The position numbers and the translations under genes were made by a program. Positions 1 through 64,000 of a stretch of 64,000 nucleotides of DNA are shown here, in pieces. Origin of the DNA: Agathobaculum sp. NTUH-O15-33 (GTDB lineage Bacteria; Bacillota; Clostridia; Oscillospirales; Butyricicoccaceae); the NCBI RefSeq assembly GCF_033193315.1, contig NZ_CP136187.1, positions 3,727,501 to 3,791,500 on the forward strand. The letters run 5' to 3'. Positions within the stretch are counted from its first letter, which is position 1. Each line of letters starts with the position of its first letter. Below the pieces are notes generated by a model, which made no database searches, was not told the DNA's origin, and worked only from the letters and a program-made list of their open reading frames with translations.

Positions 1-1811
1 CCGTTCGTGACCGTGATCGTATAAACCAGCTTATCTCCCTCGGTTGCCTGCGTGCCCTTGCTCACCCACGCCGAATCGGAGGAGGGCTCCGCGATATCCG
101 TCAGTTCTTTTGACACGGTCAGCGAGCGCGTCTGGGTGGTCCAGATCGCATACAGCTTAGTCGGATCAGAAAGTACCTCTACACCCGTTACCGCGGCTGT
201 ACTTTCCTTGAACGTTGCCCAGCCGACAAAGGTATAGCGGGTATTGCCGCTCTCAAAGGCGTTATCCGTCAAGCCTGAAGGCTTCTGTTTCTTGTCAGGG
301 ATCGTATAATAGCTGCCCTTTTGCACGGTTTCAAAGGCTGGCGCGGTTAAATCGCTTGGCTTCGATACGCCTGCGGGAAGGTTCAAATCATACTGTACCC
401 TCGCTTTTTCCGAGGTATATACAATATTGATCACATTTTCGGCGCCTTCTTTTACTATAAATGGGCTGGTTTCTTGCTGCACACCCTTTCCATAATATTG
501 CGCGGGTCTAAATTTATCCAGCTGTTCCGCGGTTAACGTAATACGATCACCGTTTTTTAAATTCTTGACAGAAGAGCTGTTTATGAAATGGGGGTCATCC
601 TCTCCGCTTCCGACCGCATCCTTCCAATATCGAATATCGACCACCAAATCAGTCGTATCCGTTGGTTCTATGGTCAGCATATCCATGCCGCCGCCGCTTT
701 TGGGGGAATTATCAAAACAAAACATATCGACAATAAAGGTGGTGCCTTCTCCGGCATCCGGGTAATGTGCGTACATCACATCGCCGATATTATCAATCTT
801 TGCTTCGCAATACCAATTATCTGTTAACGGGATAGAATTCCCCTTTTGATATGCAATCGTGCCCGGCCTTTCATTCGAATACACTGCCCCATATTTATCA
901 ATAAATTGCTTGCGGGTCGATGTGCCGCTCCAAAAGGCCAGATAGCTCATAAAGTTATCGTTGGTCAGCTGTTCGCCCTCTTGGTAAACGAAAATGAATA
1001 TATCATCGTTAATCGCAAGAATATTCTCCACTCGGTTCGGATTAGCCGATTTCAGACGATACTGGTCACGCGTACTAAAGCCCTCCGGCAGTGTGTATTC
1101 ACCCCTAAACCGGCGAAGGGAAGGCGTTTTACCGCACAGCCAGGTTGCCGAAGGATATGAGCTGGTTCTCCCTTGTTTCAAAAAATGTTCGCAGTAATGA
1201 TTTTGCTGCATACCGTCCCAAACCTTTGCCGGATCGGTAACACTGGTGCCAATATCCGCAACGTCGTCCCAGTTCCAGTTCAGCATCGCTTTTGTATCCG
1301 TTCCATGCACCGATTCCACAGGCGCTTTTGCCAAGACCTCTCCGGTATCCCCATTCACGATTTCTTCGCTGCGGCTCCAATTCTTAATGGTGGAGTGTTG
1401 TTCATAAAAATCGCGGCTAGACGACACAGCTATCGTAAGGATGCGGGGCTTGTTCTGTGTGATTGCAAGTTCATCCCCGCTGGTAAACACGGTGGAATCG
1501 CCGTTGCCATCCTGTGCTGTAACGGTCATGCTGTCTATCGTATAGCGTTCATTCGGGGTCACTGTGACCGTTCCCGGGCCGTTTTGCCCATATTGATACC
1601 CCTGTTCCGCCAGCTTGGCGCCATCCTGCACGACCTGTACCGTCAGTTTATACCCGGCGGCCGCTCCCGTCGTATTCGACGCTTCAAAGGTCACATACTT
1701 GCTAATTGCATCACCCTGCGCCGTTGTCGGCGCTGCCAGCGCCTGCGACGGCAGCATGCCGGCCAACATGGCGACCGACAGAACCCATCCTATTAATCTA
1801 TTTTTTCTCAT
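1..1811 (-). CDS. Secreted surface protein with InlB-like repeat, C-terminus outside window
   Basis: An uninterrupted reading frame runs from an ATG at 1811 to the window edge, about 603 codons without a stop, so the C-terminus is missing. Residues 1-26 form a clear signal peptide (basic MRKNR start, hydrophobic core, cleavage after SQALA). The middle part has no family I recognise. Around residues 460-565 there is a segment of the InlB-B/Flg_new type (YTSEKARVQYDLN, then YTFVGWA and LYAIWT). It is followed by a Thr/Val-rich segment ending LVYTITVTN, which resembles DUF11-type repeats of cell-surface proteins. It is probably an exported adhesin-like or S-layer-associated protein. It follows the Pro/Glu-rich secreted protein on the same strand, with a hairpin between them. 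No anchoring motif can be seen because the end lies outside the window. Confidence 0.8.
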   Translation of the reverse strand, partial: MRKNRLIGWVLSVAMLAGMLPSQALAAPTTAQGDAISKYVTFEASNTTGAAAGYKLTVQVVQDGAKLAEQGYQYGQNGPGTVTVTPNERYTIDSMTVTAQDGNGDSTVFTSGDELAITQNKPRILTIAVSSSRDFYEQHSTIKNWSRSEEIVNGDTGEVLAKAPVESVHGTDTKAMLNWNWDDVADIGTSVTDPAKVWDGMQQNHYCEHFLKQGRTSSYPSATWLCGKTPSLRRFRGEYTLPEGFSTRDQYRLKSANPNRVENILAINDDIFIFVYQEGEQLTNDNFMSYLAFWSGTSTRKQFIDKYGAVYSNERPGTIAYQKGNSIPLTDNWYCEAKIDNIGDVMYAHYPDAGEGTTFIVDMFCFDNSPKSGGGMDMLTIEPTDTTDLVVDIRYWKDAVGSGEDDPHFINSSSVKNLKNGDRITLTAEQLDKFRPAQYYGKGVQQETSPFIVKEGAENVINIVYTSEKARVQYDLNLPAGVSKPSDLTAPAFETVQKGSYYTIPDKKQKPSGLTDNAFESGNTRYTFVGWATFKESTAAVTGVEVLSDPTKLYAIWTTQTRSLTVSKELTDIAEPSSDSAWVSKGTQATEGDKLVYTITVTN

Positions 1812-1902
1812 TGTGAAACCCTCCGTTCATAATGTCGCGCGGAAATCGGTCAAGACGCGGATCGACCGGCTATTGATAGCGCGTTTTTTTACGCGCGAAA
1901 GA

Positions 1903-1934
1903 CCTGAGGCATCCCCTTATTGGGGATGCTCAGG
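1903..1934 (-). terminator. Hairpin between two surface-protein genes
   Basis: CCTGAGGCATCCCC at 1903-1916 pairs with GGGGATGCTCAGG at 1922-1934, with one bulged G. It lies just downstream of the Pro/Glu-rich gene on the minus strand. The T-tract is weak, so it may be an attenuator in front of the next surface gene rather than a full stop. Confidence 0.5.
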
Positions 1935-1952
1935 CCTTTGTATCCTTTCAGA

Positions 1953-2777
1953 TCACAGGATGACCCAACCCTCCTGGAGTTCATAGGTCAGCACATATGC
2001 GGTGGTATCGGCCGAAACGGTCACCACGGCGGCGTCGCACGTCAGGGTGATGCCGGGGGTCTCGGTCCATACGAAAGCGCCCAGATCAAGCTCGTCGCCG
2101 ACGGTTGCTTCGATCGTTTGCTCTTCCATGTAAACGGTCGCTTCGCCGTCGTATACGATGCCGCACACCGTAATGGCAACAGGCGCAGCGGCCACGGGGA
2201 TCTCGTTTTCCGGGATCTCTACCAAAATTTCTTCTTCCTCTGCGGGAAGCTCTTCTTCGGGAGCGATGACTTCTTCTTCGGTCGGAAGCTGCTCTTCAGG
2301 TTCGGTTACTTCGGGCTCTGCGGGAACTTCGGGCGTTACCAGCATGTCTTCGTCGACCGGCTCTTCGGACGGGGTCGCGGGCGCTTCGGATTCGGTGGCT
2401 TCGTCTTCCGCGGGAAGCTGCTCTTCGGGCTCGGTCGCTTCGGGCTCGGCCGGAACTTCCGGCGTTACCAGCATGTCTTCATCGACCGGCGCTTCAGACT
2501 CGGTCGCGGGAGCTTCGTTCTCGGCGGGCGCTTCGGGCGTTACCAGCATCTCTTCGTCGACCGGCTCTTCGGACGGAGTCGCGATCTCTTCGGACGGAGC
2601 CGCCGCTTCGGGCAGGACTACCGGAACGTTTTCTTCCACAGGGGCCGATTCTTCCGCAGCTTCCGTGATCTGCGGGGCTTGCATGTGCAGCTCGTTCTGC
2701 GGAGCGGAATCTTCCGCTGCAAACGCGAACGCGGTGCAGGTAAGGGCGACTGCCAAAAACATTGTGATCTTTTTCAT
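1953..2777 (-). CDS. Secreted Pro/Glu-rich repeat protein
   Basis: 274 residues. A signal peptide (residues 1-20, cleaved near AFA-AED) is followed by a very acidic, proline-rich region to about residue 190. A 16-residue unit, (E/A)PVDE(E/D)MLVTPE(A/V)PAE, occurs at about 71-86, 96-111 and 139-154, separated by TEPEEQLP-type spacers. The last ~80 residues (from VAITVCGIVYDG) look folded and beta-rich, with two cysteines, and contain no repeats. Such PE-rich stalks usually span the cell wall or act as flexible spacers, but no LPXTG or SLH anchor is seen. The function is unknown. The opposite-strand Ser-rich ORF over the same bases is a shadow. Confidence 0.8.
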   Translation of the reverse strand: MKKITMFLAVALTCTAFAFAAEDSAPQNELHMQAPQITEAAEESAPVEENVPVVLPEAAAPSEEIATPSEEPVDEEMLVTPEAPAENEAPATESEAPVDEDMLVTPEVPAEPEATEPEEQLPAEDEATESEAPATPSEEPVDEDMLVTPEVPAEPEVTEPEEQLPTEEEVIAPEEELPAEEEEILVEIPENEIPVAAAPVAITVCGIVYDGEATVYMEEQTIEATVGDELDLGAFVWTETPGITLTCDAAVVTVSADTTAYVLTYELQEGWVIL

Positions 2778-2868
2778 GAGGAACTGCTCCCTTCCAAATA
2801 GAAACCTTATCGATCGATGATCGGAATGTTCATCTCTTTTTGATGTCTCTATTCTACAACGGGGCAGT

Positions 2869-2897
2869 TACATTTCGGTCACATATCCCGAAATGTA
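2869..2897. promoter_or_regulatory. Perfect inverted repeat upstream of the Pro/Glu-rich gene
   Basis: TACATTTCGG at 2869-2878 is repeated inverted as CCGAAATGTA at 2888-2897, with 9 bases between. It lies about 90 bases upstream of the minus-strand start at 2777. No T-tract follows on either strand, so an operator is more likely than a terminator. No regulator can be assigned. Confidence 0.45.
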
Positions 2898-3085
2898 CGG
2901 AAAAATTGTTTCCATTTTCAACAAAGCTTTTGCCTACTTTTTTGGTCATCTTTCATAAAAGCGCTCATGTGGCGGGTATGCACAGGCCGGTTATGTGTAA
3001 AGCGCCCGCCAAATGTCCCCACGCACGGGGCACGAAGAGGCGAGCGCTTTACGGAGTCTGTCGAAGCGTTGTGTATTCTTTTGTA

Positions 3086-3529
3086 ACGCTGCCCGACCGC
3101 AAGGACCGCATGAGCATGTACTCCGGCCTTGAGGTCCGCGTGCCGTTCTGCGATCACCGCATCGTGGAATACGCCTACAACATGCCGTGGGATATGAAGG
3201 CGCTACATGGCCGTGAAAAGGGCATTGTGCGCAAAGCGTTCGAGCACGAGCTGCCCGAGGAGATCGTTTACCGCAAAAAGAGCCCTTACCCCAAGACCTT
3301 CCACCCGGTTTACACTGAGCTGTGCGCTTCCTATGTGCGGCGCATCTTTGCCGACGAACACTCGATCGCGGCCACGCTGTTCAACCACGACACCGTACAG
3401 GCGCTGATGCAGCAGCCCGAAAGCCTGACCGAGCCTTGGTACGGCCAACTGATGCGCACGCCGCAGATCTTCGCCTACATCGTTCAGCTGGACCGCTGGT
3501 TCAAACAGTATAAGGTGCGGCTTGCATAA
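3086..3529 (+). pseudogene. asnB: C-terminal remnant of asparagine synthetase B
   Basis: From about 3086 the frame matches the C-terminal synthetase domain of glutamine-hydrolysing AsnB: RKDRMSMYSGLEVRVPFCDH, then RKKSPYPKT, EPWYGQLM and a final LDRWFKQYKVR. Only about 147 residues of a protein normally near 600 are present. The N-terminal glutaminase domain, with its Cys2 nucleophile, and the ATP pyrophosphatase motif SGGLDSS are absent. The frame stays open upstream to 2840, but that part has no AsnB similarity, no convincing ribosome site, and reads like unrelated intergenic DNA. This is therefore a decayed or recombined fragment, unlikely to be active. It converges on the UPF0303 gene with only 9 bases between. 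Confidence 0.8.
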
Positions 3530-3538
3530 ACCGTGCGG

Positions 3539-4018
3539 TCACGCCTTGAAATGCTCGGCCAGTGTGTTGATAATCAGCTGGTGATCGTCCAGATGGGGCA
3601 GGCCGGAAACGCAGATCGAGCCGATCATGCCCGTGCCGCGCAGCAGGATCGGGAAGCCGCCGCCGCACGCGGCGTAATCATTTGCTGAAAGCTTGCGGCT
3701 TTCCAGCGTATCGCCGCCCGCTTCCATCCACGCCATGAAGCGCAGCGAGGACATTTCCATCAGTTCTACCGAGCGGCGCTTGCGGGCAAGCCAAAGCGCG
3801 TTGTCCGCGGTCGCGCCCTCCGGCAGGTAACGGAACACGGTCAGCCCGCCGATGGAGATTTCGATGCCGACCGGCTGGCCGAAGGGCTTTGCATTTTCAT
3901 GAAGCGCAAGGCCGAGCGCAAGAGCGTCCTCCCGCGTAAAATGATCGAACTGAAAGGTTTTTTCCTGCTCTTCGCACATCGCGAGCAGCGTTTGATTATC
4001 CTGCATAAACTTGTCCAT
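3539..4018 (-). CDS. UPF0303 / heme-degrading-domain family protein
   Basis: 159 residues, the usual length for the UPF0303 (YBR137W-like, GlcG/HbpS fold) family. Recognisable features are the central LWLARKRRSVELMEMSSL helix, the glycine-rich YAACGGGFPILLRGTG loop and the C-terminal ICVSGLPHLDDHQLI. Members are small cytosolic proteins, often annotated as heme-degrading-domain proteins, with no settled biochemical role. The ATG at 4018 is taken as the start. The gene is divergent from the 4102 cluster and converges on the asnB remnant. There is no sign of signal peptide or membrane segments. Confidence 0.8.
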   Translation of the reverse strand: MDKFMQDNQTLLAMCEEQEKTFQFDHFTREDALALGLALHENAKPFGQPVGIEISIGGLTVFRYLPEGATADNALWLARKRRSVELMEMSSLRFMAWMEAGGDTLESRKLSANDYAACGGGFPILLRGTGMIGSICVSGLPHLDDHQLIINTLAEHFKA

Positions 4019-4101
4019 TCCTTTCCTGATAGGTGATCAAAATCCCTATTACCATTTCATTATAATGCACGCCCATCCGGAACACAAGGAGGTTTTTCCA
4101 A

Positions 4102-4512
4102 ATGGAGGACGGAATATCCGTTTTGCGGGTCCTCGTTACGACCGCGCTCGGCGCGGTGCCGGTGCCAAACGCCGTTGTCACGGTATCCACGCCGGTGGAT
4201 GAAGCCGGGAATTCCACGCTTTTATACTCGGTACAGACCGATCAGAGCGGCATGACGCCGCCGATGGAGCTGGCGGCGCCGCCGCGCGCGGCTTCGCTCA
4301 CGCCCGGCGGCGGCAGGCCCTTTAGCCTGTATACCGTACAGGTCGACCATCCAGACTTCACGCCGCTCGCCGCCTTAAACGTCACCGCGTTTTCCGGCAT
4401 TCCCGCCGTGCTGCCGATTACGCTGACGCCGCTGCCTGAAACCGCCAACACAGCCCCGCAGCAGTTAACCGCGGAAACCAACCCACAGGCTTTGTCAGAA
4501 CAGGAGGGATAA
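4102..4512 (+). CDS. Hypothetical protein, first gene of peptidoglycan-binding cluster
   Basis: 136 residues, started at an ATG preceded by an AAGGAGG site at about 4087. The first 110 residues alternate hydrophobic beta strands (VLRVLVTTALGAVPVPNAVVTV, then LYTVQVDHPDFTPL and AVLPITLTPL), as in carboxypeptidase-regulatory or other Ig-like/transthyretin-like folds that carry a substituent loop. The last 25 residues are Gln/Thr/Ala-rich and probably disordered. There is no signal peptide. It ends 2 bases before the SpoIID/peptidoglycan-binding gene and is certainly co-transcribed with it. By association it is a spore-envelope or cell-wall structural component; this is inference. Confidence 0.65.
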   Translation: MEDGISVLRVLVTTALGAVPVPNAVVTVSTPVDEAGNSTLLYSVQTDQSGMTPPMELAAPPRAASLTPGGGRPFSLYTVQVDHPDFTPLAALNVTAFSGIPAVLPITLTPLPETANTAPQQLTAETNPQALSEQEG

Positions 4513-4514
4513 CC

Positions 4515-5942
4515 TTGGCTACAACCCCGGTCGTCATTCCTGAAACGATCACCGTGCATCTGGGCGCGCCCTCGGCGCCCGCGCAGAACATTACGGTGCC
4601 GTTTGATGAATACATTAAAAACGTCGCTTCCAGCGAAATCTATCCGACCTGGCCCGAGGAGGCCATCCGCGCCAACATTTACGCGCAGGTCTCTTATGTG
4701 CTCAACCGTGTGTTCACCGAATGGTACCGCGCGCAGGGCTACGATTTCGATATCACCAACTCGACCCGTTACGACCAAAGCTATGTGCCCGGCCGCGATA
4801 TTTTTGAGAACATTTCCACCATTGTGGACGATGTATTCAACAACTATTTGACGCGCGGCGACGCGATCGAGCCGCTCTTTGCCCAGTACTGCAACGGCAC
4901 CACGACCACCTGCCCCGGCGGCCTATCCCAGTGGGGCACGGTGCCGCTGGCCGAGCAGGGCCTATCGGCGGAGGATATCATCCGCTCGTTCTATGGGGAC
5001 GACATCAACTTTGTGCGCGACGCGCCCGTTTCCCCCAACCTCGGCGGGTCGTGGCCGGGCGTGACCTTTCGGCTGGGCGACGTCAACGAGGATGTGCGCA
5101 CCATCCAGAACCGCCTGAACCGTATTTCCACCAACTATCCCAATATCCCTAAGATATACCCGGTCGACGGCGTGTTCGATTCCAACACCGAAAACGCCGT
5201 GCGCGCGTTCCAGCGCCAATTCAACCTGACCGCAGACGGGCTGGTGGGCAAGGCGACCTGGTACCGCATTGCGTTTATCTATAACAATATCAAACGCCTT
5301 TCCGAACTGGACAGCGAGGGGCTGACGCTTGCCGACGTATCCCGCCAATACCCCACCGAGCTGAGCGAGGGGATGACCGGCTCCGGCGTGCAAATCCTGC
5401 AATACTTCCTCGCGGTGGTGGGCGAATATTACGACGAACTGCCGCGCTGGCAGCCCGCCGAGGTGAACGGCGTATTCGGCCCCAAAACCCGGCAGGCCGT
5501 AATAGACTATCAGCGGATGATGGGCCTGCCGCAGACCGGCGTGGTCGACCGGCCGACGTGGGACGCGCTCGTGTCCACCTATGAATCGGTTTTGCGCATC
5601 AGGCCGGTGAACGAATGGCTGCCCGAGATCGCGGGTTTTCCGGAAATCTTCCTTGTCATGGGCATGCGGGGCGACGCGGTGCGGCGCGCGCAGGAGCTGA
5701 TCAACATCATTGCGCGCGGCTATCCCGAGGTGCCGCCCGTCGATCCGGACGGCATATACGGCCCGGCGACGCGCGACTCCGTATCCGTCATTCAGTCCCT
5801 GCTCGGCTTTCCCGCGAGCGGCACCATAGGCCCGCTGACCTGGGAAGGCATGAGCCGCCTTGCCGAGGATGTGGAGGCAGGCAGCCGGACGAGCGAAGGG
5901 CAGTATCCCGGCTATACCGTCGGAGAGGAGGGCACCGCCTAA
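4515..5942 (+). CDS. SpoIID-like protein with three peptidoglycan-binding domains
   Basis: 475 residues. It starts at a TTG (4515) with a strong CAGGAGGGA site at 4501-4509, and no nearer ATG fits. Residues ~20-170 resemble the SpoIID/LytB amidase-enhancer domain (VPFDEYIKNVASSEIYPTW, AIRANIYAQVSY). Three PG_binding_1 modules follow at about 188-258, 288-356 and 378-446, each with the DGVFDSNTENAVRAFQ-type helix and a TWxxL/I end. No signal peptide is seen, which is usual for proteins acting from the mother cell on the forespore coat or cortex. It likely binds cortex or cell-wall glycan during sporulation. Downstream genes repeat the same module. Confidence 0.75.
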   Translation: MATTPVVIPETITVHLGAPSAPAQNITVPFDEYIKNVASSEIYPTWPEEAIRANIYAQVSYVLNRVFTEWYRAQGYDFDITNSTRYDQSYVPGRDIFENISTIVDDVFNNYLTRGDAIEPLFAQYCNGTTTTCPGGLSQWGTVPLAEQGLSAEDIIRSFYGDDINFVRDAPVSPNLGGSWPGVTFRLGDVNEDVRTIQNRLNRISTNYPNIPKIYPVDGVFDSNTENAVRAFQRQFNLTADGLVGKATWYRIAFIYNNIKRLSELDSEGLTLADVSRQYPTELSEGMTGSGVQILQYFLAVVGEYYDELPRWQPAEVNGVFGPKTRQAVIDYQRMMGLPQTGVVDRPTWDALVSTYESVLRIRPVNEWLPEIAGFPEIFLVMGMRGDAVRRAQELINIIARGYPEVPPVDPDGIYGPATRDSVSVIQSLLGFPASGTIGPLTWEGMSRLAEDVEAGSRTSEGQYPGYTVGEEGTA

Positions 5943-6194
5943 ATGTATACGGAAGAGCAATACAAAAAACACATATTTGATTTGCAGCGCTTTCTGCGGC
6001 GCATCCAGCTCGCGGCCAACCACGCCGCCCCGTTGGTGCCGGACGGCGTATACGGCCCGGAGACCAACGCCGCGGTGCGTGAATTCCAGCGTATGAACGA
6101 CTTGCCCGTAACCGGTACGGCAGACTATGAAACTTGGACGCTGATCTACCAGCAGTACACCCGCCTTGCCGCCGGAGAGGGGGCCGACACATAA
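5943..6194 (+). CDS. Single-domain peptidoglycan-binding protein
   Basis: 83 residues, essentially one PG_binding_1 module: an N-terminal helix (MYTEEQYKKHIFDLQRFLRR), the core DGVYGPETNAAVREFQRMN and a closing YETWTLIYQQY. The ATG directly follows the stop of the upstream gene with no gap, so the two are probably translationally coupled. No catalytic domain or signal peptide. It is a near-duplicate of the N-terminal part of the next gene, in both protein and DNA sequence, and is thus a recent tandem copy. Confidence 0.75.
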   Translation: MYTEEQYKKHIFDLQRFLRRIQLAANHAAPLVPDGVYGPETNAAVREFQRMNDLPVTGTADYETWTLIYQQYTRLAAGEGADT

Positions 6195-6758
6195 ATGTAT
6201 ACGGAAGCGCAACTCCGGGAGCATATCTATGACCTGCAGCGGTTTTTACGCCGCATCCAGCTGGAAGCCAACCATGCCGCCCCCTTGGTGCCGGACGGGG
6301 TTTACGGCCCGGAGACCGCGGCCGCCGTGCGTGAATTCCAACGCATCAACGGCCTGCCCGTGACCGGCACGGCGGACTTTGCCACTTGGACGCTGATCTA
6401 TGAGCAATACGCCATTCTCGCCGCGGGCGACGGTTTCCCGGTATGCACACAGTTTTTCCCGCCCGATTCGGACGCCACGCTGTCGCCGGGCGAAAAGGGA
6501 TATTCGGTCTATGCCCTGCAGCTTATTTTAAACACGCTGGCCACGCACTTTGCAGACGCGCAGCGCGTGCCGGTCACCGGGGTGTACGATGAGAACACCA
6601 CCGCTGCGGTAAAGCATGCGCAAGCGCATTTTAAGCTCCCCCAAACCGGCGTGACCGACCGCGATACTTGGGATGCGCTCGCGTCGTTCCACAATGTCTA
6701 TCACCACCGTCCTCCCCTTTCCTGGACGCTGGCGGATCAGGAGCAGCCGCCCTGTTAA
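6195..6758 (+). CDS. Two-domain peptidoglycan-binding protein
   Basis: 187 residues. Residues 1-80 closely repeat the preceding gene (MYTEAQLREHIYDLQRFLRR, DGVYGPETAAAVREFQRIN, FATWTLIYEQY). A second, more divergent PG_binding_1 module lies at about 95-168 (GEKGYSVYALQLILNTLA, TGVYDENTTAAVKHAQAHF, DRDTWDAL). The start abuts the stop of the previous gene. It is the last gene of the four-gene cluster; the next hairpin terminator is at 6880-6926. The role is most likely non-catalytic glycan binding in the spore cortex or wall. Confidence 0.75.
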   Translation: MYTEAQLREHIYDLQRFLRRIQLEANHAAPLVPDGVYGPETAAAVREFQRINGLPVTGTADFATWTLIYEQYAILAAGDGFPVCTQFFPPDSDATLSPGEKGYSVYALQLILNTLATHFADAQRVPVTGVYDENTTAAVKHAQAHFKLPQTGVTDRDTWDALASFHNVYHHRPPLSWTLADQEQPPC

Positions 6759-7093
6759 AAGCGCAAAAAAATCGCGCCACATGTTCAAATAAGCTCCGTG
6801 ATAACACTCAGATTTTCGCTGCGGCAGGACGTCCGCTTCGCTCCCGCCGATAAACAATCTCTCTTTCCTCATTCATTAAAAAGCCTGACAGACCAAGCGC
6901 GTTGTACGCCGGGTGTGTCAGGCTTTGCTTCTATTCGTTCAGCTTTTACGGATTGGACTTTTCTGCTGATCGTTCAGAATAACGGGTTTGCGCACTACTG
7001 CCCAGTGAATGAAAACAGCGTCACTATTGCGCCCTCGGATCATTTCACGACTTAGAAAAACGTAGCGGATTTAGCCGTTTTATCAACCGTTTA
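6759..7093. other. Intergenic stretch between convergent units
   Basis: 335 bases without a convincing gene. An 85-codon ORF at 6798-7055 runs through a terminator hairpin, lacks a ribosome site and has no recognisable protein features. Apart from the hairpin at 6880-6926 I see nothing structured. Confidence 0.5.
6880..6926 (+). terminator. Terminator after peptidoglycan-binding cluster
   Basis: AAAGCCTGACA at 6880-6890 pairs perfectly with TGTCAGGCTTT at 6916-6926 around a 25-base loop. The A-rich and T-rich edges make it usable from both strands, serving the convergent LysR gene as well. Confidence 0.65.
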
Positions 7094-7999
7094 TTATAAT
7101 GAACGCTTATTCTCAATCGCCTGTTTGATGATATTGAGAAAAGCGGCAACCTCATCAGAGGGATTTTGTGAATAGAGGAGGCCGTAGGAAACCGTATAAT
7201 CCCATTCCACCGGGAGCGTCACAAGCGAAGGATGAATATCCGCCCATGCGTCAAGAGTTAGTAGCAGCGAGCCGGTTACTTCGCAAGCGTTAAAGGTTTC
7301 CATGTCGTAAAAATAAGGGGCATCCTCTATGAGTATCTGAGGGTGCGTCATTTTTAATATTTCCCTAAGCTTATCGAGATACAGCGCGTCTCCGCTTTTT
7401 ACCACCACCAAATGTTCACCGTGTAAATCGTTCAAAGATAACTTTGTTTGGGATGCAAGCCGGTGATTCCGCGGAACCGCAATACAGAGCGGATAGCGAC
7501 CCAGTTCATGGAACTTACTCATGCGCAGCATTTGCTGTGAGCCGAATACGCCAACCATAAAATCCATTGTAGTCCCTAGAGAGGCGACGACTGACAGAAT
7601 ATGTTCGTGATCATCACTATAAGGGACTATTTTGATCCTGTATTCCGTGCAGTCGGGCCGTATCGTATTCCATAAGTTGATCAATACATTGCCGGGATTT
7701 AAAAAGGACGAACCCACACGGATCGTTTTCATTTCGTTCTGCTGGATTGCTCTTGCTTGCAAGACGGCATCTTCTGACTCTGCAATGAACCTTCTTGCCG
7801 CTTTATAGATGAATTTTCCAGCTTCGGTTACTTCAATACCCCGATTGGTACGTTTTAAAAGAGTCACGCCCAGCCGTTCTTCCAACGCATTCATCTGTTT
7901 CATAATGGAGGCGGGCGTAACAAACAAGTCCTCTGCCGCTTTTGATAAACTCCCTCTGTCCGCAACTTGAATAAAGGTCTTTATCTGCTGACTGTACAT
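7094..7999 (-). CDS. LysR-family transcriptional regulator
   Basis: 301 residues, the typical LysR size. An N-terminal winged helix-turn-helix (FIQVADRGSLSKAAEDLFVT, then IMKQMNALEERLGVTLLKRT) is followed by a linker helix and a type-2 periplasmic-binding-like effector domain (from about residue 90, TIRVGSSFLN). It is divergent from two aldo/keto reductases across 140 bases, the standard arrangement for a LysR regulator controlling its neighbour. A sigma-A promoter for this gene (8038-8067) is overlapped downstream by a perfect ATTTAC-N5-GTAAAT dyad, consistent with autoregulation. The inducer is unknown. Confidence 0.9.
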   Translation of the reverse strand: MYSQQIKTFIQVADRGSLSKAAEDLFVTPASIMKQMNALEERLGVTLLKRTNRGIEVTEAGKFIYKAARRFIAESEDAVLQARAIQQNEMKTIRVGSSFLNPGNVLINLWNTIRPDCTEYRIKIVPYSDDHEHILSVVASLGTTMDFMVGVFGSQQMLRMSKFHELGRYPLCIAVPRNHRLASQTKLSLNDLHGEHLVVVKSGDALYLDKLREILKMTHPQILIEDAPYFYDMETFNACEVTGSLLLTLDAWADIHPSLVTLPVEWDYTVSYGLLYSQNPSDEVAAFLNIIKQAIENKRSL

Positions 8000-8018
8000 G
8001 AATCACTCCGCCCCTCGT

Positions 8019-8035
8019 ATTTACTTTTGGTAAAT
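8019..8035. promoter_or_regulatory. Candidate LysR operator (dyad)
   Basis: ATTTAC at 8019-8024 and GTAAAT at 8030-8035 form a perfect 17-bp dyad with a 5-base centre, a T-N11-A-compatible layout for LysR proteins. A second half-site, GGTAAATGCA, recurs at 8068-8077, 39 bases from the first copy at 8029-8038. Both lie in the divergent lysR/aldo-keto reductase gap. Confidence 0.6.
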
Positions 8036-8037
8036 GC

Positions 8038-8067
8038 ATCATATCATTTTTGGTCATTCCATGTCAA
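8038..8067 (-). promoter_or_regulatory. Sigma-A promoter of the lysR gene
   Basis: On the minus strand TTGACA (8067-8062) and TATGAT (8043-8038) are separated by 18 bases. Transcription would begin inside the ATTTAC/GTAAAT dyad, so a bound regulator could block it. Confidence 0.65.
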
Positions 8068-8139
8068 GGTAAATGCAGATACAATAAGAATAAAGAAATG
8101 CCAGCCGCTAAACAAATCTAATGCGAGGAGAACAAAAAT

Positions 8140-8985
8140 ATGGAGTACATTACTTTGAACAATGGGGTAGAAATGCCCATGTTGGGCTACGGAACCTTCC
8201 AGATACCGGCTGCGAACACGGCCCGTTGCGTACTGGACGCGATCTCCGTGGGCTATCGCAGCATCGATACCGCACAGGGGTATTTTAACGAGGAAGGGGT
8301 GGGGGAAGCTGTCAGCAAATGCGGCATAGCCCGTGAGGAACTGTTTCTAACCACAAAAATCTGGGTTTCCAACAGCGGATATGATAGAGCCAAAACATCC
8401 ATTGATGCGTCGCTTCGCAAGCTGAAAACAGGCTATGTGGATTTGATGCTGATTCATCAGCCTTTTGGCGATTACTACGGCTCTTACCGCGCGATGGAGG
8501 AAGCGTATAAAGCAGGGAAAATTCGTGCCATCGGTGTCAGCAATTTTATGCCTGACCGGTTCATCGACATTGCCGGATTCATGGAGATCACACCGGCGGT
8601 CAATCAGTTAGAGGTACATGTGTTCCAGCAGCAGAAAATCGCAAGAGAAATTTTGCAAAAACATGGAACACAGTTAATGGCGTGGTCGCCGCTGGCGCAA
8701 GGCAAAAATGGGCTGTTTACCAATGAAACTCTGACTATGATCGGAGAAAAGTATGGAAAGACGGCGGCACAGGTCAATCTGCGTTTTCTGATACAGTCCG
8801 GCATTGTTATCATTCCAAAGTCCACTCACAGGGAACGCATGGAGGAAAACTTCGCATTATTTGACTTTAAGCTAACCGATGAGGAAATGTGCGAACTGAA
8901 AACGCTGGATTTAGGCCGGAGCCAGTTCATCGACCATCATGCTCCGGAAGTGGCGGAGATGTTTGTCGGGGCAGGAAAAATGTAA
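8140..8985 (+). CDS. Aldo/keto reductase (AKR5-like), copy 1
   Basis: 281 residues, a full-length single-domain TIM-barrel NADPH oxidoreductase reducing aldehydes or ketones. The catalytic tetrad is visible: Asp and Tyr in SIDTAQGYFNEEGVG, Lys in LTTKIWVS, His in LMLIHQPFGDYY. The NADPH-binding IPKSTHRERMEENF is near the C-terminus. The ATG at 8140 has a GCGAGGAGAA site upstream. It is divergent from the LysR regulator, and its close paralogue starts 13 bases downstream. It probably detoxifies carbonyls or reduces a LysR-sensed metabolite. Confidence 0.9.
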   Translation: MEYITLNNGVEMPMLGYGTFQIPAANTARCVLDAISVGYRSIDTAQGYFNEEGVGEAVSKCGIAREELFLTTKIWVSNSGYDRAKTSIDASLRKLKTGYVDLMLIHQPFGDYYGSYRAMEEAYKAGKIRAIGVSNFMPDRFIDIAGFMEITPAVNQLEVHVFQQQKIAREILQKHGTQLMAWSPLAQGKNGLFTNETLTMIGEKYGKTAAQVNLRFLIQSGIVIIPKSTHRERMEENFALFDFKLTDEEMCELKTLDLGRSQFIDHHAPEVAEMFVGAGKM

Positions 8986-8998
8986 GGAGGCTAGAAAA

Positions 8999-9844
8999 AT
9001 GCAATATTTAGAATTATCCAATGGGGTGAAAATCCCGCAGATCGGTTTTGGAGTTTATCAAATCCCGGATTATGAGCAAGCGAAAAAAGCTGTCCTAGCA
9101 GCGCTGAAAACCGGCTACCGACTGATTGACACCGCGCAGGGCTATATGAATGAAAAGGCTGTTGGCGATGCAATCAGGGAGAGCGGGATTCCGAGGGAAG
9201 AAGTCTTTATCACGAGCAAGCTCTGGCTTCAGGATTTTTCCTTTGAGGGGGCGCAGTCTGCAACACAGACTACGCTGGAGCGGCTTGGCTACGACTATAT
9301 CGACCTAATGCTCCTGCACCAGCCTATGGGCGATTATATCGGGGCCTGGAGAGGACTTGAGAAACTCTACAAGGAGGGAAAGATTAAAGCGATCGGTATG
9401 GCGAACTGTTATCCCCATGTGCTTGCCGACCTCTGCGAAACCTTTGCAATCAAACCGATGATCAATCAGGTGGAGATGCACCCCTTCTTCCAGCAGCAGC
9501 TTAATCTGGATACCATGAAGGAATACGGCGTTATTCCCGAAGCATGGGCGCCGTTTAACGAGGGCAACCGGAATTTCTTTACCAATCCGATTCTCATGGA
9601 GATTGGAAAAAAGTATGGAAAGACAGCGGCGCAGGTGGCGCTCCGCTGGAACCTACAGCGAGGCGTAATCGTCATTCCGAAAACCGTTCACGAGGACAGA
9701 ATGAAGCAAAATCTCGATGTGTTTGATTTTGTTCTTTCCAAAGCGGATATGGAGCAGATCGGGACAATGGATATCGGCCACAGCGAAATCGTAAATCACT
9801 TTGATCCGCAGTGGATCAAACTGTTACATTCTTTAAAGTTTTAA
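8999..9844 (+). CDS. Aldo/keto reductase (AKR5-like), copy 2
   Basis: 281 residues from the ATG at 8999, preceded by TAAGGAGG, which overlaps the stop of copy 1. An upstream in-frame start at 8939 lies inside copy 1 and is rejected. The tetrad is intact (LIDTAQGYMNEKAVG, ITSKLWL, LMLLHQPMGDY) and so is the nucleotide motif IPKTVHEDRMKQN. Same length and architecture as copy 1, so this is an in-tandem duplication that has diverged. Differences around the substrate loop (GMANCYPHVLADLC versus GVSNFMPDRFIDIA) suggest a shifted substrate range. Confidence 0.9.
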   Translation: MQYLELSNGVKIPQIGFGVYQIPDYEQAKKAVLAALKTGYRLIDTAQGYMNEKAVGDAIRESGIPREEVFITSKLWLQDFSFEGAQSATQTTLERLGYDYIDLMLLHQPMGDYIGAWRGLEKLYKEGKIKAIGMANCYPHVLADLCETFAIKPMINQVEMHPFFQQQLNLDTMKEYGVIPEAWAPFNEGNRNFFTNPILMEIGKKYGKTAAQVALRWNLQRGVIVIPKTVHEDRMKQNLDVFDFVLSKADMEQIGTMDIGHSEIVNHFDPQWIKLLHSLKF

Positions 9845-10052
9845 GTATTCATTTATTATATCAGCAAAACAGCCGTTTTATTGGTTTGACGGCAAATCGC
9901 CGCAGGGGATCACACAATTTCCCTGTCCAGAAAAAACGCGGCCTCCTTGATATCATGATTTACAATTTAACCAGTTTCGTTTCGGCTATGTGCCTTGACT
10001 AACTTGTTCCTCGTAAATATTCTTATCAAGAAGACCGCTTGGCATAATTTTT

Positions 10053-12548
10053 CTATTTTTCTTCGTCTGAAAGACGGTAGCAGTCGCGGCCCGCGGCCTT
10101 GGCCGCGTAAAGGGCCTTATCCGCCTCGGTGTACACTTCGTTGAAGCTTTGACCGCTGTTCGTCAGCGACGCGCCTAAGCTGATGGTGAGCGACGCGCCG
10201 TCCGGCATGACGATATCGTGCGCTTCGCGCGTCAGGAGCGCGCACTTTTGGCGCAGCGCGTCGCGGTGTTTCAGCCGGTGCATATAGACCACGAATTCGT
10301 CGCCGCCCGACCTGCCGACGACATCGCAATCGCGGAAGCTGCGCTGCAACATCGCGGCGACCTGCTGCAGCGCCTCGTCGCCCTGCAAATGGCCATAATT
10401 GTCGTTTACCTCTTTAAAATGATCCACATCCAGCAGCAACAGCGCGCCATGCTGTCCATCCGGCATTTCGGACAGGTATTCGCCGACCAGCTGCCGCACG
10501 GCGGCGGCGTGGAACACGCCGGTCAGCCCGTCGCGCTCGGCGCGCTGCCGCAGCAGGTCCTTTTCCCGCTTTTCCTCATCGATCACATTGATCTTACCGA
10601 TCATGCCCACCGGCTTGCCCGTCTCGTCGCGCAGGGCCTGCTGCACGATACGCAGCCAGTGCTGCTGTCCGTCGATTCCGGCCATGCGCAATTCATGCGT
10701 GCCATCCTTGCCCTCTTCCAGAAAGGAACGGAATTTATCCCGATCTTCTTGCGACCACGTGCTGGACGCGGAAGTGCGATAGTCATATCGGAGTAACGCT
10801 TCGCTTTCTCCATCCCCCGTGTCGTTCGGGTTTGATACGAGCAGCGTTTGGGTGGCGTTATCATATTCAAAGAAATATTCCTGCGTCAACTGATAAATTT
10901 GCAGGCGCTTTTTCAGTTCCAGCGCATTTTTCTTTTCTGAACGCACACGCTGCACAAGGTTAAAGCCCAAAAGCGCCACGACCAACCCGCAAAACAGCAT
11001 GACAAACAGTACGCTTTCCGCCGGGTGCTCCTTCATAAAGCTCCACAGGGTGGTCCTTCGGTAGGTAACCGTATTGCGGTAGACCATCGCCCGAAGCTCT
11101 TCCTCGGGTATGACGAGCAGCGCCTTGTTCATAATGCTCAAAAGCTGCTTGTGACCCGGCATGGCCACGCCAAAGCAGATTTCGCGCGGCTCGTCCGTCT
11201 GCGGCACCATACGCAGGTTGCCAAGGGCGGACTGATTCAAATAATACTGAGCGGCATAGCCGTCCGCATAGGTAAAATCGGCTTCGCCCTTACTGACCGC
11301 GCGGATGCAGTCCTCAAACGAGTCGTAAAACTGCGTTTTTCCGTCATAAGCAAAGCTATGGAGTGTTCCTTCCGGCACGGCAAGCGTTTTGCCTTCCATG
11401 CTGCCGTCCCAATCCTGCCGCATCAGCAAAACATATTGCGAGGATGCGTACGCATGCGTCATCGAAACGCCGTTTTCACGGGCCAGCGTGTAATTGTACG
11501 TCATACCGGCCACCATGTCTACCTTGCCGTCCCGCGCAAGCTCCATCAGTCCGCTTTCCGTGGATACCGGCACCAGCTCGAAGGTGAGCCCGGTTTGCTC
11601 CCCGATATACTGCAATAGCGCGGGCGCCAGCCCGGTCGTACTCCCATCTTCCGCATTGCGGTATTGAAACGGCGGTTCGTCCGTGCGCACCGCGACGCGG
11701 ATCGCGCCGGTCGTGCGGATATACTGCTCCTCTTCATCCGTCAGCAGAAGATCTTCATTTTTGGGGGTAAAATACTTTTCCTGCAAGGAAATGGTGAAAT
11801 ACGGATCGATCTGCTGAATGCTCATGATCGCGGCGTTCAGCTCCTGCATCAGGCCCGGCTCCGCTTGCTTGGAAAGGACGAAATAAAAGGGCTTGGGCGC
11901 AAACTCCGCGATCGTCCGCATGCCGGGCATCGCGTTCAGGCTGGTATTGATCATGGCGTCCGCCCGGCCGGAAAGCACCGCGTCGATCAGCTCATCTTCT
12001 GTTTCGCACTCCACATAGCTGACGTGCAGCAGATTGATCTTTGCGTATTCCTCAAGCTCCTGCCTGCGCTGTACGCTTTTCCCATATACCGCAACGGTGA
12101 GCTGCTGCTCCTGCTGCGCGTCGATCACAATGCTGTCCGGCTGGTTGTGCGGCACCTGCAAAACAGTTTTTACCGTGCCGTAGCTATGGCCGGAATAGTC
12201 GTACAGGCTGTTCATCTCTTCGCTGAACAGCATACCGCCCATCAGGTCGACCTCGCCCTTTTGCAGCATATCCAGCAGCGTGGTCAGGCTGTTATCGATA
12301 TCGCCGGGCACCTCGACAAATTCATACTGCCAGCCGGTGTACTGCGCCACCTCCTGCAAATACTCATAGGTATAGCCGGAATAATTTCCGTTTTCATCCC
12401 GTTCGCTCAATCCGGCTTGGATTGGATAGGCGACGCGGACCGTGCGTCCCCCCTGCTTTGTATCGGCGGCGAGTCCATATGGCAGCATGGCAAACAGCAT
12501 AACGGCGGCCATCACCACGGCGGCAATGCGTTTCAAGCCTTTCGCCAT
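10053..12548 (-). CDS. Diguanylate cyclase with two extracellular solute-binding domains
   Basis: 831 residues. Order: signal sequence (1-27), two tandem SBP_bac_3 domains (about 36-265 and 285-490), a transmembrane helix (about 507-530), a PAS-like region (about 550-665) and a C-terminal GGDEF domain. The active motif GRSGGDEF (GGDEF at 748-752) is intact, and an RxxD inhibitory site (RDCD) sits five residues before it, so product inhibition by c-di-GMP is expected. It should make c-di-GMP in response to amino-acid-like ligands caught outside the cell. It is monocistronic, with a sigma-A promoter at 12611-12639. No PDE or effector is in the window. Confidence 0.9.
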   Translation of the reverse strand: MAKGLKRIAAVVMAAVMLFAMLPYGLAADTKQGGRTVRVAYPIQAGLSERDENGNYSGYTYEYLQEVAQYTGWQYEFVEVPGDIDNSLTTLLDMLQKGEVDLMGGMLFSEEMNSLYDYSGHSYGTVKTVLQVPHNQPDSIVIDAQQEQQLTVAVYGKSVQRRQELEEYAKINLLHVSYVECETEDELIDAVLSGRADAMINTSLNAMPGMRTIAEFAPKPFYFVLSKQAEPGLMQELNAAIMSIQQIDPYFTISLQEKYFTPKNEDLLLTDEEEQYIRTTGAIRVAVRTDEPPFQYRNAEDGSTTGLAPALLQYIGEQTGLTFELVPVSTESGLMELARDGKVDMVAGMTYNYTLARENGVSMTHAYASSQYVLLMRQDWDGSMEGKTLAVPEGTLHSFAYDGKTQFYDSFEDCIRAVSKGEADFTYADGYAAQYYLNQSALGNLRMVPQTDEPREICFGVAMPGHKQLLSIMNKALLVIPEEELRAMVYRNTVTYRRTTLWSFMKEHPAESVLFVMLFCGLVVALLGFNLVQRVRSEKKNALELKKRLQIYQLTQEYFFEYDNATQTLLVSNPNDTGDGESEALLRYDYRTSASSTWSQEDRDKFRSFLEEGKDGTHELRMAGIDGQQHWLRIVQQALRDETGKPVGMIGKINVIDEEKREKDLLRQRAERDGLTGVFHAAAVRQLVGEYLSEMPDGQHGALLLLDVDHFKEVNDNYGHLQGDEALQQVAAMLQRSFRDCDVVGRSGGDEFVVYMHRLKHRDALRQKCALLTREAHDIVMPDGASLTISLGASLTNSGQSFNEVYTEADKALYAAKAAGRDCYRLSDEEK

Positions 12549-12610
12549 ATGATCCCACTTCCTTTCCCCGACAGCCGCGCAAACAGCCGCCTCTTACTTA
12601 TATTTCTTTT

Positions 12611-12639
12611 ATTATATAGAACCTGGCAACAAAGTACAA
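12611..12639 (-). promoter_or_regulatory. Sigma-A promoter of the diguanylate cyclase
   Basis: On the minus strand TTGTAC (12639-12634), 17 bases, TATAAT (12616-12611). It lies 63 bases upstream of the ATG at 12548. Confidence 0.65.
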
Positions 12640-12667
12640 GGGGTACTTGCCAAACATACGCGGCAAA

Positions 12668-12986
12668 AGCCGGTGGAACGATGTTCCACCGGCTGAGGCT
12701 GTCGAAAAATAGTTTTTCGACAGCCTTCGATCGAAACAAAGCCCCATTTCGATCGAGATTCCGGCTTCTGCGCGCGCCTTTCAGGCACACTTGAAGTCGG
12801 TTTGTATAGCCCGTAGGCCTCTATCCATTAACCGCCGCTTTGCGGCGATTAAATGAGAGCAAACCGAGATACATGCTCCCGGTTTTTATGGATTTTGCCG
12901 CTTGCGTCGAAATCCTATTATATACACGCTGCGGCGTGAGGACTTTTTCCACAGACTGAGCCGGTGGAACGATGTTCCACCGGCTC
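12668..12986. repeat. 319-bp structured intergenic element bracketed by a repeated palindrome
   Basis: The same near-perfect palindrome, core GCCGGTGGAAC-GAT-GTTCCACCGGC, lies at both ends: 12668-12694 (27 bp) and 12958-12986 (29 bp). Between them are a perfect 14-bp hairpin (12696-12726, AGGCTGTCGAAAAA), an inverted repeat TCGATCGAAA/TTTCGATCGA (12727-12756), and a nested imperfect stem around CCGCCGC-TTT-GCGGCG (about 12796-12870). It fills the gap between a diguanylate cyclase promoter and the end of the isomerase gene, with no credible ORF. The right palindrome may act as terminator for the isomerase gene. A small mobile (MITE-like) element and a structured RNA are both possible. Confidence 0.6.
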
Positions 12987-13003
12987 TTGCGCGATTATAA
13001 ACC

Positions 13004-13945
13004 TTACAGGCTGATCGTCTGCTTGAGCGCATCGACCGAGGTAACGACGCCCGCCTCGGTGGACATCGTGAAATCCTCCATTTCGAGCGATACGTCGCCG
13101 TTGTAGCCCATCATGCGGACAACGGAGAAGAATTCCTTCCACCACTGCAAATCCTTGCCGCAGCCGACGGCCACATAGTTCCATGTGCGGGACGCGGTAT
13201 CGTGCACGTCCTTCCACTCGGTCAGGCCGTTTACCTCCGCCATGCCGCGCTCGATGCGGGTATCCTTGCCATGCACATGGTAGATGGCGCCCTTCAGCGC
13301 GCGGGCGGAGTGGATCGGGTCCGCGCCATAGGCGATCAGGTGCGACGGATCGAGGTTGATGCCGATGATATCGTCGCCCACGCCCTCGCGCAGGTGCCAG
13401 AACGATTCCGGATTGTGCACCATCATGCAGGGGAACTCTTCGATCGCGATCTTTTCAAGGCCGTGCGCATGGCAGAACGCGGCGAACTCTTTCCACCACG
13501 CAATGGTCGTCTTCCACTGGTAGTCTACCGCGGGCTGCATGTAAGCGGTCATCGTGACGCTGGAGGTGATCCAGTTCGGCGTGACATCGTTTTCGCTGCC
13601 GGCAGGCAGGCCGGACATACACACGATCTTCTTCACGCCCATTTTTTCCGCCAGCAGCACGCAGCGGCGCATGGACTCATCATATTGTTTGCCGGTCTCA
13701 CACGGCCAAAGCGGGTTGCACGAGGTATTGAGCGCCGAAATGCGCATGCCGCGCTTGTCGAGCTCCGCCATGTACGCGGCGAGCTTGTTATCGTCCGCCA
13801 GCAGTTCCTCGGTCGGGCAGTGGGTGCGCGCGCCCCAGCCGCCCGCGGTCATTTCGACCGCGTCGACGCCAAGGCTTTTGACCTTGTCAAGCATTTCCGT
13901 ATAGGACAATTCGGCATATACATCGGTGCAAATGGAAAGCTGCAT
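13004..13945 (-). CDS. Sugar phosphate isomerase/epimerase (AP endonuclease-2 fold)
   Basis: 313 residues, a xylose-isomerase-like TIM barrel. Metal-binding carboxylates and histidines are placed as in the family: IEEFPCMM, GINLDPSHL, YHVHGKDT and the C-terminal SLEMEDF. These enzymes epimerise or dehydrate keto-sugars and inososes with a divalent metal. It sits 33 bases downstream of the inositol-type dehydrogenase and is co-transcribed with it. The pair recalls IolE/IolI partners of IolG, but the exact substrate cannot be read from sequence. The palindrome at 12958-12986 lies immediately downstream and may terminate transcription. Confidence 0.85.
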   Translation of the reverse strand: MQLSICTDVYAELSYTEMLDKVKSLGVDAVEMTAGGWGARTHCPTEELLADDNKLAAYMAELDKRGMRISALNTSCNPLWPCETGKQYDESMRRCVLLAEKMGVKKIVCMSGLPAGSENDVTPNWITSSVTMTAYMQPAVDYQWKTTIAWWKEFAAFCHAHGLEKIAIEEFPCMMVHNPESFWHLREGVGDDIIGINLDPSHLIAYGADPIHSARALKGAIYHVHGKDTRIERGMAEVNGLTEWKDVHDTASRTWNYVAVGCGKDLQWWKEFFSVVRMMGYNGDVSLEMEDFTMSTEAGVVTSVDALKQTISL

Positions 13946-13978
13946 CTTACTCGTTCTCCTTCTTTATATACGGTCGGC

Positions 13979-14995
13979 TTACTTCTGGTAGAAGGCCGGC
14001 ATCTCGTCGTAGTGTACGTCCACGATGGTCTGGGTATCGCGCGCCTTGGAAGCCGCGGCGGCGGCAACCTGACAGGCATAGCCGTCCCAAGCGGAGGGGC
14101 CGTCCACGCGGCCGGCCTTGCAGGCGTTGATCCACTCTTGGAACTCCACGTTGTAGGCTTCGGTGAAGCGGGTGGACCAATCGGCGTCTACCGCGTTGCC
14201 GCGCACTGTGTCCGCCAGAACCTCGATGGTGGCGGGCTTGGGCAGGTTAAGGATCGCGTCCTCACAGACGACCTCGCAGCGGATATCGTAGCACTGGCCG
14301 TTGCACACGAAGGATTCCACATCGATGCGCACGCCGGATTTGGTGGTCAGCACCATGACCTGCGGATCGTGCAGGCCTTCCTTGGCCTTGCGGGTCGCCT
14401 TGCCGTAGCGCACTTCCGCCGTGGCGTAATCCTCGCCCAGCAGCCAGCGCAGCACGTCGATCTCGTGCACCATCGAATTTTCCACCGCGGAGGCGTTGTC
14501 CCACGGCTCGGTCACGTCCGGGTTGCGGTGCGCGCAGTGCAGCAGCAGCGGCTCGCCGTACTTGCGGCTCCGGATCACTTCCTTGAGCTGACGGTAGCCC
14601 GGATCATAGCGGCGCATAAAGCCGACCTGAACGAGCTGCTTGCCCGCGTTCATTTCCGCTTCCACAATGCGCTTGCAGGCTTCCGCCGACGGCGCGAGCG
14701 GCTTTTCGCAGAATACGTACTTGCCCGCGGCAACGGCGGCCAGCACATACTGCTCGTGGTAAGCGTCGCTCGTGGTGACCACGACCGCGTCGATATCCGG
14801 GGACGCGGCCAGCTCTTCACCGGATTCATATGCCTTCAGCGCATACTTTTCCGCGACCGACTTGCAGAAATCCACGTTTGCATCCGCGCACGCGATCACC
14901 TTCGCGCCCGACAGTCTGGTGTTGATCCGCTCGATGTGGGTACGGCCGATCGCGCCAGTACCGATCACGCCTACTCGCAGTACCTGATTTTCCAT
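13979..14995 (-). CDS. iolG: Gfo/Idh/MocA oxidoreductase, inositol 2-dehydrogenase type
   Basis: 338 residues. An N-terminal Rossmann fold (VGVIGTGAIGRTHIERI) is followed by the family motif CEKPLAPS with the conserved Lys, then GFMRRYDPGYRQLK and the catalytic-domain ENSMVHEIDVLRWLLGED, all hallmarks of myo-inositol 2-dehydrogenase and close relatives. It oxidises a cyclitol or sugar C-OH using NAD. It is first in a two-gene unit with the TIM-barrel isomerase, controlled by a palindromic operator at 15030-15051 matching those of the adjacent LacI gene. Other Iol enzymes (IolB/C/D) are not in this window, so a role in another polyol remains possible. Confidence 0.8.
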   Translation of the reverse strand: MENQVLRVGVIGTGAIGRTHIERINTRLSGAKVIACADANVDFCKSVAEKYALKAYESGEELAASPDIDAVVVTTSDAYHEQYVLAAVAAGKYVFCEKPLAPSAEACKRIVEAEMNAGKQLVQVGFMRRYDPGYRQLKEVIRSRKYGEPLLLHCAHRNPDVTEPWDNASAVENSMVHEIDVLRWLLGEDYATAEVRYGKATRKAKEGLHDPQVMVLTTKSGVRIDVESFVCNGQCYDIRCEVVCEDAILNLPKPATIEVLADTVRGNAVDADWSTRFTEAYNVEFQEWINACKAGRVDGPSAWDGYACQVAAAAASKARDTQTIVDVHYDEMPAFYQK

Positions 14996-15029
14996 TTTTT
15001 CTTCCTCCTATAACACGGATGGTTTATAT

Positions 15030-15051
15030 ATTACGAGCTCGTGCTCGTAAT
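15030..15051. promoter_or_regulatory. Operator in the iolG promoter
   Basis: Near-palindrome ATTACGAG-CTCGTG-CTCGTAAT. On the minus strand it sits directly after a -35-like TTGCAG (15058-15053) and runs into a TAATAT -10 (spacer about 19), so a repressor here would block iolG transcription. It shares the CGAGC...GCTCG arms with the operators at 16159-16198. Confidence 0.65.
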
Positions 15052-15104
15052 CCTGCAAAAGAGAGACGCACACCCGGTTTACGATGCGCGGATGTGGTCT
15101 CGCT

Positions 15105-16136
15105 TTAAAGAAGGCTTTCCTTTACCAGTATTTTAATTTCCGTAAATTGCAGCGCCGGGCTTGGCGTGGCGCCAAAGATCAGCCGGTCCATGAGCAGCTG
15201 CAGTCCGTTCCTGCCCTGTGCGTGCAGGTCGGAACCCAACGTGCAGTCGACCACTTCCTCCTGCATCAGCGAAAGGATTTCGGGATAATCCTCGTGTGAA
15301 AGCACCTTTATCTCAAGCGCCCTGCCGGATTCCTTCAGCGCCCGGCCCACCTCGGCCACGCCGCCGCAGGTAATATACAGCCCGTTCAGATCAGGCTGAC
15401 GCCGCAGCAGCTCCAGCATTTTGCGGTAGGTGATCTCCTTGTTTTCCAGACTTTCCACGTGATCGACGATCTCGATCGCAGGGTAATGCTTTGCCATGAA
15501 CTCGCCGAAGCCCAATTCGCGGATTCTTATGTAATAGTCGTTATTTTCGCTCGCGATGGAGCTGGTCACGACGGCGACCTTGCCCCGCCCGCCTAAAAAC
15601 TGGCCGAGCAGGCGTCCCGCCACTTTGCTTGCGTGTTTGGCGTTCTGCCCCACATGGCAGACGCGCGCGCAGTTTTCAATATCGGTATTGATGGTGACTA
15701 CCGGAATGCCGCGCTGCGCGGCCCGGTCGATCGCCCGGCGGACGCGTTCGGAGTTAAGCGGGCTGAGCAAAATGCCATCCGCCTCGTCCTGCATGGCCTG
15801 TTCGATCAGCGCGCACTGCCGGTCCACATCGCCGAAGGGACCCAAGCGGCAGGACGCCGTGATATCGAACCCCGCCATACCGGCGGCGCCTTGCTCGATC
15901 CCCTGACGCAAATACGGCGCGGCGTCCACATCCATTAAAACAGCCGCGATGCGGTAGGTTTTGCCCTGCTTTTGCAGCGCGCGGCCGGTTGGGTTTGGGG
16001 TGTAGCCCACTTCATCGATGATCTGCTGGATACGCTGGCGCACTTCGTCGCTCACGCCAACGCGGTGATGCAGCACCTTATCCACCGTAGCGCGGTGAAC
16101 GCCCGCCATCTCCGCGATCTCTTTGATCGTAATCAT
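15105..16136 (-). CDS. LacI-family regulator of the iolG-like operon
   Basis: 343 residues. An N-terminal LacI helix-turn-helix (ITIKEIAEMAGVHRATVDKV) and hinge (VGYTPNPTGRALQ) are followed by a periplasmic-binding-protein-type sensor domain (AAVLMDVDAAPYLRQGIEQG, GILLSPLNSE, VVTINTDI). The sensor domain is of the ribose/inositol-binding-protein kind. It lies directly upstream of the dehydrogenase operon on the same strand. Palindromes with GAGC/GCTC arms occur at its own promoter (two) and at iolG (one), so it is very likely an autoregulated local repressor responding to a sugar or polyol. Confidence 0.9.
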   Translation of the reverse strand: MITIKEIAEMAGVHRATVDKVLHHRVGVSDEVRQRIQQIIDEVGYTPNPTGRALQKQGKTYRIAAVLMDVDAAPYLRQGIEQGAAGMAGFDITASCRLGPFGDVDRQCALIEQAMQDEADGILLSPLNSERVRRAIDRAAQRGIPVVTINTDIENCARVCHVGQNAKHASKVAGRLLGQFLGGRGKVAVVTSSIASENNDYYIRIRELGFGEFMAKHYPAIEIVDHVESLENKEITYRKMLELLRRQPDLNGLYITCGGVAEVGRALKESGRALEIKVLSHEDYPEILSLMQEEVVDCTLGSDLHAQGRNGLQLLMDRLIFGATPSPALQFTEIKILVKESLL

Positions 16137-16158
16137 AATTTCTCACACCTGTCGCAGG

Positions 16159-16198
16159 AAAGAGCTCGAGCTCTTTTATTAGCGAGCACGTGCTCGCT
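16159..16198. promoter_or_regulatory. Twin operators of the LacI gene
   Basis: Two perfect 18-bp palindromes, AAAGAGCTCGAGCTCTTT (16159-16176) and AGCGAGCACGTGCTCGCT (16181-16198), with centres 22 bp apart, about two helical turns. They lie downstream of the predicted -10 and 23 bases upstream of the start codon, fitting autorepression. Confidence 0.7.
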
Positions 16199-16210
16199 CC
16201 TTACAAGTTC

Positions 16211-16239
16211 ATTATTATCCTTTTGTCTCGGAATGTCAA
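16211..16239 (-). promoter_or_regulatory. Sigma-A promoter of the LacI gene
   Basis: Minus-strand TTGACA (16239-16234), 17 bases, AATAAT (16216-16211). The twin operators begin 12 bases after the -10. Confidence 0.6.
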
Positions 16240-16304
16240 TGCCCTTTTTTCACTTTTCTTCTTTTCATGAATGCTGCACAAACCGGCTGCACTCTTTTTA
16301 TATA

Positions 16305-16492
16305 AAACAGCAACGGCGCGTTGCAAAATAAAAGAATGTTCCAAATCCTTGTCATTCTGAGGAGCGAAGCGACGAGGAATCTCGCGCGAACGCGCGAAAC
16401 CCACGTAAAATCCGCGCATTCGCGCGAGATTCTTCACTTCGTTCAGAATGACATACGAAAATTCTTCTATTCTGCAACGCGCCGTTGTTTTA
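16305..16492. repeat. Nested inverted-repeat element (terminator hairpin with inserted repeat)
   Basis: Outer arms of about 30 bases (16305-16337 and 16461-16492, core CAACGGCGCGTTGCA) are inverted copies. Their loop holds a second element, 16351-16452, whose ends GTCATTCTGAGGAGCGAAGC and CACTTCGTTCAGAATGAC are imperfect inverted repeats enclosing CGCGCG-rich palindromes. The inner motif resembles a dispersed intergenic repeat I know from many bacterial genomes. The outer arms directly follow the foldase gene and end in TTTTAT on the minus strand, so they probably were its terminator before the insertion. Confidence 0.6.
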
Positions 16493-16499
16493 TTTCCGT

Positions 16500-17636
16500 T
16501 TATTCCGCGGCGGCAGCGTCGCCTTCGGCGGGCGTTTCAGCCGGAGCGTCCTCCGCGCCGGTCTGCTCGGCCGGCTTCTTGATCGGCGCATAGTCGTACA
16601 CGGTCTGATAAGTGACCTTGTCGTACTCGTCCGTCGTCTGCACATCGGCCTCGCTCACCCACTGGTTGAGCAGCTCGTCGATATTCTTGCCCATGCCCAT
16701 CACGATCGCGGAACGGTAGTTTTCCAGTTCGCCGTCATAATCGACCGGGATGCGCTTGATGATGTGATAGCCGTAATCCGTCTGCACCAGACCGGAGGTC
16801 TCGCCCTCGCCCAACGCCTTCGCGGCCTCGTAGAATGCGGGCATCATATCGCCTTCGGTGAAGATATAGCCGTCCGGATTACCGGCAAGGCCGGAATCCT
16901 CGCTCTTTTCGTTCATTACGGTATCAAAATCCTCGCCGCCGTTCAGGCGGTCCAGCACCGCTTGCGCTTCGGCCTTGGCCTCTTCCTCGGTGCGGATCTG
17001 GTTGCCCTGCGCATCCATGGTCTGGATCAGGATGTGCTTGGCGGCCAGATAGTTATCCTTAAAGTACTGCATCAGCTCTTCATCGCTGGGCAGGGCCACG
17101 CCGTTTTCGCCGAAATAGTATTCGTTCAGCTTGGAGAAGCAAGCCGAGGATACCATATAGTTATCATAGAACTGATCGGAAAAGCCAAACTGCGCGATGC
17201 GGTCCAGATATTCCTGCTTGCCGCCCGCGTTTTTGATTGCGACGCGGCGGTCGTCGCTCAGCTTCTTCTTGTCCCGCGCGCTCAGGGTAAGGCCGGCTTC
17301 GTTGAACTTCTCCTGCACGACGCGGACAAACACAGCCTGACTTCTTGCCATCTCAGGCATGGCGGGGCCCATCATGGCGGCGGCGTCCGGGTCGTCCCAC
17401 ATGCCGGTCATGCCGTAGGCCGCGTACATCTGCTCATAGTACTTCATCATATACAGCATATAGCTCGCGAATTCATCCGCCTTGACCTCGCTGCCGTTTA
17501 CGGTCATCACGACCGGGGAATCGCTTTTGTTTTCGCGGTAATCCACCGCATAAGCCTGTGTATACGCCACGGTAGCGCCCAGCGATACACAAAGCATGAT
17601 CGCCAAAGACACAATACGCTTTCCAATTTGCTTCAT
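16500..17636 (-). CDS. PrsA-like extracellular peptidyl-prolyl isomerase
   Basis: 378 residues. A signal peptide (1-29, ending TQAYA) without a lipobox precedes an N-terminal SurA/trigger-factor-like helical region (MTVNGSEVKADEFASYMLYM onward). A parvulin (PpiC) domain follows at about 200-310, with AAKHILIQT, the PDGYIFTEGDMMPAFYEAA segment and DYGYHIIKR. The C-terminal ~50 residues are acidic and Ala/Pro-rich (low complexity). It should help fold exported proteins, of which the window holds several. The start at 17636 has an AAGGAGAGTC site, and a good sigma-A promoter lies at 17706-17734. Monocistronic. Confidence 0.85.
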   Translation of the reverse strand: MKQIGKRIVSLAIMLCVSLGATVAYTQAYAVDYRENKSDSPVVMTVNGSEVKADEFASYMLYMMKYYEQMYAAYGMTGMWDDPDAAAMMGPAMPEMARSQAVFVRVVQEKFNEAGLTLSARDKKKLSDDRRVAIKNAGGKQEYLDRIAQFGFSDQFYDNYMVSSACFSKLNEYYFGENGVALPSDEELMQYFKDNYLAAKHILIQTMDAQGNQIRTEEEAKAEAQAVLDRLNGGEDFDTVMNEKSEDSGLAGNPDGYIFTEGDMMPAFYEAAKALGEGETSGLVQTDYGYHIIKRIPVDYDGELENYRSAIVMGMGKNIDELLNQWVSEADVQTTDEYDKVTYQTVYDYAPIKKPAEQTGAEDAPAETPAEGDAAAAE

Positions 17637-17705
17637 GAAATCAGACTCTCCTTATTCATACCTAAATCCCGATATAAAAGTAATATTCGGTTGCACACTT
17701 CGGTT

Positions 17706-17734
17706 ATTATAGCACCACGACACGCAAAACACAA
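17706..17734 (-). promoter_or_regulatory. Sigma-A promoter of the foldase gene
   Basis: Minus strand TTGTGT (17734-17729), 17 bases, TATAAT (17711-17706), 70 bases upstream of the start codon. Confidence 0.65.
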
Positions 17735-17830
17735 GTATGGACACAAAATCATCACAATTTGCGAGCTGCCGGACGGACGCCGCGACCCCAATATTTCGAC
17801 TTGCAAAGAATTTTTCCGCTCCACCAAACC

Positions 17831-18020
17831 AAAAGCACCACATAATGTGAATTATGTGGTGCTTTTATTGATAACTCAGTAGCATTGTAGCATAATCCTT
17901 CCAATATAGCAATGGGTATTTCTCTTTATTTTGTGGAAACCCCACAAAGCTAAATGCAAATTTCAGAAGTCAAAAGTATCTTGTAATAGAAAAAACACCA
18001 CATAATTCACATTATGTGGT
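17831..18020. repeat. AT-rich element flanked by inverted palindromes
   Basis: A perfect 16-bp-stem hairpin, AAAAGCACCACATAAT with loop GTGA, lies at 17831-17866. A second hairpin at 17997-18020 (ACCACATAAT, loop TCAC) is the inverted copy of its core. The 130 bases between are much more AT-rich than the surroundings and include a third inverted repeat, TTGTGG/CCACAA (17931-17947). No ORF is credible. The first hairpin could also serve as a terminator; the whole looks like a small non-coding mobile element just upstream of the SLH gene. Confidence 0.55.
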
Positions 18021-18101
18021 AGACAACCATTTTTGGGGGGCGATGCCGTCTGACACTCACAAGAAGGGACAAAACAAAAAAATTCAGAACGGAGTGATTC
18101 A

Positions 18102-20759
18102 ATGAAGTTACACAGAAAACTGGCCGGGCTGGTCTCGGCCGCGGTCGTGCTGTCCTCGCTGAGCGTGGGCGCGTTCGCCGCTTCGCCGTCGGACTTTGCC
18201 GACATGCCGAGCGACTGGTCGCGCCCCGCCTTGGAAAACGCGATTAACAACGGCCTGCTGAACGGTTCGGACGGCAAGATCAACGCCTCCGGCCTGCTCA
18301 CCCGCGCGGAGCTGGCCGCCATCGTCAACCGCGCCTTCGGCGCGACCAAGACGGCGGATATTTCCGCCTATACCGATGTTCCGGCGAGCGCTTGGTACTA
18401 TGCGGATATGCAAAAGGCCGTACATATGGGCACCTTTGAGGGCTCGAACGGCAAGCTCAGCCCGGCCAGCGCCATCACCCGGCAGGAAGCGTTCACCGTG
18501 CTGGCGCGCGCGTTCAGCCTAGCGGACGGCAGCGCTTCTTCCCTCTCGAAGTTCTCGGACGCTTCGGCTGTTTCCTCGTGGGCCAAGGGCCCGGTCGCGG
18601 CGCTTACCGAGGCGGGTTATGTGAACGGTTCGGGCGGCAAACTCAATCCGACCGCTTCGATCACCCGCGCGGAGTTCGCGCAGATCGCGGACAACCTCGT
18701 TTCCGCCTACCTGCCCAAGGAATACACGGGCACGGCGGACGGCAACGCGATGGTGCGTGAAGCGGGCGCGGTGCTCGACAAGGCCGACATCAAGGGCGAT
18801 CTGATCCTTGGCGACGGCGTGGACGATGGCAACGTCACCATTCGGGACAGTAAGGTTGCCGGCCGTCTGGTCGTGCGCGGCGGCGGCGTACACTCGATCA
18901 TTATTTCCGGCTCGACCGAGATCGGCACGGTCGTTGTTTCCAAGGTCGACGGCAACGTGCGCGTCGCGACCGAGGGCAACGCCAAGGTGCAGACCATCGT
19001 CGTGGACGACGGTAAGGACGATGTGATCATCGAAGGCACGGTAGGCAAGGTCGAAATCGCATCGGCCAACGTGCCGGTCGTGCTGCAAAACGCCAAGGTG
19101 GACGAGGTCGTCGTCTCCGCGGCCGGTGCGGATGTGACCGTGGACAAAAACTCCACCGTCAAGACCGTTACCGTGGACAGTGCCGCCGCGAACACGGCGC
19201 TGACCGTAGCGGGCAAGGTCGATACCGTGGCCGTACAGGGCGACAACACGACTGTGACCGCCGAAAAGGGCGCGACGATCGCCAAGGTACAGACCGCCGC
19301 CGCGAACACCGAAGTCAAGGGCGACGGCAAGGTGACCAAGGTAGAGGCGCAGGCAGGCTCGACCGGCGCGAAGGTAACGACCCCCGGCACCTCCATCACC
19401 GTTGATAAGGGCGCGGACGCGGTCAAGACCGATAAGGGCACGGTAGAACCCGGCAAGACCGGTTCGACCAGCGGCACGACCACCGGCGGCGGTGGCGGTG
19501 GCGGCGGTGGTTCGTCCACCACGACGGAAACGCTTGAGGGTTATCTCCCCGCTCCGCTGGCCGACGGCGCTGTAACGGATTATAAGGTAGATGTGACCAA
19601 GACCTCGAACCGTGATTATATCGACGTTAAGGTGAGCGGCACCAACCTGCAATATTCGCTGAACGCGGACACGACCTATCATCTGAACGACGATACCACC
19701 GCTGTCGGCGGCTTCTGGGCTGGCGTTGCGGTACCCGTTCCGGAAAAGGCTGATGCCGCGCATACACAGTTTAGCTGGACGGCCAAAGACTGGGCGGACG
19801 CGGAGACTTCTGCGCGTGCGTTTAAGGCAATAGACGGCCAAAGCTATGTTGTGGTGTACAGCGACTTGAGCATGACAGATAAGGCCGACCACCTGCAAAT
19901 CGTCTGGAAGGACGCCGAGGGCAAGGAACTTTCGACCCAAAAATTTGTTCTGGATTATTCCGGTGTGACCGTCGATAAAGCAAGCAAGCCCGTTGCAGTC
20001 ACGTGGACTATTGGCGAGGTGCTGGTCAAGACCGACTGGGTACGTACTGGCACCGTGGCGACCCTGCCCACCGATGCGGAACTTGCCTCGGCTGGGATAA
20101 CTGTTCCAGAAGGGCAACAACTTGTTTGGTTCCTAAACGGCGAAATCTACAAGGATACCGCGATTGCCGATACCTCCGCGATCGTCGGCGTGATCGGTTC
20201 GGACAAGTTTTCCGGTGGCAACGGCACGGCAGACTATCCCTATATCGTGATGACTGCTGATCAATTTGCAGAGATCGCTAGCCTTTCGGAAGATATGAAA
20301 AGCAACGCTCTATCCTTTAAATTAGGCGCGGATGTTGACCTTTCGGCAGTGGACAAAACCTTTAACATCCCCTATTTCGCGGGTTCTTTTGATGGTAACG
20401 GACACAAGCTGACCGTGGATAAGGCCAATTATAAGCAGAACACCGAATTGTTCGAAATCGCGTTTAACGCTGTTTTCAAGGATTTGACACTGGATTATGT
20501 GGATACGCCCTATTCTTTGATCGGTTACGCAAAGGGAGACAGTATTCAGTTTGTCAACGTGGATGTTGAGGGCCGTATGAATTTTGGCGCCAGCAATAAC
20601 TCCACCGCTTACATCTGGCTCACGCTTGCCGCACGAACCAGCTTTGAGGATTGCGATAACCGTGCGGCTCTGACCAATACCGATAACTCCGACACCAAAA
20701 AAGGTACCCTGGAACGCTGTATTTGTAGGCGGCTCTGTGGCTTCGGCAATATCTTTTAA
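18102..20759 (+). CDS. SLH-domain surface protein, 5' part of a frameshifted gene
   Basis: 885 codons. Signal peptide (1-26), then three SLH motifs (about 28-75, 88-140, 150-200: TRAELAAIVNRAF, TRQEAFTVLARAF, TRAEFAQIADNL) that anchor it to secondary wall polymer. Next come beta-helix-like short repeats (about 225-445, GDLILGDGVDDGNVTIRDS and so on), a Gly9 linker at about 460-470, a beta-rich region, and a GLUG-like segment (ADYPYIVMTADQFAEIA, FAGSFDGNGHKLTVD). The last ~19 residues (from GTLERC) are out of frame. Reading 5 instead of 6 A at 20697-20702 gives DTKKVPWNAVFVGGSV and continues to 21465. The intact product would be about 1,120 residues. Confidence 0.85.
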   Translation: MKLHRKLAGLVSAAVVLSSLSVGAFAASPSDFADMPSDWSRPALENAINNGLLNGSDGKINASGLLTRAELAAIVNRAFGATKTADISAYTDVPASAWYYADMQKAVHMGTFEGSNGKLSPASAITRQEAFTVLARAFSLADGSASSLSKFSDASAVSSWAKGPVAALTEAGYVNGSGGKLNPTASITRAEFAQIADNLVSAYLPKEYTGTADGNAMVREAGAVLDKADIKGDLILGDGVDDGNVTIRDSKVAGRLVVRGGGVHSIIISGSTEIGTVVVSKVDGNVRVATEGNAKVQTIVVDDGKDDVIIEGTVGKVEIASANVPVVLQNAKVDEVVVSAAGADVTVDKNSTVKTVTVDSAAANTALTVAGKVDTVAVQGDNTTVTAEKGATIAKVQTAAANTEVKGDGKVTKVEAQAGSTGAKVTTPGTSITVDKGADAVKTDKGTVEPGKTGSTSGTTTGGGGGGGGGSSTTTETLEGYLPAPLADGAVTDYKVDVTKTSNRDYIDVKVSGTNLQYSLNADTTYHLNDDTTAVGGFWAGVAVPVPEKADAAHTQFSWTAKDWADAETSARAFKAIDGQSYVVVYSDLSMTDKADHLQIVWKDAEGKELSTQKFVLDYSGVTVDKASKPVAVTWTIGEVLVKTDWVRTGTVATLPTDAELASAGITVPEGQQLVWFLNGEIYKDTAIADTSAIVGVIGSDKFSGGNGTADYPYIVMTADQFAEIASLSEDMKSNALSFKLGADVDLSAVDKTFNIPYFAGSFDGNGHKLTVDKANYKQNTELFEIAFNAVFKDLTLDYVDTPYSLIGYAKGDSIQFVNVDVEGRMNFGASNNSTAYIWLTLAARTSFEDCDNRAALTNTDNSDTKKGTLERCICRRLCGFGNIF

Positions 20760-21465
20760 GGACTGCAACAACTACGGAGACCTCAACATGCAGTTTGCAA
20801 GCGTATTCTATTGCAATCCGTATGCGGATAGCGCCAGTGCAACCACAACCAGCTTTGCATTTGAGAACTGCCATAACTATGGCGAAGTGGTAGGACGAAA
20901 GGGCGGCAGCATTTTCACCGCCGTATCTTCCAACTATTTTACAGGTACTGATGGCCGTGCGGATATTTCCGAATATACGGATGCATATTTTAATGCGGAT
21001 GGTGGTTCTTTCACGATTGCAAACAACCATGCGTTTACCTATAGCATTTCGAACGACACGCAAATCACGTGGACAGATACAAGCCCACTGGAAGACGGCT
21101 GGTATGTTGTGACGTTATCGACGCCTTATATAGAATATCAAGTACAGGATAACGAAGCCGTAGAAATTACGCACGGCTTGGGCTATGATGTTTCAAAACG
21201 CGTTGATGTTGTGACAGGCACAACGAAATATACGGCGGACGATCTTCCTTTTGGACAATATCAGCAGACTCTCGGCAAGCTACCAGATGCAATCCAGTCC
21301 AAGCTGGCCGAGAAATATCAGGCAACAGGTGGAGATACCCTTCTGTTCGAGGCCGAAGCACGCGACGGCGATATCTATCCCGTTATTTCGGGTGATACGA
21401 CGGTAACCATTATCGCTTTTAACTCCGGCGGCACACCGATTGGGTACGCTACATTGGCTGAGTAA
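20703..21465 (+). pseudogene. 3' part of the frameshifted SLH surface protein
   Basis: This frame continues the preceding SLH protein without its own start signal: the ATG at 20737 has no ribosome site and lies inside the repeat AVFVGGSVASAISFKDCNNY. It carries further NYG-type repeats (CNNYGDLN, CHNYGEVVG) matching ENC/DCNN repeats just before the shift, then a C-terminal beta domain to 21465. It is not expressed as a separate protein unless the shift is corrected by slippage or is a sequencing error. Confidence 0.75.
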
Positions 21466-21504
21466 GCGCCAATCATTATTTGTCCTCCCTCGCATTTGCA
21501 AAAT

Positions 21505-21545
21505 GGAGCCCGGCGGTGTAAACCGCCGGGCTCCAACTGTTTTTC
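21505..21545 (+). terminator. Rho-independent terminator after the SLH gene
   Basis: GGAGCCCGGCGGT (21505-21517) pairs perfectly with ACCGCCGGGCTCC (21522-21534), loop GTAA, followed by a T-run ending at 21545. It separates the SLH gene from the convergent UDP-sugar dehydrogenase. Confidence 0.9.
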
Positions 21546-21546
21546 T

Positions 21547-22752
21547 TTACTTTTCCATCAGCCCCACGCAGTCGTAGAAGGGCTTTTTCGCGATGAGCTC
21601 TTTATTATCCTTGAACAGAGTGTGGCCAAGCGTGATGACCAGATAATCTGCTTTTTCCAGTATCTCGTCAAAGGAAACGTTCGAGATCCCGTTCAGATCG
21701 CCGTAGGGCGCGAAGGGATCGCAAGCGATAAAGTTTACGCCCTTTTCCTTTAGGATCTGGCACAGCTCGAGCGAGGGGGATTCGCGCATATCGTCCACAT
21801 CGGGCTTATAGGACAAACCCAGAACGCCGACCGTATCGGTCACCTTGGCAAGGCTGCCGATCACCTTTTCCGCCACAAAGCGCGGCTTGTTTTCGTTGCG
21901 CACACGCGAAGCGTGGATCACCTTGGCTTCCTCCGGGAACTGCTCGTAGATGAACCACGGATCAACCGCGATGCAGTGACCGCCCACGCCCACGCCGGGC
22001 GTCAGGATATTGACGCGGGGGTGGCAGTTGGCAAGTTTGATGAGCTCGAACACGTCGATGCCCATTTTATCGCAGATGATCGAAAGCTCGTTCGCATAAG
22101 CGATGTTCACGTCGCGGAAGGTATTTTCGGTCAGCTTGCACATTTCGGCGGTCAAATCGTCCGTCTTGTGCACCACGCCCTTTTCCAGTACCTTTTTATA
22201 AATGGCGGCGGCCATTTCGGCGGCCTCCGGCGTGCGCGCGCCGACGATACGGTCGTTATTTTTCAGCTCGAACATCATGTTGCCGGGAATGACGCGCTCC
22301 GGGCAGTGGGCCACGTGGATCTTGTCCATATCGATGCCGGACTCCTCGCTGAGCACGCGGGCCAGCATCTCGGAGGTGCGGGGCGGCACGGTGGATTCGA
22401 GAATAACCAGATTTTCAGGCTTTAGCAGCTTGCCCGCCATGCGCCCGGCGGACTCGACATACTTTAAATCGGCCTTGTGCGCGCCGGAATCATCCTGATA
22501 AAACGGCGTGGGCACGGCAATATAGAACACGTCCGACGGGGCGAGCTCGCTGGAAAAGTGCAGGTGACCGCCCGCCACCGCTTCGTCAAACGCCAGCTGC
22601 AGGCCGGGCTCGACAATATGGATCTTTCCGCTTTGCAGCTGCTCGATGGTCTTTTGGTTCACGTCAAAGCCGCAGACCTCGAACCCCGCGCCCGACAGCG
22701 TGATCGCGGTCGGCAGGCCGATATAGCCCTGGCCCATGACAGTAATTTTCAT
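21547..22752 (-). CDS. wecC: UDP-N-acetyl-D-mannosamine dehydrogenase-type nucleotide sugar dehydrogenase
   Basis: 401 residues from the ATG at 22752, with GAGG ten bases upstream. A TTG at 22761 sits on the ribosome site and is rejected. N-terminal Rossmann motif (VMGQGYIGLPTAITL), then the family's PTPF, ESTVPPRTSE and KLTENTFRDVNIAYANEL. The catalytic Cys is in GGHCIAVDPWF. C-terminal LGLSYKPDVDDMRESPS. It oxidises UDP-ManNAc (or UDP-GlcNAc/Glc relatives) twice to the uronate with NAD, feeding capsule or secondary wall polymer. That fits SLH anchoring, which needs such polymers. No other polymer genes are adjacent. Confidence 0.85.
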   Translation of the reverse strand: MKITVMGQGYIGLPTAITLSGAGFEVCGFDVNQKTIEQLQSGKIHIVEPGLQLAFDEAVAGGHLHFSSELAPSDVFYIAVPTPFYQDDSGAHKADLKYVESAGRMAGKLLKPENLVILESTVPPRTSEMLARVLSEESGIDMDKIHVAHCPERVIPGNMMFELKNNDRIVGARTPEAAEMAAAIYKKVLEKGVVHKTDDLTAEMCKLTENTFRDVNIAYANELSIICDKMGIDVFELIKLANCHPRVNILTPGVGVGGHCIAVDPWFIYEQFPEEAKVIHASRVRNENKPRFVAEKVIGSLAKVTDTVGVLGLSYKPDVDDMRESPSLELCQILKEKGVNFIACDPFAPYGDLNGISNVSFDEILEKADYLVITLGHTLFKDNKELIAKKPFYDCVGLMEK

Positions 22753-22823
22753 AATTTTCAAACCTCGTTCAACAAAATCTTCTATTATTATACCACCTTT
22801 CCGCTGAAATTCAATTCTTGGGT

Positions 22824-22852
22824 TTGAATTTTTCGCCAGTATCGTCTATAAT
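22824..22852 (+). promoter_or_regulatory. Sigma-A promoter of cysE
   Basis: TTGAAT (22824-22829), 17 bases, TATAAT (22847-22852). Confidence 0.7.
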
Positions 22853-22874
22853 GTAGTATGTAAAAGAATCGATA

Positions 22875-23603
22875 ATGATGGGACTGAGACAAACCGCCAT
22901 GATTTTTAAAGGACTGCTGTCCGACGCGCGCACGATCCGCGACCGCGACCCCGCCGCGCGCACCACGCTGGAAGTCTTTTTGCTGTACCAAGGCTTCCAC
23001 GCGCTGATCTATCACCGGCAGGCGCATTGGCTGTATGAGCATAAACACTTTTTCCTTGCCCGCGCACTTTCACAGTTTGCGCGGCATATGACCGGTATCG
23101 AGATCCATCCCGGGGCAAAAATAGGCCGCGGCCTGTTCATTGACCACGGTATGGGCATCGTCATTGGCGAAACCGCCGAAATAGGCGATTACTGCACCAT
23201 TTACCATGGCGTGACGTTGGGCGGCACGGGCCACGACACGGGCAAGCGCCATCCGACGATCGGCAACAACGTGCTTATTTCAACGGGCGCTAAGGTGCTG
23301 GGCCCTTTTACCGTGGGCGATAATAGCCGCATCGGCGCAAACGCCGTGGTTTTGCAGGGCGTGCCGCCCAATTCGACGGTAGTCGGGGTCAAGGCGCGCG
23401 TCGTCAAGATCGACGGCCAGCGCGTCGGTTCTGTGCCCAGCTACGACCTCGACCAGATCAACATGCCCGACCCTGTTTCGCAGGAGCTGTGCCGCTTGCA
23501 GCATCGCGTTTATATGAACGAACAGCGCCTTGCACGCGAGGAGGAAAAGGAACAGCCCAAGCAAAACGAATCCGAACAGAAAGACGACCATACGCAACCT
23601 TAA
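22875..23603 (+). CDS. cysE: Serine O-acetyltransferase
   Basis: 242 residues. It makes O-acetylserine from serine and acetyl-CoA, the first step of cysteine synthesis. The helical N-terminal part (DPAARTTLEVFLLYQGFHAL) precedes a left-handed beta-helix of hexapeptide repeats (IEIHPGAKIG, FIDHGMGIVIGETAEIG, VTLGGTGHDTGKRHPTIG), with catalytic His in DHGMG. The C-terminal ~35 residues are charged (EEEKEQPKQNESEQKD) and longer than usual. The ATG at 22899 (MIFKGLLSDA) aligns better with CysE N-termini than 22875, and neither has a strong ribosome site. It stands alone; no O-acetylserine sulfhydrylase is in the window. Confidence 0.9.
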   Translation: MMGLRQTAMIFKGLLSDARTIRDRDPAARTTLEVFLLYQGFHALIYHRQAHWLYEHKHFFLARALSQFARHMTGIEIHPGAKIGRGLFIDHGMGIVIGETAEIGDYCTIYHGVTLGGTGHDTGKRHPTIGNNVLISTGAKVLGPFTVGDNSRIGANAVVLQGVPPNSTVVGVKARVVKIDGQRVGSVPSYDLDQINMPDPVSQELCRLQHRVYMNEQRLAREEEKEQPKQNESEQKDDHTQP

Positions 23604-23604
23604 C

Positions 23605-23638
23605 AAATCCCGCGGGCCTTTCGGCTCGCGGGATTTTT
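23605..23638. terminator. Bidirectional terminator between cysE and a small ORF
   Basis: AAATCCCGCG (23605-23614) pairs with CGCGGGATTT (23627-23636) and the stem continues through GGCC/GGC around TTTC. T-rich on both strands. Confidence 0.85.
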
Positions 23639-23824
23639 CTATTTCTTGTTCTCTTTTCCCCGTGTTGCCTGCGGCTGTTCGATGCAATACATTTCCGTGT
23701 AGGCGGTGGCAGCCGGGTCGCCTCGCTCGGCGTCGTTATAGGGCCCGTTTGGCTGGGGGCCGAGCGCGGCGGAATCAATATGCCGGGCGTCGTCATAGCG
23801 AGGGAATCCTTTTTTATGGCACAT
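23639..23824 (-). CDS. Small hypothetical protein, 61 residues
   Basis: The ATG at 23824 has an AAAGGAG site 9-10 bases upstream, and the frame ends exactly at the shared cysE terminator, which makes it more credible than a random ORF. The product is polar, with a Pro/Asn/Gly-rich middle (DSAALGPQPNGPYNDAERGD) and a basic tail (RGKENKK). Two cysteines, no membrane segment, no signal peptide. Family not recognised. It lies just downstream of spoVT on the same strand (67 bases), so a sporulation link is possible but unproven. Confidence 0.5.
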   Translation of the reverse strand: MCHKKGFPRYDDARHIDSAALGPQPNGPYNDAERGDPAATAYTEMYCIEQPQATRGKENKK

Positions 23825-23891
23825 AGCGGCACACTCCTTTCATTTTAAAGATAGTGTGCCGCGCGGCCGCGGATTTTAATCGCCCGCTTTT

Positions 23892-24434
23892 TTACATTGC
23901 CACCCGCTTGGACAAGAACTGTGCCGCGGTCTGGCTCAGCTTGGAATCGACCTCGCTCGCGGCGGCGGTCTCGTCCTCGCTCAAAAAGGCGACGCAGCCC
24001 GTCACATCGCCGTCCGTAATGATCGGCGCGGCGACGACGACGTGGTAGCCATCATGCTCGGAAACGGAAACATCGGTGGTATCGCCGAGCTTATGCTCGT
24101 AGATCGTGCGCTGCTCCATGAGCGTTTCGAGATCGGATGAAATGCTTTTTTCATAAACATCCTTTTTCGCGCCGCCCGCGGCCGCGATCACCGCGTCGCG
24201 GTCACAGATGGCGCAGCTGAGGCCCGCCGTGCGGCTGAGCGCTTCGGCCAGCTCGGTCGCCACCGCGCCAAGCTCGCCCATCGGAGAATATTTCTTGAAG
24301 ATCACTTCGCCGTCGCGGTCTGTAAAAATTTCCAGCGGGTCGCCCTCGCGGATCCGTAAGGTACGGCGGATCTCCTTCGGAATTACGACTCGCCCCAGGT
24401 CATCAATGCGGCGTACAATGCCGGTTGCTTTCAT
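23892..24434 (-). CDS. spoVT: Stage V sporulation protein T
   Basis: 180 residues from the ATG at 24434 with GGGAGG ten bases upstream; a TTG at 24452 lies in the ribosome site and is rejected. The N-terminal AbrB-type swapped-hairpin DNA-binding domain (MKATGIVRRIDDLGRVVIPK, EIRRTLRIREGDPLEIF) is followed by a GAF-like domain (about 60-178, CAICDRDAVIAAAGG, VVAAPIITDGDVTGCV). SpoVT tunes sigma-G-dependent forespore genes. Length and layout match B. subtilis SpoVT (about 178 residues). It supports the reading that this organism forms spores. Confidence 0.92.
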   Translation of the reverse strand: MKATGIVRRIDDLGRVVIPKEIRRTLRIREGDPLEIFTDRDGEVIFKKYSPMGELGAVATELAEALSRTAGLSCAICDRDAVIAAAGGAKKDVYEKSISSDLETLMEQRTIYEHKLGDTTDVSVSEHDGYHVVVAAPIITDGDVTGCVAFLSEDETAAASEVDSKLSQTAAQFLSKRVAM

Positions 24435-24540
24435 GTGCGCGTTCCCTCCCAAATACGGAATTTCTGGTTGTGATTGTAGTATAACTGCAACTCCTGTAAA
24501 TATGTATTTTTTCTAGATTGGGAATTTCTACTGCGCCGCA

Positions 24541-24574
24541 AAAAAAGAGGAAACGCGGTCGTTTCCTCTTTTTT
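24541..24574. terminator. Terminator downstream of pyrC
   Basis: AAAAAAGAGGAAAC (24541-24554) pairs perfectly with GTTTCCTCTTTTTT (24561-24574), loop GCGGTC. On the minus strand it ends the DUF1294-CDF-pyrC transcript. Confidence 0.9.
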
Positions 24575-24581
24575 CTTGTTT

Positions 24582-25850
24582 TTAATTCGATTCGACCCGC
24601 GCGCCGCAGATTACGCCGCGGGGCGCGCCGTGGAGCTGCATGCCGGTATAGGGCGTGTTTTGCGCCTTGGAGCGGTAGGTGCGATATACGGTTTCGCACG
24701 AAAAATCAAGCAGCGCCAGACGCGCAAAGTTACCGGGCGCGATTGCCCGCCCCGTAAGGCCGTATATTTCAGCCGGCGCTTTGCTCATTTTTTCGATCAG
24801 CTGCATTTCGGAGAGGTGACCCGCGCGCACCAGATAGGTGTTGCACACGGAAAACGCGGTTTCCAGACCCGTGATGCCCGAGGGCGCGGAAGCAAATTCC
24901 CGCGCCTTTTCCGCCGCCGTATGGGGGGCGTGGTCGGTCGCGATCATATCGATCGCGCCGTCCGCTAGACCTAAGAGCAGCGCCTGCCGGTCGGCTTCCT
25001 TTCGCAGCGGCGGATTCATGCGCGCGAGCGTGCCGTGCGCCGGCACGTCGTCCTCGGTCAGGCTCAGATGATGCGGCGTGGCCTCCGCATAGATTTTCGC
25101 GCCCAGCGCCTTGCCCGCGCGGATAAGCGCGACCGACTGCGCCGCTGAGATATGCTGAAACAGCACGCGCGCGCCCGTATCCAGTGCGAGCGCGATATCG
25201 CGCGCCACCATGGCGGTCTCCGCCGCGGCCATCGCGCCCGGTACCCCGAACGCTTTCGCCGCCTCGGAGCCGAAATTCACGCCCGGCGAGGGCACGAGCG
25301 AGGGCTCCTCCTCATGGAAGGAAAGCAGCAGGCCGGTACGCGCGGCGCGCGCCATCGCTTCGCGGCACAGCGCGGCGGAGGTGAGATTGATACCGTCGTC
25401 CGTCAGGCAAGGCGCGCCCGCGGCGGCAAGCGCGTCAAAATCGGTCAGCGTTTGACCTTTCAGCCCCATTGTCACCGCGCCCGCCTGCAACACCTCGACC
25501 GGCTCGTTTCGGGTCTCTTCGCGCACGCGGCGCACCTGCGCCGCGGTATCGCAGGTGGGCAGCGTGTTCGCCATGCAGATCACGGTGGCATAGCCGCCGG
25601 CCGCCGCGGCCGCCGCGCCGGTGTGCAGGTCCTCCTTTTCGGTCTGTCCCGGATCGCGGAAATGCACATGGCCGTCCACAAAGCCGGGCGCGACCGTCAG
25701 TCCGGCGGCGTCAAAGACCGTGCCCCCGGCGGCAGGCGCGATCGAAGGCGCGACCGACTGAATCACGCCGTCGTCCCCGATCAGGATGTCTCGTTTTTCA
25801 TCAAGGCCGGTATAGGGATCGAGCACCCGCCCGTTTTGGATGAGCAGCAT
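24582..25850 (-). CDS. pyrC: Dihydroorotase
   Basis: 422 residues. Cyclises carbamoyl-aspartate to dihydroorotate in pyrimidine synthesis. Amidohydrolase metal motifs: GFVDGHVHFRDPGQ (HxH), SFHEEEPSL, FQHISAAQS with its His, and the catalytic Asp in IATDHAPH. Length and the NTLP loop match type I bacterial dihydroorotases. An AAGGAGG site precedes the ATG. It is 12 bases downstream of a cation diffusion facilitator, an unusual operon partner; other pyr genes are absent here. Terminator at 24541-24574. Confidence 0.92.
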   Translation of the reverse strand: MLLIQNGRVLDPYTGLDEKRDILIGDDGVIQSVAPSIAPAAGGTVFDAAGLTVAPGFVDGHVHFRDPGQTEKEDLHTGAAAAAAGGYATVICMANTLPTCDTAAQVRRVREETRNEPVEVLQAGAVTMGLKGQTLTDFDALAAAGAPCLTDDGINLTSAALCREAMARAARTGLLLSFHEEEPSLVPSPGVNFGSEAAKAFGVPGAMAAAETAMVARDIALALDTGARVLFQHISAAQSVALIRAGKALGAKIYAEATPHHLSLTEDDVPAHGTLARMNPPLRKEADRQALLLGLADGAIDMIATDHAPHTAAEKAREFASAPSGITGLETAFSVCNTYLVRAGHLSEMQLIEKMSKAPAEIYGLTGRAIAPGNFARLALLDFSCETVYRTYRSKAQNTPYTGMQLHGAPRGVICGARVESN

Positions 25851-25862
25851 TTTCGTTCCTCC

Positions 25863-27029
25863 TTACATCTGATGGTCAAAGGTGACCACCGGATTATATC
25901 GTTCGTCTATTTCGCCCAGCTTGCTTCGCATGGCGAGCATCAGTTCGCGTTTTTCATCGTTCCCATAGCTGAACGGCAGAACCACGTCGAAAATCAGGTT
26001 GATATGCCGTTCGCCGTCCACCACGCGGAAGTCGTGCATGCTGAGCCGCTCGTCGATCTCGCGCAGTACGCCGTCCACCTGCTCGCGCAGCGCGGTGACA
26101 TGCGCGTTATCGATATCCAGCGGGTCCATATGGATGACCAGATAAACGCCGGTCTGCTGCCAGACATGCTTCTCCGCCTCGTCGATCACTTCGTGCACGG
26201 CGACCAGATCGGCGTTGCACGGCACCTCCGCGTGCAGCGAGGCCAGCGAACGGCCCGCGCCGTAATTGTGGATGATCAGATCGTGCACGCCGTCGATCTC
26301 CGGATAGGACAGAACGATCTTTTCGATCGACTGGGCGATTTCGGGATCGGCCGGTTGGCCGAGCAGCGGATCGAGCGTGTCCTTGGCGATGCCGATGCCG
26401 CTCCACAGGATGAACAGCGCGACGATCACGCCGACATAACCGTCCACCGGCAGCGTGGTGAACCGGCCCGCGATCATGCCGACGATGACGACGCCGGTCG
26501 TCACCACATCGTTTAAGCTGTCCTGCCGCGCGGCCATCAGCACGGGGCTGTCGATCCGCACGCCGATCTTATGGTTGAAGGCGCCCATCCATAGCTTGAC
26601 CAGCATGGATACCGCCAGAATCGCCAGCAGCACGGCGGAAAACTGCACCGCCTCCGGATGCAGGATCCGGCTGACCGAGGTTTTGAAAAATTCAACGCCG
26701 ACCAGCAAAATAATCAGCGAAACGATCAGCCCCGCGATATATTCTGTGCGCCCGTAGCCGAAAGGATGCTTGGCGTCCGGCGCTTTGCCCGAAACCTTGA
26801 AGCCGACGATCGAGATCAGGCAGGAAAGCCCGTCGGACAGGTTGTTGAACGCGTCCGCCGCGATCGAGATCGACCGGGTCAGCAAGCCGATGACAAGCTT
26901 GAGCGCGAACAAAAACACGTTACACGCGACGCCGACCACGCCCGAAAGCACGCCGTACCGCTCGCGCACCTTGCCGTCGCGCGTATTGTCCGCATCCCGG
27001 ATAAACAGGCGAATCAGTGTATTGGTCAT
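25863..27029 (-). CDS. Cation diffusion facilitator family transporter
   Basis: 388 residues. Six predicted membrane helices in the first ~215 residues with the family's metal-site helices (ADAFNNLSDGLSC and ARQDSLNDVVTT) and the motif KHPFGYGRTEYIAG. An unusually long cytosolic C-terminal domain (about 215-388) holds the dimerisation fold (YPEIDGVHDLIIHNYG, SLHAEVPCNADL) plus extra residues. It exports Zn, Mn or Fe in exchange for protons; the metal cannot be told from sequence. The start overlaps the stop of the DUF1294 gene (ATGA at 27026-27029), so translation is coupled. Confidence 0.9.
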   Translation of the reverse strand: MTNTLIRLFIRDADNTRDGKVRERYGVLSGVVGVACNVFLFALKLVIGLLTRSISIAADAFNNLSDGLSCLISIVGFKVSGKAPDAKHPFGYGRTEYIAGLIVSLIILLVGVEFFKTSVSRILHPEAVQFSAVLLAILAVSMLVKLWMGAFNHKIGVRIDSPVLMAARQDSLNDVVTTGVVIVGMIAGRFTTLPVDGYVGVIVALFILWSGIGIAKDTLDPLLGQPADPEIAQSIEKIVLSYPEIDGVHDLIIHNYGAGRSLASLHAEVPCNADLVAVHEVIDEAEKHVWQQTGVYLVIHMDPLDIDNAHVTALREQVDGVLREIDERLSMHDFRVVDGERHINLIFDVVLPFSYGNDEKRELMLAMRSKLGEIDERYNPVVTFDHQM

Positions 27030-27310
27030 ATCGTTCCCCTCATATGCAAAATGTGATAGAGCCCGGCCAATATCCCCGCCTGCACCAGCATAACGGCGGG
27101 AATGCCCAGCATAAACCGCTTGTGCAGCGTTTTATGGCGGATCAGCAGCATGGTCGGATACACCCCCGGGCCGCCGCCGACCAGCGCCCAGAAAAACAGC
27201 GTCCGCTCGGGCACGCGGCCCCAGCCGCGCCCGGCCGCCAGCTTATCGTAAACACAAACGACCGCACCGATCAGGCTGACCGCTAAAAAATAATAAACCA
27301 CTTGCCGCAC
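27026..27310 (-). CDS. DUF1294 small membrane protein
   Basis: 94 residues, started at a GTG (27310) with GGGAG eight bases upstream; longer frames starting at 27397 would cross the promoter. Hydrophobic segments (VVYYFLAVSLIGAVVCVYD, MLGIPAVMLVQAGILAGLYH) flank the DUF1294 signature: KLAAGRGWGRVPERTLFFWAL, then GGGPGVYPTMLLIRHKTLHKRF. Function unknown in the family. It is the first gene of an operon with the CDF transporter and pyrC, and overlaps the CDF start by 4 bases. Confidence 0.8.
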   Translation of the reverse strand: MRQVVYYFLAVSLIGAVVCVYDKLAAGRGWGRVPERTLFFWALVGGGPGVYPTMLLIRHKTLHKRFMLGIPAVMLVQAGILAGLYHILHMRGTI

Positions 27311-27347
27311 GGCGTTTTTCTCCCTTCTCTGGAATAATGACCCTATT

Positions 27348-27376
27348 ATTTTATCATATCGCGCCATGCGATGCAA
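27348..27376 (-). promoter_or_regulatory. Sigma-A promoter of the DUF1294-CDF-pyrC operon
   Basis: Minus strand TTGCAT (27376-27371), 17 bases, TAAAAT (27353-27348). Confidence 0.55.
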
Positions 27377-27404
27377 AGCAAATGCGCGCGGCAGCAAAAA
27401 AATG

Positions 27405-27444
27405 CCCGGAACGACGATATATGCCGCCGTTCCGGGTCTTTTTT
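27405..27444. terminator. Terminator downstream of the phospholipase-like gene
   Basis: CCCGGAACG (27405-27413) and CGTTCCGGG (27428-27436). T-runs follow on both strands (TCTTTTTT on plus; seven T on minus). Confidence 0.8.
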
Positions 27445-27445
27445 A

Positions 27446-28393
27446 TCATGCAAAGTCGGTATCCGCCTGCGCGGCGAGCCGCTTGGGGTTGCCGTTGTCG
27501 AACGGGATGTCGAACGCCTGATGCAGGAACCAGCCCGCGTCAAACTGGGCGGCATACTGGCCCGCGAGCGCCGCCGCGCGTATGCGCGCAAGGCCGAACA
27601 GCTCGGGCACGGAATCGGTGCGCTGCTCCGCGGGCGACCAGAGGTTGCACCACGGGTCGTGCTCCTCGTTCAGGCAGTCCCAATCCGGCCAACCGGCCTT
27701 CATGTGCCCGGTCATCAGCGCGCCGCGCCCCAGACGGTCCTCGATCCAAGAGGCGGCGCGGTAAACGCCCCTGCTGTTTGAATACAAAAAGCTTTGCCAT
27801 TTGACCATTTCGCCGAAGGCGGGGCGAAGTTCCTTGGTCGGCACGTTTTCATGGTACACCCGAAGAAGCGCCACATGCAGCAGGCAGGCCAGCACGGCCA
27901 GCTCGTCCGTTGCCAAGGCGTAGTACTCCTCCGGCTCGAACGCGGTGACGGCTTCGTGTTTTTCCGCCCGGTACAGCTTGCAGTCGATATCGCCCTCGAT
28001 CTGGCAATGCACCGCCGAAGGGGAAAGCTTGGCATCCGCCGAACAGTACTGCATTTGCCGGCAGTACACGTAGGGATGGATTTCGCTATCCAGCGCGTAA
28101 TGGCACAAAAAGCCGTAAAAATACGCTTCGGCCACCTCTCGCGCATCGCCGGACAGGCAATGCACGGCACGCGACAGCGTGAAAAACAATTCATCCGTTT
28201 TTTCCGCGTGCATGCGGTTGCCCGTTTTATGCAGCGGACTGCCGCCCAGCAAGCGGTGGTAAAACAGCGGATCCGGCCCCTGACAGCCCCAGCGGAAGCA
28301 GGCCGGCCGCTTGGCCGCCGCTTTTTGCGCCGGCGTGGGGAATACGTGCAGCGCCTGCTCGCCAAACATGTGGTGAGAAACAAAATCAGCCAT
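27446..28393 (-). CDS. Zinc-dependent phospholipase C-like protein
   Basis: 315 residues from the ATG at 28393 (MADFVSHHMFGE); an upstream start at 28420 adds nine residues without family similarity. Histidines and acidic residues typical of the zn_dep_PLPC fold are present: FVSHHMFGEQ, QGPDPLFYH, MHAEKTDELFF, FYGFLCHYALDSEIHPYVY. Bacterial members hydrolyse phospholipids, but this subfamily lacks a signal peptide and is probably intracellular, so the true substrate is open. Monocistronic, with a terminator immediately downstream. Confidence 0.8.
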   Translation of the reverse strand: MADFVSHHMFGEQALHVFPTPAQKAAAKRPACFRWGCQGPDPLFYHRLLGGSPLHKTGNRMHAEKTDELFFTLSRAVHCLSGDAREVAEAYFYGFLCHYALDSEIHPYVYCRQMQYCSADAKLSPSAVHCQIEGDIDCKLYRAEKHEAVTAFEPEEYYALATDELAVLACLLHVALLRVYHENVPTKELRPAFGEMVKWQSFLYSNSRGVYRAASWIEDRLGRGALMTGHMKAGWPDWDCLNEEHDPWCNLWSPAEQRTDSVPELFGLARIRAAALAGQYAAQFDAGWFLHQAFDIPFDNGNPKRLAAQADTDFA

Positions 28394-28569
28394 AAAACAC
28401 CCCGTCCTTTCGCCTATCATGTGTTTTCATTATACATGCTTTTCGACAAAACGCAAACCGCGTTACGAAAAATTTACAAAATACACGGCGCCGGTAAATG
28501 AATTGTATTATACCTCTGTTCATGATAAAATGGACTTAATTCATTGATATTAAAGGAGGCGTTTGATCT

Positions 28570-31500
28570 ATGCGTGACGCGGCGCGGGAAAACATTCTCC
28601 ATCTCGCTGAAAGCGACGGCGGCGAGCTCCCCTCCGGTCTGAGCCGGAGCTTTTTAGAGCTGCTTTGCATGAATATCTCCGGCGGTCTGCTGGGCGGTTA
28701 CCTGCGGGACGGCTTTCCGCTGTACTGCGTTAACGACTATATGATCGAGCACCTAGGCTACGCGGACTACAGCGCCTTTGTCGCCGATATCGACGGGCAG
28801 GTCATGAACGGCATGCACCCGGACGACCGCGCGCAGATCGGCCGGCAGGTGAACGAACGCATGCGCGCCGGTCAGACCTACGAGGTACGGTACCGCATGC
28901 GCCGCGCGGACGGGGACTATATCTGGGTAAACGATATCGGCCGCCGCGTGGTAGACGACGCGGGCCGCGAAATATGCATCAGCACGATCCGCGACATCAC
29001 CAAAGAAGTGGAAAGCAAGCGGGAGCTGGAACGGCGCGAACAGCGGTACGACCGCCTGTTTGAATCGGTGGTTTGCGGCATCGTCCAATACGAGCTGACG
29101 GCGGACGAGGGCCGCGTCATCTTCCACAGCGCCAACCCGGAAGCGATTCGCATTTTCGGCTATACCCCCGCGCAGTTTGCCGCCAAGGAGGATTGGCGGC
29201 TGCCCGCGCTCATCCACCCGGACGACCGCGCGCAGATTTTAAAAAGCGCCGCCAGCCTGCAAAAGCCGGGCGATAAGGACAGCTTTGAATACCGCCTGCT
29301 CCGGCGCGACGGCACAGCCTGCTGGATCATCGGCACAGCCGAGCGGATTGACGGGCCGGACGGCGTGCCGATGATCCAAAGCGTGTTTATGGACATAGAC
29401 CGGCGCAAAAAAGCAGAGCTGCAAAATTTTGATCTGCTGCGGCGCAGCCGCATGTCCGACGAGCTGCTGCGCCTTGCGCTACAGGATACCGATATCTACG
29501 CGGTGCACTATTACCCCGGCGAGCGCCGCCTGATCGTTCCCGCCCGCACGCGCGAGCGCTATGGCTGGCAGGCCGCCTATGAAAACATTCCCGAAAGCCT
29601 TGCCGGCTTTGTCCATTCGGACGACCGCGCGGCCATGGGCGAGCTATTTTCCCATCTGGCCGCGGGCCGCCACACCGCGTCCTGTGAGTTCCGCACCGCG
29701 GACGGCCGCTTTTGGGTGCGGCTGACGCTTTCCGCCGTTGAAGCAGAGGAAAACGGACGGGTGACCTCGGCGGTCGGCCTGATCGAGGACCGCACCGGAC
29801 AGCGGCGGGCGGAAAGCGCGCACTCCGCGCTTTCCCGCCTGAATCAGGAGGTCATGCGTTCGCTTGACCGGCTGTTCTTCGGCGTGTACCGCATCGACCT
29901 CCGCGCCGGCAGCATCCGCGCCGTGCGCGCCCCGGCCGAGCAGGACGCGAACGGCCTTACCGAACAAGACAGCCCGTACGATCCCATCCGCCTTTCCACG
30001 CTTTATCACCCGGACGACCGCGCGGCCTTTTGCCGGGAGCTTTCGCTTGATACGCTGCGCCGGCAGCAGGCCGAGGGCGTGCGCTCGGTCGAGGGCGAGT
30101 ACCGCCGTAAGATCAACGGCGAATACCGCTGGGTCTCGCGCGTGGTCTATCTGAACAACACGGATTTCGGCAGCGAAAGCGCTATCATCGTGCTGACCGA
30201 TGTATCCGACCGCCGCCGCCAGCAAAACGTGCTGCACGCGCTCAGCCGCGAGTATTTCGCCCTGTATTATATCGATCTGGAGGAGGACATGTTCCAGACC
30301 ATTCGCACCTCGCCCACAACCGACGCGCTGCTCGACGTATCCCACCATACCCGGTACAGCGAGACCATACGCCAGTACATCCTCAAGCTGGTGCATCCGG
30401 ACGACCGCGCCGCGGTCTCGGCTTTTTGCGCCCTGTCCAGCCTGCACGAGCTTACGGCGGAGCAGCCGGAACGCAGGCACACGTTCCGCAAGCTGGTGGG
30501 CGAAAACTATGAATGGATGCAGATGCGCTTTATCCTCAGCAGCGACAGCGGCGGCGCGCCGCCGTCGGTCACGCTCGCGGTGCGCAACATAGACGAAGAC
30601 ATTCGCCAGCAGTTGGAGACCAAGCAGCTTTTAGAGGACGCGCTGCGCCGCGCCGAAAACGCCAACATGGCGAAAAGCGATTTTCTTTCCAAAATGAGCC
30701 ACGATATCCGCACGCCGATGAACGCCATCATCGGAATGACGGCGCTGGCTGCCGCCGGGACCGGCGATGAAGCGCGCGTGCGCGACTGTTTGGACAAGAT
30801 CGCCCTATCGAGCAAGCACCTGCTCGGCCTGATTAACGAGGTGCTCGATATGTCCAAGATCGAAAGCGGCAAGCTTGACCTAAACCTTGCGCGCACCTCG
30901 CTGCCCGAGCTGATCGAAGGCTCGCTTTTGCTGGTGCAGCCCAATATCGAGCAAAAGCACCTGCATTTGACCGTCGATCTCAAGCATATCAAACACAAGC
31001 AGGCAAAGTGCGACGCGCTGCGGTTGCAGCAAATTCTGGTCAACATTCTGTCCAACGCCTGCAAATACACGCCCGATGGAGGCAGCATCCACTTTTGCGC
31101 CGCCGAGCTGCCCGCCTCGCGCCCCGGCCACGGCCAATACCGGCTGCTTTGCCGGGATACCGGCATCGGCATGAGCGAAGACTTCCAAAAGCATTTGTTT
31201 GAGCCCTTTGCCCGCGCCGACGATACCCGTACCAGCCGGCAAAACGGCACCGGACTGGGCATGGCCATCGCCTACAATCTGGTTCGCATGATGGGCGGCA
31301 CGATCACTTGCGAAAGCAAGCTCGGCGCGGGCACGGCCTTTACCGTAACGCTGACGCTCGAACTGGCGGACGGCGCCGTCGAGCCTGCCGCCGTTCCGGT
31401 CGCTGAAGGCAAGCGGCGCTCGCTTGCCGGAAAGCGGCTGCTGCTGGTTGAGGACAACGCGCTCAATCAAGAAATCGCGCAGGAATTTTTGCGCATGGCC

Positions 31501-31803
31501 GGCGCGGAGGTCATTTCTGTCGACGACGGACAGCAGGCGGTGGACCGTTTCGCCGCCTCGGCGCCGCATGCGTTCGACGCGATCCTGATGGATATCCGCA
31601 TGCCCATAATGGACGGCTACGCCGCGACGCGCGCCATCCGGGCGTTGTCCCGGCCGGACGCCGCGATCATCCCCATCATCGCTATGACGGCGGATGCGTT
31701 CGCGGAGGATGTGCAGCGCGCCAAGGACGCGGGCATGAACGCGCATATCGCCAAGCCTGTCGACGTGGATCAGCTGCTTCGCCTGCTCAGTCTCTGGACT
31801 TAA
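28570..31803 (+). CDS. Hybrid sensor histidine kinase with multiple PAS domains
   Basis: 1,077 residues, no membrane segments, so a cytosolic sensor. Several PAS/PAC modules fill residues ~30-690, marked by recurrent HPDDRA and YRMRRADGDYIWV-like endings at about 85, 220, 355, 480 and 620. HisKA follows with phospho-acceptor His711 (KMSHDIRTPMNAIIGM), then HATPase_c (NILSNACKYTPDGG, CRDTGIGMS, GTGLGMAIAYNLV). A C-terminal receiver domain (LLLVEDNALNQEIA) has phospho-Asp1008 in ILMDIRMPIMDGY. No output regulator is adjacent, so it may feed a distant phosphotransfer protein. A 22-bp terminator stem follows directly. Confidence 0.92.
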   Translation: MRDAARENILHLAESDGGELPSGLSRSFLELLCMNISGGLLGGYLRDGFPLYCVNDYMIEHLGYADYSAFVADIDGQVMNGMHPDDRAQIGRQVNERMRAGQTYEVRYRMRRADGDYIWVNDIGRRVVDDAGREICISTIRDITKEVESKRELERREQRYDRLFESVVCGIVQYELTADEGRVIFHSANPEAIRIFGYTPAQFAAKEDWRLPALIHPDDRAQILKSAASLQKPGDKDSFEYRLLRRDGTACWIIGTAERIDGPDGVPMIQSVFMDIDRRKKAELQNFDLLRRSRMSDELLRLALQDTDIYAVHYYPGERRLIVPARTRERYGWQAAYENIPESLAGFVHSDDRAAMGELFSHLAAGRHTASCEFRTADGRFWVRLTLSAVEAEENGRVTSAVGLIEDRTGQRRAESAHSALSRLNQEVMRSLDRLFFGVYRIDLRAGSIRAVRAPAEQDANGLTEQDSPYDPIRLSTLYHPDDRAAFCRELSLDTLRRQQAEGVRSVEGEYRRKINGEYRWVSRVVYLNNTDFGSESAIIVLTDVSDRRRQQNVLHALSREYFALYYIDLEEDMFQTIRTSPTTDALLDVSHHTRYSETIRQYILKLVHPDDRAAVSAFCALSSLHELTAEQPERRHTFRKLVGENYEWMQMRFILSSDSGGAPPSVTLAVRNIDEDIRQQLETKQLLEDALRRAENANMAKSDFLSKMSHDIRTPMNAIIGMTALAAAGTGDEARVRDCLDKIALSSKHLLGLINEVLDMSKIESGKLDLNLARTSLPELIEGSLLLVQPNIEQKHLHLTVDLKHIKHKQAKCDALRLQQILVNILSNACKYTPDGGSIHFCAAELPASRPGHGQYRLLCRDTGIGMSEDFQKHLFEPFARADDTRTSRQNGTGLGMAIAYNLVRMMGGTITCESKLGAGTAFTVTLTLELADGAVEPAAVPVAEGKRRSLAGKRLLLVEDNALNQEIAQEFLRMAGAEVISVDDGQQAVDRFAASAPHAFDAILMDIRMPIMDGYAATRAIRALSRPDAAIIPIIAMTADAFAEDVQRAKDAGMNAHIAKPVDVDQLLRLLSLWT

Positions 31804-31809
31804 CCCTGC

Positions 31810-31855
31810 AAACGGGACGCGGCGGCCGCTTAAAAGCGGCCGCCGCGTCCCGTTT
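31810..31855. terminator. Terminator after the hybrid kinase
   Basis: A perfect 22-bp stem (31810-31831 with 31834-31855, starting AAACGGGACGCGG) around AA, bounded by AAA/TTT. It separates the kinase from the convergent aldehyde dehydrogenase. Confidence 0.85.
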
Positions 31856-31910
31856 GAGGAAAGGAGAAAGAAGCTGTGTGCGTCTACACAATGTGCCGTG
31901 GACGCGCACC

Positions 31911-33371
31911 TTAATCGTGCATACGCCACATGTTGTTTTTAACCTTCAGGTACTCGTGCAGGCCGTAGGTGCCGTATTCGCGGCCCGTTCCGCTGTTTTT
32001 ATTGCCGCCGAACGGACAGGCCATATGCATGCCGTTAGGCAGGTTGACCCAAACCGAGCCCGCGTTGAGCCGCCGCCCGATCTGATACGCCTTTTTCAGG
32101 TCTTCGGTAAAGATATTCGCGCCAAGGCCGAAGTCCGTCGCGTTGGCCAGCTCGATCGCGTCCTCCAGCTCGGTATAGGTCGCCACGCAAAGCACCGGGC
32201 CGAATATCTCCTGCCGCCAAGCGTCCATATCGGGCGTTACGCCGGTCAGGATGGTCGGGCGGTAGAACGGCCCCTCCGCGCACAGGCCTTCCATATACCG
32301 TTCGCCGCCATAATACAGCGCCGCGCCTTGCTCAACCGCGCGGCGCACGTGGCCGTGCACCCGGTTCAAATGTTCCATGCTAATGAGCGCGCCCATGCGG
32401 GTCTCATCGTCCAGCGGGTCGCCGATGCGGACCTGATCGCACTTTTGGGCCAGCAGCTCCAAATACGCGTCCTTCACGCGCTCGTGTACGATGGCGCGCG
32501 TCATCGCGCAGCACACCTCGCCTTGGTTAAAGGTGAAGCCCTCGATCTGGCAGGTGGTCGCAATATCGAGATCGGCGTCCGGCTCGATGATTACACCGCC
32601 CTTGCCGCCCAGTTCGAGCACCAGCTTTTTGATGACCTTGGATGCGGCGGACAGGTGCATCAGTTGCCGCCCGACCTCTTCCGAGCCGGTAAAACCGACC
32701 ACGTCCACCTCCGGGTCGCGCACCAGCCATTCGCCGACCGTCGCGCCGCTGCCCTGCACCAGATTGACCACGCCGCGCGGGAACCCGGCCTCCTCGCACG
32801 CTTCCGCGACCATGGCCGCAGTCGTCGGCGTGATGGACGAACCCTTGATCACGCAGGTATTGCCCGCCGCCAGCGCGGGCGCCATCGAACGCGTGAGCAG
32901 ATGAATCGGGAAGTTATAGGGCGCGATGATCGCGGCCACGCCGTACGGCTCGTAGGTGACAAAATCAAAATCCCGGAAATTGCAATCGCCCAGCGGGATC
33001 ACATCGCCCTTGATCTCAAGGGCGAGACCCGCAAAGTACTCGAACGCCCAAATGGCGACGCGGGTATCGAATCCAAACGTATCGAACACCGGCTTGCCTG
33101 TCTCGGCCGCTTCGACCTCCGCCATTTCGCGCTGCCTGCGCCGCATGACGGCGGCGGCTTTCCGCATATAGCCCGCGCGTGTTTCCGCATCCAGCCCGGC
33201 CCACAGGGGGGCCGCCGCCCGGGCGGCGCGGCACGCCTCGGCCACGTCGGCCTGCGTGGAAACCGCGAATTCGTTCACCGCCGCGCCGGTCGCCTTGTTA
33301 TACGAGGCGAACCTTTTTCCCTCCGACCCGCCGCGCCACGCGCCGTCGATAAAAAGCGGAAAATAACGCAT
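31911..33371 (-). CDS. NAD(P)-dependent aldehyde dehydrogenase, last gene of sugar ABC operon
   Basis: 486 residues from the ATG at 33371 with GAGGAGG upstream. Typical ALDH fold: APYNFPIHLLTRSMAP, the catalytic Glu in LVLELGGKGG, the catalytic Cys in FNQGEVCCAM, then EIFGPVLCV and PFGGNKNSGTGREYG. It oxidises an aldehyde to its acid. It lies 13 bases after rbsA-like and closes the transporter operon, so it may act on a compound derived from the imported sugar (for example a lactaldehyde- or glyceraldehyde-type intermediate). The precise substrate is not deducible. Confidence 0.85.
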   Translation of the reverse strand: MRYFPLFIDGAWRGGSEGKRFASYNKATGAAVNEFAVSTQADVAEACRAARAAAPLWAGLDAETRAGYMRKAAAVMRRRQREMAEVEAAETGKPVFDTFGFDTRVAIWAFEYFAGLALEIKGDVIPLGDCNFRDFDFVTYEPYGVAAIIAPYNFPIHLLTRSMAPALAAGNTCVIKGSSITPTTAAMVAEACEEAGFPRGVVNLVQGSGATVGEWLVRDPEVDVVGFTGSEEVGRQLMHLSAASKVIKKLVLELGGKGGVIIEPDADLDIATTCQIEGFTFNQGEVCCAMTRAIVHERVKDAYLELLAQKCDQVRIGDPLDDETRMGALISMEHLNRVHGHVRRAVEQGAALYYGGERYMEGLCAEGPFYRPTILTGVTPDMDAWRQEIFGPVLCVATYTELEDAIELANATDFGLGANIFTEDLKKAYQIGRRLNAGSVWVNLPNGMHMACPFGGNKNSGTGREYGTYGLHEYLKVKNNMWRMHD

Positions 33372-33384
33372 GAATAAAACCTCC

Positions 33385-34878
33385 TCACTCAATGGACGCG
33401 CGCATGATCGCGTCCTGATCAAACTGTGCCTTTGTGAATTCGCCGTTGATGCGGCCGCTGCGCACGACCAAAATGCGGTCGCAAATACCGAGCAGCTCGG
33501 GCAGCTCGGACGAAATGACGATCACGGCCACGCCCTTTGCGGTCAGCCGGTGGATCAACGTATAAATTTCCGCCTTCGCGCCCACATCGATGCCGCGCGT
33601 CGGCTCGTCCAGAATCATAATGGAGGGCTCGGCCGCCATCCACTTGGCCAAAATGCCCTTTTGCTGGTTGCCGCCGCTGAAATTGCCGATCTTCCGGCGC
33701 GCATCGTTCGGGCGAATCTGTAAATCCTCCATGCTGCGCGCGACCAGCGCGGCCTTGCGGCTGGAGATAAAGGCGCCCGCGACCGTGAGCCGGTCGTGGC
33801 TTGCCAGACAGATGTTATCCGCCATGGACAGGCCGAGCACCGCGCCTTCGTTTTTGCGGTCCTCCGGCACGAGCGCGATACCCGCCGCGCGGGCCTGCTG
33901 CGGCGAACGGATCCGCACGGGCTTGCCGCCCACCAGCACCTCGCCCCCGCTCGGCGTGAGCGCGCCGAAGATCGCTTTCATGATTTCGCTGCGGCCCGCG
34001 CCCACCAGACCGGAAAAGCCCAGCGTTTCGCCCCGGCGCACCGCGAAGCTCACATCGCGGAACAGCGTGGGGTGGGTCAGCCCGCGCACCTCCAGCGCGG
34101 TCTCCGACCCGATCGCGTTGTGCTTGGGCGGGTAGTATTCGCTCAGTTCGCGGCCCACCATCAAGCTGACGATACGGTCCTTTTCCACGGTACGCGCGCC
34201 GTTGTCCAGCGTTTGGATGAACCGTCCGTCGCGCAAAACGGTGATGCGGTCGCACATCTGGAGGATCTCCTCCAAACGGTGCGAAATGTAAATGATCGAA
34301 ATGCCCTTGGCCGTCAGCTCGCGCATGACGCGAAACAGGCTTTCGGTTTCCTTGTTCGTGAGCACGGCGGTCGGTTCGTCCATGACGAGTATCTCGATAT
34401 CGTTGAAGATCGCCTTGCCGATCTCAACCAGCTGCTGCATGGCGACGCTCAGGTACTTGACCTTTTGCGCGCAGTTACAGTCCGGCACGCCAAGGCGCGC
34501 CATGACTTCCCGCGCCTGCCGCTGCATCGCGCCGCGGCTGAGATGCATGCCCACGGTGGTCAGTTCCCGGCCGAGGAAAATGTTTGAGGCGATGTCGAGC
34601 GTTTTGACCAGATTGAACTCCTGATAGATCACGCCAACCTTGTTTTGCAGCGAATCGTGCGGGCAGGTGATTGTAACCTGCCGCCCGCCGATTTCGATCT
34701 CGCCCTCCTCCGGGCGGTAAACGCCGCCCAGCACCTTCATCAGGGTTGATTTGCCCGCGCCGTTTTCGCCGACCAGCGCGTGTATTTCGCCCTTTCGCAG
34801 GTCAAAATCCACATGGTCAAGCGCGAGCACGCCGGGGAACCGCTTGGTGATGCCCCGCATATTGAGCACCGGCTGCAT
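33385..34878 (-). CDS. Sugar ABC transporter ATP-binding protein (RbsA type)
   Basis: 497 residues from the ATG at 34878 (GGGAGGGATTAG upstream). Two fused ATPase domains: the first has LVGENGAGKSTLMKVLGG, the variant signature LSVAMQQ and VMDEPTAVL; the second has a degenerate Walker A (SGLVGAGRSEIMKAI), the full signature FSGGNQQKGILAKW and ILDEPTRGIDVG. This asymmetry is normal for RbsA/XylG/MglA. It powers uptake with the RbsC-like permease (19 bases upstream). Sugar specificity lies with the binding protein. Confidence 0.92.
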   Translation of the reverse strand: MQPVLNMRGITKRFPGVLALDHVDFDLRKGEIHALVGENGAGKSTLMKVLGGVYRPEEGEIEIGGRQVTITCPHDSLQNKVGVIYQEFNLVKTLDIASNIFLGRELTTVGMHLSRGAMQRQAREVMARLGVPDCNCAQKVKYLSVAMQQLVEIGKAIFNDIEILVMDEPTAVLTNKETESLFRVMRELTAKGISIIYISHRLEEILQMCDRITVLRDGRFIQTLDNGARTVEKDRIVSLMVGRELSEYYPPKHNAIGSETALEVRGLTHPTLFRDVSFAVRRGETLGFSGLVGAGRSEIMKAIFGALTPSGGEVLVGGKPVRIRSPQQARAAGIALVPEDRKNEGAVLGLSMADNICLASHDRLTVAGAFISSRKAALVARSMEDLQIRPNDARRKIGNFSGGNQQKGILAKWMAAEPSIMILDEPTRGIDVGAKAEIYTLIHRLTAKGVAVIVISSELPELLGICDRILVVRSGRINGEFTKAQFDQDAIMRASIE

Positions 34879-34897
34879 ACTAATCCCTCCCCCGCGC

Positions 34898-35875
34898 TCA
34901 CTTTTTCTTTTTCGACTGCGCGAAATAGTCCACCGCACACACCAAAATGATGATCGCGCCGACCGCGACCGTCTGCCAGTACATGTTGACGTCCAGCATC
35001 ACCAAGCTGTTTTTGATGATGCCGAGCAGCAGCGCGCCGAACAGCGTGCCGACCACCGTGCCCTCGCCGCCGGAAAGCGCCGTGCCGCCGACGATGGTGG
35101 CCGCGATGGTATCCATATCAAAGCTGTTGCCCGCGTTTGGGTTGCCCGCGTTCAAGCGGCCCACCATGATCACGCCCGCGATGCCGCAAAGCAGCCCGGC
35201 GAGCGAATACACCAGCACCTTATACCGCTTGACATTGATGCCGGACAGCATGGTGGCGGTCTCGTTGCCGCCAATGCTCAGAATGCGCGTGCCAAACGAG
35301 GTATAGCCCAGCAGATAGACCGCCGCCGCGACGATGACCAGCATGATGATCGCCATGATCGGGATCATGCCGATCGAATTGTTGCCAAGGGCGAGCACAA
35401 ACCCGTTATTCGTTGAGATGGGAAAGCCCTGTGTGATGATGTACGTCAGGCCTCTGGCGATGTTCGCCATGCCCATGGTCACGATAAAGGGCGGCAGGTT
35501 CAGCCGGGTGATGAACAGGCCGTTGAGCAGGCCGATCAGCACGCAGGTCAGGACGCCGACAAGGATCGCGCCCCATGAATTCATGCCGATGGACATGAAT
35601 TTGGTCATGACGATGCCGCCCAGACCGAGCGAATAACCGACCGATAGGTCGATACCCCCGGTGATCATGATAAAGGTTTGCCCGACCGCAATGATCGCGA
35701 CAAGGCTGATCTGCTTTAAAATATTGACGAAGTTCTGCGTGGAAAAAAACGTATCCGGCCGGGCGACCGACATACCGACGAGGATAAGCACCAGAAAAAT
35801 AAACATGGCGCTTTCGCGGCGCTGTACGATCTGCTTGAATGAGACCTGGGCCTTATGATTATCGGGGCTGCGCAT
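34898..35875 (-). CDS. Sugar ABC transporter permease (RbsC type)
   Basis: 325 residues with about 8-10 membrane helices. The family signature GQTFIMITGGIDLSVGYSLGL is clear, as are LNGLFITRLNLPPFIVTMGM and ATIVGGTALSGGEGTVVGTL. It forms the channel of a CUT2-type importer (ribose, galactose, xylose, AI-2 and similar). It is transcribed between the binding protein and the ATPase gene. An 83-base gap with a strong hairpin separates it from the binding protein. Confidence 0.92.
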   Translation of the reverse strand: MRSPDNHKAQVSFKQIVQRRESAMFIFLVLILVGMSVARPDTFFSTQNFVNILKQISLVAIIAVGQTFIMITGGIDLSVGYSLGLGGIVMTKFMSIGMNSWGAILVGVLTCVLIGLLNGLFITRLNLPPFIVTMGMANIARGLTYIITQGFPISTNNGFVLALGNNSIGMIPIMAIIMLVIVAAAVYLLGYTSFGTRILSIGGNETATMLSGINVKRYKVLVYSLAGLLCGIAGVIMVGRLNAGNPNAGNSFDMDTIAATIVGGTALSGGEGTVVGTLFGALLLGIIKNSLVMLDVNMYWQTVAVGAIIILVCAVDYFAQSKKKK

Positions 35876-35912
35876 CTTGCATCACGCTCCTTGGGGTAAA
35901 AAGTTTAAGAAA

Positions 35913-35949
35913 GGCGGGGCGGATGAAACCGCCGTTCATCCGCCCCGCC
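35913..35949 (-). terminator. Intra-operon hairpin after the sugar-binding protein
   Basis: GGCGGGGCGGATGAA (35913-35927) pairs perfectly with TTCATCCGCCCCGCC (35935-35949), loop ACCGCCG, with no long T-run. Such hairpins typically stabilise the upstream binding-protein mRNA and lower expression of the membrane genes. Confidence 0.7.
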
Positions 35950-35958
35950 GGCCACGCT

Positions 35959-36984
35959 TTATGATTCGACGAAGGAAGGCTCGTCCGGATAGGTATCGAT
36001 ATTGTCAAGGGTGATCTCGATCGAGCCGGTGTCCGTGTAATCCTGCACCGTCTTGCCGTCGCACAGATCGTTCAGCAGATCGAGCACGCTGACGCCCCAC
36101 GAGGTCTGCCGCTGGGCGACGATGGCCTTGATATAACCATCCTTCATGCCCTGCAGGTTGTCGGGCATGTCGTCAAACGTGATGATCAGGTGTTCGGGGT
36201 CGTTCTGCCAGCCCATGGCCTTCCAGACCGATACCGCCGCCGGGCCCGCCGTCGCGTCGATGCCGATGATGGCGTCAAAGTCGCTGTGCGCCTGAATCAT
36301 GTTTTCCGTCGCGGTGACGGCCTTCTGCGCGTCGCCCTCGCTGGTCTGCGTATCGATGATCTGAATATCCGGGCACTTTTCGCCAAGGTATTCCTTGATG
36401 CCGCGAATGCGCTCGTTCAGGCTCATCTGCGTGGGCAGACCGGTCAGAATCATGATGTTGCCCTTGCCGCCGAGGTTCTTTTCGATCACGGCGCCCATGT
36501 GGCGGCCCGCGTTGTAGTTGTCCGTGCCGATGTAGGCCAGACGCTTGCTGTTCGGCGAATCGGTCTCAAAGCAAATGACCTTGATGCCCGCCTCGAGCGC
36601 TTTGTCAATGGTAGAAGCCAGCGCGTCCGGGTCGGTCGGGCCGACGGCGATGCCGTCCACCCCCATCGAGATCAGGTTTTCCACGATCTCGATCTGCTGC
36701 TGCGCGTTCGAGGAATCGGGCGCCTTGGTGATGACCTTCCAGCCTTTTTCCGCGCCGTACTCTTCAGCGTCCACGCCGATGGGTTCAAAGAACGGGTGGA
36801 CGATCGGGAACACCACCGCGAAGGTGCGGCCATCCGCCCCGGCATCGCCCGCCGCGTCCGCCGGTTGGCCGGTCTGGCTCGGCTCGTCCTGCTTTGCGGC
36901 GGGCTTATCGCCGCACGCGGTCAGAGTCAGCGCCATTCCCGCCGCCAAAAATCCGGCAAAGATCCGTTTTAAATGATTCTTCAT
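35959..36984 (-). CDS. Sugar-binding lipoprotein (RbsB type)
   Basis: 341 residues from the ATG at 36984 (AAGGAGG upstream). A lipoprotein signal peptide with lipobox LTAC places the mature N-terminal Cys at about 22, followed by a Pro/Gln/Asp-rich linker. The periplasmic-binding-protein type-1 domain (AVVFPIVHPFFEPIG, GIAVGPTDPDALAST, IKVICFETDSPNS, AIIGIDATAGPAAVSV) captures the sugar outside the cell. First gene of the CUT2 operon, divergent from the YesM/YesN two-component genes, which probably control it. Confidence 0.9.
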   Translation of the reverse strand: MKNHLKRIFAGFLAAGMALTLTACGDKPAAKQDEPSQTGQPADAAGDAGADGRTFAVVFPIVHPFFEPIGVDAEEYGAEKGWKVITKAPDSSNAQQQIEIVENLISMGVDGIAVGPTDPDALASTIDKALEAGIKVICFETDSPNSKRLAYIGTDNYNAGRHMGAVIEKNLGGKGNIMILTGLPTQMSLNERIRGIKEYLGEKCPDIQIIDTQTSEGDAQKAVTATENMIQAHSDFDAIIGIDATAGPAAVSVWKAMGWQNDPEHLIITFDDMPDNLQGMKDGYIKAIVAQRQTSWGVSVLDLLNDLCDGKTVQDYTDTGSIEITLDNIDTYPDEPSFVES

Positions 36985-37194
36985 CTTTATTTCCTCCTTC
37001 AATCCGCATATCCTTGGGCCTCTCTCCCTGTGCTTTTATGCTACCAGATTATGCTTGCCCCGAATAGATAAATTCTTTTGATTAACCTGTCTTATTTTTC
37101 GTTTCTGCGCTGCACCTCTGTTTTTTCCAGCCGTGGTTTTCTATAATAAGAGAAGAGAAGTGTAAAGCGCCGCGACCGGGGAAGGAGCCGCATC

Positions 37195-39003
37195 ATGCTG
37201 CAATCGTTTACCAAGAAAACCACGTTCCAGCGCATGCTGGTCTATTCCTTTTCCCTGCTGTCCGCCGCGATCATCCTATGCGTGGGCGGGTGGTCGGTGT
37301 ACACGGTATCCCGCCACGCGGTGAAAAATATGGAGCACACGGTCGAGCAGAGCGCGAATTACATCAACCAAAATACCTCCATCTTGTTTTCAGACGCGAT
37401 CGCCGCGTTTTCGCTTTCCAAAAATTACAGCGTGTCGCGTTTTCTCGTGCCGTCGGCGCAAACCAACGCGTACCGATCCGCGCAGGCGCTGCAAAGCCTG
37501 TTCGCCAACTGGCGGCTGGTGCAGGAAAGCGATTCCCCCATTGTCGATCTGAGCATTATCGGCATGCGCCGCAACGCTTACAGCGAACGAAACGGCTTTT
37601 TCTACGCCGACGCGGCTTTTCTGGAATCCGACCAATTCACCGAGCTGGCCAAAGCGCCGCGCGCCATCCATATCTGGGGCATGCCCGATCCGCTTTCCGA
37701 TCAGGCGTGGGAACGCGAGGCGGTCTGTCTGGCGACGGGCATTTTCAAAACCGGCACGAACGAGCTGGCCGGGATCATGCGCGTCAGCCTGCGCCGCAAC
37801 TACCTGACCGATGTGCTGATGGATTCCCGCATTTCAGAGGGCGGCCATGTGCTGATCCTAGACCGATCGGGCACGCTGGTTTTCTCGGACGCGCCCGAGG
37901 CCGAAACGCTGCTTTCCGCCGAACAGTGCGCGCGCATCGTTTCCACGGACGGACAGAGCGGCGCCTTCAGCGCCAAGCTGCACGGAGAAAAGTCCCTGAT
38001 CGCCTACCGGGCGCTGGACCAGATCGACTGGTTCATCGTTTCGACCGCGCCGGAACACCAGCTGATGCGCCCGACACGCACGATCATTCTCTCGATCGGG
38101 CTTTCGCTGTTCGCGGCGGTGACGCTGATCTGCGGTATCAACATCCTTATCTCCCGCGGCCTGTCGCGGCCGCTGATCGAGCTGACCGGCCACATGCAAA
38201 AGGCCGCCGCGGGCGATCTGGACGTGATCGCGCCGGTCGGCGGCGGGCGAGAGATCCAGTTTTTGTGCGAAAGCTTCAACGGCATGCTGGTCAATATCAA
38301 GGCGCTGATGGCGCGCGTGGTGGAGGAACAGCAAAATTTGCAGCGCAGCGAGCTGAAAGCCCTGCAAGAGCAGATCAACCCGCATTTTTTGTATAACTCG
38401 ATGGACAGCGCCGTGTGGGCCGCCGAAAACGGCGACAGCAAGGAGGTCATCGACCTTTTGATGTCGCTATCCAACTTCTATAAGCTGACGCTCAGCGGCG
38501 GCATGGATATCGTGCCGCTGAAACGGGAAATAGAGCACGCGCGGAGTTATCTGGAAGTGCTGCACATGCGTTACTTCGACCTGTTTGATTACGAGATCCA
38601 AACAAAGGGCGACCTCGCGGATATCATGTTTCCCAAGATCATCTTGCAGCCGCTGGCGGAAAACGCCATCTACCACGGCATCAAGGAGCGCCGCTATCCC
38701 GCGGGCGAAAAGGGCAAGCTGCTCATTGCGGTTCGGCGCGAGGACGCGTTTCTCCATATCGAGGTGCGGGACAACGGCGCGGGCATGGCGCCGGACGAGC
38801 TAAGCCGCCTGCGCGCGCGCATCGCTTCCGACCAGATCACGCCGGACGCCTGCTATGGCCTGCAAAACGTGAACCAAAGGCTGCGGCTGTTCTTCGGCCC
38901 GGCCTACGGCCTGCGCATCCGCGCAGGACCGATGCGGGGCTGCACGGTCTCGCTTTCCGTGCCCCTTTGCTTTGACCGAAAGGAGACCGAGGATGCGTTA
39001 TAA
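37195..39003 (+). CDS. YesM-type sensor histidine kinase
   Basis: 602 residues. First membrane helix (about 17-38), an extracellular dCACHE-like sensor to about 285, second helix (about 300-320), HAMP (SRPLIELTGHMQKAAAGDLDV), then a LytS/YesM-type His_kinase domain with phospho-acceptor His in LQEQINPHFLYNSMDS, and HATPase_c (LQPLAENAIYHGI, VRDNGAGM, YGLQNVNQRL). It senses an external signal, often together with a sugar-binding protein, and phosphorylates the YesN-type partner, whose start overlaps its end by 11 bases. Confidence 0.92.
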   Translation: MLQSFTKKTTFQRMLVYSFSLLSAAIILCVGGWSVYTVSRHAVKNMEHTVEQSANYINQNTSILFSDAIAAFSLSKNYSVSRFLVPSAQTNAYRSAQALQSLFANWRLVQESDSPIVDLSIIGMRRNAYSERNGFFYADAAFLESDQFTELAKAPRAIHIWGMPDPLSDQAWEREAVCLATGIFKTGTNELAGIMRVSLRRNYLTDVLMDSRISEGGHVLILDRSGTLVFSDAPEAETLLSAEQCARIVSTDGQSGAFSAKLHGEKSLIAYRALDQIDWFIVSTAPEHQLMRPTRTIILSIGLSLFAAVTLICGINILISRGLSRPLIELTGHMQKAAAGDLDVIAPVGGGREIQFLCESFNGMLVNIKALMARVVEEQQNLQRSELKALQEQINPHFLYNSMDSAVWAAENGDSKEVIDLLMSLSNFYKLTLSGGMDIVPLKREIEHARSYLEVLHMRYFDLFDYEIQTKGDLADIMFPKIILQPLAENAIYHGIKERRYPAGEKGKLLIAVRREDAFLHIEVRDNGAGMAPDELSRLRARIASDQITPDACYGLQNVNQRLRLFFGPAYGLRIRAGPMRGCTVSLSVPLCFDRKETEDAL

Positions 39004-40567
39004 TGTGGCGTTCGTCGAGGATGAATACATGGTGCGCGCGAACGTGGCGCGCAGCCGCATCTGGCAGCAGGACGAATTCTGCCTGATCGGCGAAGCCTCC
39101 AACGGCGAGGACGCGCTCACCCTGCTGGAAGCCCACCCGGTCGATATTTTGCTGACCGATATCCGCATGCCCTTCATGGACGGTTTGGAGCTGTGCGCCG
39201 CGGTGCGCGAGCGTTGGCCCGCGATCCGCATCGTCATTCTAAGCGGTTACAGCGATTTTTCCTACGCGCAGCAGGCCATTCGCCTTGGCGTGAGCGAATA
39301 CCTGATTAAGCCGTTCAAAGCGGACGATCTTTTGCGCGTGCTGCGTTCGCAAAAAGAGAGCATTGAGGCCGAACAGGCCGAGCGGCGCCTGCGCGGCCAT
39401 TTTGCGCTGCAAAAATTTTTGAGCGATCTGGCAAGCGGCTTTTTATCCGAGGGCGAGGCGCGGCGGCAGTCGGATATCTGGGGACTCGATCTGTTCCACA
39501 GCGGCTATATCGCGGCTGTCGCGTCGGTAAGCTTTGGCGCGGCGCGTTCCTCCCAGCAGGAGGCGCTTCATGGGCTGGACCTGATGCAGGCCGTGGAAGC
39601 GCTGCTCGGCGGGCGGCGGGACGTATTTGTTTTTTCCAAGGCCGCGGATGATATCCGTTTTTTCCTTGCCGGCGAAGGGGACGAGCTGCCCGCGCAGGCG
39701 CGCCGCCTCGCCGCCGCCTTGCAGGACGCGCTGCTCGCATGCGACGGCGTGAAGGACTGCGCGATCGCGATCAGCCGCACGCAGCACTCGCTGCTGCGGC
39801 TGGGCGAATCTTTCGCCGAGGCGCAGTTCGCGCTGACCATCCGCCCGCAGGGGGAGGAACGCACCATTTTGGATGTACGCGACCTGAACGGCGACGTGAC
39901 CCTGCAAACGCTCACGCTGGGCACGGAGGAAGAGCTGCTGCGGGGACTGCTTTGCTACGGCGGGGCGCAGGATATCCCGCCGTTCCTCGCGCAGCTGCGG
40001 GAAAAATATTTAAGCTGCAGCGCGCTGCTGTTCATTCATATCGGGCTGGACATGCTGTCCACGGTGCGCGAGACGCTGACCGAGCTGGGCGTGGACAACG
40101 CGGCGTTCAGTCTGGACAACTACCTGCTCGAACTGGGGCTTTGCATGGACCGGCACGATCTGGACGGTTTTTTCGACCTGCTCGACCGGTTGCTGCGCGC
40201 GGCGCTCGCCGCCCGTATCGCGCTGCGCGGCCGGAAAAACGGCGCGGTGATCGCGCTGGCGCAGCAATTTGTGCGCGAAAATTACCATGTGCCCGGGCTT
40301 TCGCTCACCGATGTGGCGCAGCATGTCAGCATGAGCCCGTCCTATTTCAGCTCGCTTTTCCGGCAGGAGACCGGGCAGGCGCTGATCGAATTCATCACAT
40401 TCACCCGCATTGAGCAGGCCAAGCGCCTGCTGGGCGACCCCGCGCGCCGCACCACCGAGATCTCGTTCGACGTCGGCTTTACCGACCCGAACTACTTCAG
40501 CAAGCTGTTCCGCAAGGTGGTGGGGGTATCCCCGCGCGAGTTCCGTGGCCGCCTGAACGGCGCGTAA
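38993..40567 (+). CDS. YesN-type AraC response regulator
   Basis: 524 residues from the ATG at 38993, preceded by AAAGGAGACCGAGG inside the kinase gene. N-terminal receiver with conserved acidic pair (VAFVEDEYM), phospho-Asp in ILLTDIRMPFMDGLE and Lys in YLIKPFKADDL. A long linker domain (about 130-410) follows, then an AraC-type double helix-turn-helix (about 425-520: LTDVAQHVSMSPSYFSSLFR, EISFDVGFTDPNYFSKLFRK). It probably activates the divergent sugar ABC operon, though no operator is evident by eye. Confidence 0.92.
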   Translation: MRYNVAFVEDEYMVRANVARSRIWQQDEFCLIGEASNGEDALTLLEAHPVDILLTDIRMPFMDGLELCAAVRERWPAIRIVILSGYSDFSYAQQAIRLGVSEYLIKPFKADDLLRVLRSQKESIEAEQAERRLRGHFALQKFLSDLASGFLSEGEARRQSDIWGLDLFHSGYIAAVASVSFGAARSSQQEALHGLDLMQAVEALLGGRRDVFVFSKAADDIRFFLAGEGDELPAQARRLAAALQDALLACDGVKDCAIAISRTQHSLLRLGESFAEAQFALTIRPQGEERTILDVRDLNGDVTLQTLTLGTEEELLRGLLCYGGAQDIPPFLAQLREKYLSCSALLFIHIGLDMLSTVRETLTELGVDNAAFSLDNYLLELGLCMDRHDLDGFFDLLDRLLRAALAARIALRGRKNGAVIALAQQFVRENYHVPGLSLTDVAQHVSMSPSYFSSLFRQETGQALIEFITFTRIEQAKRLLGDPARRTTEISFDVGFTDPNYFSKLFRKVVGVSPREFRGRLNGA

Positions 40568-40572
40568 TGCAA

Positions 40573-40621
40573 AAAAGCAGCTCTTCACACGGGCGAAACG
40601 CCTGTGTGAAGAGCTGCTTTT
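40573..40621. terminator. Bidirectional terminator between yesN-like gene and yebC
   Basis: A 23-bp stem (40573-40595 with 40599-40621; AAAAGCAGCTCTTCACAC...) with one G-T wobble, loop AAA. A-rich and T-rich edges on both sides. Confidence 0.9.
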
Positions 40622-40661
40622 GTGTGATTTCATAGGAAGCGTTAGGCGGACGGGCGCGGGA

Positions 40662-41405
40662 TCATCCCTCGTACTCATCCTCGTTCTCCCAGTTGTGCCA
40701 GACCGCTTGCACATCGTCGTTATCCTCAAGCCCGTCGAGCATTTTGCGCATTTTGGCCATGTCTTCCTCGCTTTCGAGGGAAACATAGTTCTGCGGCACC
40801 ATTTCGATCTCGGCCTCTACAAACGAATAGCCCAGCGTTTCGAGCGCTTCGCGCACGGCGGAAAAATCCTCGGGCGTGGTGTAGATCTCAAAGGTGTCCT
40901 CGTCGGCCTGAAAATCCTCCGCGCCGGCTTCGAGCGCCTGCATCATGACGGTGTCCTCGTCCTTATCCTCGCGCTCCATGATGATGACGCCCTTTTTATC
41001 AAACTGCCAAGACACGCAGTTCGACGCGCCGAGACCCGCGCCGTACTTGTCAAACAGATGGCGCACATCGGCCACGGTGCGGTTGCGGTTATCGGTCAGC
41101 GTTTCGACGATCACGGCCGTGCCGCCTACGCCGTAGCCCTCGTAGGTGTTGGCTTCGTATTCGATCTGGCCGTTCGCGCCGGAATATTTATCCAGCGTGC
41201 GCTTGATATTGTCGTTGGGCATATTGTTGGCCTTGGCCTTGGCCACACAATCGCGCAGGCGGGCGTTGAAGTCCGGGTTTGCCGAACCGCCCTCCTTGAT
41301 GGCGATCGCCATCTCTCGGCCGATCTTGGTGAAGATCTTTGCCTTTTTCGCGTCGTTCGCGCCCTTGCGCTTGGCAATATTATGCCACTTGGAATGTCCC
41401 GACAT
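40662..41405 (-). CDS. yebC: YebC/PmpR/TACO1 family protein
   Basis: 247 residues from the ATG at 41405 (MSGHSKWHNIAKRKGANDAK, the invariant start of the family), with AGAGGGA upstream. Family landmarks: KIFTKIGREMAIAIKEGG, NARLRDCVAKAKANNMPNDN and YEGYGVGGTAVIVE. Members act as transcription or translation factors; recent work links YebC to ribosome rescue at polyproline stretches. Monocistronic. The longer frame to 41462 adds unrelated residues and is rejected. Confidence 0.93.
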   Translation of the reverse strand: MSGHSKWHNIAKRKGANDAKKAKIFTKIGREMAIAIKEGGSANPDFNARLRDCVAKAKANNMPNDNIKRTLDKYSGANGQIEYEANTYEGYGVGGTAVIVETLTDNRNRTVADVRHLFDKYGAGLGASNCVSWQFDKKGVIIMEREDKDEDTVMMQALEAGAEDFQADEDTFEIYTTPEDFSAVREALETLGYSFVEAEIEMVPQNYVSLESEEDMAKMRKMLDGLEDNDDVQAVWHNWENEDEYEG

Positions 41406-41576
41406 GATGGATTTCCCTCTTTCTATACTAACAATAAAATTTAAAACAGATGAAGCGCACAAAAGCGCACTATAATTTTATCAAATTTTTTGCCGCCGCG
41501 CAAGTATTCCACGCATATTTCACCGGAGTTTGGACGATACTAGGAACGAAAAATCAAGTAAAGAGGTGATTCGTTC

Positions 41577-41699
41577 ATGAGCAAGCAGAACAATAACCAG
41601 AACAACAACCAGCAGAACCAGAACAGCCAGAACAATCAGAACAATCAGCAGAGCCAGAACAAGAACCAGCAGAACAAGAAGAACGACCAGCAGTTCTGA
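41577..41699 (+). CDS. 40-residue Asn/Gln-rich protein
   Basis: ATG at 41577 with an AAAGAGGTGAT site eight bases upstream, ending in TGA at 41697-41699 and followed by a terminator (41721-41757). 16 Asn and 14 Gln make up 30 of 40 residues, the rest mainly Lys and Ser (start MSKQNNNQNNNQQNQN). The composition recalls gamma-type small acid-soluble spore proteins and other N/Q-rich spore proteins of Clostridia, which serve as amino-acid stores; this is inference from composition. The opposite strand gives a Leu/Val-rich pseudo-membrane ORF, which is a shadow. Confidence 0.75.
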   Translation: MSKQNNNQNNNQQNQNSQNNQNNQQSQNKNQQNKKNDQQF

Positions 41700-41720
41700 T
41701 TTTCTCTGCAAAAACAACGG

Positions 41721-41757
41721 AAAAGCGGCCCTGCAGCAACCTGCAGAGCCGCTTTTT
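41721..41757. terminator. Shared terminator of the Asn/Gln protein and the symporter operon
   Basis: AAAAGCGGC (41721-41729) with GCCGCTTTT (41748-41756), extended by CTGCAG on both arms around CAAC. T-runs on both strands serve the two convergent units. Confidence 0.85.
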
Positions 41758-41783
41758 CTATTTTTTAATCAACGCGCGGCGCT

Positions 41784-41900
41784 TTAATTGGATGCGTCGG
41801 CGTCCTCCAGATCGCGGAACTTGATAAACCAATCGCAGAATTTCCATAGCCCAAGCTCGATCAGCAGGCCGATCACGATACCAATCAAAATCCCTGTCAT
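41784..41900 (-). CDS. 38-residue membrane miniprotein, end of symporter operon
   Basis: The ATG at 41900 has a perfect AAGGAGGT site nine bases upstream. The product begins MTGILIGIVIGLLIELGLW, one membrane helix, then KFCDWFIKFRDLEDADASN, an amphipathic polar tail with one Cys. Too small for routine gene callers. It is the fifth and last frame in the run symporter, 46-residue, 180-residue, 28-residue, 38-residue, followed by the terminator at 41721-41757. The role is unknown; single-helix miniproteins often modulate a larger membrane partner. Confidence 0.7.
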   Translation of the reverse strand: MTGILIGIVIGLLIELGLWKFCDWFIKFRDLEDADASN

Positions 41901-41926
41901 CCGTAAGACCTCCTTTTCGTATCCCT

Positions 41927-42013
41927 CTACTTGCTATTGCCGGACGGGAAAAACCCGACCTTTACGATGGCGATCAATGTCGCCACGATACCTACCAGCA
42001 GTGCGATTTGCAT
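41927..42013 (-). CDS. 28-residue membrane miniprotein
   Basis: ATG at 42013 with AAGGAGGCTACT directly upstream. It encodes MQIALLVGIVATLIAIVKV plus a short tail GFFPSGNSK, essentially one transmembrane helix. It is in line with the genes on both sides (20 and 26 base gaps). The strong ribosome site and position inside a tight operon are the evidence; homology cannot be judged at this length. Confidence 0.6.
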   Translation of the reverse strand: MQIALLVGIVATLIAIVKVGFFPSGNSK

Positions 42014-42033
42014 AAGTAGCCTCCTTAATCCCG

Positions 42034-42576
42034 TTAAACCCGTTTGCGAATCAAAATATCATCGCGGCTCACGAGGGCGACGTCCTCCTGACCGCGCCGG
42101 TTTTGGAACTCGATCTCCCAATAGGGGCGGTGGATCAACTGATAATCGATGCTTTCCGCAAACTCGATCTTGCCCAGCTTGAGCGTGCGCGCAAGAAACC
42201 GGCGGGAGGAATACAGCTTTGCACGCGAGGGGAGTTCGCTGCTGGAAAGCAGCGCCTCCAAAACCTCGGCCTGCTCTTCCGGCCGCGTTTCCGTGGCCAC
42301 AAAGTTGACTTGGTGATCCCGCAGATCGAGCGCGTCCGCAATCTTGCGTTTGTACACGCCGATGATCGACCAGTGCAGGATACGCGCGTCCGCCAGAAAG
42401 ACGATGGTGCCCGACACCGGGCTGCCGTCCCGCTCGCGCGCCTGATAATCCGTCCGGCCCAGCCAGAACGGGCGGTATACCGCCTTGACCTGCGTGGGCG
42501 TCTGTTTCAGCCGGTGTGTCCGCACGACCGACCGGACGGCGTCCTCTCTGGTGGTTGTCTCTTTTACAATCAACAT
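42034..42576 (-). CDS. Unrecognised 180-residue soluble protein in symporter operon
   Basis: Started at the ATG 42576 (MLIVKETTTREDAV) with GGGGGAGTG ten bases upstream; a GTG at 42585 abuts that site. No signal peptide or membrane helix. I do not recognise the family. There is an apparent internal duplication: AVYRPFWLGRTDYQAR (about 35-50) and LIHRPYWEIEFQNR (about 149-162), each followed by a Gly-containing turn and a strand ending in an Asp-rich motif (FLADARIL, LVSRDDILI). This suggests two similar beta-rich halves separated by a basic helical middle. The gene is fully embedded in the symporter operon, so an accessory or regulatory role in transport is likely but unproven. Confidence 0.7.
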   Translation of the reverse strand: MLIVKETTTREDAVRSVVRTHRLKQTPTQVKAVYRPFWLGRTDYQARERDGSPVSGTIVFLADARILHWSIIGVYKRKIADALDLRDHQVNFVATETRPEEQAEVLEALLSSSELPSRAKLYSSRRFLARTLKLGKIEFAESIDYQLIHRPYWEIEFQNRRGQEDVALVSRDDILIRKRV

Positions 42577-42613
42577 ATGAAGCACTCCCCCGCCGTAAAC
42601 TGTTCGCGCGTCC

Positions 42614-42754
42614 TCAACGATCCGAGGATCCGTCCTCCGCGCGCATGGTTTTGATCGCCTCCGGAATGCCCTTGATCAAAACCATCAGGTACAAAAACCC
42701 AAAGGTACCGAAGGATATACCGAGCGTGATCGCGTGAAACATACTCCAGTTCAT
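42614..42754 (-). CDS. 46-residue membrane miniprotein next to the symporter
   Basis: ATG at 42754 with AAGGAAGG upstream, 24 bases after the symporter stop. One transmembrane helix (MFHAITLGISFGTFGFLYLM) and a charged cytosolic tail (EAIKTMRAEDGSSDR). Short accessory subunits encoded beside sodium:solute symporters are known in other bacteria, but this sequence does not match one I can name. Below the usual gene-calling length. Confidence 0.7.
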   Translation of the reverse strand: MNWSMFHAITLGISFGTFGFLYLMVLIKGIPEAIKTMRAEDGSSDR

Positions 42755-42778
42755 AATAACCTTCCTTTCCGAAGCGGT

Positions 42779-44251
42779 TTAATCCATACCGTTTGCCAGA
42801 CCGCGCCGTTCGCGGTAAACGCCAACAATCTTTTTCGGCGGATCCGTCTTCTGCGTCAGGAGCGAAAATACCACCATACCGACAACGGACGAGCCCATCG
42901 AGCTAAAGCCGATGACCCAAGCGTCCAGACCGAGGATATAGTTGGTGATCACCGCGGAGAGCAGGCCGAACACCAGCGACGCGCACGCGCCCCACTGATT
43001 CGCCTTTTTCCAGTACATACCGAAGAAGCACGCGACGGCTACGCCGGAAACGAACATCAGCTCCGCCAGCTTGACCACCCAGTAGATCATGCCGCCCTCG
43101 TAATAATAGCCGACATACAGCGCGCAAAGCGCGGTGAGCAAAATACCGAGGCGGATGAGGAGCGAGGTCTGCTTATCCGAAAGCTTTTTATTCTGTGGCA
43201 GCAGCGGCCCGATGATATCCTGCGGGATCATGGAGGCGCAGGTCATATAATAGGTATCCGCGGTGGACATAAAGGCCGACAGCATACCGGCGACGATCAG
43301 CCCTAGCAAGCCGGTCGGCACGATGGCCAGCATGGTTTCCGCATAGGCCGTGATGCCGCTTGTCAGGTTCGGCACAATGATCAGGCCGGCGGCGCCGATG
43401 ATGACCGGGAAGCACGCGCGGGCCAAAAACGACGAGTAGCCAAGGGTAGAACCCTTGTAGCCCTCGCGCACCGAGCGGCAGGAGCACACGCGCGTGAGCG
43501 AGGTCGGATAGACCGCCATTGCGATAAAGAAATAAATAATCTGATACCAGATCGTGGGCATGCCGTAGCACGCCACCGGGTTGACGCCGGGTTCGCCCAG
43601 CGCGGCATACACGCCGTTGTACAGCGCGTCCCAGCCGCCCACGTGTACGATCGCGATAACGGAGCAAAGCGGAATGACAAGGCCCAGAATCAAAAACTGC
43701 ACCAGATCAGTCAGCACAACCGACCACATGCCGCCCGTAACGGTGTAGGCCAAGGCCAAGATCAGCATCAGCGTCATAACCAGCTTGGGATCGGTGCCGA
43801 GGAACACGCCGAACATGTTGCCGAGGCCCTGCAAAAACGTGCCCAGCATGACGAGGAACGCCGCGACCATGGCAAAGCCGGCGATCGCGCGCGCTACTTT
43901 TCCGTAGCGGAATTCCATGATCTCCGGGATGGTCATGATCTTGAGCCGGCGCACCCATACGGCAAAATAGCCGCCCATGCCGGCGAGTACCGAGCCGATC
44001 ACGATCACCACGCCGAGGAACATGGCGGACAGGCCGTTGTTATAGCCCGCCTCCGCCTGATAGACCATGGTGATGGCGCCCCATTCACCGGCCACGACGC
44101 TTGCCAGCATAACGTACATGCCGACGTTTCTGCCGGCTACCAGAAGCTCTTCTTTTTTACCATGCGCTTTTTTCGATGCCATCAGACCGATGGCGGTGAT
44201 GCCGAGGATAAACAGTGCAACGATAACCCAATCCAATGCCGCGAGTCTCAT
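42779..44251 (-). CDS. Sodium:solute symporter (SSS family)
   Basis: 490 residues from the ATG at 44251 with AAAGGAGG upstream. About 13 membrane helices. Family features include GEWGAITMVYQAEAGYNNGL near helix 2, the sodium-site helix ALAYTVTGGMWSVVLTDLVQ, and VAGMLSAFMSTADTYYMTCA in the core helix 8 region with its Ser/Thr sodium ligands. It imports an organic solute with Na+. First gene of a five-gene operon with miniproteins. Its promoter (44395-44423) carries a TTAAACGTTTAA operator shared with the divergent catabolic operon, so it probably imports that operon's substrate. Confidence 0.9.
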   Translation of the reverse strand: MRLAALDWVIVALFILGITAIGLMASKKAHGKKEELLVAGRNVGMYVMLASVVAGEWGAITMVYQAEAGYNNGLSAMFLGVVIVIGSVLAGMGGYFAVWVRRLKIMTIPEIMEFRYGKVARAIAGFAMVAAFLVMLGTFLQGLGNMFGVFLGTDPKLVMTLMLILALAYTVTGGMWSVVLTDLVQFLILGLVIPLCSVIAIVHVGGWDALYNGVYAALGEPGVNPVACYGMPTIWYQIIYFFIAMAVYPTSLTRVCSCRSVREGYKGSTLGYSSFLARACFPVIIGAAGLIIVPNLTSGITAYAETMLAIVPTGLLGLIVAGMLSAFMSTADTYYMTCASMIPQDIIGPLLPQNKKLSDKQTSLLIRLGILLTALCALYVGYYYEGGMIYWVVKLAELMFVSGVAVACFFGMYWKKANQWGACASLVFGLLSAVITNYILGLDAWVIGFSSMGSSVVGMVVFSLLTQKTDPPKKIVGVYRERRGLANGMD

Positions 44252-44378
44252 GTAAAATCCTCCTTTTTTCTTTTCCCAATGTCTGTGCAAAAGGTAAGGA
44301 GCAGAGCACTTCTGGGACGCCCCGCCCCAGCGCAGTGTAAGCAGACCGCCTCGTCGGGCGATCCGGATATCCGATTAG

Positions 44379-44390
44379 TTAAACGTTTAA
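44379..44390. promoter_or_regulatory. LacI-type operator at the symporter promoter
   Basis: Perfect palindrome TTAAACGTTTAA with the CG centre typical of LacI-family sites, just downstream of the symporter -10. Nearly the same site recurs at 44538-44548. The obvious cognate regulator is the LacI protein encoded at 49494-50549. Confidence 0.7.
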
Positions 44391-44394
44391 TTAG

Positions 44395-44423
44395 ACTATA
44401 ACACCATGTATTTACCTTGTCCA
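44395..44423 (-). promoter_or_regulatory. Sigma-A promoter of the symporter operon
   Basis: Minus strand TGGACA (44423-44418), 17 bases, TATAGT (44400-44395), with the operator starting 5 bases downstream. Confidence 0.6.
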
Positions 44424-44495
44424 TATCAAAATAAACATTCTTTAAAAATCGTGAATAGCAACGAAAATCTTTCATTTTTTTATGAATGTTGTTGA

Positions 44496-44548
44496 TTGAA
44501 AATTGTTTTCCCCCATGCAATACTAAGAAAAGAATAGTTAAACGTTTA
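44496..44548 (+). promoter_or_regulatory. Promoter and operator of the catabolic operon
   Basis: TTGAAA (44496-44501), 17 bases, AATACT (44519-44524) is the best -35/-10 pair, followed by the operator GTTAAACGTTTA at 44537-44548. The operator core TAAACGTTTA is identical to that of the symporter side, 160 bases away. The rest of the 381-base divergent gap shows no other structure. Confidence 0.55.
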
Positions 44549-44632
44549 TATTTCTCCGTTTGAGAACGGGAGAGGGTGGGACGATCAGCTTAAACCGCGC
44601 GCGGCAAAACAAATGGAAAAGGAGCTTCGATC

Positions 44633-45505
44633 ATGGAGAAAATCGGTTTTATCGGGCTTGGCAATATGGGCGGGGCGATCTGCAAGGCGCTGATCGCAGG
44701 CGGACTGGACGTAACGGTATTCGATTTAAACCCCAAGGCGCTGGCGGACGAGGCCTATCAAAACAAGGCGGCGATCGCGGACAGCACCGGCGCGGTGTGG
44801 AAAGCGTGCGACATTGTATTTCTCTCCCTGCCCTCCTCCAAGCAGGTCGTTCCCATCATAGAGGAATTTATCGCGGCGGGCGTTCAGGGCAAGACCATCG
44901 TCGATACCTCGACCAGCTACCCGCAGACGACGCGCGCGCTTTACGCGCGCATCAAGGCGGCAGGCGGCCAGCTGGTCGATCTGGCGATTTCGGGCGCGCC
45001 CGCGGACGCGCAGAACGGCAAGCTGATGGCGCTTTTCGGCGGCGACGCGGCAATGCATGAAAAGCTCGCGCCGATCGTGCGCTGCTTTGCCGACCGGTAC
45101 CCTAATTTAGGCGAGAGCGGCGCGGGCCACGTGACCAAGATCCTGTTCAACTTCGTGGCCATGAGTTACGTCAATATCTACGCCATGGCTTTTCCGCTCG
45201 CGCAAAAGCTGGGGCTCGATATGGATCAGGTTTATGAATTGCTGCTCAGCACCGGCATGGGCTGCGGCACCATGCAGTTCTACGTGCCCAAAATGATCCA
45301 CCAGACGTACGAGATGGCGTTCGCCCTTGAACTGGCGCACAAGGATCTGTCCTATTGCCGCAGCCTGTTCGAGGAATTTCAGGTGCCTGCCTTTTTGCTG
45401 GACGGCGAATTGGCCATGCTGCGCACCGCGATCCGCGACGGCAAGGGCAAAATGGATTACAGCGCCTGCATCGGCACGATGTTTGAATTTTTTGAGGGCA
45501 AGTAA
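44633..45505 (+). CDS. Beta-hydroxyacid dehydrogenase (3-hydroxyisobutyrate dehydrogenase family)
   Basis: 290 residues. N-terminal Rossmann motif GFIGLGNMGGAIC, substrate-binding DLAISGAPADAQNGKL, catalytic Lys in GAGHVTKILFNF, and an all-helical C-terminal half. The family oxidises or reduces short beta-hydroxyacids and semialdehydes (3-hydroxyisobutyrate, tartronate semialdehyde, sulfolactaldehyde). AAAAGGAG lies upstream of the ATG. First gene of a seven-gene operon. Substrate unknown. Confidence 0.88.
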   Translation: MEKIGFIGLGNMGGAICKALIAGGLDVTVFDLNPKALADEAYQNKAAIADSTGAVWKACDIVFLSLPSSKQVVPIIEEFIAAGVQGKTIVDTSTSYPQTTRALYARIKAAGGQLVDLAISGAPADAQNGKLMALFGGDAAMHEKLAPIVRCFADRYPNLGESGAGHVTKILFNFVAMSYVNIYAMAFPLAQKLGLDMDQVYELLLSTGMGCGTMQFYVPKMIHQTYEMAFALELAHKDLSYCRSLFEEFQVPAFLLDGELAMLRTAIRDGKGKMDYSACIGTMFEFFEGK

Positions 45506-45543
45506 AGACCTTCCCATAACGGAAGGCGGAAAAGAGTGCTATT

Positions 45544-46320
45544 ATGCTGAAATGCTTTGATTTGACCGGCCAGACCGCGATTGTGACCGGCGCAAGCAAG
45601 GGGCTGGGCGAGGGCTTTGCCCACGCGCTCGCGCAGAGCGGGGCCGACCTTTTTCTGGCGGCGCGCCATCCGGAGGGCTTACAGCGGGTGGCCGAGGAGA
45701 TTCGCGCGGCGTACGGGGTGCGGTGCCACTGGTGCGCGGCGGATATCGCCAAGCCCGGCGACCCGGACCGCATCGCCGCCGCCTGTACGGACGTTTACGG
45801 CAAGATCGACATTCTGGTCAACAACGCGGCGGCCATGCGCAATAACAAGCCCCCGCAGCAGACCACGCCGGAGGAATTCGAGGCGGTCATGTACCCCAAC
45901 GTGATCGGCACCTACGCGCTTTGCCGCGCGGTGGGCGAAGTGATGCGGCGGCAGAAAAAGGGCAAGATCGTCAACATTTCTTCCATGTCGGCGCTGATCG
46001 TCAACCGCGGCGTATACGGCGGTTCCTACGAGGTCTCCAAGGCCGCGGTCGCCATGCTGACCAAAACGCTCGCGGTCGAATGGGCGGGCGACGGCATCAA
46101 TGTCAACGCGATCTGCCCCGGCTATTACGGCACCGAGCCCAACCGCCGGTTTTTCGCGGCCGACCCCACGTTTGAGGGCAAGGTGCTCGACATGATCCCC
46201 ATGCACCGTCTGGGCGAACCGAACGAGCTTTGGGGCGCGCTGATCTTGCTGTGTTCCCCGGCGGCGGACTATATGCAAGGCAGCGTGATCACCGTGGACG
46301 GCGGCTACACACTTTGGTGA
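45544..46320 (+). CDS. SDR-family oxidoreductase
   Basis: 258 residues, classical short-chain dehydrogenase. Cofactor motif TGASKGLGEG, NNAAAM in place of NNAG, catalytic Ser in NISSMSAL, and Tyr/Lys in YEVSKAA. Length and C-terminal end (GSVITVDGGYTLW) are typical of sugar-acid or polyol dehydrogenases such as gluconate 5-dehydrogenase. 38 bases after the hydroxyacid dehydrogenase and 18 before the Fe-dependent dehydrogenase. It probably oxidises a secondary alcohol of the imported compound. Confidence 0.88.
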   Translation: MLKCFDLTGQTAIVTGASKGLGEGFAHALAQSGADLFLAARHPEGLQRVAEEIRAAYGVRCHWCAADIAKPGDPDRIAAACTDVYGKIDILVNNAAAMRNNKPPQQTTPEEFEAVMYPNVIGTYALCRAVGEVMRRQKKGKIVNISSMSALIVNRGVYGGSYEVSKAAVAMLTKTLAVEWAGDGINVNAICPGYYGTEPNRRFFAADPTFEGKVLDMIPMHRLGEPNELWGALILLCSPAADYMQGSVITVDGGYTLW

Positions 46321-46338
46321 GGAGGAAAGAACCCGATT

Positions 46339-47505
46339 ATGAAATGCTTTGATACTTATTTTCCGACCAAGCTGATCTTCGGCGCGGGAACCATCGCCCG
46401 TCTTGGCGAGACCGCGAAGGCGTACGGCAAAAAGGCGATGATCGTCACCACGGGCGACGATATGAAAAACTTTGGCATTCTCGACAAGGCGACCGCGTCG
46501 CTCGAAAGCGCGGGCGTGGCCTACACGGTGTTCAGCGGCGTTGAGCCCAACCCCAAGGACCACAATGTGGACGAGGGCGTTTTGCTCTTTGCGCGCGAGG
46601 GCTGCGACATGACGATCGGCCTTGGCGGCGGCAGCGCGATGGACGGCGCCAAAGCGATCTCGATGATCAGCCGCAACGGCGGCGTGGTCATGGACTACAT
46701 GCCCGGCCAAGCGCGCGCCGCGGAACAGCTGACAGAGACCAACCCCTGCATCTGCGTGACGACCACGGCGGGCACCGGTTCGGAAGCGACGTATTTTTCC
46801 GTGATCACCAACACCAAGACGCATGAAAAGCCCGGTCTCGGCTGCCCCTGCATGATGCCCGTGGCTTCCATCATCGACCCCGAGCTGATGCTTTCACTGC
46901 CGCGCGGCGTGACCGCGCAAACCGGCGTGGATGTGTTTTTCCACGCCATGGAGGCTTATCTTTCCACCGTGGCGACGCCGTATACCGAAATGGTCTCCTT
47001 GGAAGCCATGCGGCTGACGGCGCAGTACCTGCCGCGCGTGCTCGACCACCCGGACGATCTGGAAGCGCGCGGTAAAATGGCTTGGGCCAATACGCTGGGC
47101 GGCATGGCGATCGTTTTGGCCGCCACCTGCGGGCTGCACGCCATGGGCCACTCCATCAGCGGCGTGACCGATATCCCCCATGGGCGCGCGCTCGCCACCG
47201 CGGCGGTCGCTTTTATGGATTACACCTGGGACGCGGACCCGGAACGCTACGCCACAGTCGCCCGTATTCTGGGCGCGGACCCCGCGCTGCCGGACGAGCA
47301 GGCCGCCAGTGAATGCGGCAAGCTGATGGAACGGTTCCTGAAAAACAGCGGCATGCAGACGCGCCTGACCGAGCTGAACGTGCGCGAGGACCAGATCGAG
47401 GAAATCGCGGACGTTACCTGCAGCGCCATGGCCTTTTGCATGGGCGTGACGCTGAAAAAACTAGAGCGCGCCGATATCGTGGAAATGCTGCACATGTCTT
47501 TATGA
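46339..47505 (+). CDS. Iron-containing alcohol dehydrogenase
   Basis: 388 residues, group III ADH. NAD-binding GGGSAMDGAKAI, TTAGTGSEAT, and metal ligands in GVDVFFHAMEAY (Asp/His) and GLHAMGHSISGVTDIPHG (two His). Interconverts an alcohol and aldehyde or ketone with NAD(H). A GAGGAGG site precedes the ATG. Within the operon it gives, with the aldehyde dehydrogenase at the end, an alcohol-to-acid pair. Confidence 0.9.
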   Translation: MKCFDTYFPTKLIFGAGTIARLGETAKAYGKKAMIVTTGDDMKNFGILDKATASLESAGVAYTVFSGVEPNPKDHNVDEGVLLFAREGCDMTIGLGGGSAMDGAKAISMISRNGGVVMDYMPGQARAAEQLTETNPCICVTTTAGTGSEATYFSVITNTKTHEKPGLGCPCMMPVASIIDPELMLSLPRGVTAQTGVDVFFHAMEAYLSTVATPYTEMVSLEAMRLTAQYLPRVLDHPDDLEARGKMAWANTLGGMAIVLAATCGLHAMGHSISGVTDIPHGRALATAAVAFMDYTWDADPERYATVARILGADPALPDEQAASECGKLMERFLKNSGMQTRLTELNVREDQIEEIADVTCSAMAFCMGVTLKKLERADIVEMLHMSL

Positions 47506-47529
47506 AAACATTAAAGGAGTGAATCAAAT

Positions 47530-48297
47530 ATGCACGAGGAATTTTGGGTTGATCTGCTGCGCGTTCACTGCTATCCCTCAAGAGACGAATTGGGCGCGTC
47601 CTGCGCAAAGTTTGCCGCCGAGCAGATCCGGGCTATCCTTGCGGAAAAAGAAGAGGCGAACCTGATCTTTGCTTCCTCCCCCTCGCAAATGGACGTATTG
47701 AACGCCCTGCGCCGCGAGGACGTGGACTGGAGCCGGGTCAACGCCTTCCATATGGATGAATACATCGGCATCGCGCCCGACCACAAGGCTTCGTTTGTCG
47801 GGTATCTGCGCGACAACTTTTTTCAGTACCTTCCCCTGAAAAACACGTTTTATATGAACGGTCTGGCGGAGGATATCGAAGCGGAATGCGAGCGGTACAG
47901 CGCGCTGCTGCGCGAGCACCCGATCGACCTGACCTTTGCCGGCATCGGCGAAAACGGCCACATGGCGTTTAACGACCCCTATCTGGCGGACTTTTTCGAC
48001 CCCAAGCTGGTCAAGCCCAACCTATCGCTAGACGAGGAATGCCGCATGCAGCAGGTGCACGATAAATGGTTCTCCTGCGAGGCCGAAGTGCCGCAGGGCG
48101 CGATCACGCTGACCATGCCCACGCTGCTGCGCGCGCCGGTCCTGATCGTCATTTCGCCCAGCGAAACCAAAAGCGCCATTGTGCAGAAATGTCTGGAAGG
48201 GCCGGTTGGCCTAGCCGTGCCCGCCACCGCCATGCGCCTGCACAAAAACGCGCAGCTGTTTTTGGATACGGCCGCCGCCGCCCTGCTGAACCGGTAA
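47530..48297 (+). CDS. NagB-like glucosamine-6-phosphate deaminase family protein
   Basis: 255 residues. Retains the NagB core: FHMDEYIGI, the sugar-phosphate loop GIGENGHMAFNDP, and the lid-region His residues. The canonical catalytic Glu of NEP is Asp here (NDP). The C-terminal part (FDPKLVKPNLSLDEECRMQQ, VPQGAITLTMPTLLRAP) is that of a divergent NagB subfamily rather than housekeeping NagB. It may deaminate or isomerise a related amino-sugar phosphate. AAAGGAG lies upstream. It pairs with the NagA-like gene 18 bases downstream. Confidence 0.85.
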   Translation: MHEEFWVDLLRVHCYPSRDELGASCAKFAAEQIRAILAEKEEANLIFASSPSQMDVLNALRREDVDWSRVNAFHMDEYIGIAPDHKASFVGYLRDNFFQYLPLKNTFYMNGLAEDIEAECERYSALLREHPIDLTFAGIGENGHMAFNDPYLADFFDPKLVKPNLSLDEECRMQQVHDKWFSCEAEVPQGAITLTMPTLLRAPVLIVISPSETKSAIVQKCLEGPVGLAVPATAMRLHKNAQLFLDTAAAALLNR

Positions 48298-48315
48298 AGG
48301 AGGCGCTACCCTACC

Positions 48316-49497
48316 ATGCGCACTGTATTGGAAAACGCCGTTATCGTCGCCCCCGCGCGGCTGTTCCGGGGCACGGCGGCGGTAGAGGACGGCAAAATCG
48401 CCTTTGTGACCGAAGGGCCGGATTATGACCGCCGGCCGGACGATCAGGTGATAAACGCGAAGGGCCGTTATCTTTCGCCCGGCTTTATCGATCTGCACAC
48501 CCACGGCGCGGGCGGGCACGATTTTATGGACGGCTCGGTCGACGCGATCGCGGCGGCGTGCCGCACGCATATGCGGCACGGCACCACGGCGCTGCTGCCC
48601 ACCACGCTGTCCTCGCAGGATGAGGAGCTGTTTGAAAACCTATCGAACATCGACCGCGCCGCCGCGCTGCGCGAAGGCATGCCCGAAATTTTGGGCGCGC
48701 ATCTGGAGGGCCCGTATTTTTCGCCGGAGCAGAACGCGGCGCAGGATAAACGCTTTATCAAGAATCCCTTGCCGGAAGAATACCAGCGGATCTTCGCGCA
48801 CTGCCCCTCGATCCGTATCTGGTCGGTCGCGCCCGAGCTGCCGGGCGCGCTGCAAATGGGCAACTGGATGCGCGCGCACGGTATCATCGGCTCGATCGGC
48901 CACTCCAACGCGGTCTACGAAGAGGTGCTGGCGGCGAGCGAAAACGGCTACGGCATGATCACGCACTTTTGGAACGGCATGTCCCGCTTGACGCGCAAAG
49001 AGGCGAAAATGTACCTTGGCGTGGCCGAAAGCGGGCTGCTCATCGACGATTTGACCGCCGAGGTGATTGCAGATGGTTGCCATTTGCCCCTATCTTTGCT
49101 AAAATTGATTTATAAGACCAAAGGGCCGGATCGTATCTGTCTGGTGACCGATTCCATGCGCGCCGCCGGAACGGATGTGGCGGAAAGCACGCTCGGCAGC
49201 CTGAAAAACGGACAGCGCGTGATCATCGAAGGCGGCGTGGCGTACATGCCGGGCAAGGCCAGCTTCGGCGGCAGCATTGCGACGGCGGACCGGCTGGTCC
49301 GTACCATGTACAGGCGCGTCGGCGTCCCGCTGCCCGAAGCCGTGCGCATGATGACGCTCACCCCCGCGAAGGCCTTGGGCGTGGAACGCCGTCTGGGCAG
49401 CATCGCGGCCGGTAAGGATGCGGACCTTTTACTCTTTGACGATGATATCCATATCGAGCTGATTATGATAAAAGGGAAGGTTTGGGCCGCCTCATGA
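48316..49497 (+). CDS. nagA: N-acetylglucosamine-6-phosphate deacetylase family protein
   Basis: 393 residues, amidohydrolase superfamily. Metal and substrate motifs: GFIDLHTHGAGGHDFMDG (HxH retained, as in one-metal/two-metal NagA), GAHLEGPYFSPEQNAAQD, IGHSNA, THFWNGMS (HLFNAM in canonical NagA) and catalytic Asp in CLVTDSMRAAG. It removes an acetyl group from an N-acetyl amino-sugar phosphate. The altered FWNGMS and the unusual NagB partner suggest a non-standard substrate. It overlaps the start of the LacI gene by 4 bases. Confidence 0.88.
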   Translation: MRTVLENAVIVAPARLFRGTAAVEDGKIAFVTEGPDYDRRPDDQVINAKGRYLSPGFIDLHTHGAGGHDFMDGSVDAIAAACRTHMRHGTTALLPTTLSSQDEELFENLSNIDRAAALREGMPEILGAHLEGPYFSPEQNAAQDKRFIKNPLPEEYQRIFAHCPSIRIWSVAPELPGALQMGNWMRAHGIIGSIGHSNAVYEEVLAASENGYGMITHFWNGMSRLTRKEAKMYLGVAESGLLIDDLTAEVIADGCHLPLSLLKLIYKTKGPDRICLVTDSMRAAGTDVAESTLGSLKNGQRVIIEGGVAYMPGKASFGGSIATADRLVRTMYRRVGVPLPEAVRMMTLTPAKALGVERRLGSIAAGKDADLLLFDDDIHIELIMIKGKVWAAS

Positions 49498-50549
49498 GAA
49501 TTACGATCAAAGATGTAGCCAGCGACGCCGGGGTTTCCACCGCCACAGTGTCTCACGTGATCAACAACACCAAGAATGTGAGCCTGTCCGTCGCGCAGCG
49601 CGTGCGCGAATCCATCGCCCGCCTGCACTATTACCCGAACCAGATGGGCGGGGGCCTGCGCAGCAAGAAATCCTACACCGTCGGGCTGATCATCCCCACC
49701 ATTGCCAACGAAACGTTCGGCCGCCTCGCGGACGCCATTCAGTGCATCCTGTTCGAGCAGGGCTTCAATTTGATCGTATGCAACACCTACTATGATGTGG
49801 AAATGGAAAAGCGCGCGCTGGACACCATGCTGATGAAGCAGGTGGACGCTGTTTTCGCCATCCCGGCGGAGGACCGCTGCCCCAAGCTTCAGGAGATCGC
49901 CCAGCACCACTGCCCCATCATTTTGCTGGACCGTGTTTTACAGGACTTTGAGACCGACGTTGTCGCGGCGGACAACTACCGCGGCGAACGCATGGCGATC
50001 AACTACCTCATCCGCATGGGACACCGGCACATCGGTTATATCGACCGCATGCTGCAACAGTCGCATTCCGCCGCGCAGAAGCAGGGCTATATCGACGCGC
50101 TCGGGGAGCACGGCATTCCCTATAACGAGGCCTATGTCGTCAACGCGACCGGCCATTATTACGAAGCCGGTACCGGCGCGGCGCAAACGCTGATGCACCG
50201 CTGCCCGGATATCACCGCGATCGCGTGCTACTACGACCTAATGGCCTTTGGTGTGATTCGCGGCCTGCTCGACCTTGGGTTTCGCGTGCCGGAGGATGTT
50301 TCGGTCATCGGATACGACAACATGCTGGTGACCGAGGCCTCCTACCCGCGCCTGACCACGGTGGAGACCCCCTTGCAGCAGATCGCGGAGACCGCGTGCG
50401 GCCTGCTGATGCGCCGCCTGCAAGAAAATGAGGACAACAAGGACCATCCGCTCGCGGAACCGGCCAAGGAAAAGATCCTGCTGGAACCGAGGCTGGTCAC
50501 GCGGGAATCCGTCGCCAAAAGAAGCGCTCCTGTAAAGCAGACCCCATAA
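49494..50549 (+). CDS. LacI-family regulator of the symporter/catabolic regulon
   Basis: 351 residues from the ATG at 49494, inside the nagA stop (ATGA). HTH ITIKDVASDAGVSTATVSHV, hinge YYPNQMGGGLRSKK, then the sensor domain (VGLIIPTIANETFGRLADAI, ILLDRVLQ, MGHRHIGYIDR, DVSVIGYDNM). Being inside the operon whose promoter bears TTAAACGTTTAA, and facing a symporter operon with the same site, it is the likely repressor of both. The effector would be a pathway sugar or intermediate. Confidence 0.9.
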   Translation: MRITIKDVASDAGVSTATVSHVINNTKNVSLSVAQRVRESIARLHYYPNQMGGGLRSKKSYTVGLIIPTIANETFGRLADAIQCILFEQGFNLIVCNTYYDVEMEKRALDTMLMKQVDAVFAIPAEDRCPKLQEIAQHHCPIILLDRVLQDFETDVVAADNYRGERMAINYLIRMGHRHIGYIDRMLQQSHSAAQKQGYIDALGEHGIPYNEAYVVNATGHYYEAGTGAAQTLMHRCPDITAIACYYDLMAFGVIRGLLDLGFRVPEDVSVIGYDNMLVTEASYPRLTTVETPLQQIAETACGLLMRRLQENEDNKDHPLAEPAKEKILLEPRLVTRESVAKRSAPVKQTP

Positions 50550-50565
50550 AAAGGAGTGAAACCAT

Positions 50566-52005
50566 ATGAAAATGCTCGTTGGCGGCCGTCCCACGGACGC
50601 GCGGGACGGGGCCACCCTATCCGTCTACGACCCCGCCGCCGCGCGGCTGATCGACACCGTGCCCGCCGCGACCAAGCAGGATATCGAAGAGGCGCTGGAA
50701 AACGCCGAGCAGGGCGCGAAGGAATGGCGCGCCTGCCCGCTGCATCGGCGCATTGCCGTCATTCGCACGTTTCTGCAAAAATTTGAGGACGCCGCGGAGG
50801 AACTGACCGCGCTTTTGCAGCGCGAAACCGGTAAAACGACCGCCGCGGCGCGCGGCTGCATTCTGGGCAGCCGCGCGCTTGGCGAACACTACGCGGAGCT
50901 TGCGCGCACACTGGGCGGCGAGACCTTCGCGCCGGACAACTGGGCCGGGACGGAAAACGCGCTGGTGATGACGGTGCGCGAACCGCTTGGCGTTGTTGTG
51001 TGCATCCTGCCGTTCAACTTCCCCATTGATTCGTTCATGCACAAGGTGGTGCCCGCGCTGCTCATGGGCAACGCGGTGATCATCAAGCCCGCTTCCGAAA
51101 CGCCGCTGACCGATATCCGCGTGACCGAGCTGCTGCTGGAAAGCGGCGTGCCGGGCAACGCGGCGCAGATCGTCACCGGCAGCGGCGCGAAGATCGGCGC
51201 GTGGCTGACCGCCGACGCGCGCGTGGCGCTCATCAACCTGACCGGCAGCACCCGCGTGGGCGTCGAAATCGCGCAAAACGCGGCCGCCCATCTGCACCGG
51301 CTGCATTTGGAGCTGGGCGGCAACGATCCGCTCATCATCCTGCCGGACGCCGACCTGAATACCGCCGTGGAGGAGGCGTTCGCCTCCCGCATCGGCAACG
51401 CCGGACAGGTGTGCTGCGCGGGCAAACGCTTCCTCATTCCAAGGGACCGCAAGGAAGCCTTTCTGGACGGCCTGATCCGTCGCTTGCGGGCCGTCCGCGT
51501 CGGCGACCCGGCCGATCCCCGGACCGATTGCGGGCCGCTCATCTCGGAGCGCGCCGCGAAGGAGCTGGAAGAAAACCTGCGGCACTGCGTTTCGCAGGGC
51601 GCGACCCTGCGCTTTGGCGGGCGCCGCCTGCAAGGCGCGTACTTTGAACCCACCGTATTGGAGATAACGCCCGAAGTGGACGCGGCGCGGGATCTGGAGC
51701 TGTTCGGCCCGGTCTGGTCGGTGCTGCCGTATGACACGGTGGACGACGCCATCGCGCTTGCCAACCACACGATGTACGGCCTGTCCTCCGGCGTTTTAGG
51801 CAAGGATCTGTCGCAGATGATGTATGTGGCCAGAAATATACAGGCCGGCGCCTGTGTGATCGGCGGTTCGGGCGCGTACCGGACCAGCGATCAGCCCTTT
51901 GGCGGCTATAAAATGAGCGGCCTTGGGCGCGAGGGCGGCCGGTATACGCTGGAAGAACTGAGCCAGCTGAAAACGATCGTACTCAAAACCCCCTACTCTT
52001 TTTAA
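50566..52005 (+). CDS. NAD(P)-dependent aldehyde dehydrogenase
   Basis: 479 residues. Motifs: ILPFNFPIDSFMHKVVPAL, catalytic Glu in HLELGGNDPLI, catalytic Cys in GNAGQVCCAGKRF, LFGPVWSV, and QPFGGYKMSGLGREGG. Similar in length to glyceraldehyde-3-phosphate/succinate-semialdehyde/lactaldehyde dehydrogenases. AAAGGAGTG precedes the ATG. Final gene of the operon, ended by the terminator at 52030-52065. It would convert the aldehyde made by the Fe-dependent or other dehydrogenase to an acid. Confidence 0.88.
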   Translation: MKMLVGGRPTDARDGATLSVYDPAAARLIDTVPAATKQDIEEALENAEQGAKEWRACPLHRRIAVIRTFLQKFEDAAEELTALLQRETGKTTAAARGCILGSRALGEHYAELARTLGGETFAPDNWAGTENALVMTVREPLGVVVCILPFNFPIDSFMHKVVPALLMGNAVIIKPASETPLTDIRVTELLLESGVPGNAAQIVTGSGAKIGAWLTADARVALINLTGSTRVGVEIAQNAAAHLHRLHLELGGNDPLIILPDADLNTAVEEAFASRIGNAGQVCCAGKRFLIPRDRKEAFLDGLIRRLRAVRVGDPADPRTDCGPLISERAAKELEENLRHCVSQGATLRFGGRRLQGAYFEPTVLEITPEVDAARDLELFGPVWSVLPYDTVDDAIALANHTMYGLSSGVLGKDLSQMMYVARNIQAGACVIGGSGAYRTSDQPFGGYKMSGLGREGGRYTLEELSQLKTIVLKTPYSF

Positions 52006-52029
52006 CCGCAGCCCGGCTGCAAACAAAGC

Positions 52030-52065
52030 CCCGGCGCGGGAGTCTGAACGGACTCCCGCGCCGGG
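52030..52065 (+). terminator. Terminator of the catabolic operon
   Basis: CCCGGCGCGGGAGTC (52030-52044) pairs perfectly with GACTCCCGCGCCGGG (52051-52065), loop TGAACG, with a T-rich tail to about 52078. Confidence 0.85.
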
Positions 52066-52080
52066 ACCTTTGCTTTTTCA

Positions 52081-52109
52081 TTGCCCTTTTTCCCACCAGA
52101 TGGTATGAT
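52081..52109 (+). promoter_or_regulatory. Sigma-A promoter of recQ
   Basis: TTGCCC (52081-52086), 17 bases, TATGAT (52104-52109), 35 bases upstream of the ATG. Confidence 0.55.
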
Positions 52110-52144
52110 AGGAAAGGGAAAACGCATACAAAGAGGAGAAGTAT

Positions 52145-54001
52145 ATGGAAAGCGCGGCGGCAAAGCAGGTTTTAAAGCAATATTTCGGCTATGATTCGTT
52201 TCGGCCCGGGCAGGATCGGCTGATCGAGGCCATTCTGGAGGGGCGCGACGTGCTCGGCGTGATGCCCACGGGCGCGGGCAAATCGCTTTGCTATCAGGTG
52301 CCCGCGCTGCTGCTGCCCGGGGTGACGCTCGTCATCTCGCCGCTGATCTCGCTGATGCAGGATCAAGTCGGCGCGTTGCGGCAGTCCGGCGTGCCAGCCG
52401 CTTATTTAAACAGCGCGCTTTCCGCCGCCGAAATGGGCGATACGCTGTACGAAGCGCGGCAGGGCGGCTACAAGCTGCTTTATGTCGCGCCCGAGCGCCT
52501 GACTGCGCCGGATTTTCTTGCCTTTGCCCGCGAAGCCGAGATCTCCATGGTCACGGTGGACGAAGCACACTGTATTTCCCAGTGGGGGCAGGATTTTCGC
52601 CCCAGCTACTTAAAAATACTCGATTTTCTTTCGCTTTTGCCGCGCCGTCCGCTCGTTTCCGCCTTCACCGCGACCGCGACAGCCACGGTGCGCGAGGATG
52701 TCGTGCGCGCGCTCGCCCTGCGCGAGCCGTTCACGCTGACGACCGGCTTCGACCGGCCCAATCTCTATTTCGCGGTCGAGCACCCATCCAGCAAGCCGCA
52801 GGCGCTGCTGCGCCTGCTCGCCGGGCGGCGGGACAAAAGCGGCGTGATCTACTGCGCGACGCGAAAAACCGTGGAGGATGTGTGCGACATGCTCTGCGCC
52901 AAGGGCCTTGCCGCGACCCGCTACCACGCGGGCCTGCCCGCGGAGGAACGGCAGCAAAATCAGGATGATTTTTTGTATGATCTGAAGCCGGTCATGGTGG
53001 CGACCAACGCTTTCGGCATGGGCATTGACAAATCGAACGTTTCCTTCGTGATTCACTACAATATGCCGAAAAACATGGAAAGCTACTATCAGGAAGCCGG
53101 ACGCGCGGGGCGCGACGGCGAACCGGCGGACTGTATCCTTTTATACAGCGGGCAGGATGTGCACACCGCCCGCTTCCTGATCGAGCGCAGCCGCGAGGCC
53201 GCGCCCGAGGAGGGACTGGACGAGCAAACGCGAGCCGCCCTGCTGGATCGGGAATATGAACGCCTGCGCCAAATGACCTTTTACGCCACCACGACCGATT
53301 GCCTGCGCCGGTTCATCCTAGGCTATTTCGGCGAAGCCGCGCCGGTATCGTGCGGGCACTGCGGCAACTGCGACACCACCTTTGAAGAGGTGGACGCCAC
53401 CTTGGACGCGCAGAAAATTTTATCCTGCGTGTACCGGCTGGCCGAACGCGGGCTGCATTTCGGCAAGATCGTCGTCAGCGCCGTGCTGTGTGGCAGCCAA
53501 AGCGAAAAAATAGAAAAGTTCGGCCTGCAATCGCTTTCCACCTATGGCATTATGGAAGAGCAGACGGCAAAGCGCGTGCGGCAGCTGATCGATACCTTGA
53601 TCGACCGGGGCTGCCTGCAAAGCGACGCCGAACGCCACAACACGCTGTACCTGACGCCTGCGGGCAACGCGCTCATGCGCGGGCGCGACACCTTTGTAAT
53701 CAAGCTGCCGCGCGAAAAGCCGCCCGCGCTCAAGGCCGCGGAAAAGGCCGGGGCCGCCGTGGGCACGGCCGATTCCACGCTGTTCGACCTGCTGCGCGAC
53801 TGCCGCGCCCGTCTGGCGCGGCAAGCGCATGTGCCGCCCTATATTATCTTTTCCAACGCCGCCTTAAGCGACATGGCCGCCCGCAAGCCCATTACCGCCG
53901 AGGAATTCCTTGAAGTGCGCGGCGTGGGCGAAGCCAAGGCCGATCGCTACGGCGTACCCTTTCTGGAAACCATCAAAGCCTATTTGCGCGAAAAAGATTG
54001 A
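52145..54001 (+). CDS. recQ: ATP-dependent DNA helicase RecQ
   Basis: 618 residues. Superfamily 2 helicase: Walker A MPTGAGKSLCYQVPAL, DEAH box in TVDEAHCISQWGQDFRP, motif III TATATAT, motif VI YYQEAGRAGRDG. The RecQ-C-terminal zinc site is present (TDCLRR, then SCGHCGNCD), followed by a winged helix and an HRDC domain at about 535-615. Unwinds recombination and repair intermediates. AGAGGAG lies upstream of the ATG. Monocistronic and convergent with the TipA-like regulator. Confidence 0.95.
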   Translation: MESAAAKQVLKQYFGYDSFRPGQDRLIEAILEGRDVLGVMPTGAGKSLCYQVPALLLPGVTLVISPLISLMQDQVGALRQSGVPAAYLNSALSAAEMGDTLYEARQGGYKLLYVAPERLTAPDFLAFAREAEISMVTVDEAHCISQWGQDFRPSYLKILDFLSLLPRRPLVSAFTATATATVREDVVRALALREPFTLTTGFDRPNLYFAVEHPSSKPQALLRLLAGRRDKSGVIYCATRKTVEDVCDMLCAKGLAATRYHAGLPAEERQQNQDDFLYDLKPVMVATNAFGMGIDKSNVSFVIHYNMPKNMESYYQEAGRAGRDGEPADCILLYSGQDVHTARFLIERSREAAPEEGLDEQTRAALLDREYERLRQMTFYATTTDCLRRFILGYFGEAAPVSCGHCGNCDTTFEEVDATLDAQKILSCVYRLAERGLHFGKIVVSAVLCGSQSEKIEKFGLQSLSTYGIMEEQTAKRVRQLIDTLIDRGCLQSDAERHNTLYLTPAGNALMRGRDTFVIKLPREKPPALKAAEKAGAAVGTADSTLFDLLRDCRARLARQAHVPPYIIFSNAALSDMAARKPITAEEFLEVRGVGEAKADRYGVPFLETIKAYLREKD

Positions 54002-54020
54002 GGGAAACCGTTCGGTTCCC
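54002..54020. terminator. Short hairpin between recQ and tipA-like gene
   Basis: GGGAAACCG / CGGTTCCC with one bulged A. Lies between the two stops, with no clear T-run. Confidence 0.4.
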
Positions 54021-54032
54021 CTCGATCAGTCA

Positions 54033-54791
54033 TTATTTCGCCCAATATGCAACGGCGTCGCGCAAAAACGCCGCGCAGCCCTTTACGTTTTGGTCATAAT
54101 AAGCGGTGAAGCGCTCATCCGCCACATAGCCCTCGGCCAAACCGCGGTGCGCCTCGGCGCTGTAAGCGCGCCACGTCATGCCAAGCCAGCTTTTGTGCAG
54201 CGCGGTGATCCGCTGCCCCGCGTCGCCCTCGGGCGGCTCGTGGCTTTGTACCGCCTGCTCCAGCCGGCGCAGAATTTCCGCGCCAAGCGTTTGGAAGCGC
54301 TCGTAATCCGCTTCCGTCATGGCGAGCAGTTTGGCGTTCGACGCGTCCATGTCCGCGTCGCCGTATTTTTGGCGCGCCTCCGCGCCGTAAGCTTGTTCGT
54401 TTTCACGCACCACGCGCGCTTTGAACGCTTCAAACTTTTCTTGATCGGCCATTTTTGTTCCTCCTTCGATGCTTGCAATGGTTTTCTTTACGGTTTCGAT
54501 GAGGCGCGCGGTCTTTGCCTGCCGCGCGTGCAGAGCGGACAAATGCCCCCGGAGCGCGTGCAGCCGGTCAAAATTATCCGCGTTGATCATGCGGGCGATT
54601 TCGGCAAGCTCCACGCCCAGCGAACGGTAAAATAAAATCTGCTGCAGCAGATCGACCTCGCGTTCGCCGTACCTCCGGTAGCCGGTCTCGCGTACGGCGC
54701 CGGGCTTTAGCAGCCCGATCCTGTCGTAATAGCGCAGCGTGCGGGTGGTGATGCCCGCGAGCTTCGCCAATTCTCCGATCGAGTATTCCAT
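54033..54791 (-). CDS. MerR-family regulator with TipAS domain
   Basis: 252 residues from the ATG at 54791 with GAGGAGG upstream. N-terminal MerR winged helix (MEYSIGELAKLAGITTRTLR, YYDRIGLLKPGAVRETGYRR), a coiled-coil dimer helix (about 80-115), then a TipAS drug-recognition domain (about 125-250: FEAFKARVVRENEQAYGAEA, then LHKSWLGMTWRAYSAEAHRG). TipAS proteins bind thiopeptides and other peptide antibiotics. Its own promoter has the 19-bp spacer and dyad that MerR activators twist, so autoactivation is expected. No resistance gene is adjacent. Confidence 0.9.
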   Translation of the reverse strand: MEYSIGELAKLAGITTRTLRYYDRIGLLKPGAVRETGYRRYGEREVDLLQQILFYRSLGVELAEIARMINADNFDRLHALRGHLSALHARQAKTARLIETVKKTIASIEGGTKMADQEKFEAFKARVVRENEQAYGAEARQKYGDADMDASNAKLLAMTEADYERFQTLGAEILRRLEQAVQSHEPPEGDAGQRITALHKSWLGMTWRAYSAEAHRGLAEGYVADERFTAYYDQNVKGCAAFLRDAVAYWAK

Positions 54792-54815
54792 TTGCTCTCG
54801 CCTCCTCATGAGGTC

Positions 54816-54846
54816 AGTATAATGGTTGACGCAGCGTCAAAGTCAA
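54816..54846 (-). promoter_or_regulatory. MerR-type promoter with operator in a 19-bp spacer
   Basis: Minus strand TTGACT (54846-54841), 19 bases, TATACT (54821-54816). The spacer contains the perfect 15-bp dyad TTGACGC-T-GCGTCAA (54840-54826). Over-long spacer plus central dyad is the hallmark of MerR-activated promoters. Confidence 0.85.
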
Positions 54847-54917
54847 CGCTTTTTGAAAATCTTTTTTCGCGCCGTTTCCAGCTTTTTGGTATGACGGCGC
54901 CACGGGAGGCCCACACT

Positions 54918-55844
54918 ATGATCTATACGGTCACGCTTAACCCTTCGATTGATTATATTGCCCATGTCGACCGGCTGAATCCCGGCGCGCTCACCCGTAC
55001 AAACGGCGAAGCGATCTATCCGGGCGGCAAGGGGGTCAATGTGGCGCTGGTGCTTTCACGGCTCGGCCTTCCCGTGCGCGCGCTCTGCCTGACCGCGGGC
55101 GAGACCGGCGCCATGTTCGAGCGACTGCTCGCCCCCACCGGACTGCCCTGCCGCTTCTTCCGTTTAACGGACGGCATGACCCGCATCAACGTGAAGATCA
55201 AGGGCGAAAAGGAAAGCGAGCTCAACGGCACCGGCCCCCGGCTTTCCGCCGAAGCGCTGGGGGCGCTGGAACGCGAGCTTTGGCGGCTGGAGGCGGGCGA
55301 TTGGCTCGTCCTTTCCGGCGCGCTTCCGGCGGGCGCGCCGACCGATCTGTACGCGCGTTTCGCCGCGCTGGCCAAAAGCCGCGGCGCGCGCGTGGCGGTC
55401 GACACGGCGGGCGCGCCGCTGACCAGCGCCCTTCCGGCGCAGCCCGACCTGATCAAGCCCAATTTGGCCGAACTGACCGAGCTGACCCGCAGCGCCGCGC
55501 AGACCCTTTTGGATGTCGCCGCGAGCGCCGCCGCCCTGCAAAGCGCGGGCGCGCAGACCGTTATGGTCTCTCTGGGCGGCAAGGGCGCGGTGCTGCTGGA
55601 CGGCGCGGACGAAGCGCTGCGCCTGCCCGCGCCCACGGGCACGGTGCTCAACACGGTCGGCGCGGGCGATTCCATGGTCGCGGGTTATCTCAGCGGCCTT
55701 GCCTGCGGCCAAAACGGTCGCGAAGCGTTTCGCCTTGCCGTCGCGGCGGGCAGCGCCGCCGCCTTTTGCGATTGGCTGCCCGATCGCCACGTGATTGACG
55801 CGGTGTGCGCGCGCACCGCCCGGCCGCGCCCTATCCGCTTATGA
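54918..55844 (+). CDS. PfkB-family hexose kinase (1-phosphofructokinase type)
   Basis: 308 residues from the ATG at 54918 with GGGAGG upstream; the frame extends to 54792 but that part lies over the tipA-like promoter. Family start MIYTVTLNPSIDYIAHV, substrate motif PGGKGVNVALVL, and the ATP/anion-hole motif NTVGAGDSMVAGYL with catalytic Asp. It phosphorylates a sugar phosphate (fructose-1-P or tagatose-6-P class). No PTS or aldolase gene is next to it; it precedes an RmlD-like reductase by 41 bases. Confidence 0.85.
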   Translation: MIYTVTLNPSIDYIAHVDRLNPGALTRTNGEAIYPGGKGVNVALVLSRLGLPVRALCLTAGETGAMFERLLAPTGLPCRFFRLTDGMTRINVKIKGEKESELNGTGPRLSAEALGALERELWRLEAGDWLVLSGALPAGAPTDLYARFAALAKSRGARVAVDTAGAPLTSALPAQPDLIKPNLAELTELTRSAAQTLLDVAASAAALQSAGAQTVMVSLGGKGAVLLDGADEALRLPAPTGTVLNTVGAGDSMVAGYLSGLACGQNGREAFRLAVAAGSAAAFCDWLPDRHVIDAVCARTARPRPIRL

Positions 55845-55885
55845 CCATCTTACCACAGAACCCATAGAAAAAGAGGTATTTCCCT

Positions 55886-56746
55886 ATGAGTATTGCCACC
55901 CGTGTGTGGATCACCGGCGCGAGCGGCCGCCTTGGCTCGGCGCTCAGCCGCCTGTTCGGCGGTACGGCCGCGTATAAGCTGCTGACCAGCGACCACGACG
56001 TACCCGTCGGCGATAACCGCGCGGTCGACCGCTTCGCGGACATGAACCGGCCCGATGTGATCATCAACTGCGCCGGACTGACCGATGTGCGCGAATGCGA
56101 GTTAGACCCCGAACACGCCTACAAGGTAAACGCGCTCGGCGCGCGCAACCTTGCCGTCGCCGCCAGACGGCTGGACGCCAAGCTGATCCAGATCTCGACC
56201 GACGACGTGTTTGACGGCACGGCTTCAGGCGCTTTGTGCGAATTCGACGAGCCGCACCCGGTGACCATGTACGGCAAAAGCAAGTACGCGGGCGAAAAGC
56301 TGGTGCGCGAATTGACGGATAAGCACGTGATCGTGCGCTCCTCCTGGCTGTACGGCGCGGGCACGTACGACTTTGTGGACGAGGTGCTGGACGGCGCCCA
56401 AACCGGCGGCCCCCTTTCCCTGCCCGGCGACGAGATCTCCTCGCCCACCTCGGCGGACGCGCTCGCGGGCTTTATCAGCTATTTGGTGGACGCGCGCGAA
56501 TACGGCCTTTACCACGCCTCCTGCGAGGGCGCGTGCTCGCGCGCGGATTTCGCGCGCGAGATTCTGCGCCTAACGGGACTGGAAAACGTACCGGTGGAGA
56601 CCACGGTCGCCGGGGAAAGCCTGCGGCCCAAGTTCACGCTGCTTGACAATATGATGATGCGCATGACCGGAATTTATCAAATGCCCGGCTGGCAAGACTC
56701 GCTTGCCCGTTATCTGACGGATAAAAAGACGGGAGGCCGCGCATGA
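55886..56746 (+). CDS. RmlD-like NAD-dependent sugar nucleotide reductase
   Basis: 286 residues, extended SDR fold of dTDP-4-dehydrorhamnose reductase. WITGASGRLGSAL, NCAGLTDVRECE, STDDVFDGT, catalytic YGKSKYAGEKL, and SSWLYGAG. RmlD normally completes dTDP-rhamnose synthesis, but rmlA/B/C are absent here and some homologues (MAT2B-like) are non-catalytic, so the substrate is open. Start at 55886 with an AAAAGAGG site. Overlaps the symporter start by 4 bases. Confidence 0.8.
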   Translation: MSIATRVWITGASGRLGSALSRLFGGTAAYKLLTSDHDVPVGDNRAVDRFADMNRPDVIINCAGLTDVRECELDPEHAYKVNALGARNLAVAARRLDAKLIQISTDDVFDGTASGALCEFDEPHPVTMYGKSKYAGEKLVRELTDKHVIVRSSWLYGAGTYDFVDEVLDGAQTGGPLSLPGDEISSPTSADALAGFISYLVDAREYGLYHASCEGACSRADFAREILRLTGLENVPVETTVAGESLRPKFTLLDNMMMRMTGIYQMPGWQDSLARYLTDKKTGGRA

Positions 56747-58014
56747 GCGAACCTAAAAAGCGCAAAAAAACCGGCCTGACCACCCGCATCTTCGTGGCGC
56801 TGCTGCTCGGCGCGGCGCTGGGCGTGGCGCTGCACTATGCCGCGCAGGGCAGCCCCGCGGTGCAGCGCATCGTGGTGGACGGCGTGTTTAACGTGGTCGG
56901 AAACGGTTTTCTGCGGCTGATGAAAATGCTGGTCGTGCCGCTGGTGTTCTGTTCGCTCATCTGCGGCGCGGCGGCCATCGGCGATACCAAAACGCTGGGA
57001 CGCGTGGGCGTCAAAACCATATGCTTTTACCTGCTGACGACCGCGCTCGCGGTCGGCGTGGCGCTGGCGGTGGCGGGTATTATCAATCCCGGCATGGGGC
57101 TCGATATGTCGAGCGTTGAGACCGTGCAGCCCGCGTTGGCCACCAAAACCGCCTTTGCCGATACGCTGCTGGATATCATTCCTGAAAATCCGGTCAAATC
57201 GCTGGCAGAGGGCAACATGCTGCAGATCATCGTGTTCGCCCTGCTGATCGGCATCATTTTGGCAAAGCTGCAGGATAAGGTACAGCAGGTGACGAACTTT
57301 TTTCAGCAGGCCAACGATATCATGATGGAAATGACCATGATGGTCATGAGCCTTGCGCCGGTCGGCGTGTTCTGCCTGATCGCCAAAACCTTTTCCGAGC
57401 TTGGCCTTTCGGCCATGAAGCCGATGATCTGGTACATGGTCGCCGTGCTGCTCGCGCTGGCGGTGCAGTGCTTCGGCGTTTATCAGATCCTGCTGAAGCT
57501 GTTCACCGGCCTGAATCCCTTGCACTTTGTCCGCAAATTCCTGCCTGTGATGGGCTTTGCGTTTTCCACCGCGACCTCGAACGCCACCATCCCGCTCAAC
57601 ATCGAAACGCTGGAAAACAAAATGGGCGTATCGCGCCGCATTTCGTCCTTTACCATCCCGCTCGGCGCGACCATTAACATGGACGGCACCTCGATCATGC
57701 AGGGCGTGGCGGTCGTTTTTGTGGCGCAGGCGTTCGGCATTGCGCTATCTCCGGCGGATTACCTGACCGTCATCGCCACGGCGACGCTCGCCTCGATCGG
57801 CACGGCGGGCGTGCCTAGCGTCGGTCTGGTCACGCTGGCCATGGTGTTCGATTCGGTCGGCCTGCCGGTCGCGGGCATCGGCCTGATCATGGGCATCGAC
57901 CGGCTGCTCGATATGGCGCGCACCGCGGTCAACATCACGGGCGACGCGGTCTGCACCACGATCGTCGCCTGTCAGGACGGCTCGTGCGACCGCGAGGTGT
58001 TCCGCGCAAAATAG
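56743..58014 (+). CDS. Dicarboxylate/amino acid:cation symporter (DAACS)
   Basis: 423 residues, GltP/DctA family with about eight helices and two re-entrant loops. Motifs: the serine-rich FAFSTATSNATIPLNIE hairpin, the cation site TINMDGTSIMQGVAVVFVAQ, GTAGVPSVG, and GIDRLLDMARTAVNITGDA with the substrate-binding Asp and Asn. Takes up glutamate, aspartate, serine or C4-dicarboxylates with Na+ or H+. Translationally coupled (ATGA) to the RmlD-like gene, an odd pairing. Confidence 0.92.
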   Translation: MSEPKKRKKTGLTTRIFVALLLGAALGVALHYAAQGSPAVQRIVVDGVFNVVGNGFLRLMKMLVVPLVFCSLICGAAAIGDTKTLGRVGVKTICFYLLTTALAVGVALAVAGIINPGMGLDMSSVETVQPALATKTAFADTLLDIIPENPVKSLAEGNMLQIIVFALLIGIILAKLQDKVQQVTNFFQQANDIMMEMTMMVMSLAPVGVFCLIAKTFSELGLSAMKPMIWYMVAVLLALAVQCFGVYQILLKLFTGLNPLHFVRKFLPVMGFAFSTATSNATIPLNIETLENKMGVSRRISSFTIPLGATINMDGTSIMQGVAVVFVAQAFGIALSPADYLTVIATATLASIGTAGVPSVGLVTLAMVFDSVGLPVAGIGLIMGIDRLLDMARTAVNITGDAVCTTIVACQDGSCDREVFRAK

Positions 58015-58045
58015 CGTTTTATTTCCATTTTAGGGCGGTTGACAT

Positions 58046-58075
58046 TTGACAGCAAGCCCTTTGGTCTGCTATAAT
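58046..58075 (+). promoter_or_regulatory. Strong promoter of tRNA-Leu
   Basis: TTGACA (58046-58051), 18 bases, TATAAT (58070-58075), 11 bases before the mature 5' end. An additional TTGACA at 58039-58044 is too far to serve. Confidence 0.8.
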
Positions 58076-58086
58076 AAATAAAGCGC

Positions 58087-58173
58087 GCCGCCATGGCGGA
58101 ACTGGTAGACGCAAGGGACTTAAAATCCCTCGCTGGCAACAGCGTGCCGGTTCGATTCCGGCTGGCGGCACCA
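58087..58173 (+). tRNA. tRNA-Leu (anticodon TAA)
   Basis: 87 bases including encoded CCA (58171-58173). Acceptor GCCGCCA (58087-58093) pairs with TGGCGGC (58163-58169), discriminator A. Anticodon stem AGGGA/TCCCT with loop CTTAAAA, anticodon TAA at 58121-58123. A long variable arm (CGCTGGCAACAGCG) and T-arm GCCGG-TTCGATT-CCGGC confirm a class II leucine tRNA. Confidence 0.96.
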
Positions 58174-58176
58174 TAA

Positions 58177-58212
58177 AAAACGCCCTGCATTTTAACGAAT
58201 GCGGGGCGTTTT
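58177..58212 (+). terminator. Terminator after tRNA-Leu
   Basis: AAAACGCCCTGCAT (58177-58190) with ATGCGGGGCGTTTT (58199-58212), one T-G wobble, loop TTTAACGA. Confidence 0.85.
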
Positions 58213-58246
58213 CATGCATTCTTTTAAAAAATCATTGCAAATAAGC

Positions 58247-58277
58247 TTGACATGGAGTGAACTCCAAGGAGTACGAT
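58247..58277 (+). promoter_or_regulatory. MerR-type (NmlR/AdhR-like) promoter
   Basis: TTGACA (58247-58252), 19 bases, TACGAT (58272-58277), with the dyad TGGAGT-GA-ACTCCA (58253-58266) at the start of the spacer. This matches the CTTGGAGTxxACTCCAAG sites of the aldehyde/electrophile-responsive NmlR/AdhR subfamily. The TipA-like MerR protein nearby uses a different dyad, so the regulator is encoded elsewhere. Confidence 0.8.
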
Positions 58278-58308
58278 AGGATCAGAAATAAATTTGGAGG
58301 AATGCAAC

Positions 58309-58851
58309 ATGAAGCAGAAAAAGGTATTGATCCTTTCCGCCAGTCCCCGGCAGGGCGGCAATTCGGACACCCTGTGCGACCAGTTCCGAAAGGGCGCAGA
58401 AGAGGCCGGACACGCGGCGGAAAAAATTTTCCTGCGCGATCACAAGGTGCAATACTGTACGGGCTGCGGCCTATGTGTCGGCCGTAAGGGAACCTGCTCG
58501 CAGCAGGACGATATGGCGGACATCGCGCAAAAGATGCTCGCGGCCGATGTGATCGTCATGGCGACGCCGGTGTATTTTTACACCATGGACGCCCAGATGA
58601 AGACTTTGATCGACCGCTGCTGCGCCTACTATACCGGCATGGAAAATAAGGAATTCTATTTTATCGTCACCGCCGCGGATCAGGATATTTCCGCCATGGA
58701 GCGCACGATCGAAGGCTTCCGCGGATTTACGCTCTGTCTGGACGGCGCGGTGGAAAAGGGTATCGTTTACGGTGTGGGCGCGTGGAACAGGGGCGAGATC
58801 GTCCATACGCCCGCCATGGCGCAAGCCTATGAAATGGGAAGGCGTGTATGA
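58309..58851 (+). CDS. Flavodoxin-fold NADPH-dependent FMN reductase family protein
   Basis: 180 residues from the ATG at 58309 with TTTGGAGG upstream. Flavodoxin-like N-terminus binding FMN phosphate (ILSASPRQGGNSDTLCDQF), a cysteine cluster CTGCGLCVGRKGTCSQQDDM typical of the iron-sulfur flavoprotein-like branch, and TPVYFYTMDAQMKTLIDR. It reduces quinones, nitro compounds or other electrophiles. First gene after the MerR-type promoter and 17 bases before the aldo/keto reductase, consistent with an electrophile-stress operon. Confidence 0.88.
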   Translation: MKQKKVLILSASPRQGGNSDTLCDQFRKGAEEAGHAAEKIFLRDHKVQYCTGCGLCVGRKGTCSQQDDMADIAQKMLAADVIVMATPVYFYTMDAQMKTLIDRCCAYYTGMENKEFYFIVTAADQDISAMERTIEGFRGFTLCLDGAVEKGIVYGVGAWNRGEIVHTPAMAQAYEMGRRV

Positions 58852-58868
58852 CACGGGAGGAAAACCCT

Positions 58869-59981
58869 ATGAAAAACTTTGGATTCGGCTGCATGCGCCT
58901 GCCGATGATCGGCGGGCTGGAAGGGCGGGTCGATCAGGCGCACTTCAACCGCATGATCGACCGGTTTCTGGCCGAAGGCTTTACTTATTTTGATACCGCC
59001 CACGGTTATCTGAACGGAAAGAGCGAGACCGCCATCCGCGAAGGGCTGGTAAAGCGCTATCCGCGCGACGCTTATCTGTTAACCGATAAGCTAACCGAAA
59101 ACTACTTCCGGTCCGAAGCGGATATCCGGCCGTTTTTCCAGCAGCAGCTGGAAGCCACCGGCGTTTCGTATTTTGATTATTATCTGATGCACGCGCTGAC
59201 CGTGGAGCATTATCAGAAATTCACTGCCGCGGGCGCGTTTGCAGTCGCCGGTCAGCTCAAGGCGGAAGGCAAAATTCGCCACCTTGGCATTTCCTTTCAC
59301 GACAAGCCCGCCCTGTTGACCCAGATCTTGACCGAGCACCCGGAGATCGAAGTGGTGCAAATCCAGTTCAACTATGCCGATTACGACAACCCCAGCATTG
59401 AAAGCCGCGCCGTGTACGAGGTATGCCGTCAATTCGGCAAGCCGGTGATCGTCATGGAGCCGGTCAAGGGCGGCGGGCTGGTCAACCTGCCGGACGACGC
59501 CCGCGCCATTCTGGCCGGCCTGCGCGGCGGCAGCCCGGCCAGCTACGCCATCCGCTATGCTGCCTCCTTTGAAGGTATTTTCATGGTGCTCAGCGGCATG
59601 AGCACCTACGAGCAGCTTGAGGACAATCTGAGCTTTATGAAGGATTTCCGGCCGCTGGATGAAAATGAATTTGCCGCCATCGAGCGCGTGCGGGACATTC
59701 TGAAACGGCAGGACACGGTTCCCTGCACCGCCTGCCAGTACTGCGTTGCGGGCTGCCCCAAGCGCATACGGATCCCCGACCTGTTTGCCTGCCTGAACGC
59801 CAAAAAACAGTACGCGGACTGGAACAGCGATTTTTATTACGACGTCAGCACCGCCGGACACGGCAAAGCTTCGGATTGTATCGGGTGCAAGCAGTGCGAG
59901 CGCGCCTGCCCGCAGCACCTGCCCATTGCCGAACTGCTGAAAACCGTGACGGATACCTTTGAAGGAGGCGCAAACGCATGA
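58869..59981 (+). CDS. Aldo/keto reductase with C-terminal 4Fe-4S domain
   Basis: 370 residues from the ATG at 58869 (GGGAGG upstream; the 58848 start overlaps the previous gene). N-terminal AKR barrel with tetrad residues in YFDTAHGYLNGKSE, LTDKLTENYF and YLMHALTVEHY. The last ~90 residues carry two ferredoxin-type clusters, CTACQYCVAGCPKRI and CIGCKQCERACPQHL. This fusion is common in anaerobes and couples carbonyl chemistry to low-potential electron flow. Its stop overlaps the next start (ATGA at 59978). Confidence 0.92.
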   Translation: MKNFGFGCMRLPMIGGLEGRVDQAHFNRMIDRFLAEGFTYFDTAHGYLNGKSETAIREGLVKRYPRDAYLLTDKLTENYFRSEADIRPFFQQQLEATGVSYFDYYLMHALTVEHYQKFTAAGAFAVAGQLKAEGKIRHLGISFHDKPALLTQILTEHPEIEVVQIQFNYADYDNPSIESRAVYEVCRQFGKPVIVMEPVKGGGLVNLPDDARAILAGLRGGSPASYAIRYAASFEGIFMVLSGMSTYEQLEDNLSFMKDFRPLDENEFAAIERVRDILKRQDTVPCTACQYCVAGCPKRIRIPDLFACLNAKKQYADWNSDFYYDVSTAGHGKASDCIGCKQCERACPQHLPIAELLKTVTDTFEGGANA

Positions 59982-60547
59982 ACAACACCCTTACCCTGAC
60001 TAGGACCACAGTCATTCAAACCGCGAAAGCCCGCACCGCCGCCACGCTGGCGGCCGTGATCGCCGCGGTGGCCGTTCCCCAGTTCTTCCATATGCTCGGC
60101 GCGGCTTCCGGCATGGGCGCCGCGTTGGGACAAACGCTGCTGCCAATGCATCTGCCCATTTTGCTGGTCGGCCTACTGGCCGGGCCCGCGGCCGGTCTGG
60201 TCGCGGGGGCGCTGGGGCCCATTGCCAGCTTCGCGCTTTCCGGAATGCCCGGCGCGGCCATGCTGCCTTTTATGATCTTGGAGCTCGCGGGCTACGGGCT
60301 TGCCGCCGGACTGCTGGCCGGGACCAAGCTGCCCGCTTTCGCTAAGGTACTGCTCGCCCAGCTTGCGGGCCGTCTGGTGCGCGCCATCGCGGTTTTGGCC
60401 GCCGTTTACGGTCTTGGCGCGCAGACCGTTGCCGTCGCTTCGATCTGGACGTCGGTCGCCGCGGGTCTACCCGGTCTGGTGCTCCAGTGGAGTTTGCTGC
60501 CCCTCATGCTGTTCTGGCTAGAGCACCGGGAGCACGGCGATGCATGA
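59978..60547 (+). CDS. ECF transporter S component-like membrane protein
   Basis: 189 residues, about six helices, Ala/Gly/Leu-rich. The first helices (TAATLAAVIAAVAVPQFFHM, LPILLVGLLAGPAAGLVAG, LGPIASFALSG) match the layout of energy-coupling-factor S components, which bind a vitamin or cofactor precursor and use a shared EcfAAT module. The ligand cannot be predicted. Overlaps the Fe-S aldo/keto reductase by 4 bases and the DUF1893 gene by 8, so it belongs to the MerR-controlled operon. Confidence 0.75.
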   Translation: MNNTLTLTRTTVIQTAKARTAATLAAVIAAVAVPQFFHMLGAASGMGAALGQTLLPMHLPILLVGLLAGPAAGLVAGALGPIASFALSGMPGAAMLPFMILELAGYGLAAGLLAGTKLPAFAKVLLAQLAGRLVRAIAVLAAVYGLGAQTVAVASIWTSVAAGLPGLVLQWSLLPLMLFWLEHREHGDA

Positions 60548-60974
60548 TCTAGAGCAGGCCAAGGCTTTGCTGCGCGCGGGCGGCTATACCTGCGCGCTTT
60601 GCCGCGGCGGCGTTACCTATACCAGCACGGCGCGCGGCGTCGCGCCCATGCTGGAATTGATCTCCTCCGGCACCGAGCTGACCGGTTTTTCCGCCGCCGA
60701 CAAGGTGGTGGGTAAAGCGCCCGCCATGCTGTTCGCGCTCGCGCGCGTGCGCGCGGTCTATGCGCCGGTCATGACCGAAGCCGCGATTCAGACTTTGACG
60801 CGGTACGGTATCGAAGCTTCTTATGACCGGATCGTCCCGATCATTCAAAACCGCGCGGGCACCGGCCGGTGCCCCATGGATGAAGCCGTAAGCGCGCTGG
60901 ACGATCCGAGGCAGGCGTTGGAGGCGATACGCCGCAAGGTTCAGCTGCTCGCCGCCCAGCCCCCTCATGCATAG
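60540..60974 (+). CDS. DUF1893 domain protein
   Basis: 144 residues. The DUF1893 core is at residues 1-120: LLRAGGYTCALCRGG, TSTARGVAPMLELISSG, FSAADKVVGKAPAMLFAL, then CPMDEAVSALDDP at the end. The domain is structurally of the cytidine-deaminase-like superfamily and functionally uncharacterised. Its tight coupling to an ECF S component and an Fe-S aldo/keto reductase here hints at a role on a nucleoside-like or cofactor substrate. Start at 60540 overlaps the S component; the operon ends at the terminator 61004-61036. Confidence 0.85.
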   Translation: MHDLEQAKALLRAGGYTCALCRGGVTYTSTARGVAPMLELISSGTELTGFSAADKVVGKAPAMLFALARVRAVYAPVMTEAAIQTLTRYGIEASYDRIVPIIQNRAGTGRCPMDEAVSALDDPRQALEAIRRKVQLLAAQPPHA

Positions 60975-61003
60975 AACCAATTCAAACATCATGTAACGAA
61001 TGA

Positions 61004-61036
61004 GCCGCCGCCGTTTTCACAGGCGGCGGCTTTTTT
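61004..61036 (+). terminator. Terminator of the MerR-controlled operon
   Basis: GCCGCCGCC (61004-61012) with GGCGGCGGC (61022-61030), followed by six T. Confidence 0.92.
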
Positions 61037-61091
61037 CGTATTTTGTTGGCACAAAGTGCTTCCGTATCACGCAGAATGCAAAGCGGCCGGC

Positions 61092-61120
61092 TTGTTTCGC
61101 CCCTGAAAGGAGCGTATAAT
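61092..61120 (+). promoter_or_regulatory. Sigma-A promoter of the SLH/M28 peptidase
   Basis: TTGTTT (61092-61097), 17 bases, TATAAT (61115-61120), 22 bases before the ATG. Confidence 0.65.
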
Positions 61121-61142
61121 ATACGAAGAAGGGGTGTTTTAT

Positions 61143-63152
61143 ATGAGGAAAAAAAGACTTTGTGCCGGATTGCTCGCCTTGCAGCTCGTATGCTCCGCCG
61201 GCGCGGCGTATACGGACAACGGCGTAACGATGACCCGGCTGCAATACGCGGACGCGGCTTACGAAATGCTGCTTGACGCGGGCGCGGCGGAAGATGCGCA
61301 GACGGCGGACCGTCCGTTTACGGATACCGACGCTGCTTCGGTATCCGCTCTATACCATTGGGGCATTCTCAAAGGCACGAGCGACAAGGCCTTTTCCCCC
61401 GCCGACAGCCTGACGCGCGAGGAAGCCGCCGTTATCCTTGACCGGTTGCGAGCGCTGCTTCAGGTAACCCCGGCGAAGGCCTCGGGCGAGCCGTACCGGG
61501 ACGACGCGGCCATTTCAGACTGGGCTAGCGGGAGCGTATATGCGCTGCGCGATCTGGGCCTGATGCTGGGCACCGGCGAAGGAAAATTTTCTCCGGCGGA
61601 CAAGCTGACCGACCGGCAGGGCAAAACGCTGCTGACGCGCCTGCAACGGCTGGCAAGACCCGCCGCGCTGACCCGCCTATCCTACGAAAACACACTGGAT
61701 TCCGTGGCGGACGAAAGCCGCTGGTCGGGCACGCCGGGCGAACAGGCCGCGGCAAAGGAGATTGCGGCCGCCATGCGTGGCTGGGGCTACGAGGTGACCG
61801 AACAGCCCTTCGATTTTACGGACGCGCCGCAGGGCAAGCAGATCAGCAAGCAAGCGACCAATGTGATCGCGGTAAAAAAAGCGAACCGCGACCCGAACGG
61901 CGACATTCTGGTGATCAGCGCGCATCACGATTCGATGCCTTCCACCGTGGGCGCGGACGACAACGCTTCGGGCACCGCTATGCTGCTTGAACTGGCCCGC
62001 GCCTTAAAGGATATCGAAACCGATACCGAATTGCGCTTTATCTCCTTCTCCGCTGAAGAGCAGGGGCTCAAAGGCTCTACCTACTATACCGCGCAGCTTT
62101 CCGACGCGGAAAAGACCCACATCGTCGGCGATATCCAGATCGACATGATCGGCCACTATATGAGCGATACCACGACGGTCAAGACAACGGACGGCGCGCC
62201 CTCGCTTTTGGGCAATATGCTGCTGGCCGCTTCTAAAAAAGTGACCGGCAACACATGGCCGGCCGGGATAGAGGGCGCGAGCGACCACATGGCGTTTCAG
62301 CGCGAGGGCATTCCCGGCGTATTGGTCGAACAGGACCGGTTGGGTACGGAAAACCATAAATGGAGCGACCGCCCCGCCGTGATCGACCCCGCCAAGGCCC
62401 TGCCCGCCGGTCAGGCGGTAGCCGAGGTTGTACGCGAGATCGCTTCGGCGGAGACCGGCCCGCTCGCGCAGCAATCGCATAGCATGCTGAAAGCCGATAG
62501 CGCCGTCACCATCACCGACCGTATGCCGATCTTTACCGGCATGCAAAAAAATGAGTTGGAGGTGCGCATCGGCGCGGCGGGCGCCTTTGAAAAAACCGAG
62601 TACGACGACGAGCTGGGTTGGCAGCTGGACCATTATGTGATGAATGCCAAATGGTTTGGCTGGAGCGAAGCGCTGCCGACCGACTTTGTCTATCGCCGGA
62701 TCGACGACTCGCTTTGGCTGGAGAAGCTATACATTCGTACTGCAAGCCTTGGCCTAACCGACGAACAGCTGGCCGCGCGGCTGACCGCAGCGCTTGGACA
62801 GCCTCAAACCGAAAATAGCGGCGTCCAATACTGGGGCTTAAACTCCATGGATCAAAACCCGTCTATGCTGCGCTGGCAGATCAGCGCGCAAGACGGCGCG
62901 CAAGTGCTGACCATGGTGCCGGTCATCCACACGCTGGTGGGAGTAGATTTAAAAGCGTTTGACTTTAGCAGATCGCCCGCCTCCTATGCGGCCGAATGCG
63001 ACGCTGAGGAAAAAATGCTGCTTGAGACGATGCATAAAATCATTCCGCCGGAGGACAAATATGTGAAACGCATTATTTCCCTGGACGGACGGTTACAGCG
63101 CGATCCTCGGTATGTGCCAGCCGCAAGACGCCAGCACCCTGACCGCTTTTGA
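61143..63152 (+). CDS. SLH-domain M28-family metallopeptidase, 5' part of a frameshifted gene
   Basis: 669 codons from the ATG at 61143 (AGAAGGGG upstream). Signal peptide (1-22), two SLH motifs (about 50-105 and 115-172), then an M28 zinc peptidase (about 175-430). Metal ligands in ISAHHDSMPSTVGADDNASG, catalytic Glu pair in FSAEEQGLKGS, Asp in QIDMIGHYMSD, late His in ENHKWSD. Residues 445-640 form a further beta-rich region (IFTGMQKNELEVRIGAAGAF). The last ~23 residues (from about LDGRLQRD) are out of frame; the +1 frame continues into a second metallopeptidase domain (to 63594). The whole would be about 816 residues, wall-anchored. Confidence 0.85.
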   Translation: MRKKRLCAGLLALQLVCSAGAAYTDNGVTMTRLQYADAAYEMLLDAGAAEDAQTADRPFTDTDAASVSALYHWGILKGTSDKAFSPADSLTREEAAVILDRLRALLQVTPAKASGEPYRDDAAISDWASGSVYALRDLGLMLGTGEGKFSPADKLTDRQGKTLLTRLQRLARPAALTRLSYENTLDSVADESRWSGTPGEQAAAKEIAAAMRGWGYEVTEQPFDFTDAPQGKQISKQATNVIAVKKANRDPNGDILVISAHHDSMPSTVGADDNASGTAMLLELARALKDIETDTELRFISFSAEEQGLKGSTYYTAQLSDAEKTHIVGDIQIDMIGHYMSDTTTVKTTDGAPSLLGNMLLAASKKVTGNTWPAGIEGASDHMAFQREGIPGVLVEQDRLGTENHKWSDRPAVIDPAKALPAGQAVAEVVREIASAETGPLAQQSHSMLKADSAVTITDRMPIFTGMQKNELEVRIGAAGAFEKTEYDDELGWQLDHYVMNAKWFGWSEALPTDFVYRRIDDSLWLEKLYIRTASLGLTDEQLAARLTAALGQPQTENSGVQYWGLNSMDQNPSMLRWQISAQDGAQVLTMVPVIHTLVGVDLKAFDFSRSPASYAAECDAEEKMLLETMHKIIPPEDKYVKRIISLDGRLQRDPRYVPAARRQHPDRF

Positions 63153-63594
63153 TATCCGTATCGACCGGTTCGATTGTTTTAACGAAGACGGCGCCCTTTA
63201 CAACATAGACAAAACGTTGGCGACCATGGTTCATGAGTACGGCCACGCGCTTACCCTGAATGCAAGCCAGATCGACCCATCGAAGCGTGACGATTCCTCC
63301 GGCTTTAACGACCCCGCCGCCTACCGCGACGGCTCTTATCTCAAAGCTTTTTACGATCAGTTTTATGCGGGCGGCGCGGCATCCTACATTGACCGCCCGG
63401 AAAACTATGTGGATGAATACGCTTCTTCCAGCCCGTTTGAGGACATCGCGGAAACCTTCATGGTGTTTGTGACCGGCGGCAAACCCACCGGTTCCACCAT
63501 GGCCGACCAAAAGGTCGCGTTTTTCTACGGCTACCCGGAATTGCAATCCGTACGCAGTTATATCCGCACCAACTTTGCGTTCCCGGCGGATTAA
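63082..63594 (+). pseudogene. 3' part of the frameshifted SLH/M28 gene: HExxH metallopeptidase domain
   Basis: The frame reads smoothly across the shift (WTDGYSAILGMCQPQDASTL) and on through IRIDRFDCFNEDGALYNIDK to a zinc motif MVHEYGHALTL and a downstream acidic ligand region ENYVDEYASSSPFEDIAETF. The ATG at 63112 has no ribosome site. This domain resembles putative zinc-binding gluzincin-like metallopeptidases. Shift point: either an extra C in CCC at 63079-63081 or a 4-base GGAC tandem duplication at about 63083-63090; both restore the same frame. Followed by a terminator at 63608-63654. Confidence 0.7.
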
Positions 63595-63607
63595 CGGCGA
63601 TAGCGCC

Positions 63608-63654
63608 AAAGGCCGCGCTGCGTTTAGTCTGTGACTGAGCGCAGCTCGGCCTTT
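63608..63654. terminator. Terminator between the peptidase and the YitT-like gene
   Basis: AAAGGCCG (63608-63615) with CGGCCTTT (63647-63654), with a second inner pairing GCTGCG/CGCAGC. Serves both convergent genes. Confidence 0.75.
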
Positions 63655-63655
63655 C

Positions 63656-64000
63656 TTACTCGTCTTGCGGTTCCTTTGCTGTTTTAGCCATGATCGTGTT
63701 GAGTATTCTCGTTTGCAGGAAGGTAAAAACAATGCCGAAGGCGATGGACAGCCCTCCGTAAATGGCAAAGCCCAGCATCAAAATGATCATATTGATGCCG
63801 AACATCAGCCACGATACATTCAGGCGCTTGTATCGCTTATGCAGGATCAGCGCGATCGTATCAAACCCCAGCGCGGTGGACTGCGCGCTGATGCACAGGG
63901 CGTATCCCGCGCCGACAAGCAACGCCGCCAGCGGCACGCAGAGCGGCAGCGGCAGGGGCAGCGACCAGTGCAGCGATTCCAGCGCCGAAAACATCGCCAT
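63656..64000 (-). CDS. YitT/YczE-type membrane protein, partial
   Basis: The visible 114 residues have three or four hydrophobic segments (LPLPLPLCVPLAALLVGAGY, WLMFGINMIILMLGFAIY, LSIAFGIVFTFLQTRIL) and the YczE/YyaS/YitT pattern GYALCISAQSTALGFDTIAL. Family members are about 200 residues or more, so the N-terminus very likely lies beyond the window even though an ATG falls at its last bases. Function unknown in the family; integral membrane. Confidence 0.7.
   Translation of the reverse strand: MAMFSALESLHWSLPLPLPLCVPLAALLVGAGYALCISAQSTALGFDTIALILHKRYKRLNVSWLMFGINMIILMLGFAIYGGLSIAFGIVFTFLQTRILNTIMAKTAKEPQDE

Follow-up and report, generated by a model that had tools for sequence, protein, structure and literature searches.

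Gene content and organization of the locus

The window analysed here, a stretch of 64,000 nucleotides from Agathobaculum sp. NTUH-O15-33 (contig NZ_CP136187.1, positions 3,727,501 to 3,791,500), contains a five-gene symporter operon and a seven-gene operon that diverge across a gap of 381 bp. A first-pass annotation had described this arrangement, and all of its genes were recovered at the coordinates listed below. The seven-gene operon runs in the order HIBADH-type dehydrogenase, SDR, Fe-ADH, NagB-like, NagA, LacI and ALDH; in the left operon the symporter (490 aa) is followed by ORFs of 46, 180, 28 and 38 aa.

41784..41900, minus strand: 38-aa ORF, last in the symporter operon (ORF call; RBS-like AAAAGGAGG)
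41927..42013, minus strand: 28-aa ORF (read from the sequence; RBS-like AAGGAGG)
42034..42576, minus strand: 180-aa protein (U183 if counted from an earlier start), family not recognised (0 Pfam, 0 NCBIfam matches)
42614..42754, minus strand: 46-aa ORF directly after the symporter (ORF call)
42779..44251, minus strand: SSS-family sodium:solute symporter, 490 aa (PF00474, 97.3 bits)
44379..44390, no strand: candidate operator TTAAACGTTTAA at the symporter promoter, a perfect 12-bp palindrome
44395..44423, minus strand: promoter-like TGGACA-17-TATAGT of the symporter operon (consensus match only)
44496..44524, plus strand: promoter-like TTGAAA-17-AATACT of the seven-gene operon (consensus match only)
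44537..44548, no strand: candidate operator GTTAAACGTTTA at the seven-gene operon promoter
44633..45505, plus strand: HIBADH-type beta-hydroxyacid dehydrogenase (NAD_binding_2 and NAD_binding_11)
45544..46320, plus strand: SDR dehydrogenase (NF005559, 218.1 bits, cut-off 215)
46339..47505, plus strand: iron-containing alcohol dehydrogenase, Fe-ADH (PF00465/PF25137)
47530..48297, plus strand: NagB-like protein of the GENGHxAFNDP subfamily, without the canonical phosphate loop (TIGR00502, 123.9, cut-off 236.9)
48316..49497, plus strand: NagA-family deacetylase (TIGR00221, 261.3, above the equivalog cut-off of 225.65)
49482..50549, plus strand: LacI-family regulator (PF00356, PF13377)
50566..52005, plus strand: aldehyde dehydrogenase, ALDH (PF00171, 468.6 bits)

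For the symporter, ATG 44251 is the most probable start and was chosen instead of the mechanically called TTG 44290; from this ATG to the ATG of the HIBADH gene at 44633 there are exactly 381 bp. RBS-like stretches precede the listed starts in both operons, and the intergenic gaps of the plus-strand operon range from -16 to 38 bp. The family scans (Pfam, NCBIfam) covered nine proteins of the block, the other three ORFs being shorter than 50 residues; each of these three (46, 28 and 38 aa) presumably contains one hydrophobic segment, as judged by reading the sequence. Homologs of the 180-aa protein were found in none of the 390 other genomes of the class, its own genome being the sole match among 391. 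An Rfam search at gathering scores of window positions 40000-53000 gave no match.

The block looks like an island inserted between yebC and recQ, and it has the look of a self-contained gene set, built for the import and breakdown of an amino-sugar-like nutrient.

A common candidate operator at both promoters

The near-identical palindromes reported at the two promoters both read TAGTTAAACGTTTA and each lies beside a promoter-like site; the LacI gene is located inside the seven-gene operon, again in agreement with the first-pass annotation. The exact 13-mer AGTTAAACGTTTA occurs twice in the genome of 4,005,854 bp, both times in this gap and 159 bp apart, where a dinucleotide model derived from the window predicts 0.03 occurrences per genome and 3e-6 in the gap. 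With one mismatch the genome contains seven matches (the two exact ones, the first site read on the other strand and four elsewhere), and the reversed pattern used as control likewise yields seven. Thus, weight is placed on the exact AGTTAAACGTTTA only. Within the window, TTAAACGTTTAA was found four times against 1.3 expected when up to two mismatches were allowed, and promoter-like sites on the matching strand beside the operators were found twice against 0.7 by chance. The promoter region of the conspecific genome L047, the sole other genome read with this region, shows one difference in 392 bp. No CG-centred palindrome resembling the operator was found in L049, and the sequence of L048 begins inside NagB. 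On the best reading of these sites, both operons would be repressed by this LacI through the paired operators.

It might also be that chance alone has placed the two operons next to each other, as unrelated genes under separate control. The operator sequence common to both promoters, which has no other exact copy in the genome, speaks against this, and so do three of the twelve congeners read, in which yebC and recQ are adjacent without the block.

Recurrence of the gene set

The search for the gene set in other genomes, which the first-pass annotation had proposed, gave a divided answer: parts of the set recur, but the complete set was not found in any of the other-species genomes that could be read. 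Co-location in metagenomes was inferred from longest contigs of identical size. The HIBADH clade comprises 72 proteins at 49-99% identity (next 42-44%), the symporter clade 15 proteins at 51-100% (next-best about 28-36%). Of the 39 sizes of HIBADH-clade contigs of at least 6 kb, at least 14 were found again in the list of the 120 nearest NagA proteins, and the symporter clade shares four contig sizes with HIBADH and at least three with NagA, two of them with both. As controls, we took homologs from outside the clades: 48 of HIBADH shared no contig size with the NagA proteins listed, and 105 of the symporter matched each list twice, in every case on contigs <3 kb. Since parts of the set recur elsewhere, simple juxtaposition is disfavoured. 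The HIBADH clade was found in none of the 390 other class genomes and no HIBADH match was found in the L048 genome, which would fit a chance neighbourhood, as does the missing complete set; against the common operator and the repeated co-location, judged by identical contig sizes, we consider it highly improbable.

The NagA and NagB-like proteins

The amino-sugar deacetylase/deaminase pair of the first-pass annotation stands on its deacetylase side, with NagA passing its model cut-off, but the NagB-like protein stays below the NagB equivalog cut-off (TIGR00502), for which the canonical NagB of the same genome scores 287.7. By models the NagB-like subfamily belongs to the glucosamine-6-phosphate deaminase family, and it is widespread: of 599 stretches matched by pattern, 596 contained relatives (best 80 kept).

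The phosphate loop A[ST]G[GS][ST]P is absent from the NagB-like protein of the window, which has FASSPSQ instead. In a set of 94 homologs (91 distinct), 93 could be tested for the loop, L048 being cut before it, and in none of the 93 was [ST]G[GSN][ST]P found before GENGH. The position of the canonical Arg in AN.RFF is occupied by G in 83 homologs, by K in 9, and by E and A in one each. Canonical NagBs from the loci of 15 relatives (n=12) contain ATG[GS][ST]P in 10 cases and AN.RFF in 11. Asp72, His143 and Lys208 are retained in 94 of 94 homologs; for these residues and Arg172 we assume the roles that they have in E. coli NagB.

The NagA of the window retains the E. coli NagA residues Glu131, His195, His216, His251 and Asp273. 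At the phosphate-contact Arg position, MAFFT gives Met (112 of the 120 closest homologs), and an ungapped reading gives Arg-Lys/Arg (107 of 120). A loss of the phosphate arginine, strong by MAFFT, was withdrawn because the result hinges on the placement of a four-residue insertion. The positions used for the anion-contact comparison are Arg219/Arg220 of MsNagA (PMC6016474), and read without gaps NagA may keep the anion-binding side chains there, as Arg and Lys/Arg. Searching 391 class genomes for NagA gave, outside its own genome, 18 matches spread over 17 genomes, all with a wider-type loop by eye, and 10 plasmid records contain NagA homologs, with identities of at most 48.4% among the 8 listed.

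As the first-pass annotation had stated, the block contains no kinase or PTS (nine proteins scanned) and does not fit the canonical GlcNAc pathway. A separate canonical PTS-nagB-nagA operon is located elsewhere in the genome, and seven matches to the ROK family, which includes sugar kinases, lie outside the block. These matches would allow an unusual HexNAc to be degraded by the ordinary route through phosphorylation: it would enter through the symporter, be phosphorylated by an unlinked kinase and be processed by NagA and NagB as the 6-phosphate, with the oxidoreductases handling side products or redox balance. The equivalog score of NagA, the possibly retained Arg/Lys at its phosphate-contact positions and the invariant Lys208 of NagB are in line with such a route. 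The phosphate loop missing in all 93 testable NagB-like members and the canonical operon already present in the genome argue against it, and we regard it as unlikely, though as an alternative to be taken seriously.

Neighbours of related gene pairs

The neighbourhood of related NagB-like genes was scanned for 120 of 229 same-strand ORFs, from 61 loci. No sugar kinase was found among the families matched by at least two of the 120 neighbours, and this lack of a recurrent kinase family beside the pair also disfavours the phosphorylative route. Among the neighbours, GH20 hexosaminidases (4/120) and NagX-type proteins (2/120) are signs of neutral HexNAc at other loci.

In L059, L060, L100 and L107, genes for D-mannonate oxidoreductase and mannonate dehydratase are found close to a NagB-like/NagA pair; L059 has UxuA, D-mannonate oxidoreductase, NagB-like and NagA in a single tight row. 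No UxaC was found in the genomes of L059 and L060 (MAGs, which may be incomplete), which would fit a supply of the keto-uronate by the NagB-like enzyme. UxaC is present in the genomes of L107 and L100, where UxuA is near the pair, and it lies near the pair itself in L056, L115 and L124, where the uronate genes may serve co-released plain uronate. We take genes in L060, L107, L115 and L124 to be those of KDG kinase and KDPG aldolase, and L049 presumably includes an ABC transporter. UxuA had no match in this genome (G000) or in the conspecific G530 and was found in G012; UxaC had no match in G530. Thus, the mannonate route is unavailable in this species. The N-acetylated sugar acid that the first-pass annotation had suggested as substrate would be supported by the uronate genes beside related pairs, whereas UxaC in some of these genomes, the neutral-HexNAc neighbours and the lack of UxuA here weaken it.

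Oxidoreductases of the block

The solved structure nearest to the HIBADH-type enzyme is tartronate semialdehyde reductase (1vpd); an aligned motif reads S-G-A in the HIBADH, S-G-G in tartronate semialdehyde reductase and G-R-T in 3-sulfolactaldehyde reductase. Sulfo-sugar chemistry was set aside, the NCBIfam matches to sulfolactaldehyde and sulfoacetaldehyde enzymes being weak and far under their cut-offs. The SDR is nearest to galactitol dehydrogenase (2wdz) and gluconate 5-dehydrogenase (1vl8) and is by model not a D-mannonate oxidoreductase (NF006132, 157.5 against a cut-off of 281; four SDRs of related loci score 320-457). Fe-ADH matched 16 NCBIfam models, each time with a score under the cut-off, and the best NCBIfam model for ALDH is lactaldehyde dehydrogenase, at 377.4 against a cut-off of 650.

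Tartronate semialdehyde reductase as nearest structure and lactaldehyde dehydrogenase as nearest, though sub-threshold, model would agree with an acetamido compound that is larger than a plain HexNAc or otherwise unlike it (of the muramic-acid type, an amino-cyclitol or an N-acetylated hydroxy acid). NagA and the NagB-like protein would have drifted towards this compound, and its C2-C3 side chain would be processed by the lactaldehyde/tartronate-semialdehyde-like enzymes. The gene set was not reproduced in six loci whose HIBADH homologs have 38-42% identity, but one of them, L147, has N-acylglucosamine 2-epimerase-family and lactate-racemase-family genes beside this homolog, and L148 a look-alike of the epimerase-family gene, which would suit such a compound. 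The family scans of the block revealed no etherase or aldolase, and the NagA and NagB residues needed for a sugar substrate are retained, making this explanation quite improbable.

A proposed pathway

The reading we prefer, with a probability of about 0.45, is that an N-acetylated amino sugar, possibly N-acetylhexosaminuronate, is taken up and degraded under LacI repression and without a kinase. The symporter, perhaps together with the small membrane ORFs, would import the substrate with sodium. Deacetylation by NagA would be followed by release of the amino group as ammonia through the NagB-like enzyme, giving a ketose-type product. The substrate of both would be unphosphorylated, most simply with a C6 carboxylate (N-acetylhexosaminuronate) replacing the phosphate. 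SDR, Fe-ADH, the HIBADH-type enzyme and ALDH would either act on the product, interconverting its keto, alcohol, aldehyde and acid groups, or prepare the substrate. The LacI encoded in the operon would repress both promoters until released by a pathway intermediate. We infer the unphosphorylated state and acid nature of the substrate, the order of steps, all roles of the oxidoreductases, and LacI binding and effector. The anion-binding side chains that NagA may retain and the ROK-family proteins encoded elsewhere in the genome weigh against this reading.

A wider reading, which we consider speculative and rather doubtful, would be a phosphorylation-free route for N-acetylhexosaminuronate (or an allied oxidised amino sugar) in Clostridia and Bacteroidota, in which a NagA-family deacetylase and a loop-less NagB-like deaminase would lead to a keto-uronate, which would be processed via mannonate in some species and by a new set of four oxidoreductases under a dedicated LacI in Butyricicoccus faecihominis, the species of the genome studied here, and in metagenome relatives.

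If the NagB-like proteins act on unphosphorylated or acidic amino sugars, copied NagB names would mislead models of glycan use, that is, of the use of host and bacterial glycans by gut and other bacteria. The window offers a compact, single-regulator system for testing the NagB-like substrate, and a named strain of the species exists.

Comparison with known systems

Local repressors of the LacI family that act through paired operators in a divergent promoter region are a known kind of regulation. The locus shares with it the regulator inside one of the operons and, beside each promoter, an A+T-rich palindrome centred on CG.

With the canonical GlcNAc pathway (NagE/PTS or NagK, NagA, NagB) the block has in common the pair of a NagA equivalog and a NagB homolog. 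It differs in the missing PTS or kinase, the NagB-like protein without phosphate loop, the SSS uptake and the four added oxidoreductases. The hexuronate pathway UxaC-UxuB-UxuA resembles it through the related loci in which the pair lies near genes of this pathway, but the block itself is without UxaC and UxuA.

This gene set, or hexosaminuronate catabolism by NagA/NagB relatives, was not found in the literature searched, most subscription journals lying outside it. The ong pathway of Pseudoalteromonas offers a precedent: an SSS transporter brings in the acid GlcNAc1A, which loses its acetyl and amino groups first and is phosphorylated only afterwards. The pathway includes OngB, which is related to D-aminoacylase, the PLP deaminase OngC, KdgK and a MurR/RpiR regulator (PMC9537276). 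Measured against this description, OngB, OngC, KdgK and MurR/RpiR were not found in the block, where the deacetylase is a NagA equivalog and no PLP-enzyme family is present. The likeness lies in the SSS importer (PF00474, in family only and not in substrate) and, as proposed here, in the amino-sugar-type substrate and the order of deacetylation followed by deamination in the unphosphorylated state.

Two facing operons and their operators

The block is real and is an amino-sugar catabolic operon of altered make-up, not a new kind of system. The first-pass annotation had proposed two facing operons, and ORF and family-model matches bear them out at the positions given there. The gap of 381 bp between them is exact when counted from the symporter ATG at 44251, most likely the true start, to the ATG of the HIBADH-type dehydrogenase gene. 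The left operon consists of the symporter and ORFs of 46, 180, 28 and 38 aa, each gene preceded by an RBS-like stretch; the three smallest (46, 28 and 38 aa) look hydrophobic on reading. The 180-aa protein (window 42034-42576), located between two tiny ORFs, matched no family in Pfam or NCBIfam and had no homolog among 390 other genomes of the class. Intergenic gaps in the right operon range from -16 to 38 bp.

Both palindromes in the divergent gap contain TAGTTAAACGTTTA. The exact 13-mer AGTTAAACGTTTA is present in two copies in the 4,005,854-bp genome, both inside the gap and 159 bp apart; a dinucleotide model derived from the window predicts 0.03 genome-wide. Allowing one mismatch gives 7 matches in the genome and 7 for the reversed control, thus no excess, and only the exact 13-mer counts as evidence. 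Each operator is adjoined by a promoter-like site of the right strand. From this operator pair it follows that both operons would be under LacI control via the predicted operators.

A NagB-like subfamily lacking the phosphate loop

The NagB-like protein scores 123.9 against a NagB cut-off of 236.9. GENxHxAFNDP is present in 94 of the 94 homologs examined (91 distinct), as are Asp72, His143 and Lys208, residues with roles in E. coli NagB. The loop [ST]G[GSN][ST]P was found in 0 of the 93 homologs in which the region is present, and the position of the Arg in the canonical AN.RFF is occupied by Gly (83), Lys (9), Glu (1) or Ala (1) among the 94. For comparison, relatives with lower-scoring matches were used (15 loci). 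Motifs picked out 14 proteins there: 12 canonical NagBs, with the loop in 10/12 and the arginine motif in 11/12, and two of the GENGH type. The phosphate-loop-less subfamily is widespread and is a more general finding than the block itself.

NagA scores above the NagA equivalog cut-off and retains Glu131, His195, His216, His251 and Asp273 (E. coli numbering). Its 120 nearest homologs are a separate type, NGMSR...MYLGVAESG, with Asn in 116 and Met in 112; in a wider set (n=65) Ser is found in 62 and Arg in 64. The apparent loss of the phosphate-contact arginine is alignment-dependent: an ungapped reading places Arg and Lys/Arg at the M. smegmatis Arg219/Arg220 positions, with Asn before them, in 107 of the 120 homologs. 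In the M. smegmatis study, Arg219 contacts the phosphate and Arg220 is directed away from the ligand, and changing the M. marinum equivalent of Arg220 abolished activity (PMC6016474). NagA may therefore have kept the ability to bind an anion in the vicinity of C6.

Wider-type NagA homologs in 18 Clostridia stretches (L172-L189) mostly have no adjoining NagB-like gene and often lie near housekeeping genes; the exception is L181, with NagA and NagB-like side by side.

Gene neighbours and recurrence

A NagA homolog was found in 69 of 96 stretches around NagB homologs, at most 300 bp away in 58; this set takes in the canonical pair of L045 and the conspecific locus L047. For the neighbours, up to four same-strand ORFs within 3.5 kb were taken (75 of 78 loci, 229 ORFs, near-duplicate loci excluded), the ORFs being mechanical and 170-699 residues long, and 120 random ORFs from 61 loci were scanned. 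They included GFO/IDH/MocA (20), MFS (11), GH20 (4), AP_endonuc_2 (4), NagX-type HGSNAT_cat (2), UxaC (1) and UxuA (1). Among the families with at least two matches there was no sugar-kinase family; 25 of the 84 families were listed, and single matches could lie among the rest. By reading, an apparent KDG kinase and KDPG aldolase were identified near the pair in four loci.

In L059 (7980-11880), from a goat-rectum Clostridia MAG, a single tight same-strand row is made up of UxuA, D-mannonate oxidoreductase, NagB-like and NagA. UxaC was looked for in four genomes whose UxuA is close to the pair: those of L107 and L100 have it, and it was not found in those of L059 and L060. In a further three loci (L056, L115, L124) UxaC itself is a neighbour of the pair. 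UxuA without UxaC fits a NagB-like enzyme delivering a keto-uronate, and the UxaC-containing pattern fits uronate genes handling plain uronate co-released with HexNAc, both patterns being blurred by MAG gaps.

HIBADH at clade-level identity was found in 0 of 390 other genomes of the class and 0 of 397 others of the phylum; the clade is uncommon in species genomes. A large protein collection lists 72 members (49-99% identity), the next proteins following at 42-44% when one short 63% fragment is set aside. Co-location was judged by identical lengths of longest contigs between protein lists, an indirect sign with gene order outside its reach. Of the 39 HIBADH clade lengths of at least 6 kb, 14 reappear in the list of 120 NagA proteins; a control of 48 HIBADH homologs from outside the clade shares 0 lengths with this list. 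The symporter clade (15 proteins) has 4 lengths in common with HIBADH and 3 with NagA; 105 control symporters outside it gave 2 matches to each, every one on contigs below 3 kb. The longest contigs of two different HIBADH-clade proteins, P0029 and P0038, are equally long (13739), so the two may be paralogs encoded on the same contig.

L048 (uncultured Clostridia) carries NagB-like, NagA, LacI and ALDH ordered as in the window, its contig ending inside NagB; its genome gave no HIBADH match. In L049, NagB-like, NagA and LacI stand behind a gene reading as a sugar-type ABC transporter. Lactate-racemase-family (Lar_N) genes occur in L051 and L147, and N-acylglucosamine 2-epimerase-like genes also recur in the L051/L147/L148 group, repeatedly adjoining NagB-like/NagA or distant HIBADH genes and hinting at hydroxyacid sugar chemistry.

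Lar_N and 2-epimerase-like genes by locus
L051 8703-9977 and 11978-13261
L147 2449-5921
L148 217-1530

Origin of the block

The block appears inserted. Butyricicoccus faecihominis DFI.6.109, given as the same species, carries it at 98-100% identity, and a close NagB-like homolog was found in 0 of 23 other genomes of the genus. The yebC flank was read in 12 congeners, and in 3 of them yebC faces recQ head to head at a distance of about 420-660 bp. In the window 10.7 kb separate the two genes and the block lies in this interval, so that it is best seen as an insertion. Among the remaining nine, recQ is 2.3 kb off in one and nearby on the same strand in another, and seven have no recQ inside the stretch read beside yebC. 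The G+C content of the block (0.598) is like that of its flanks (0.602 and 0.605). An Asn/Gln-rich 40-aa ORF (MSKQNNNQNNN..., window 41577-41699, + strand) adjoins yebC and has counterparts between yebC and recQ in three genomes (G012, G002, G009), with a similar GAGGTGA upstream.

Substrate, proposed route and precedent

A canonical PTS-nagB-nagA operon of the GlcNAc type is also present in the genome, at 223-228 kb (its PTS protein reaches 517.3, against 553.2 for the GlcNAc-specific model); therefore the NagA/NagB-like pair of the block, the second in the genome, should have a different substrate. A kinase unlinked to the block might phosphorylate this substrate, as seven ROK-family matches are located elsewhere in the genome. 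Since UxuA was not found in this genome, and neither UxuA nor UxaC in the conspecific one, the mannonate route is closed in this species and the block's four oxidoreductases must do something else.

Most likely, import would be coupled to sodium and followed by deacetylation, then by deamination to a ketose or keto-uronate, with redox steps last. The SDR family suits a secondary alcohol or ketone. The Fe-ADH and ALDH families suit an alcohol-aldehyde-acid series and the HIBADH-type family a beta-hydroxyacid, and these last two argue for carboxylated intermediates.

A literature search of partial coverage found no paper on this gene set. A precedent is the ong (GlcNAc1A) pathway of Pseudoalteromonas, in which an amino-sugar acid is taken up by an SSS transporter and directly deacetylated and deaminated, although by enzymes unrelated to those of the block (PMC9537276).
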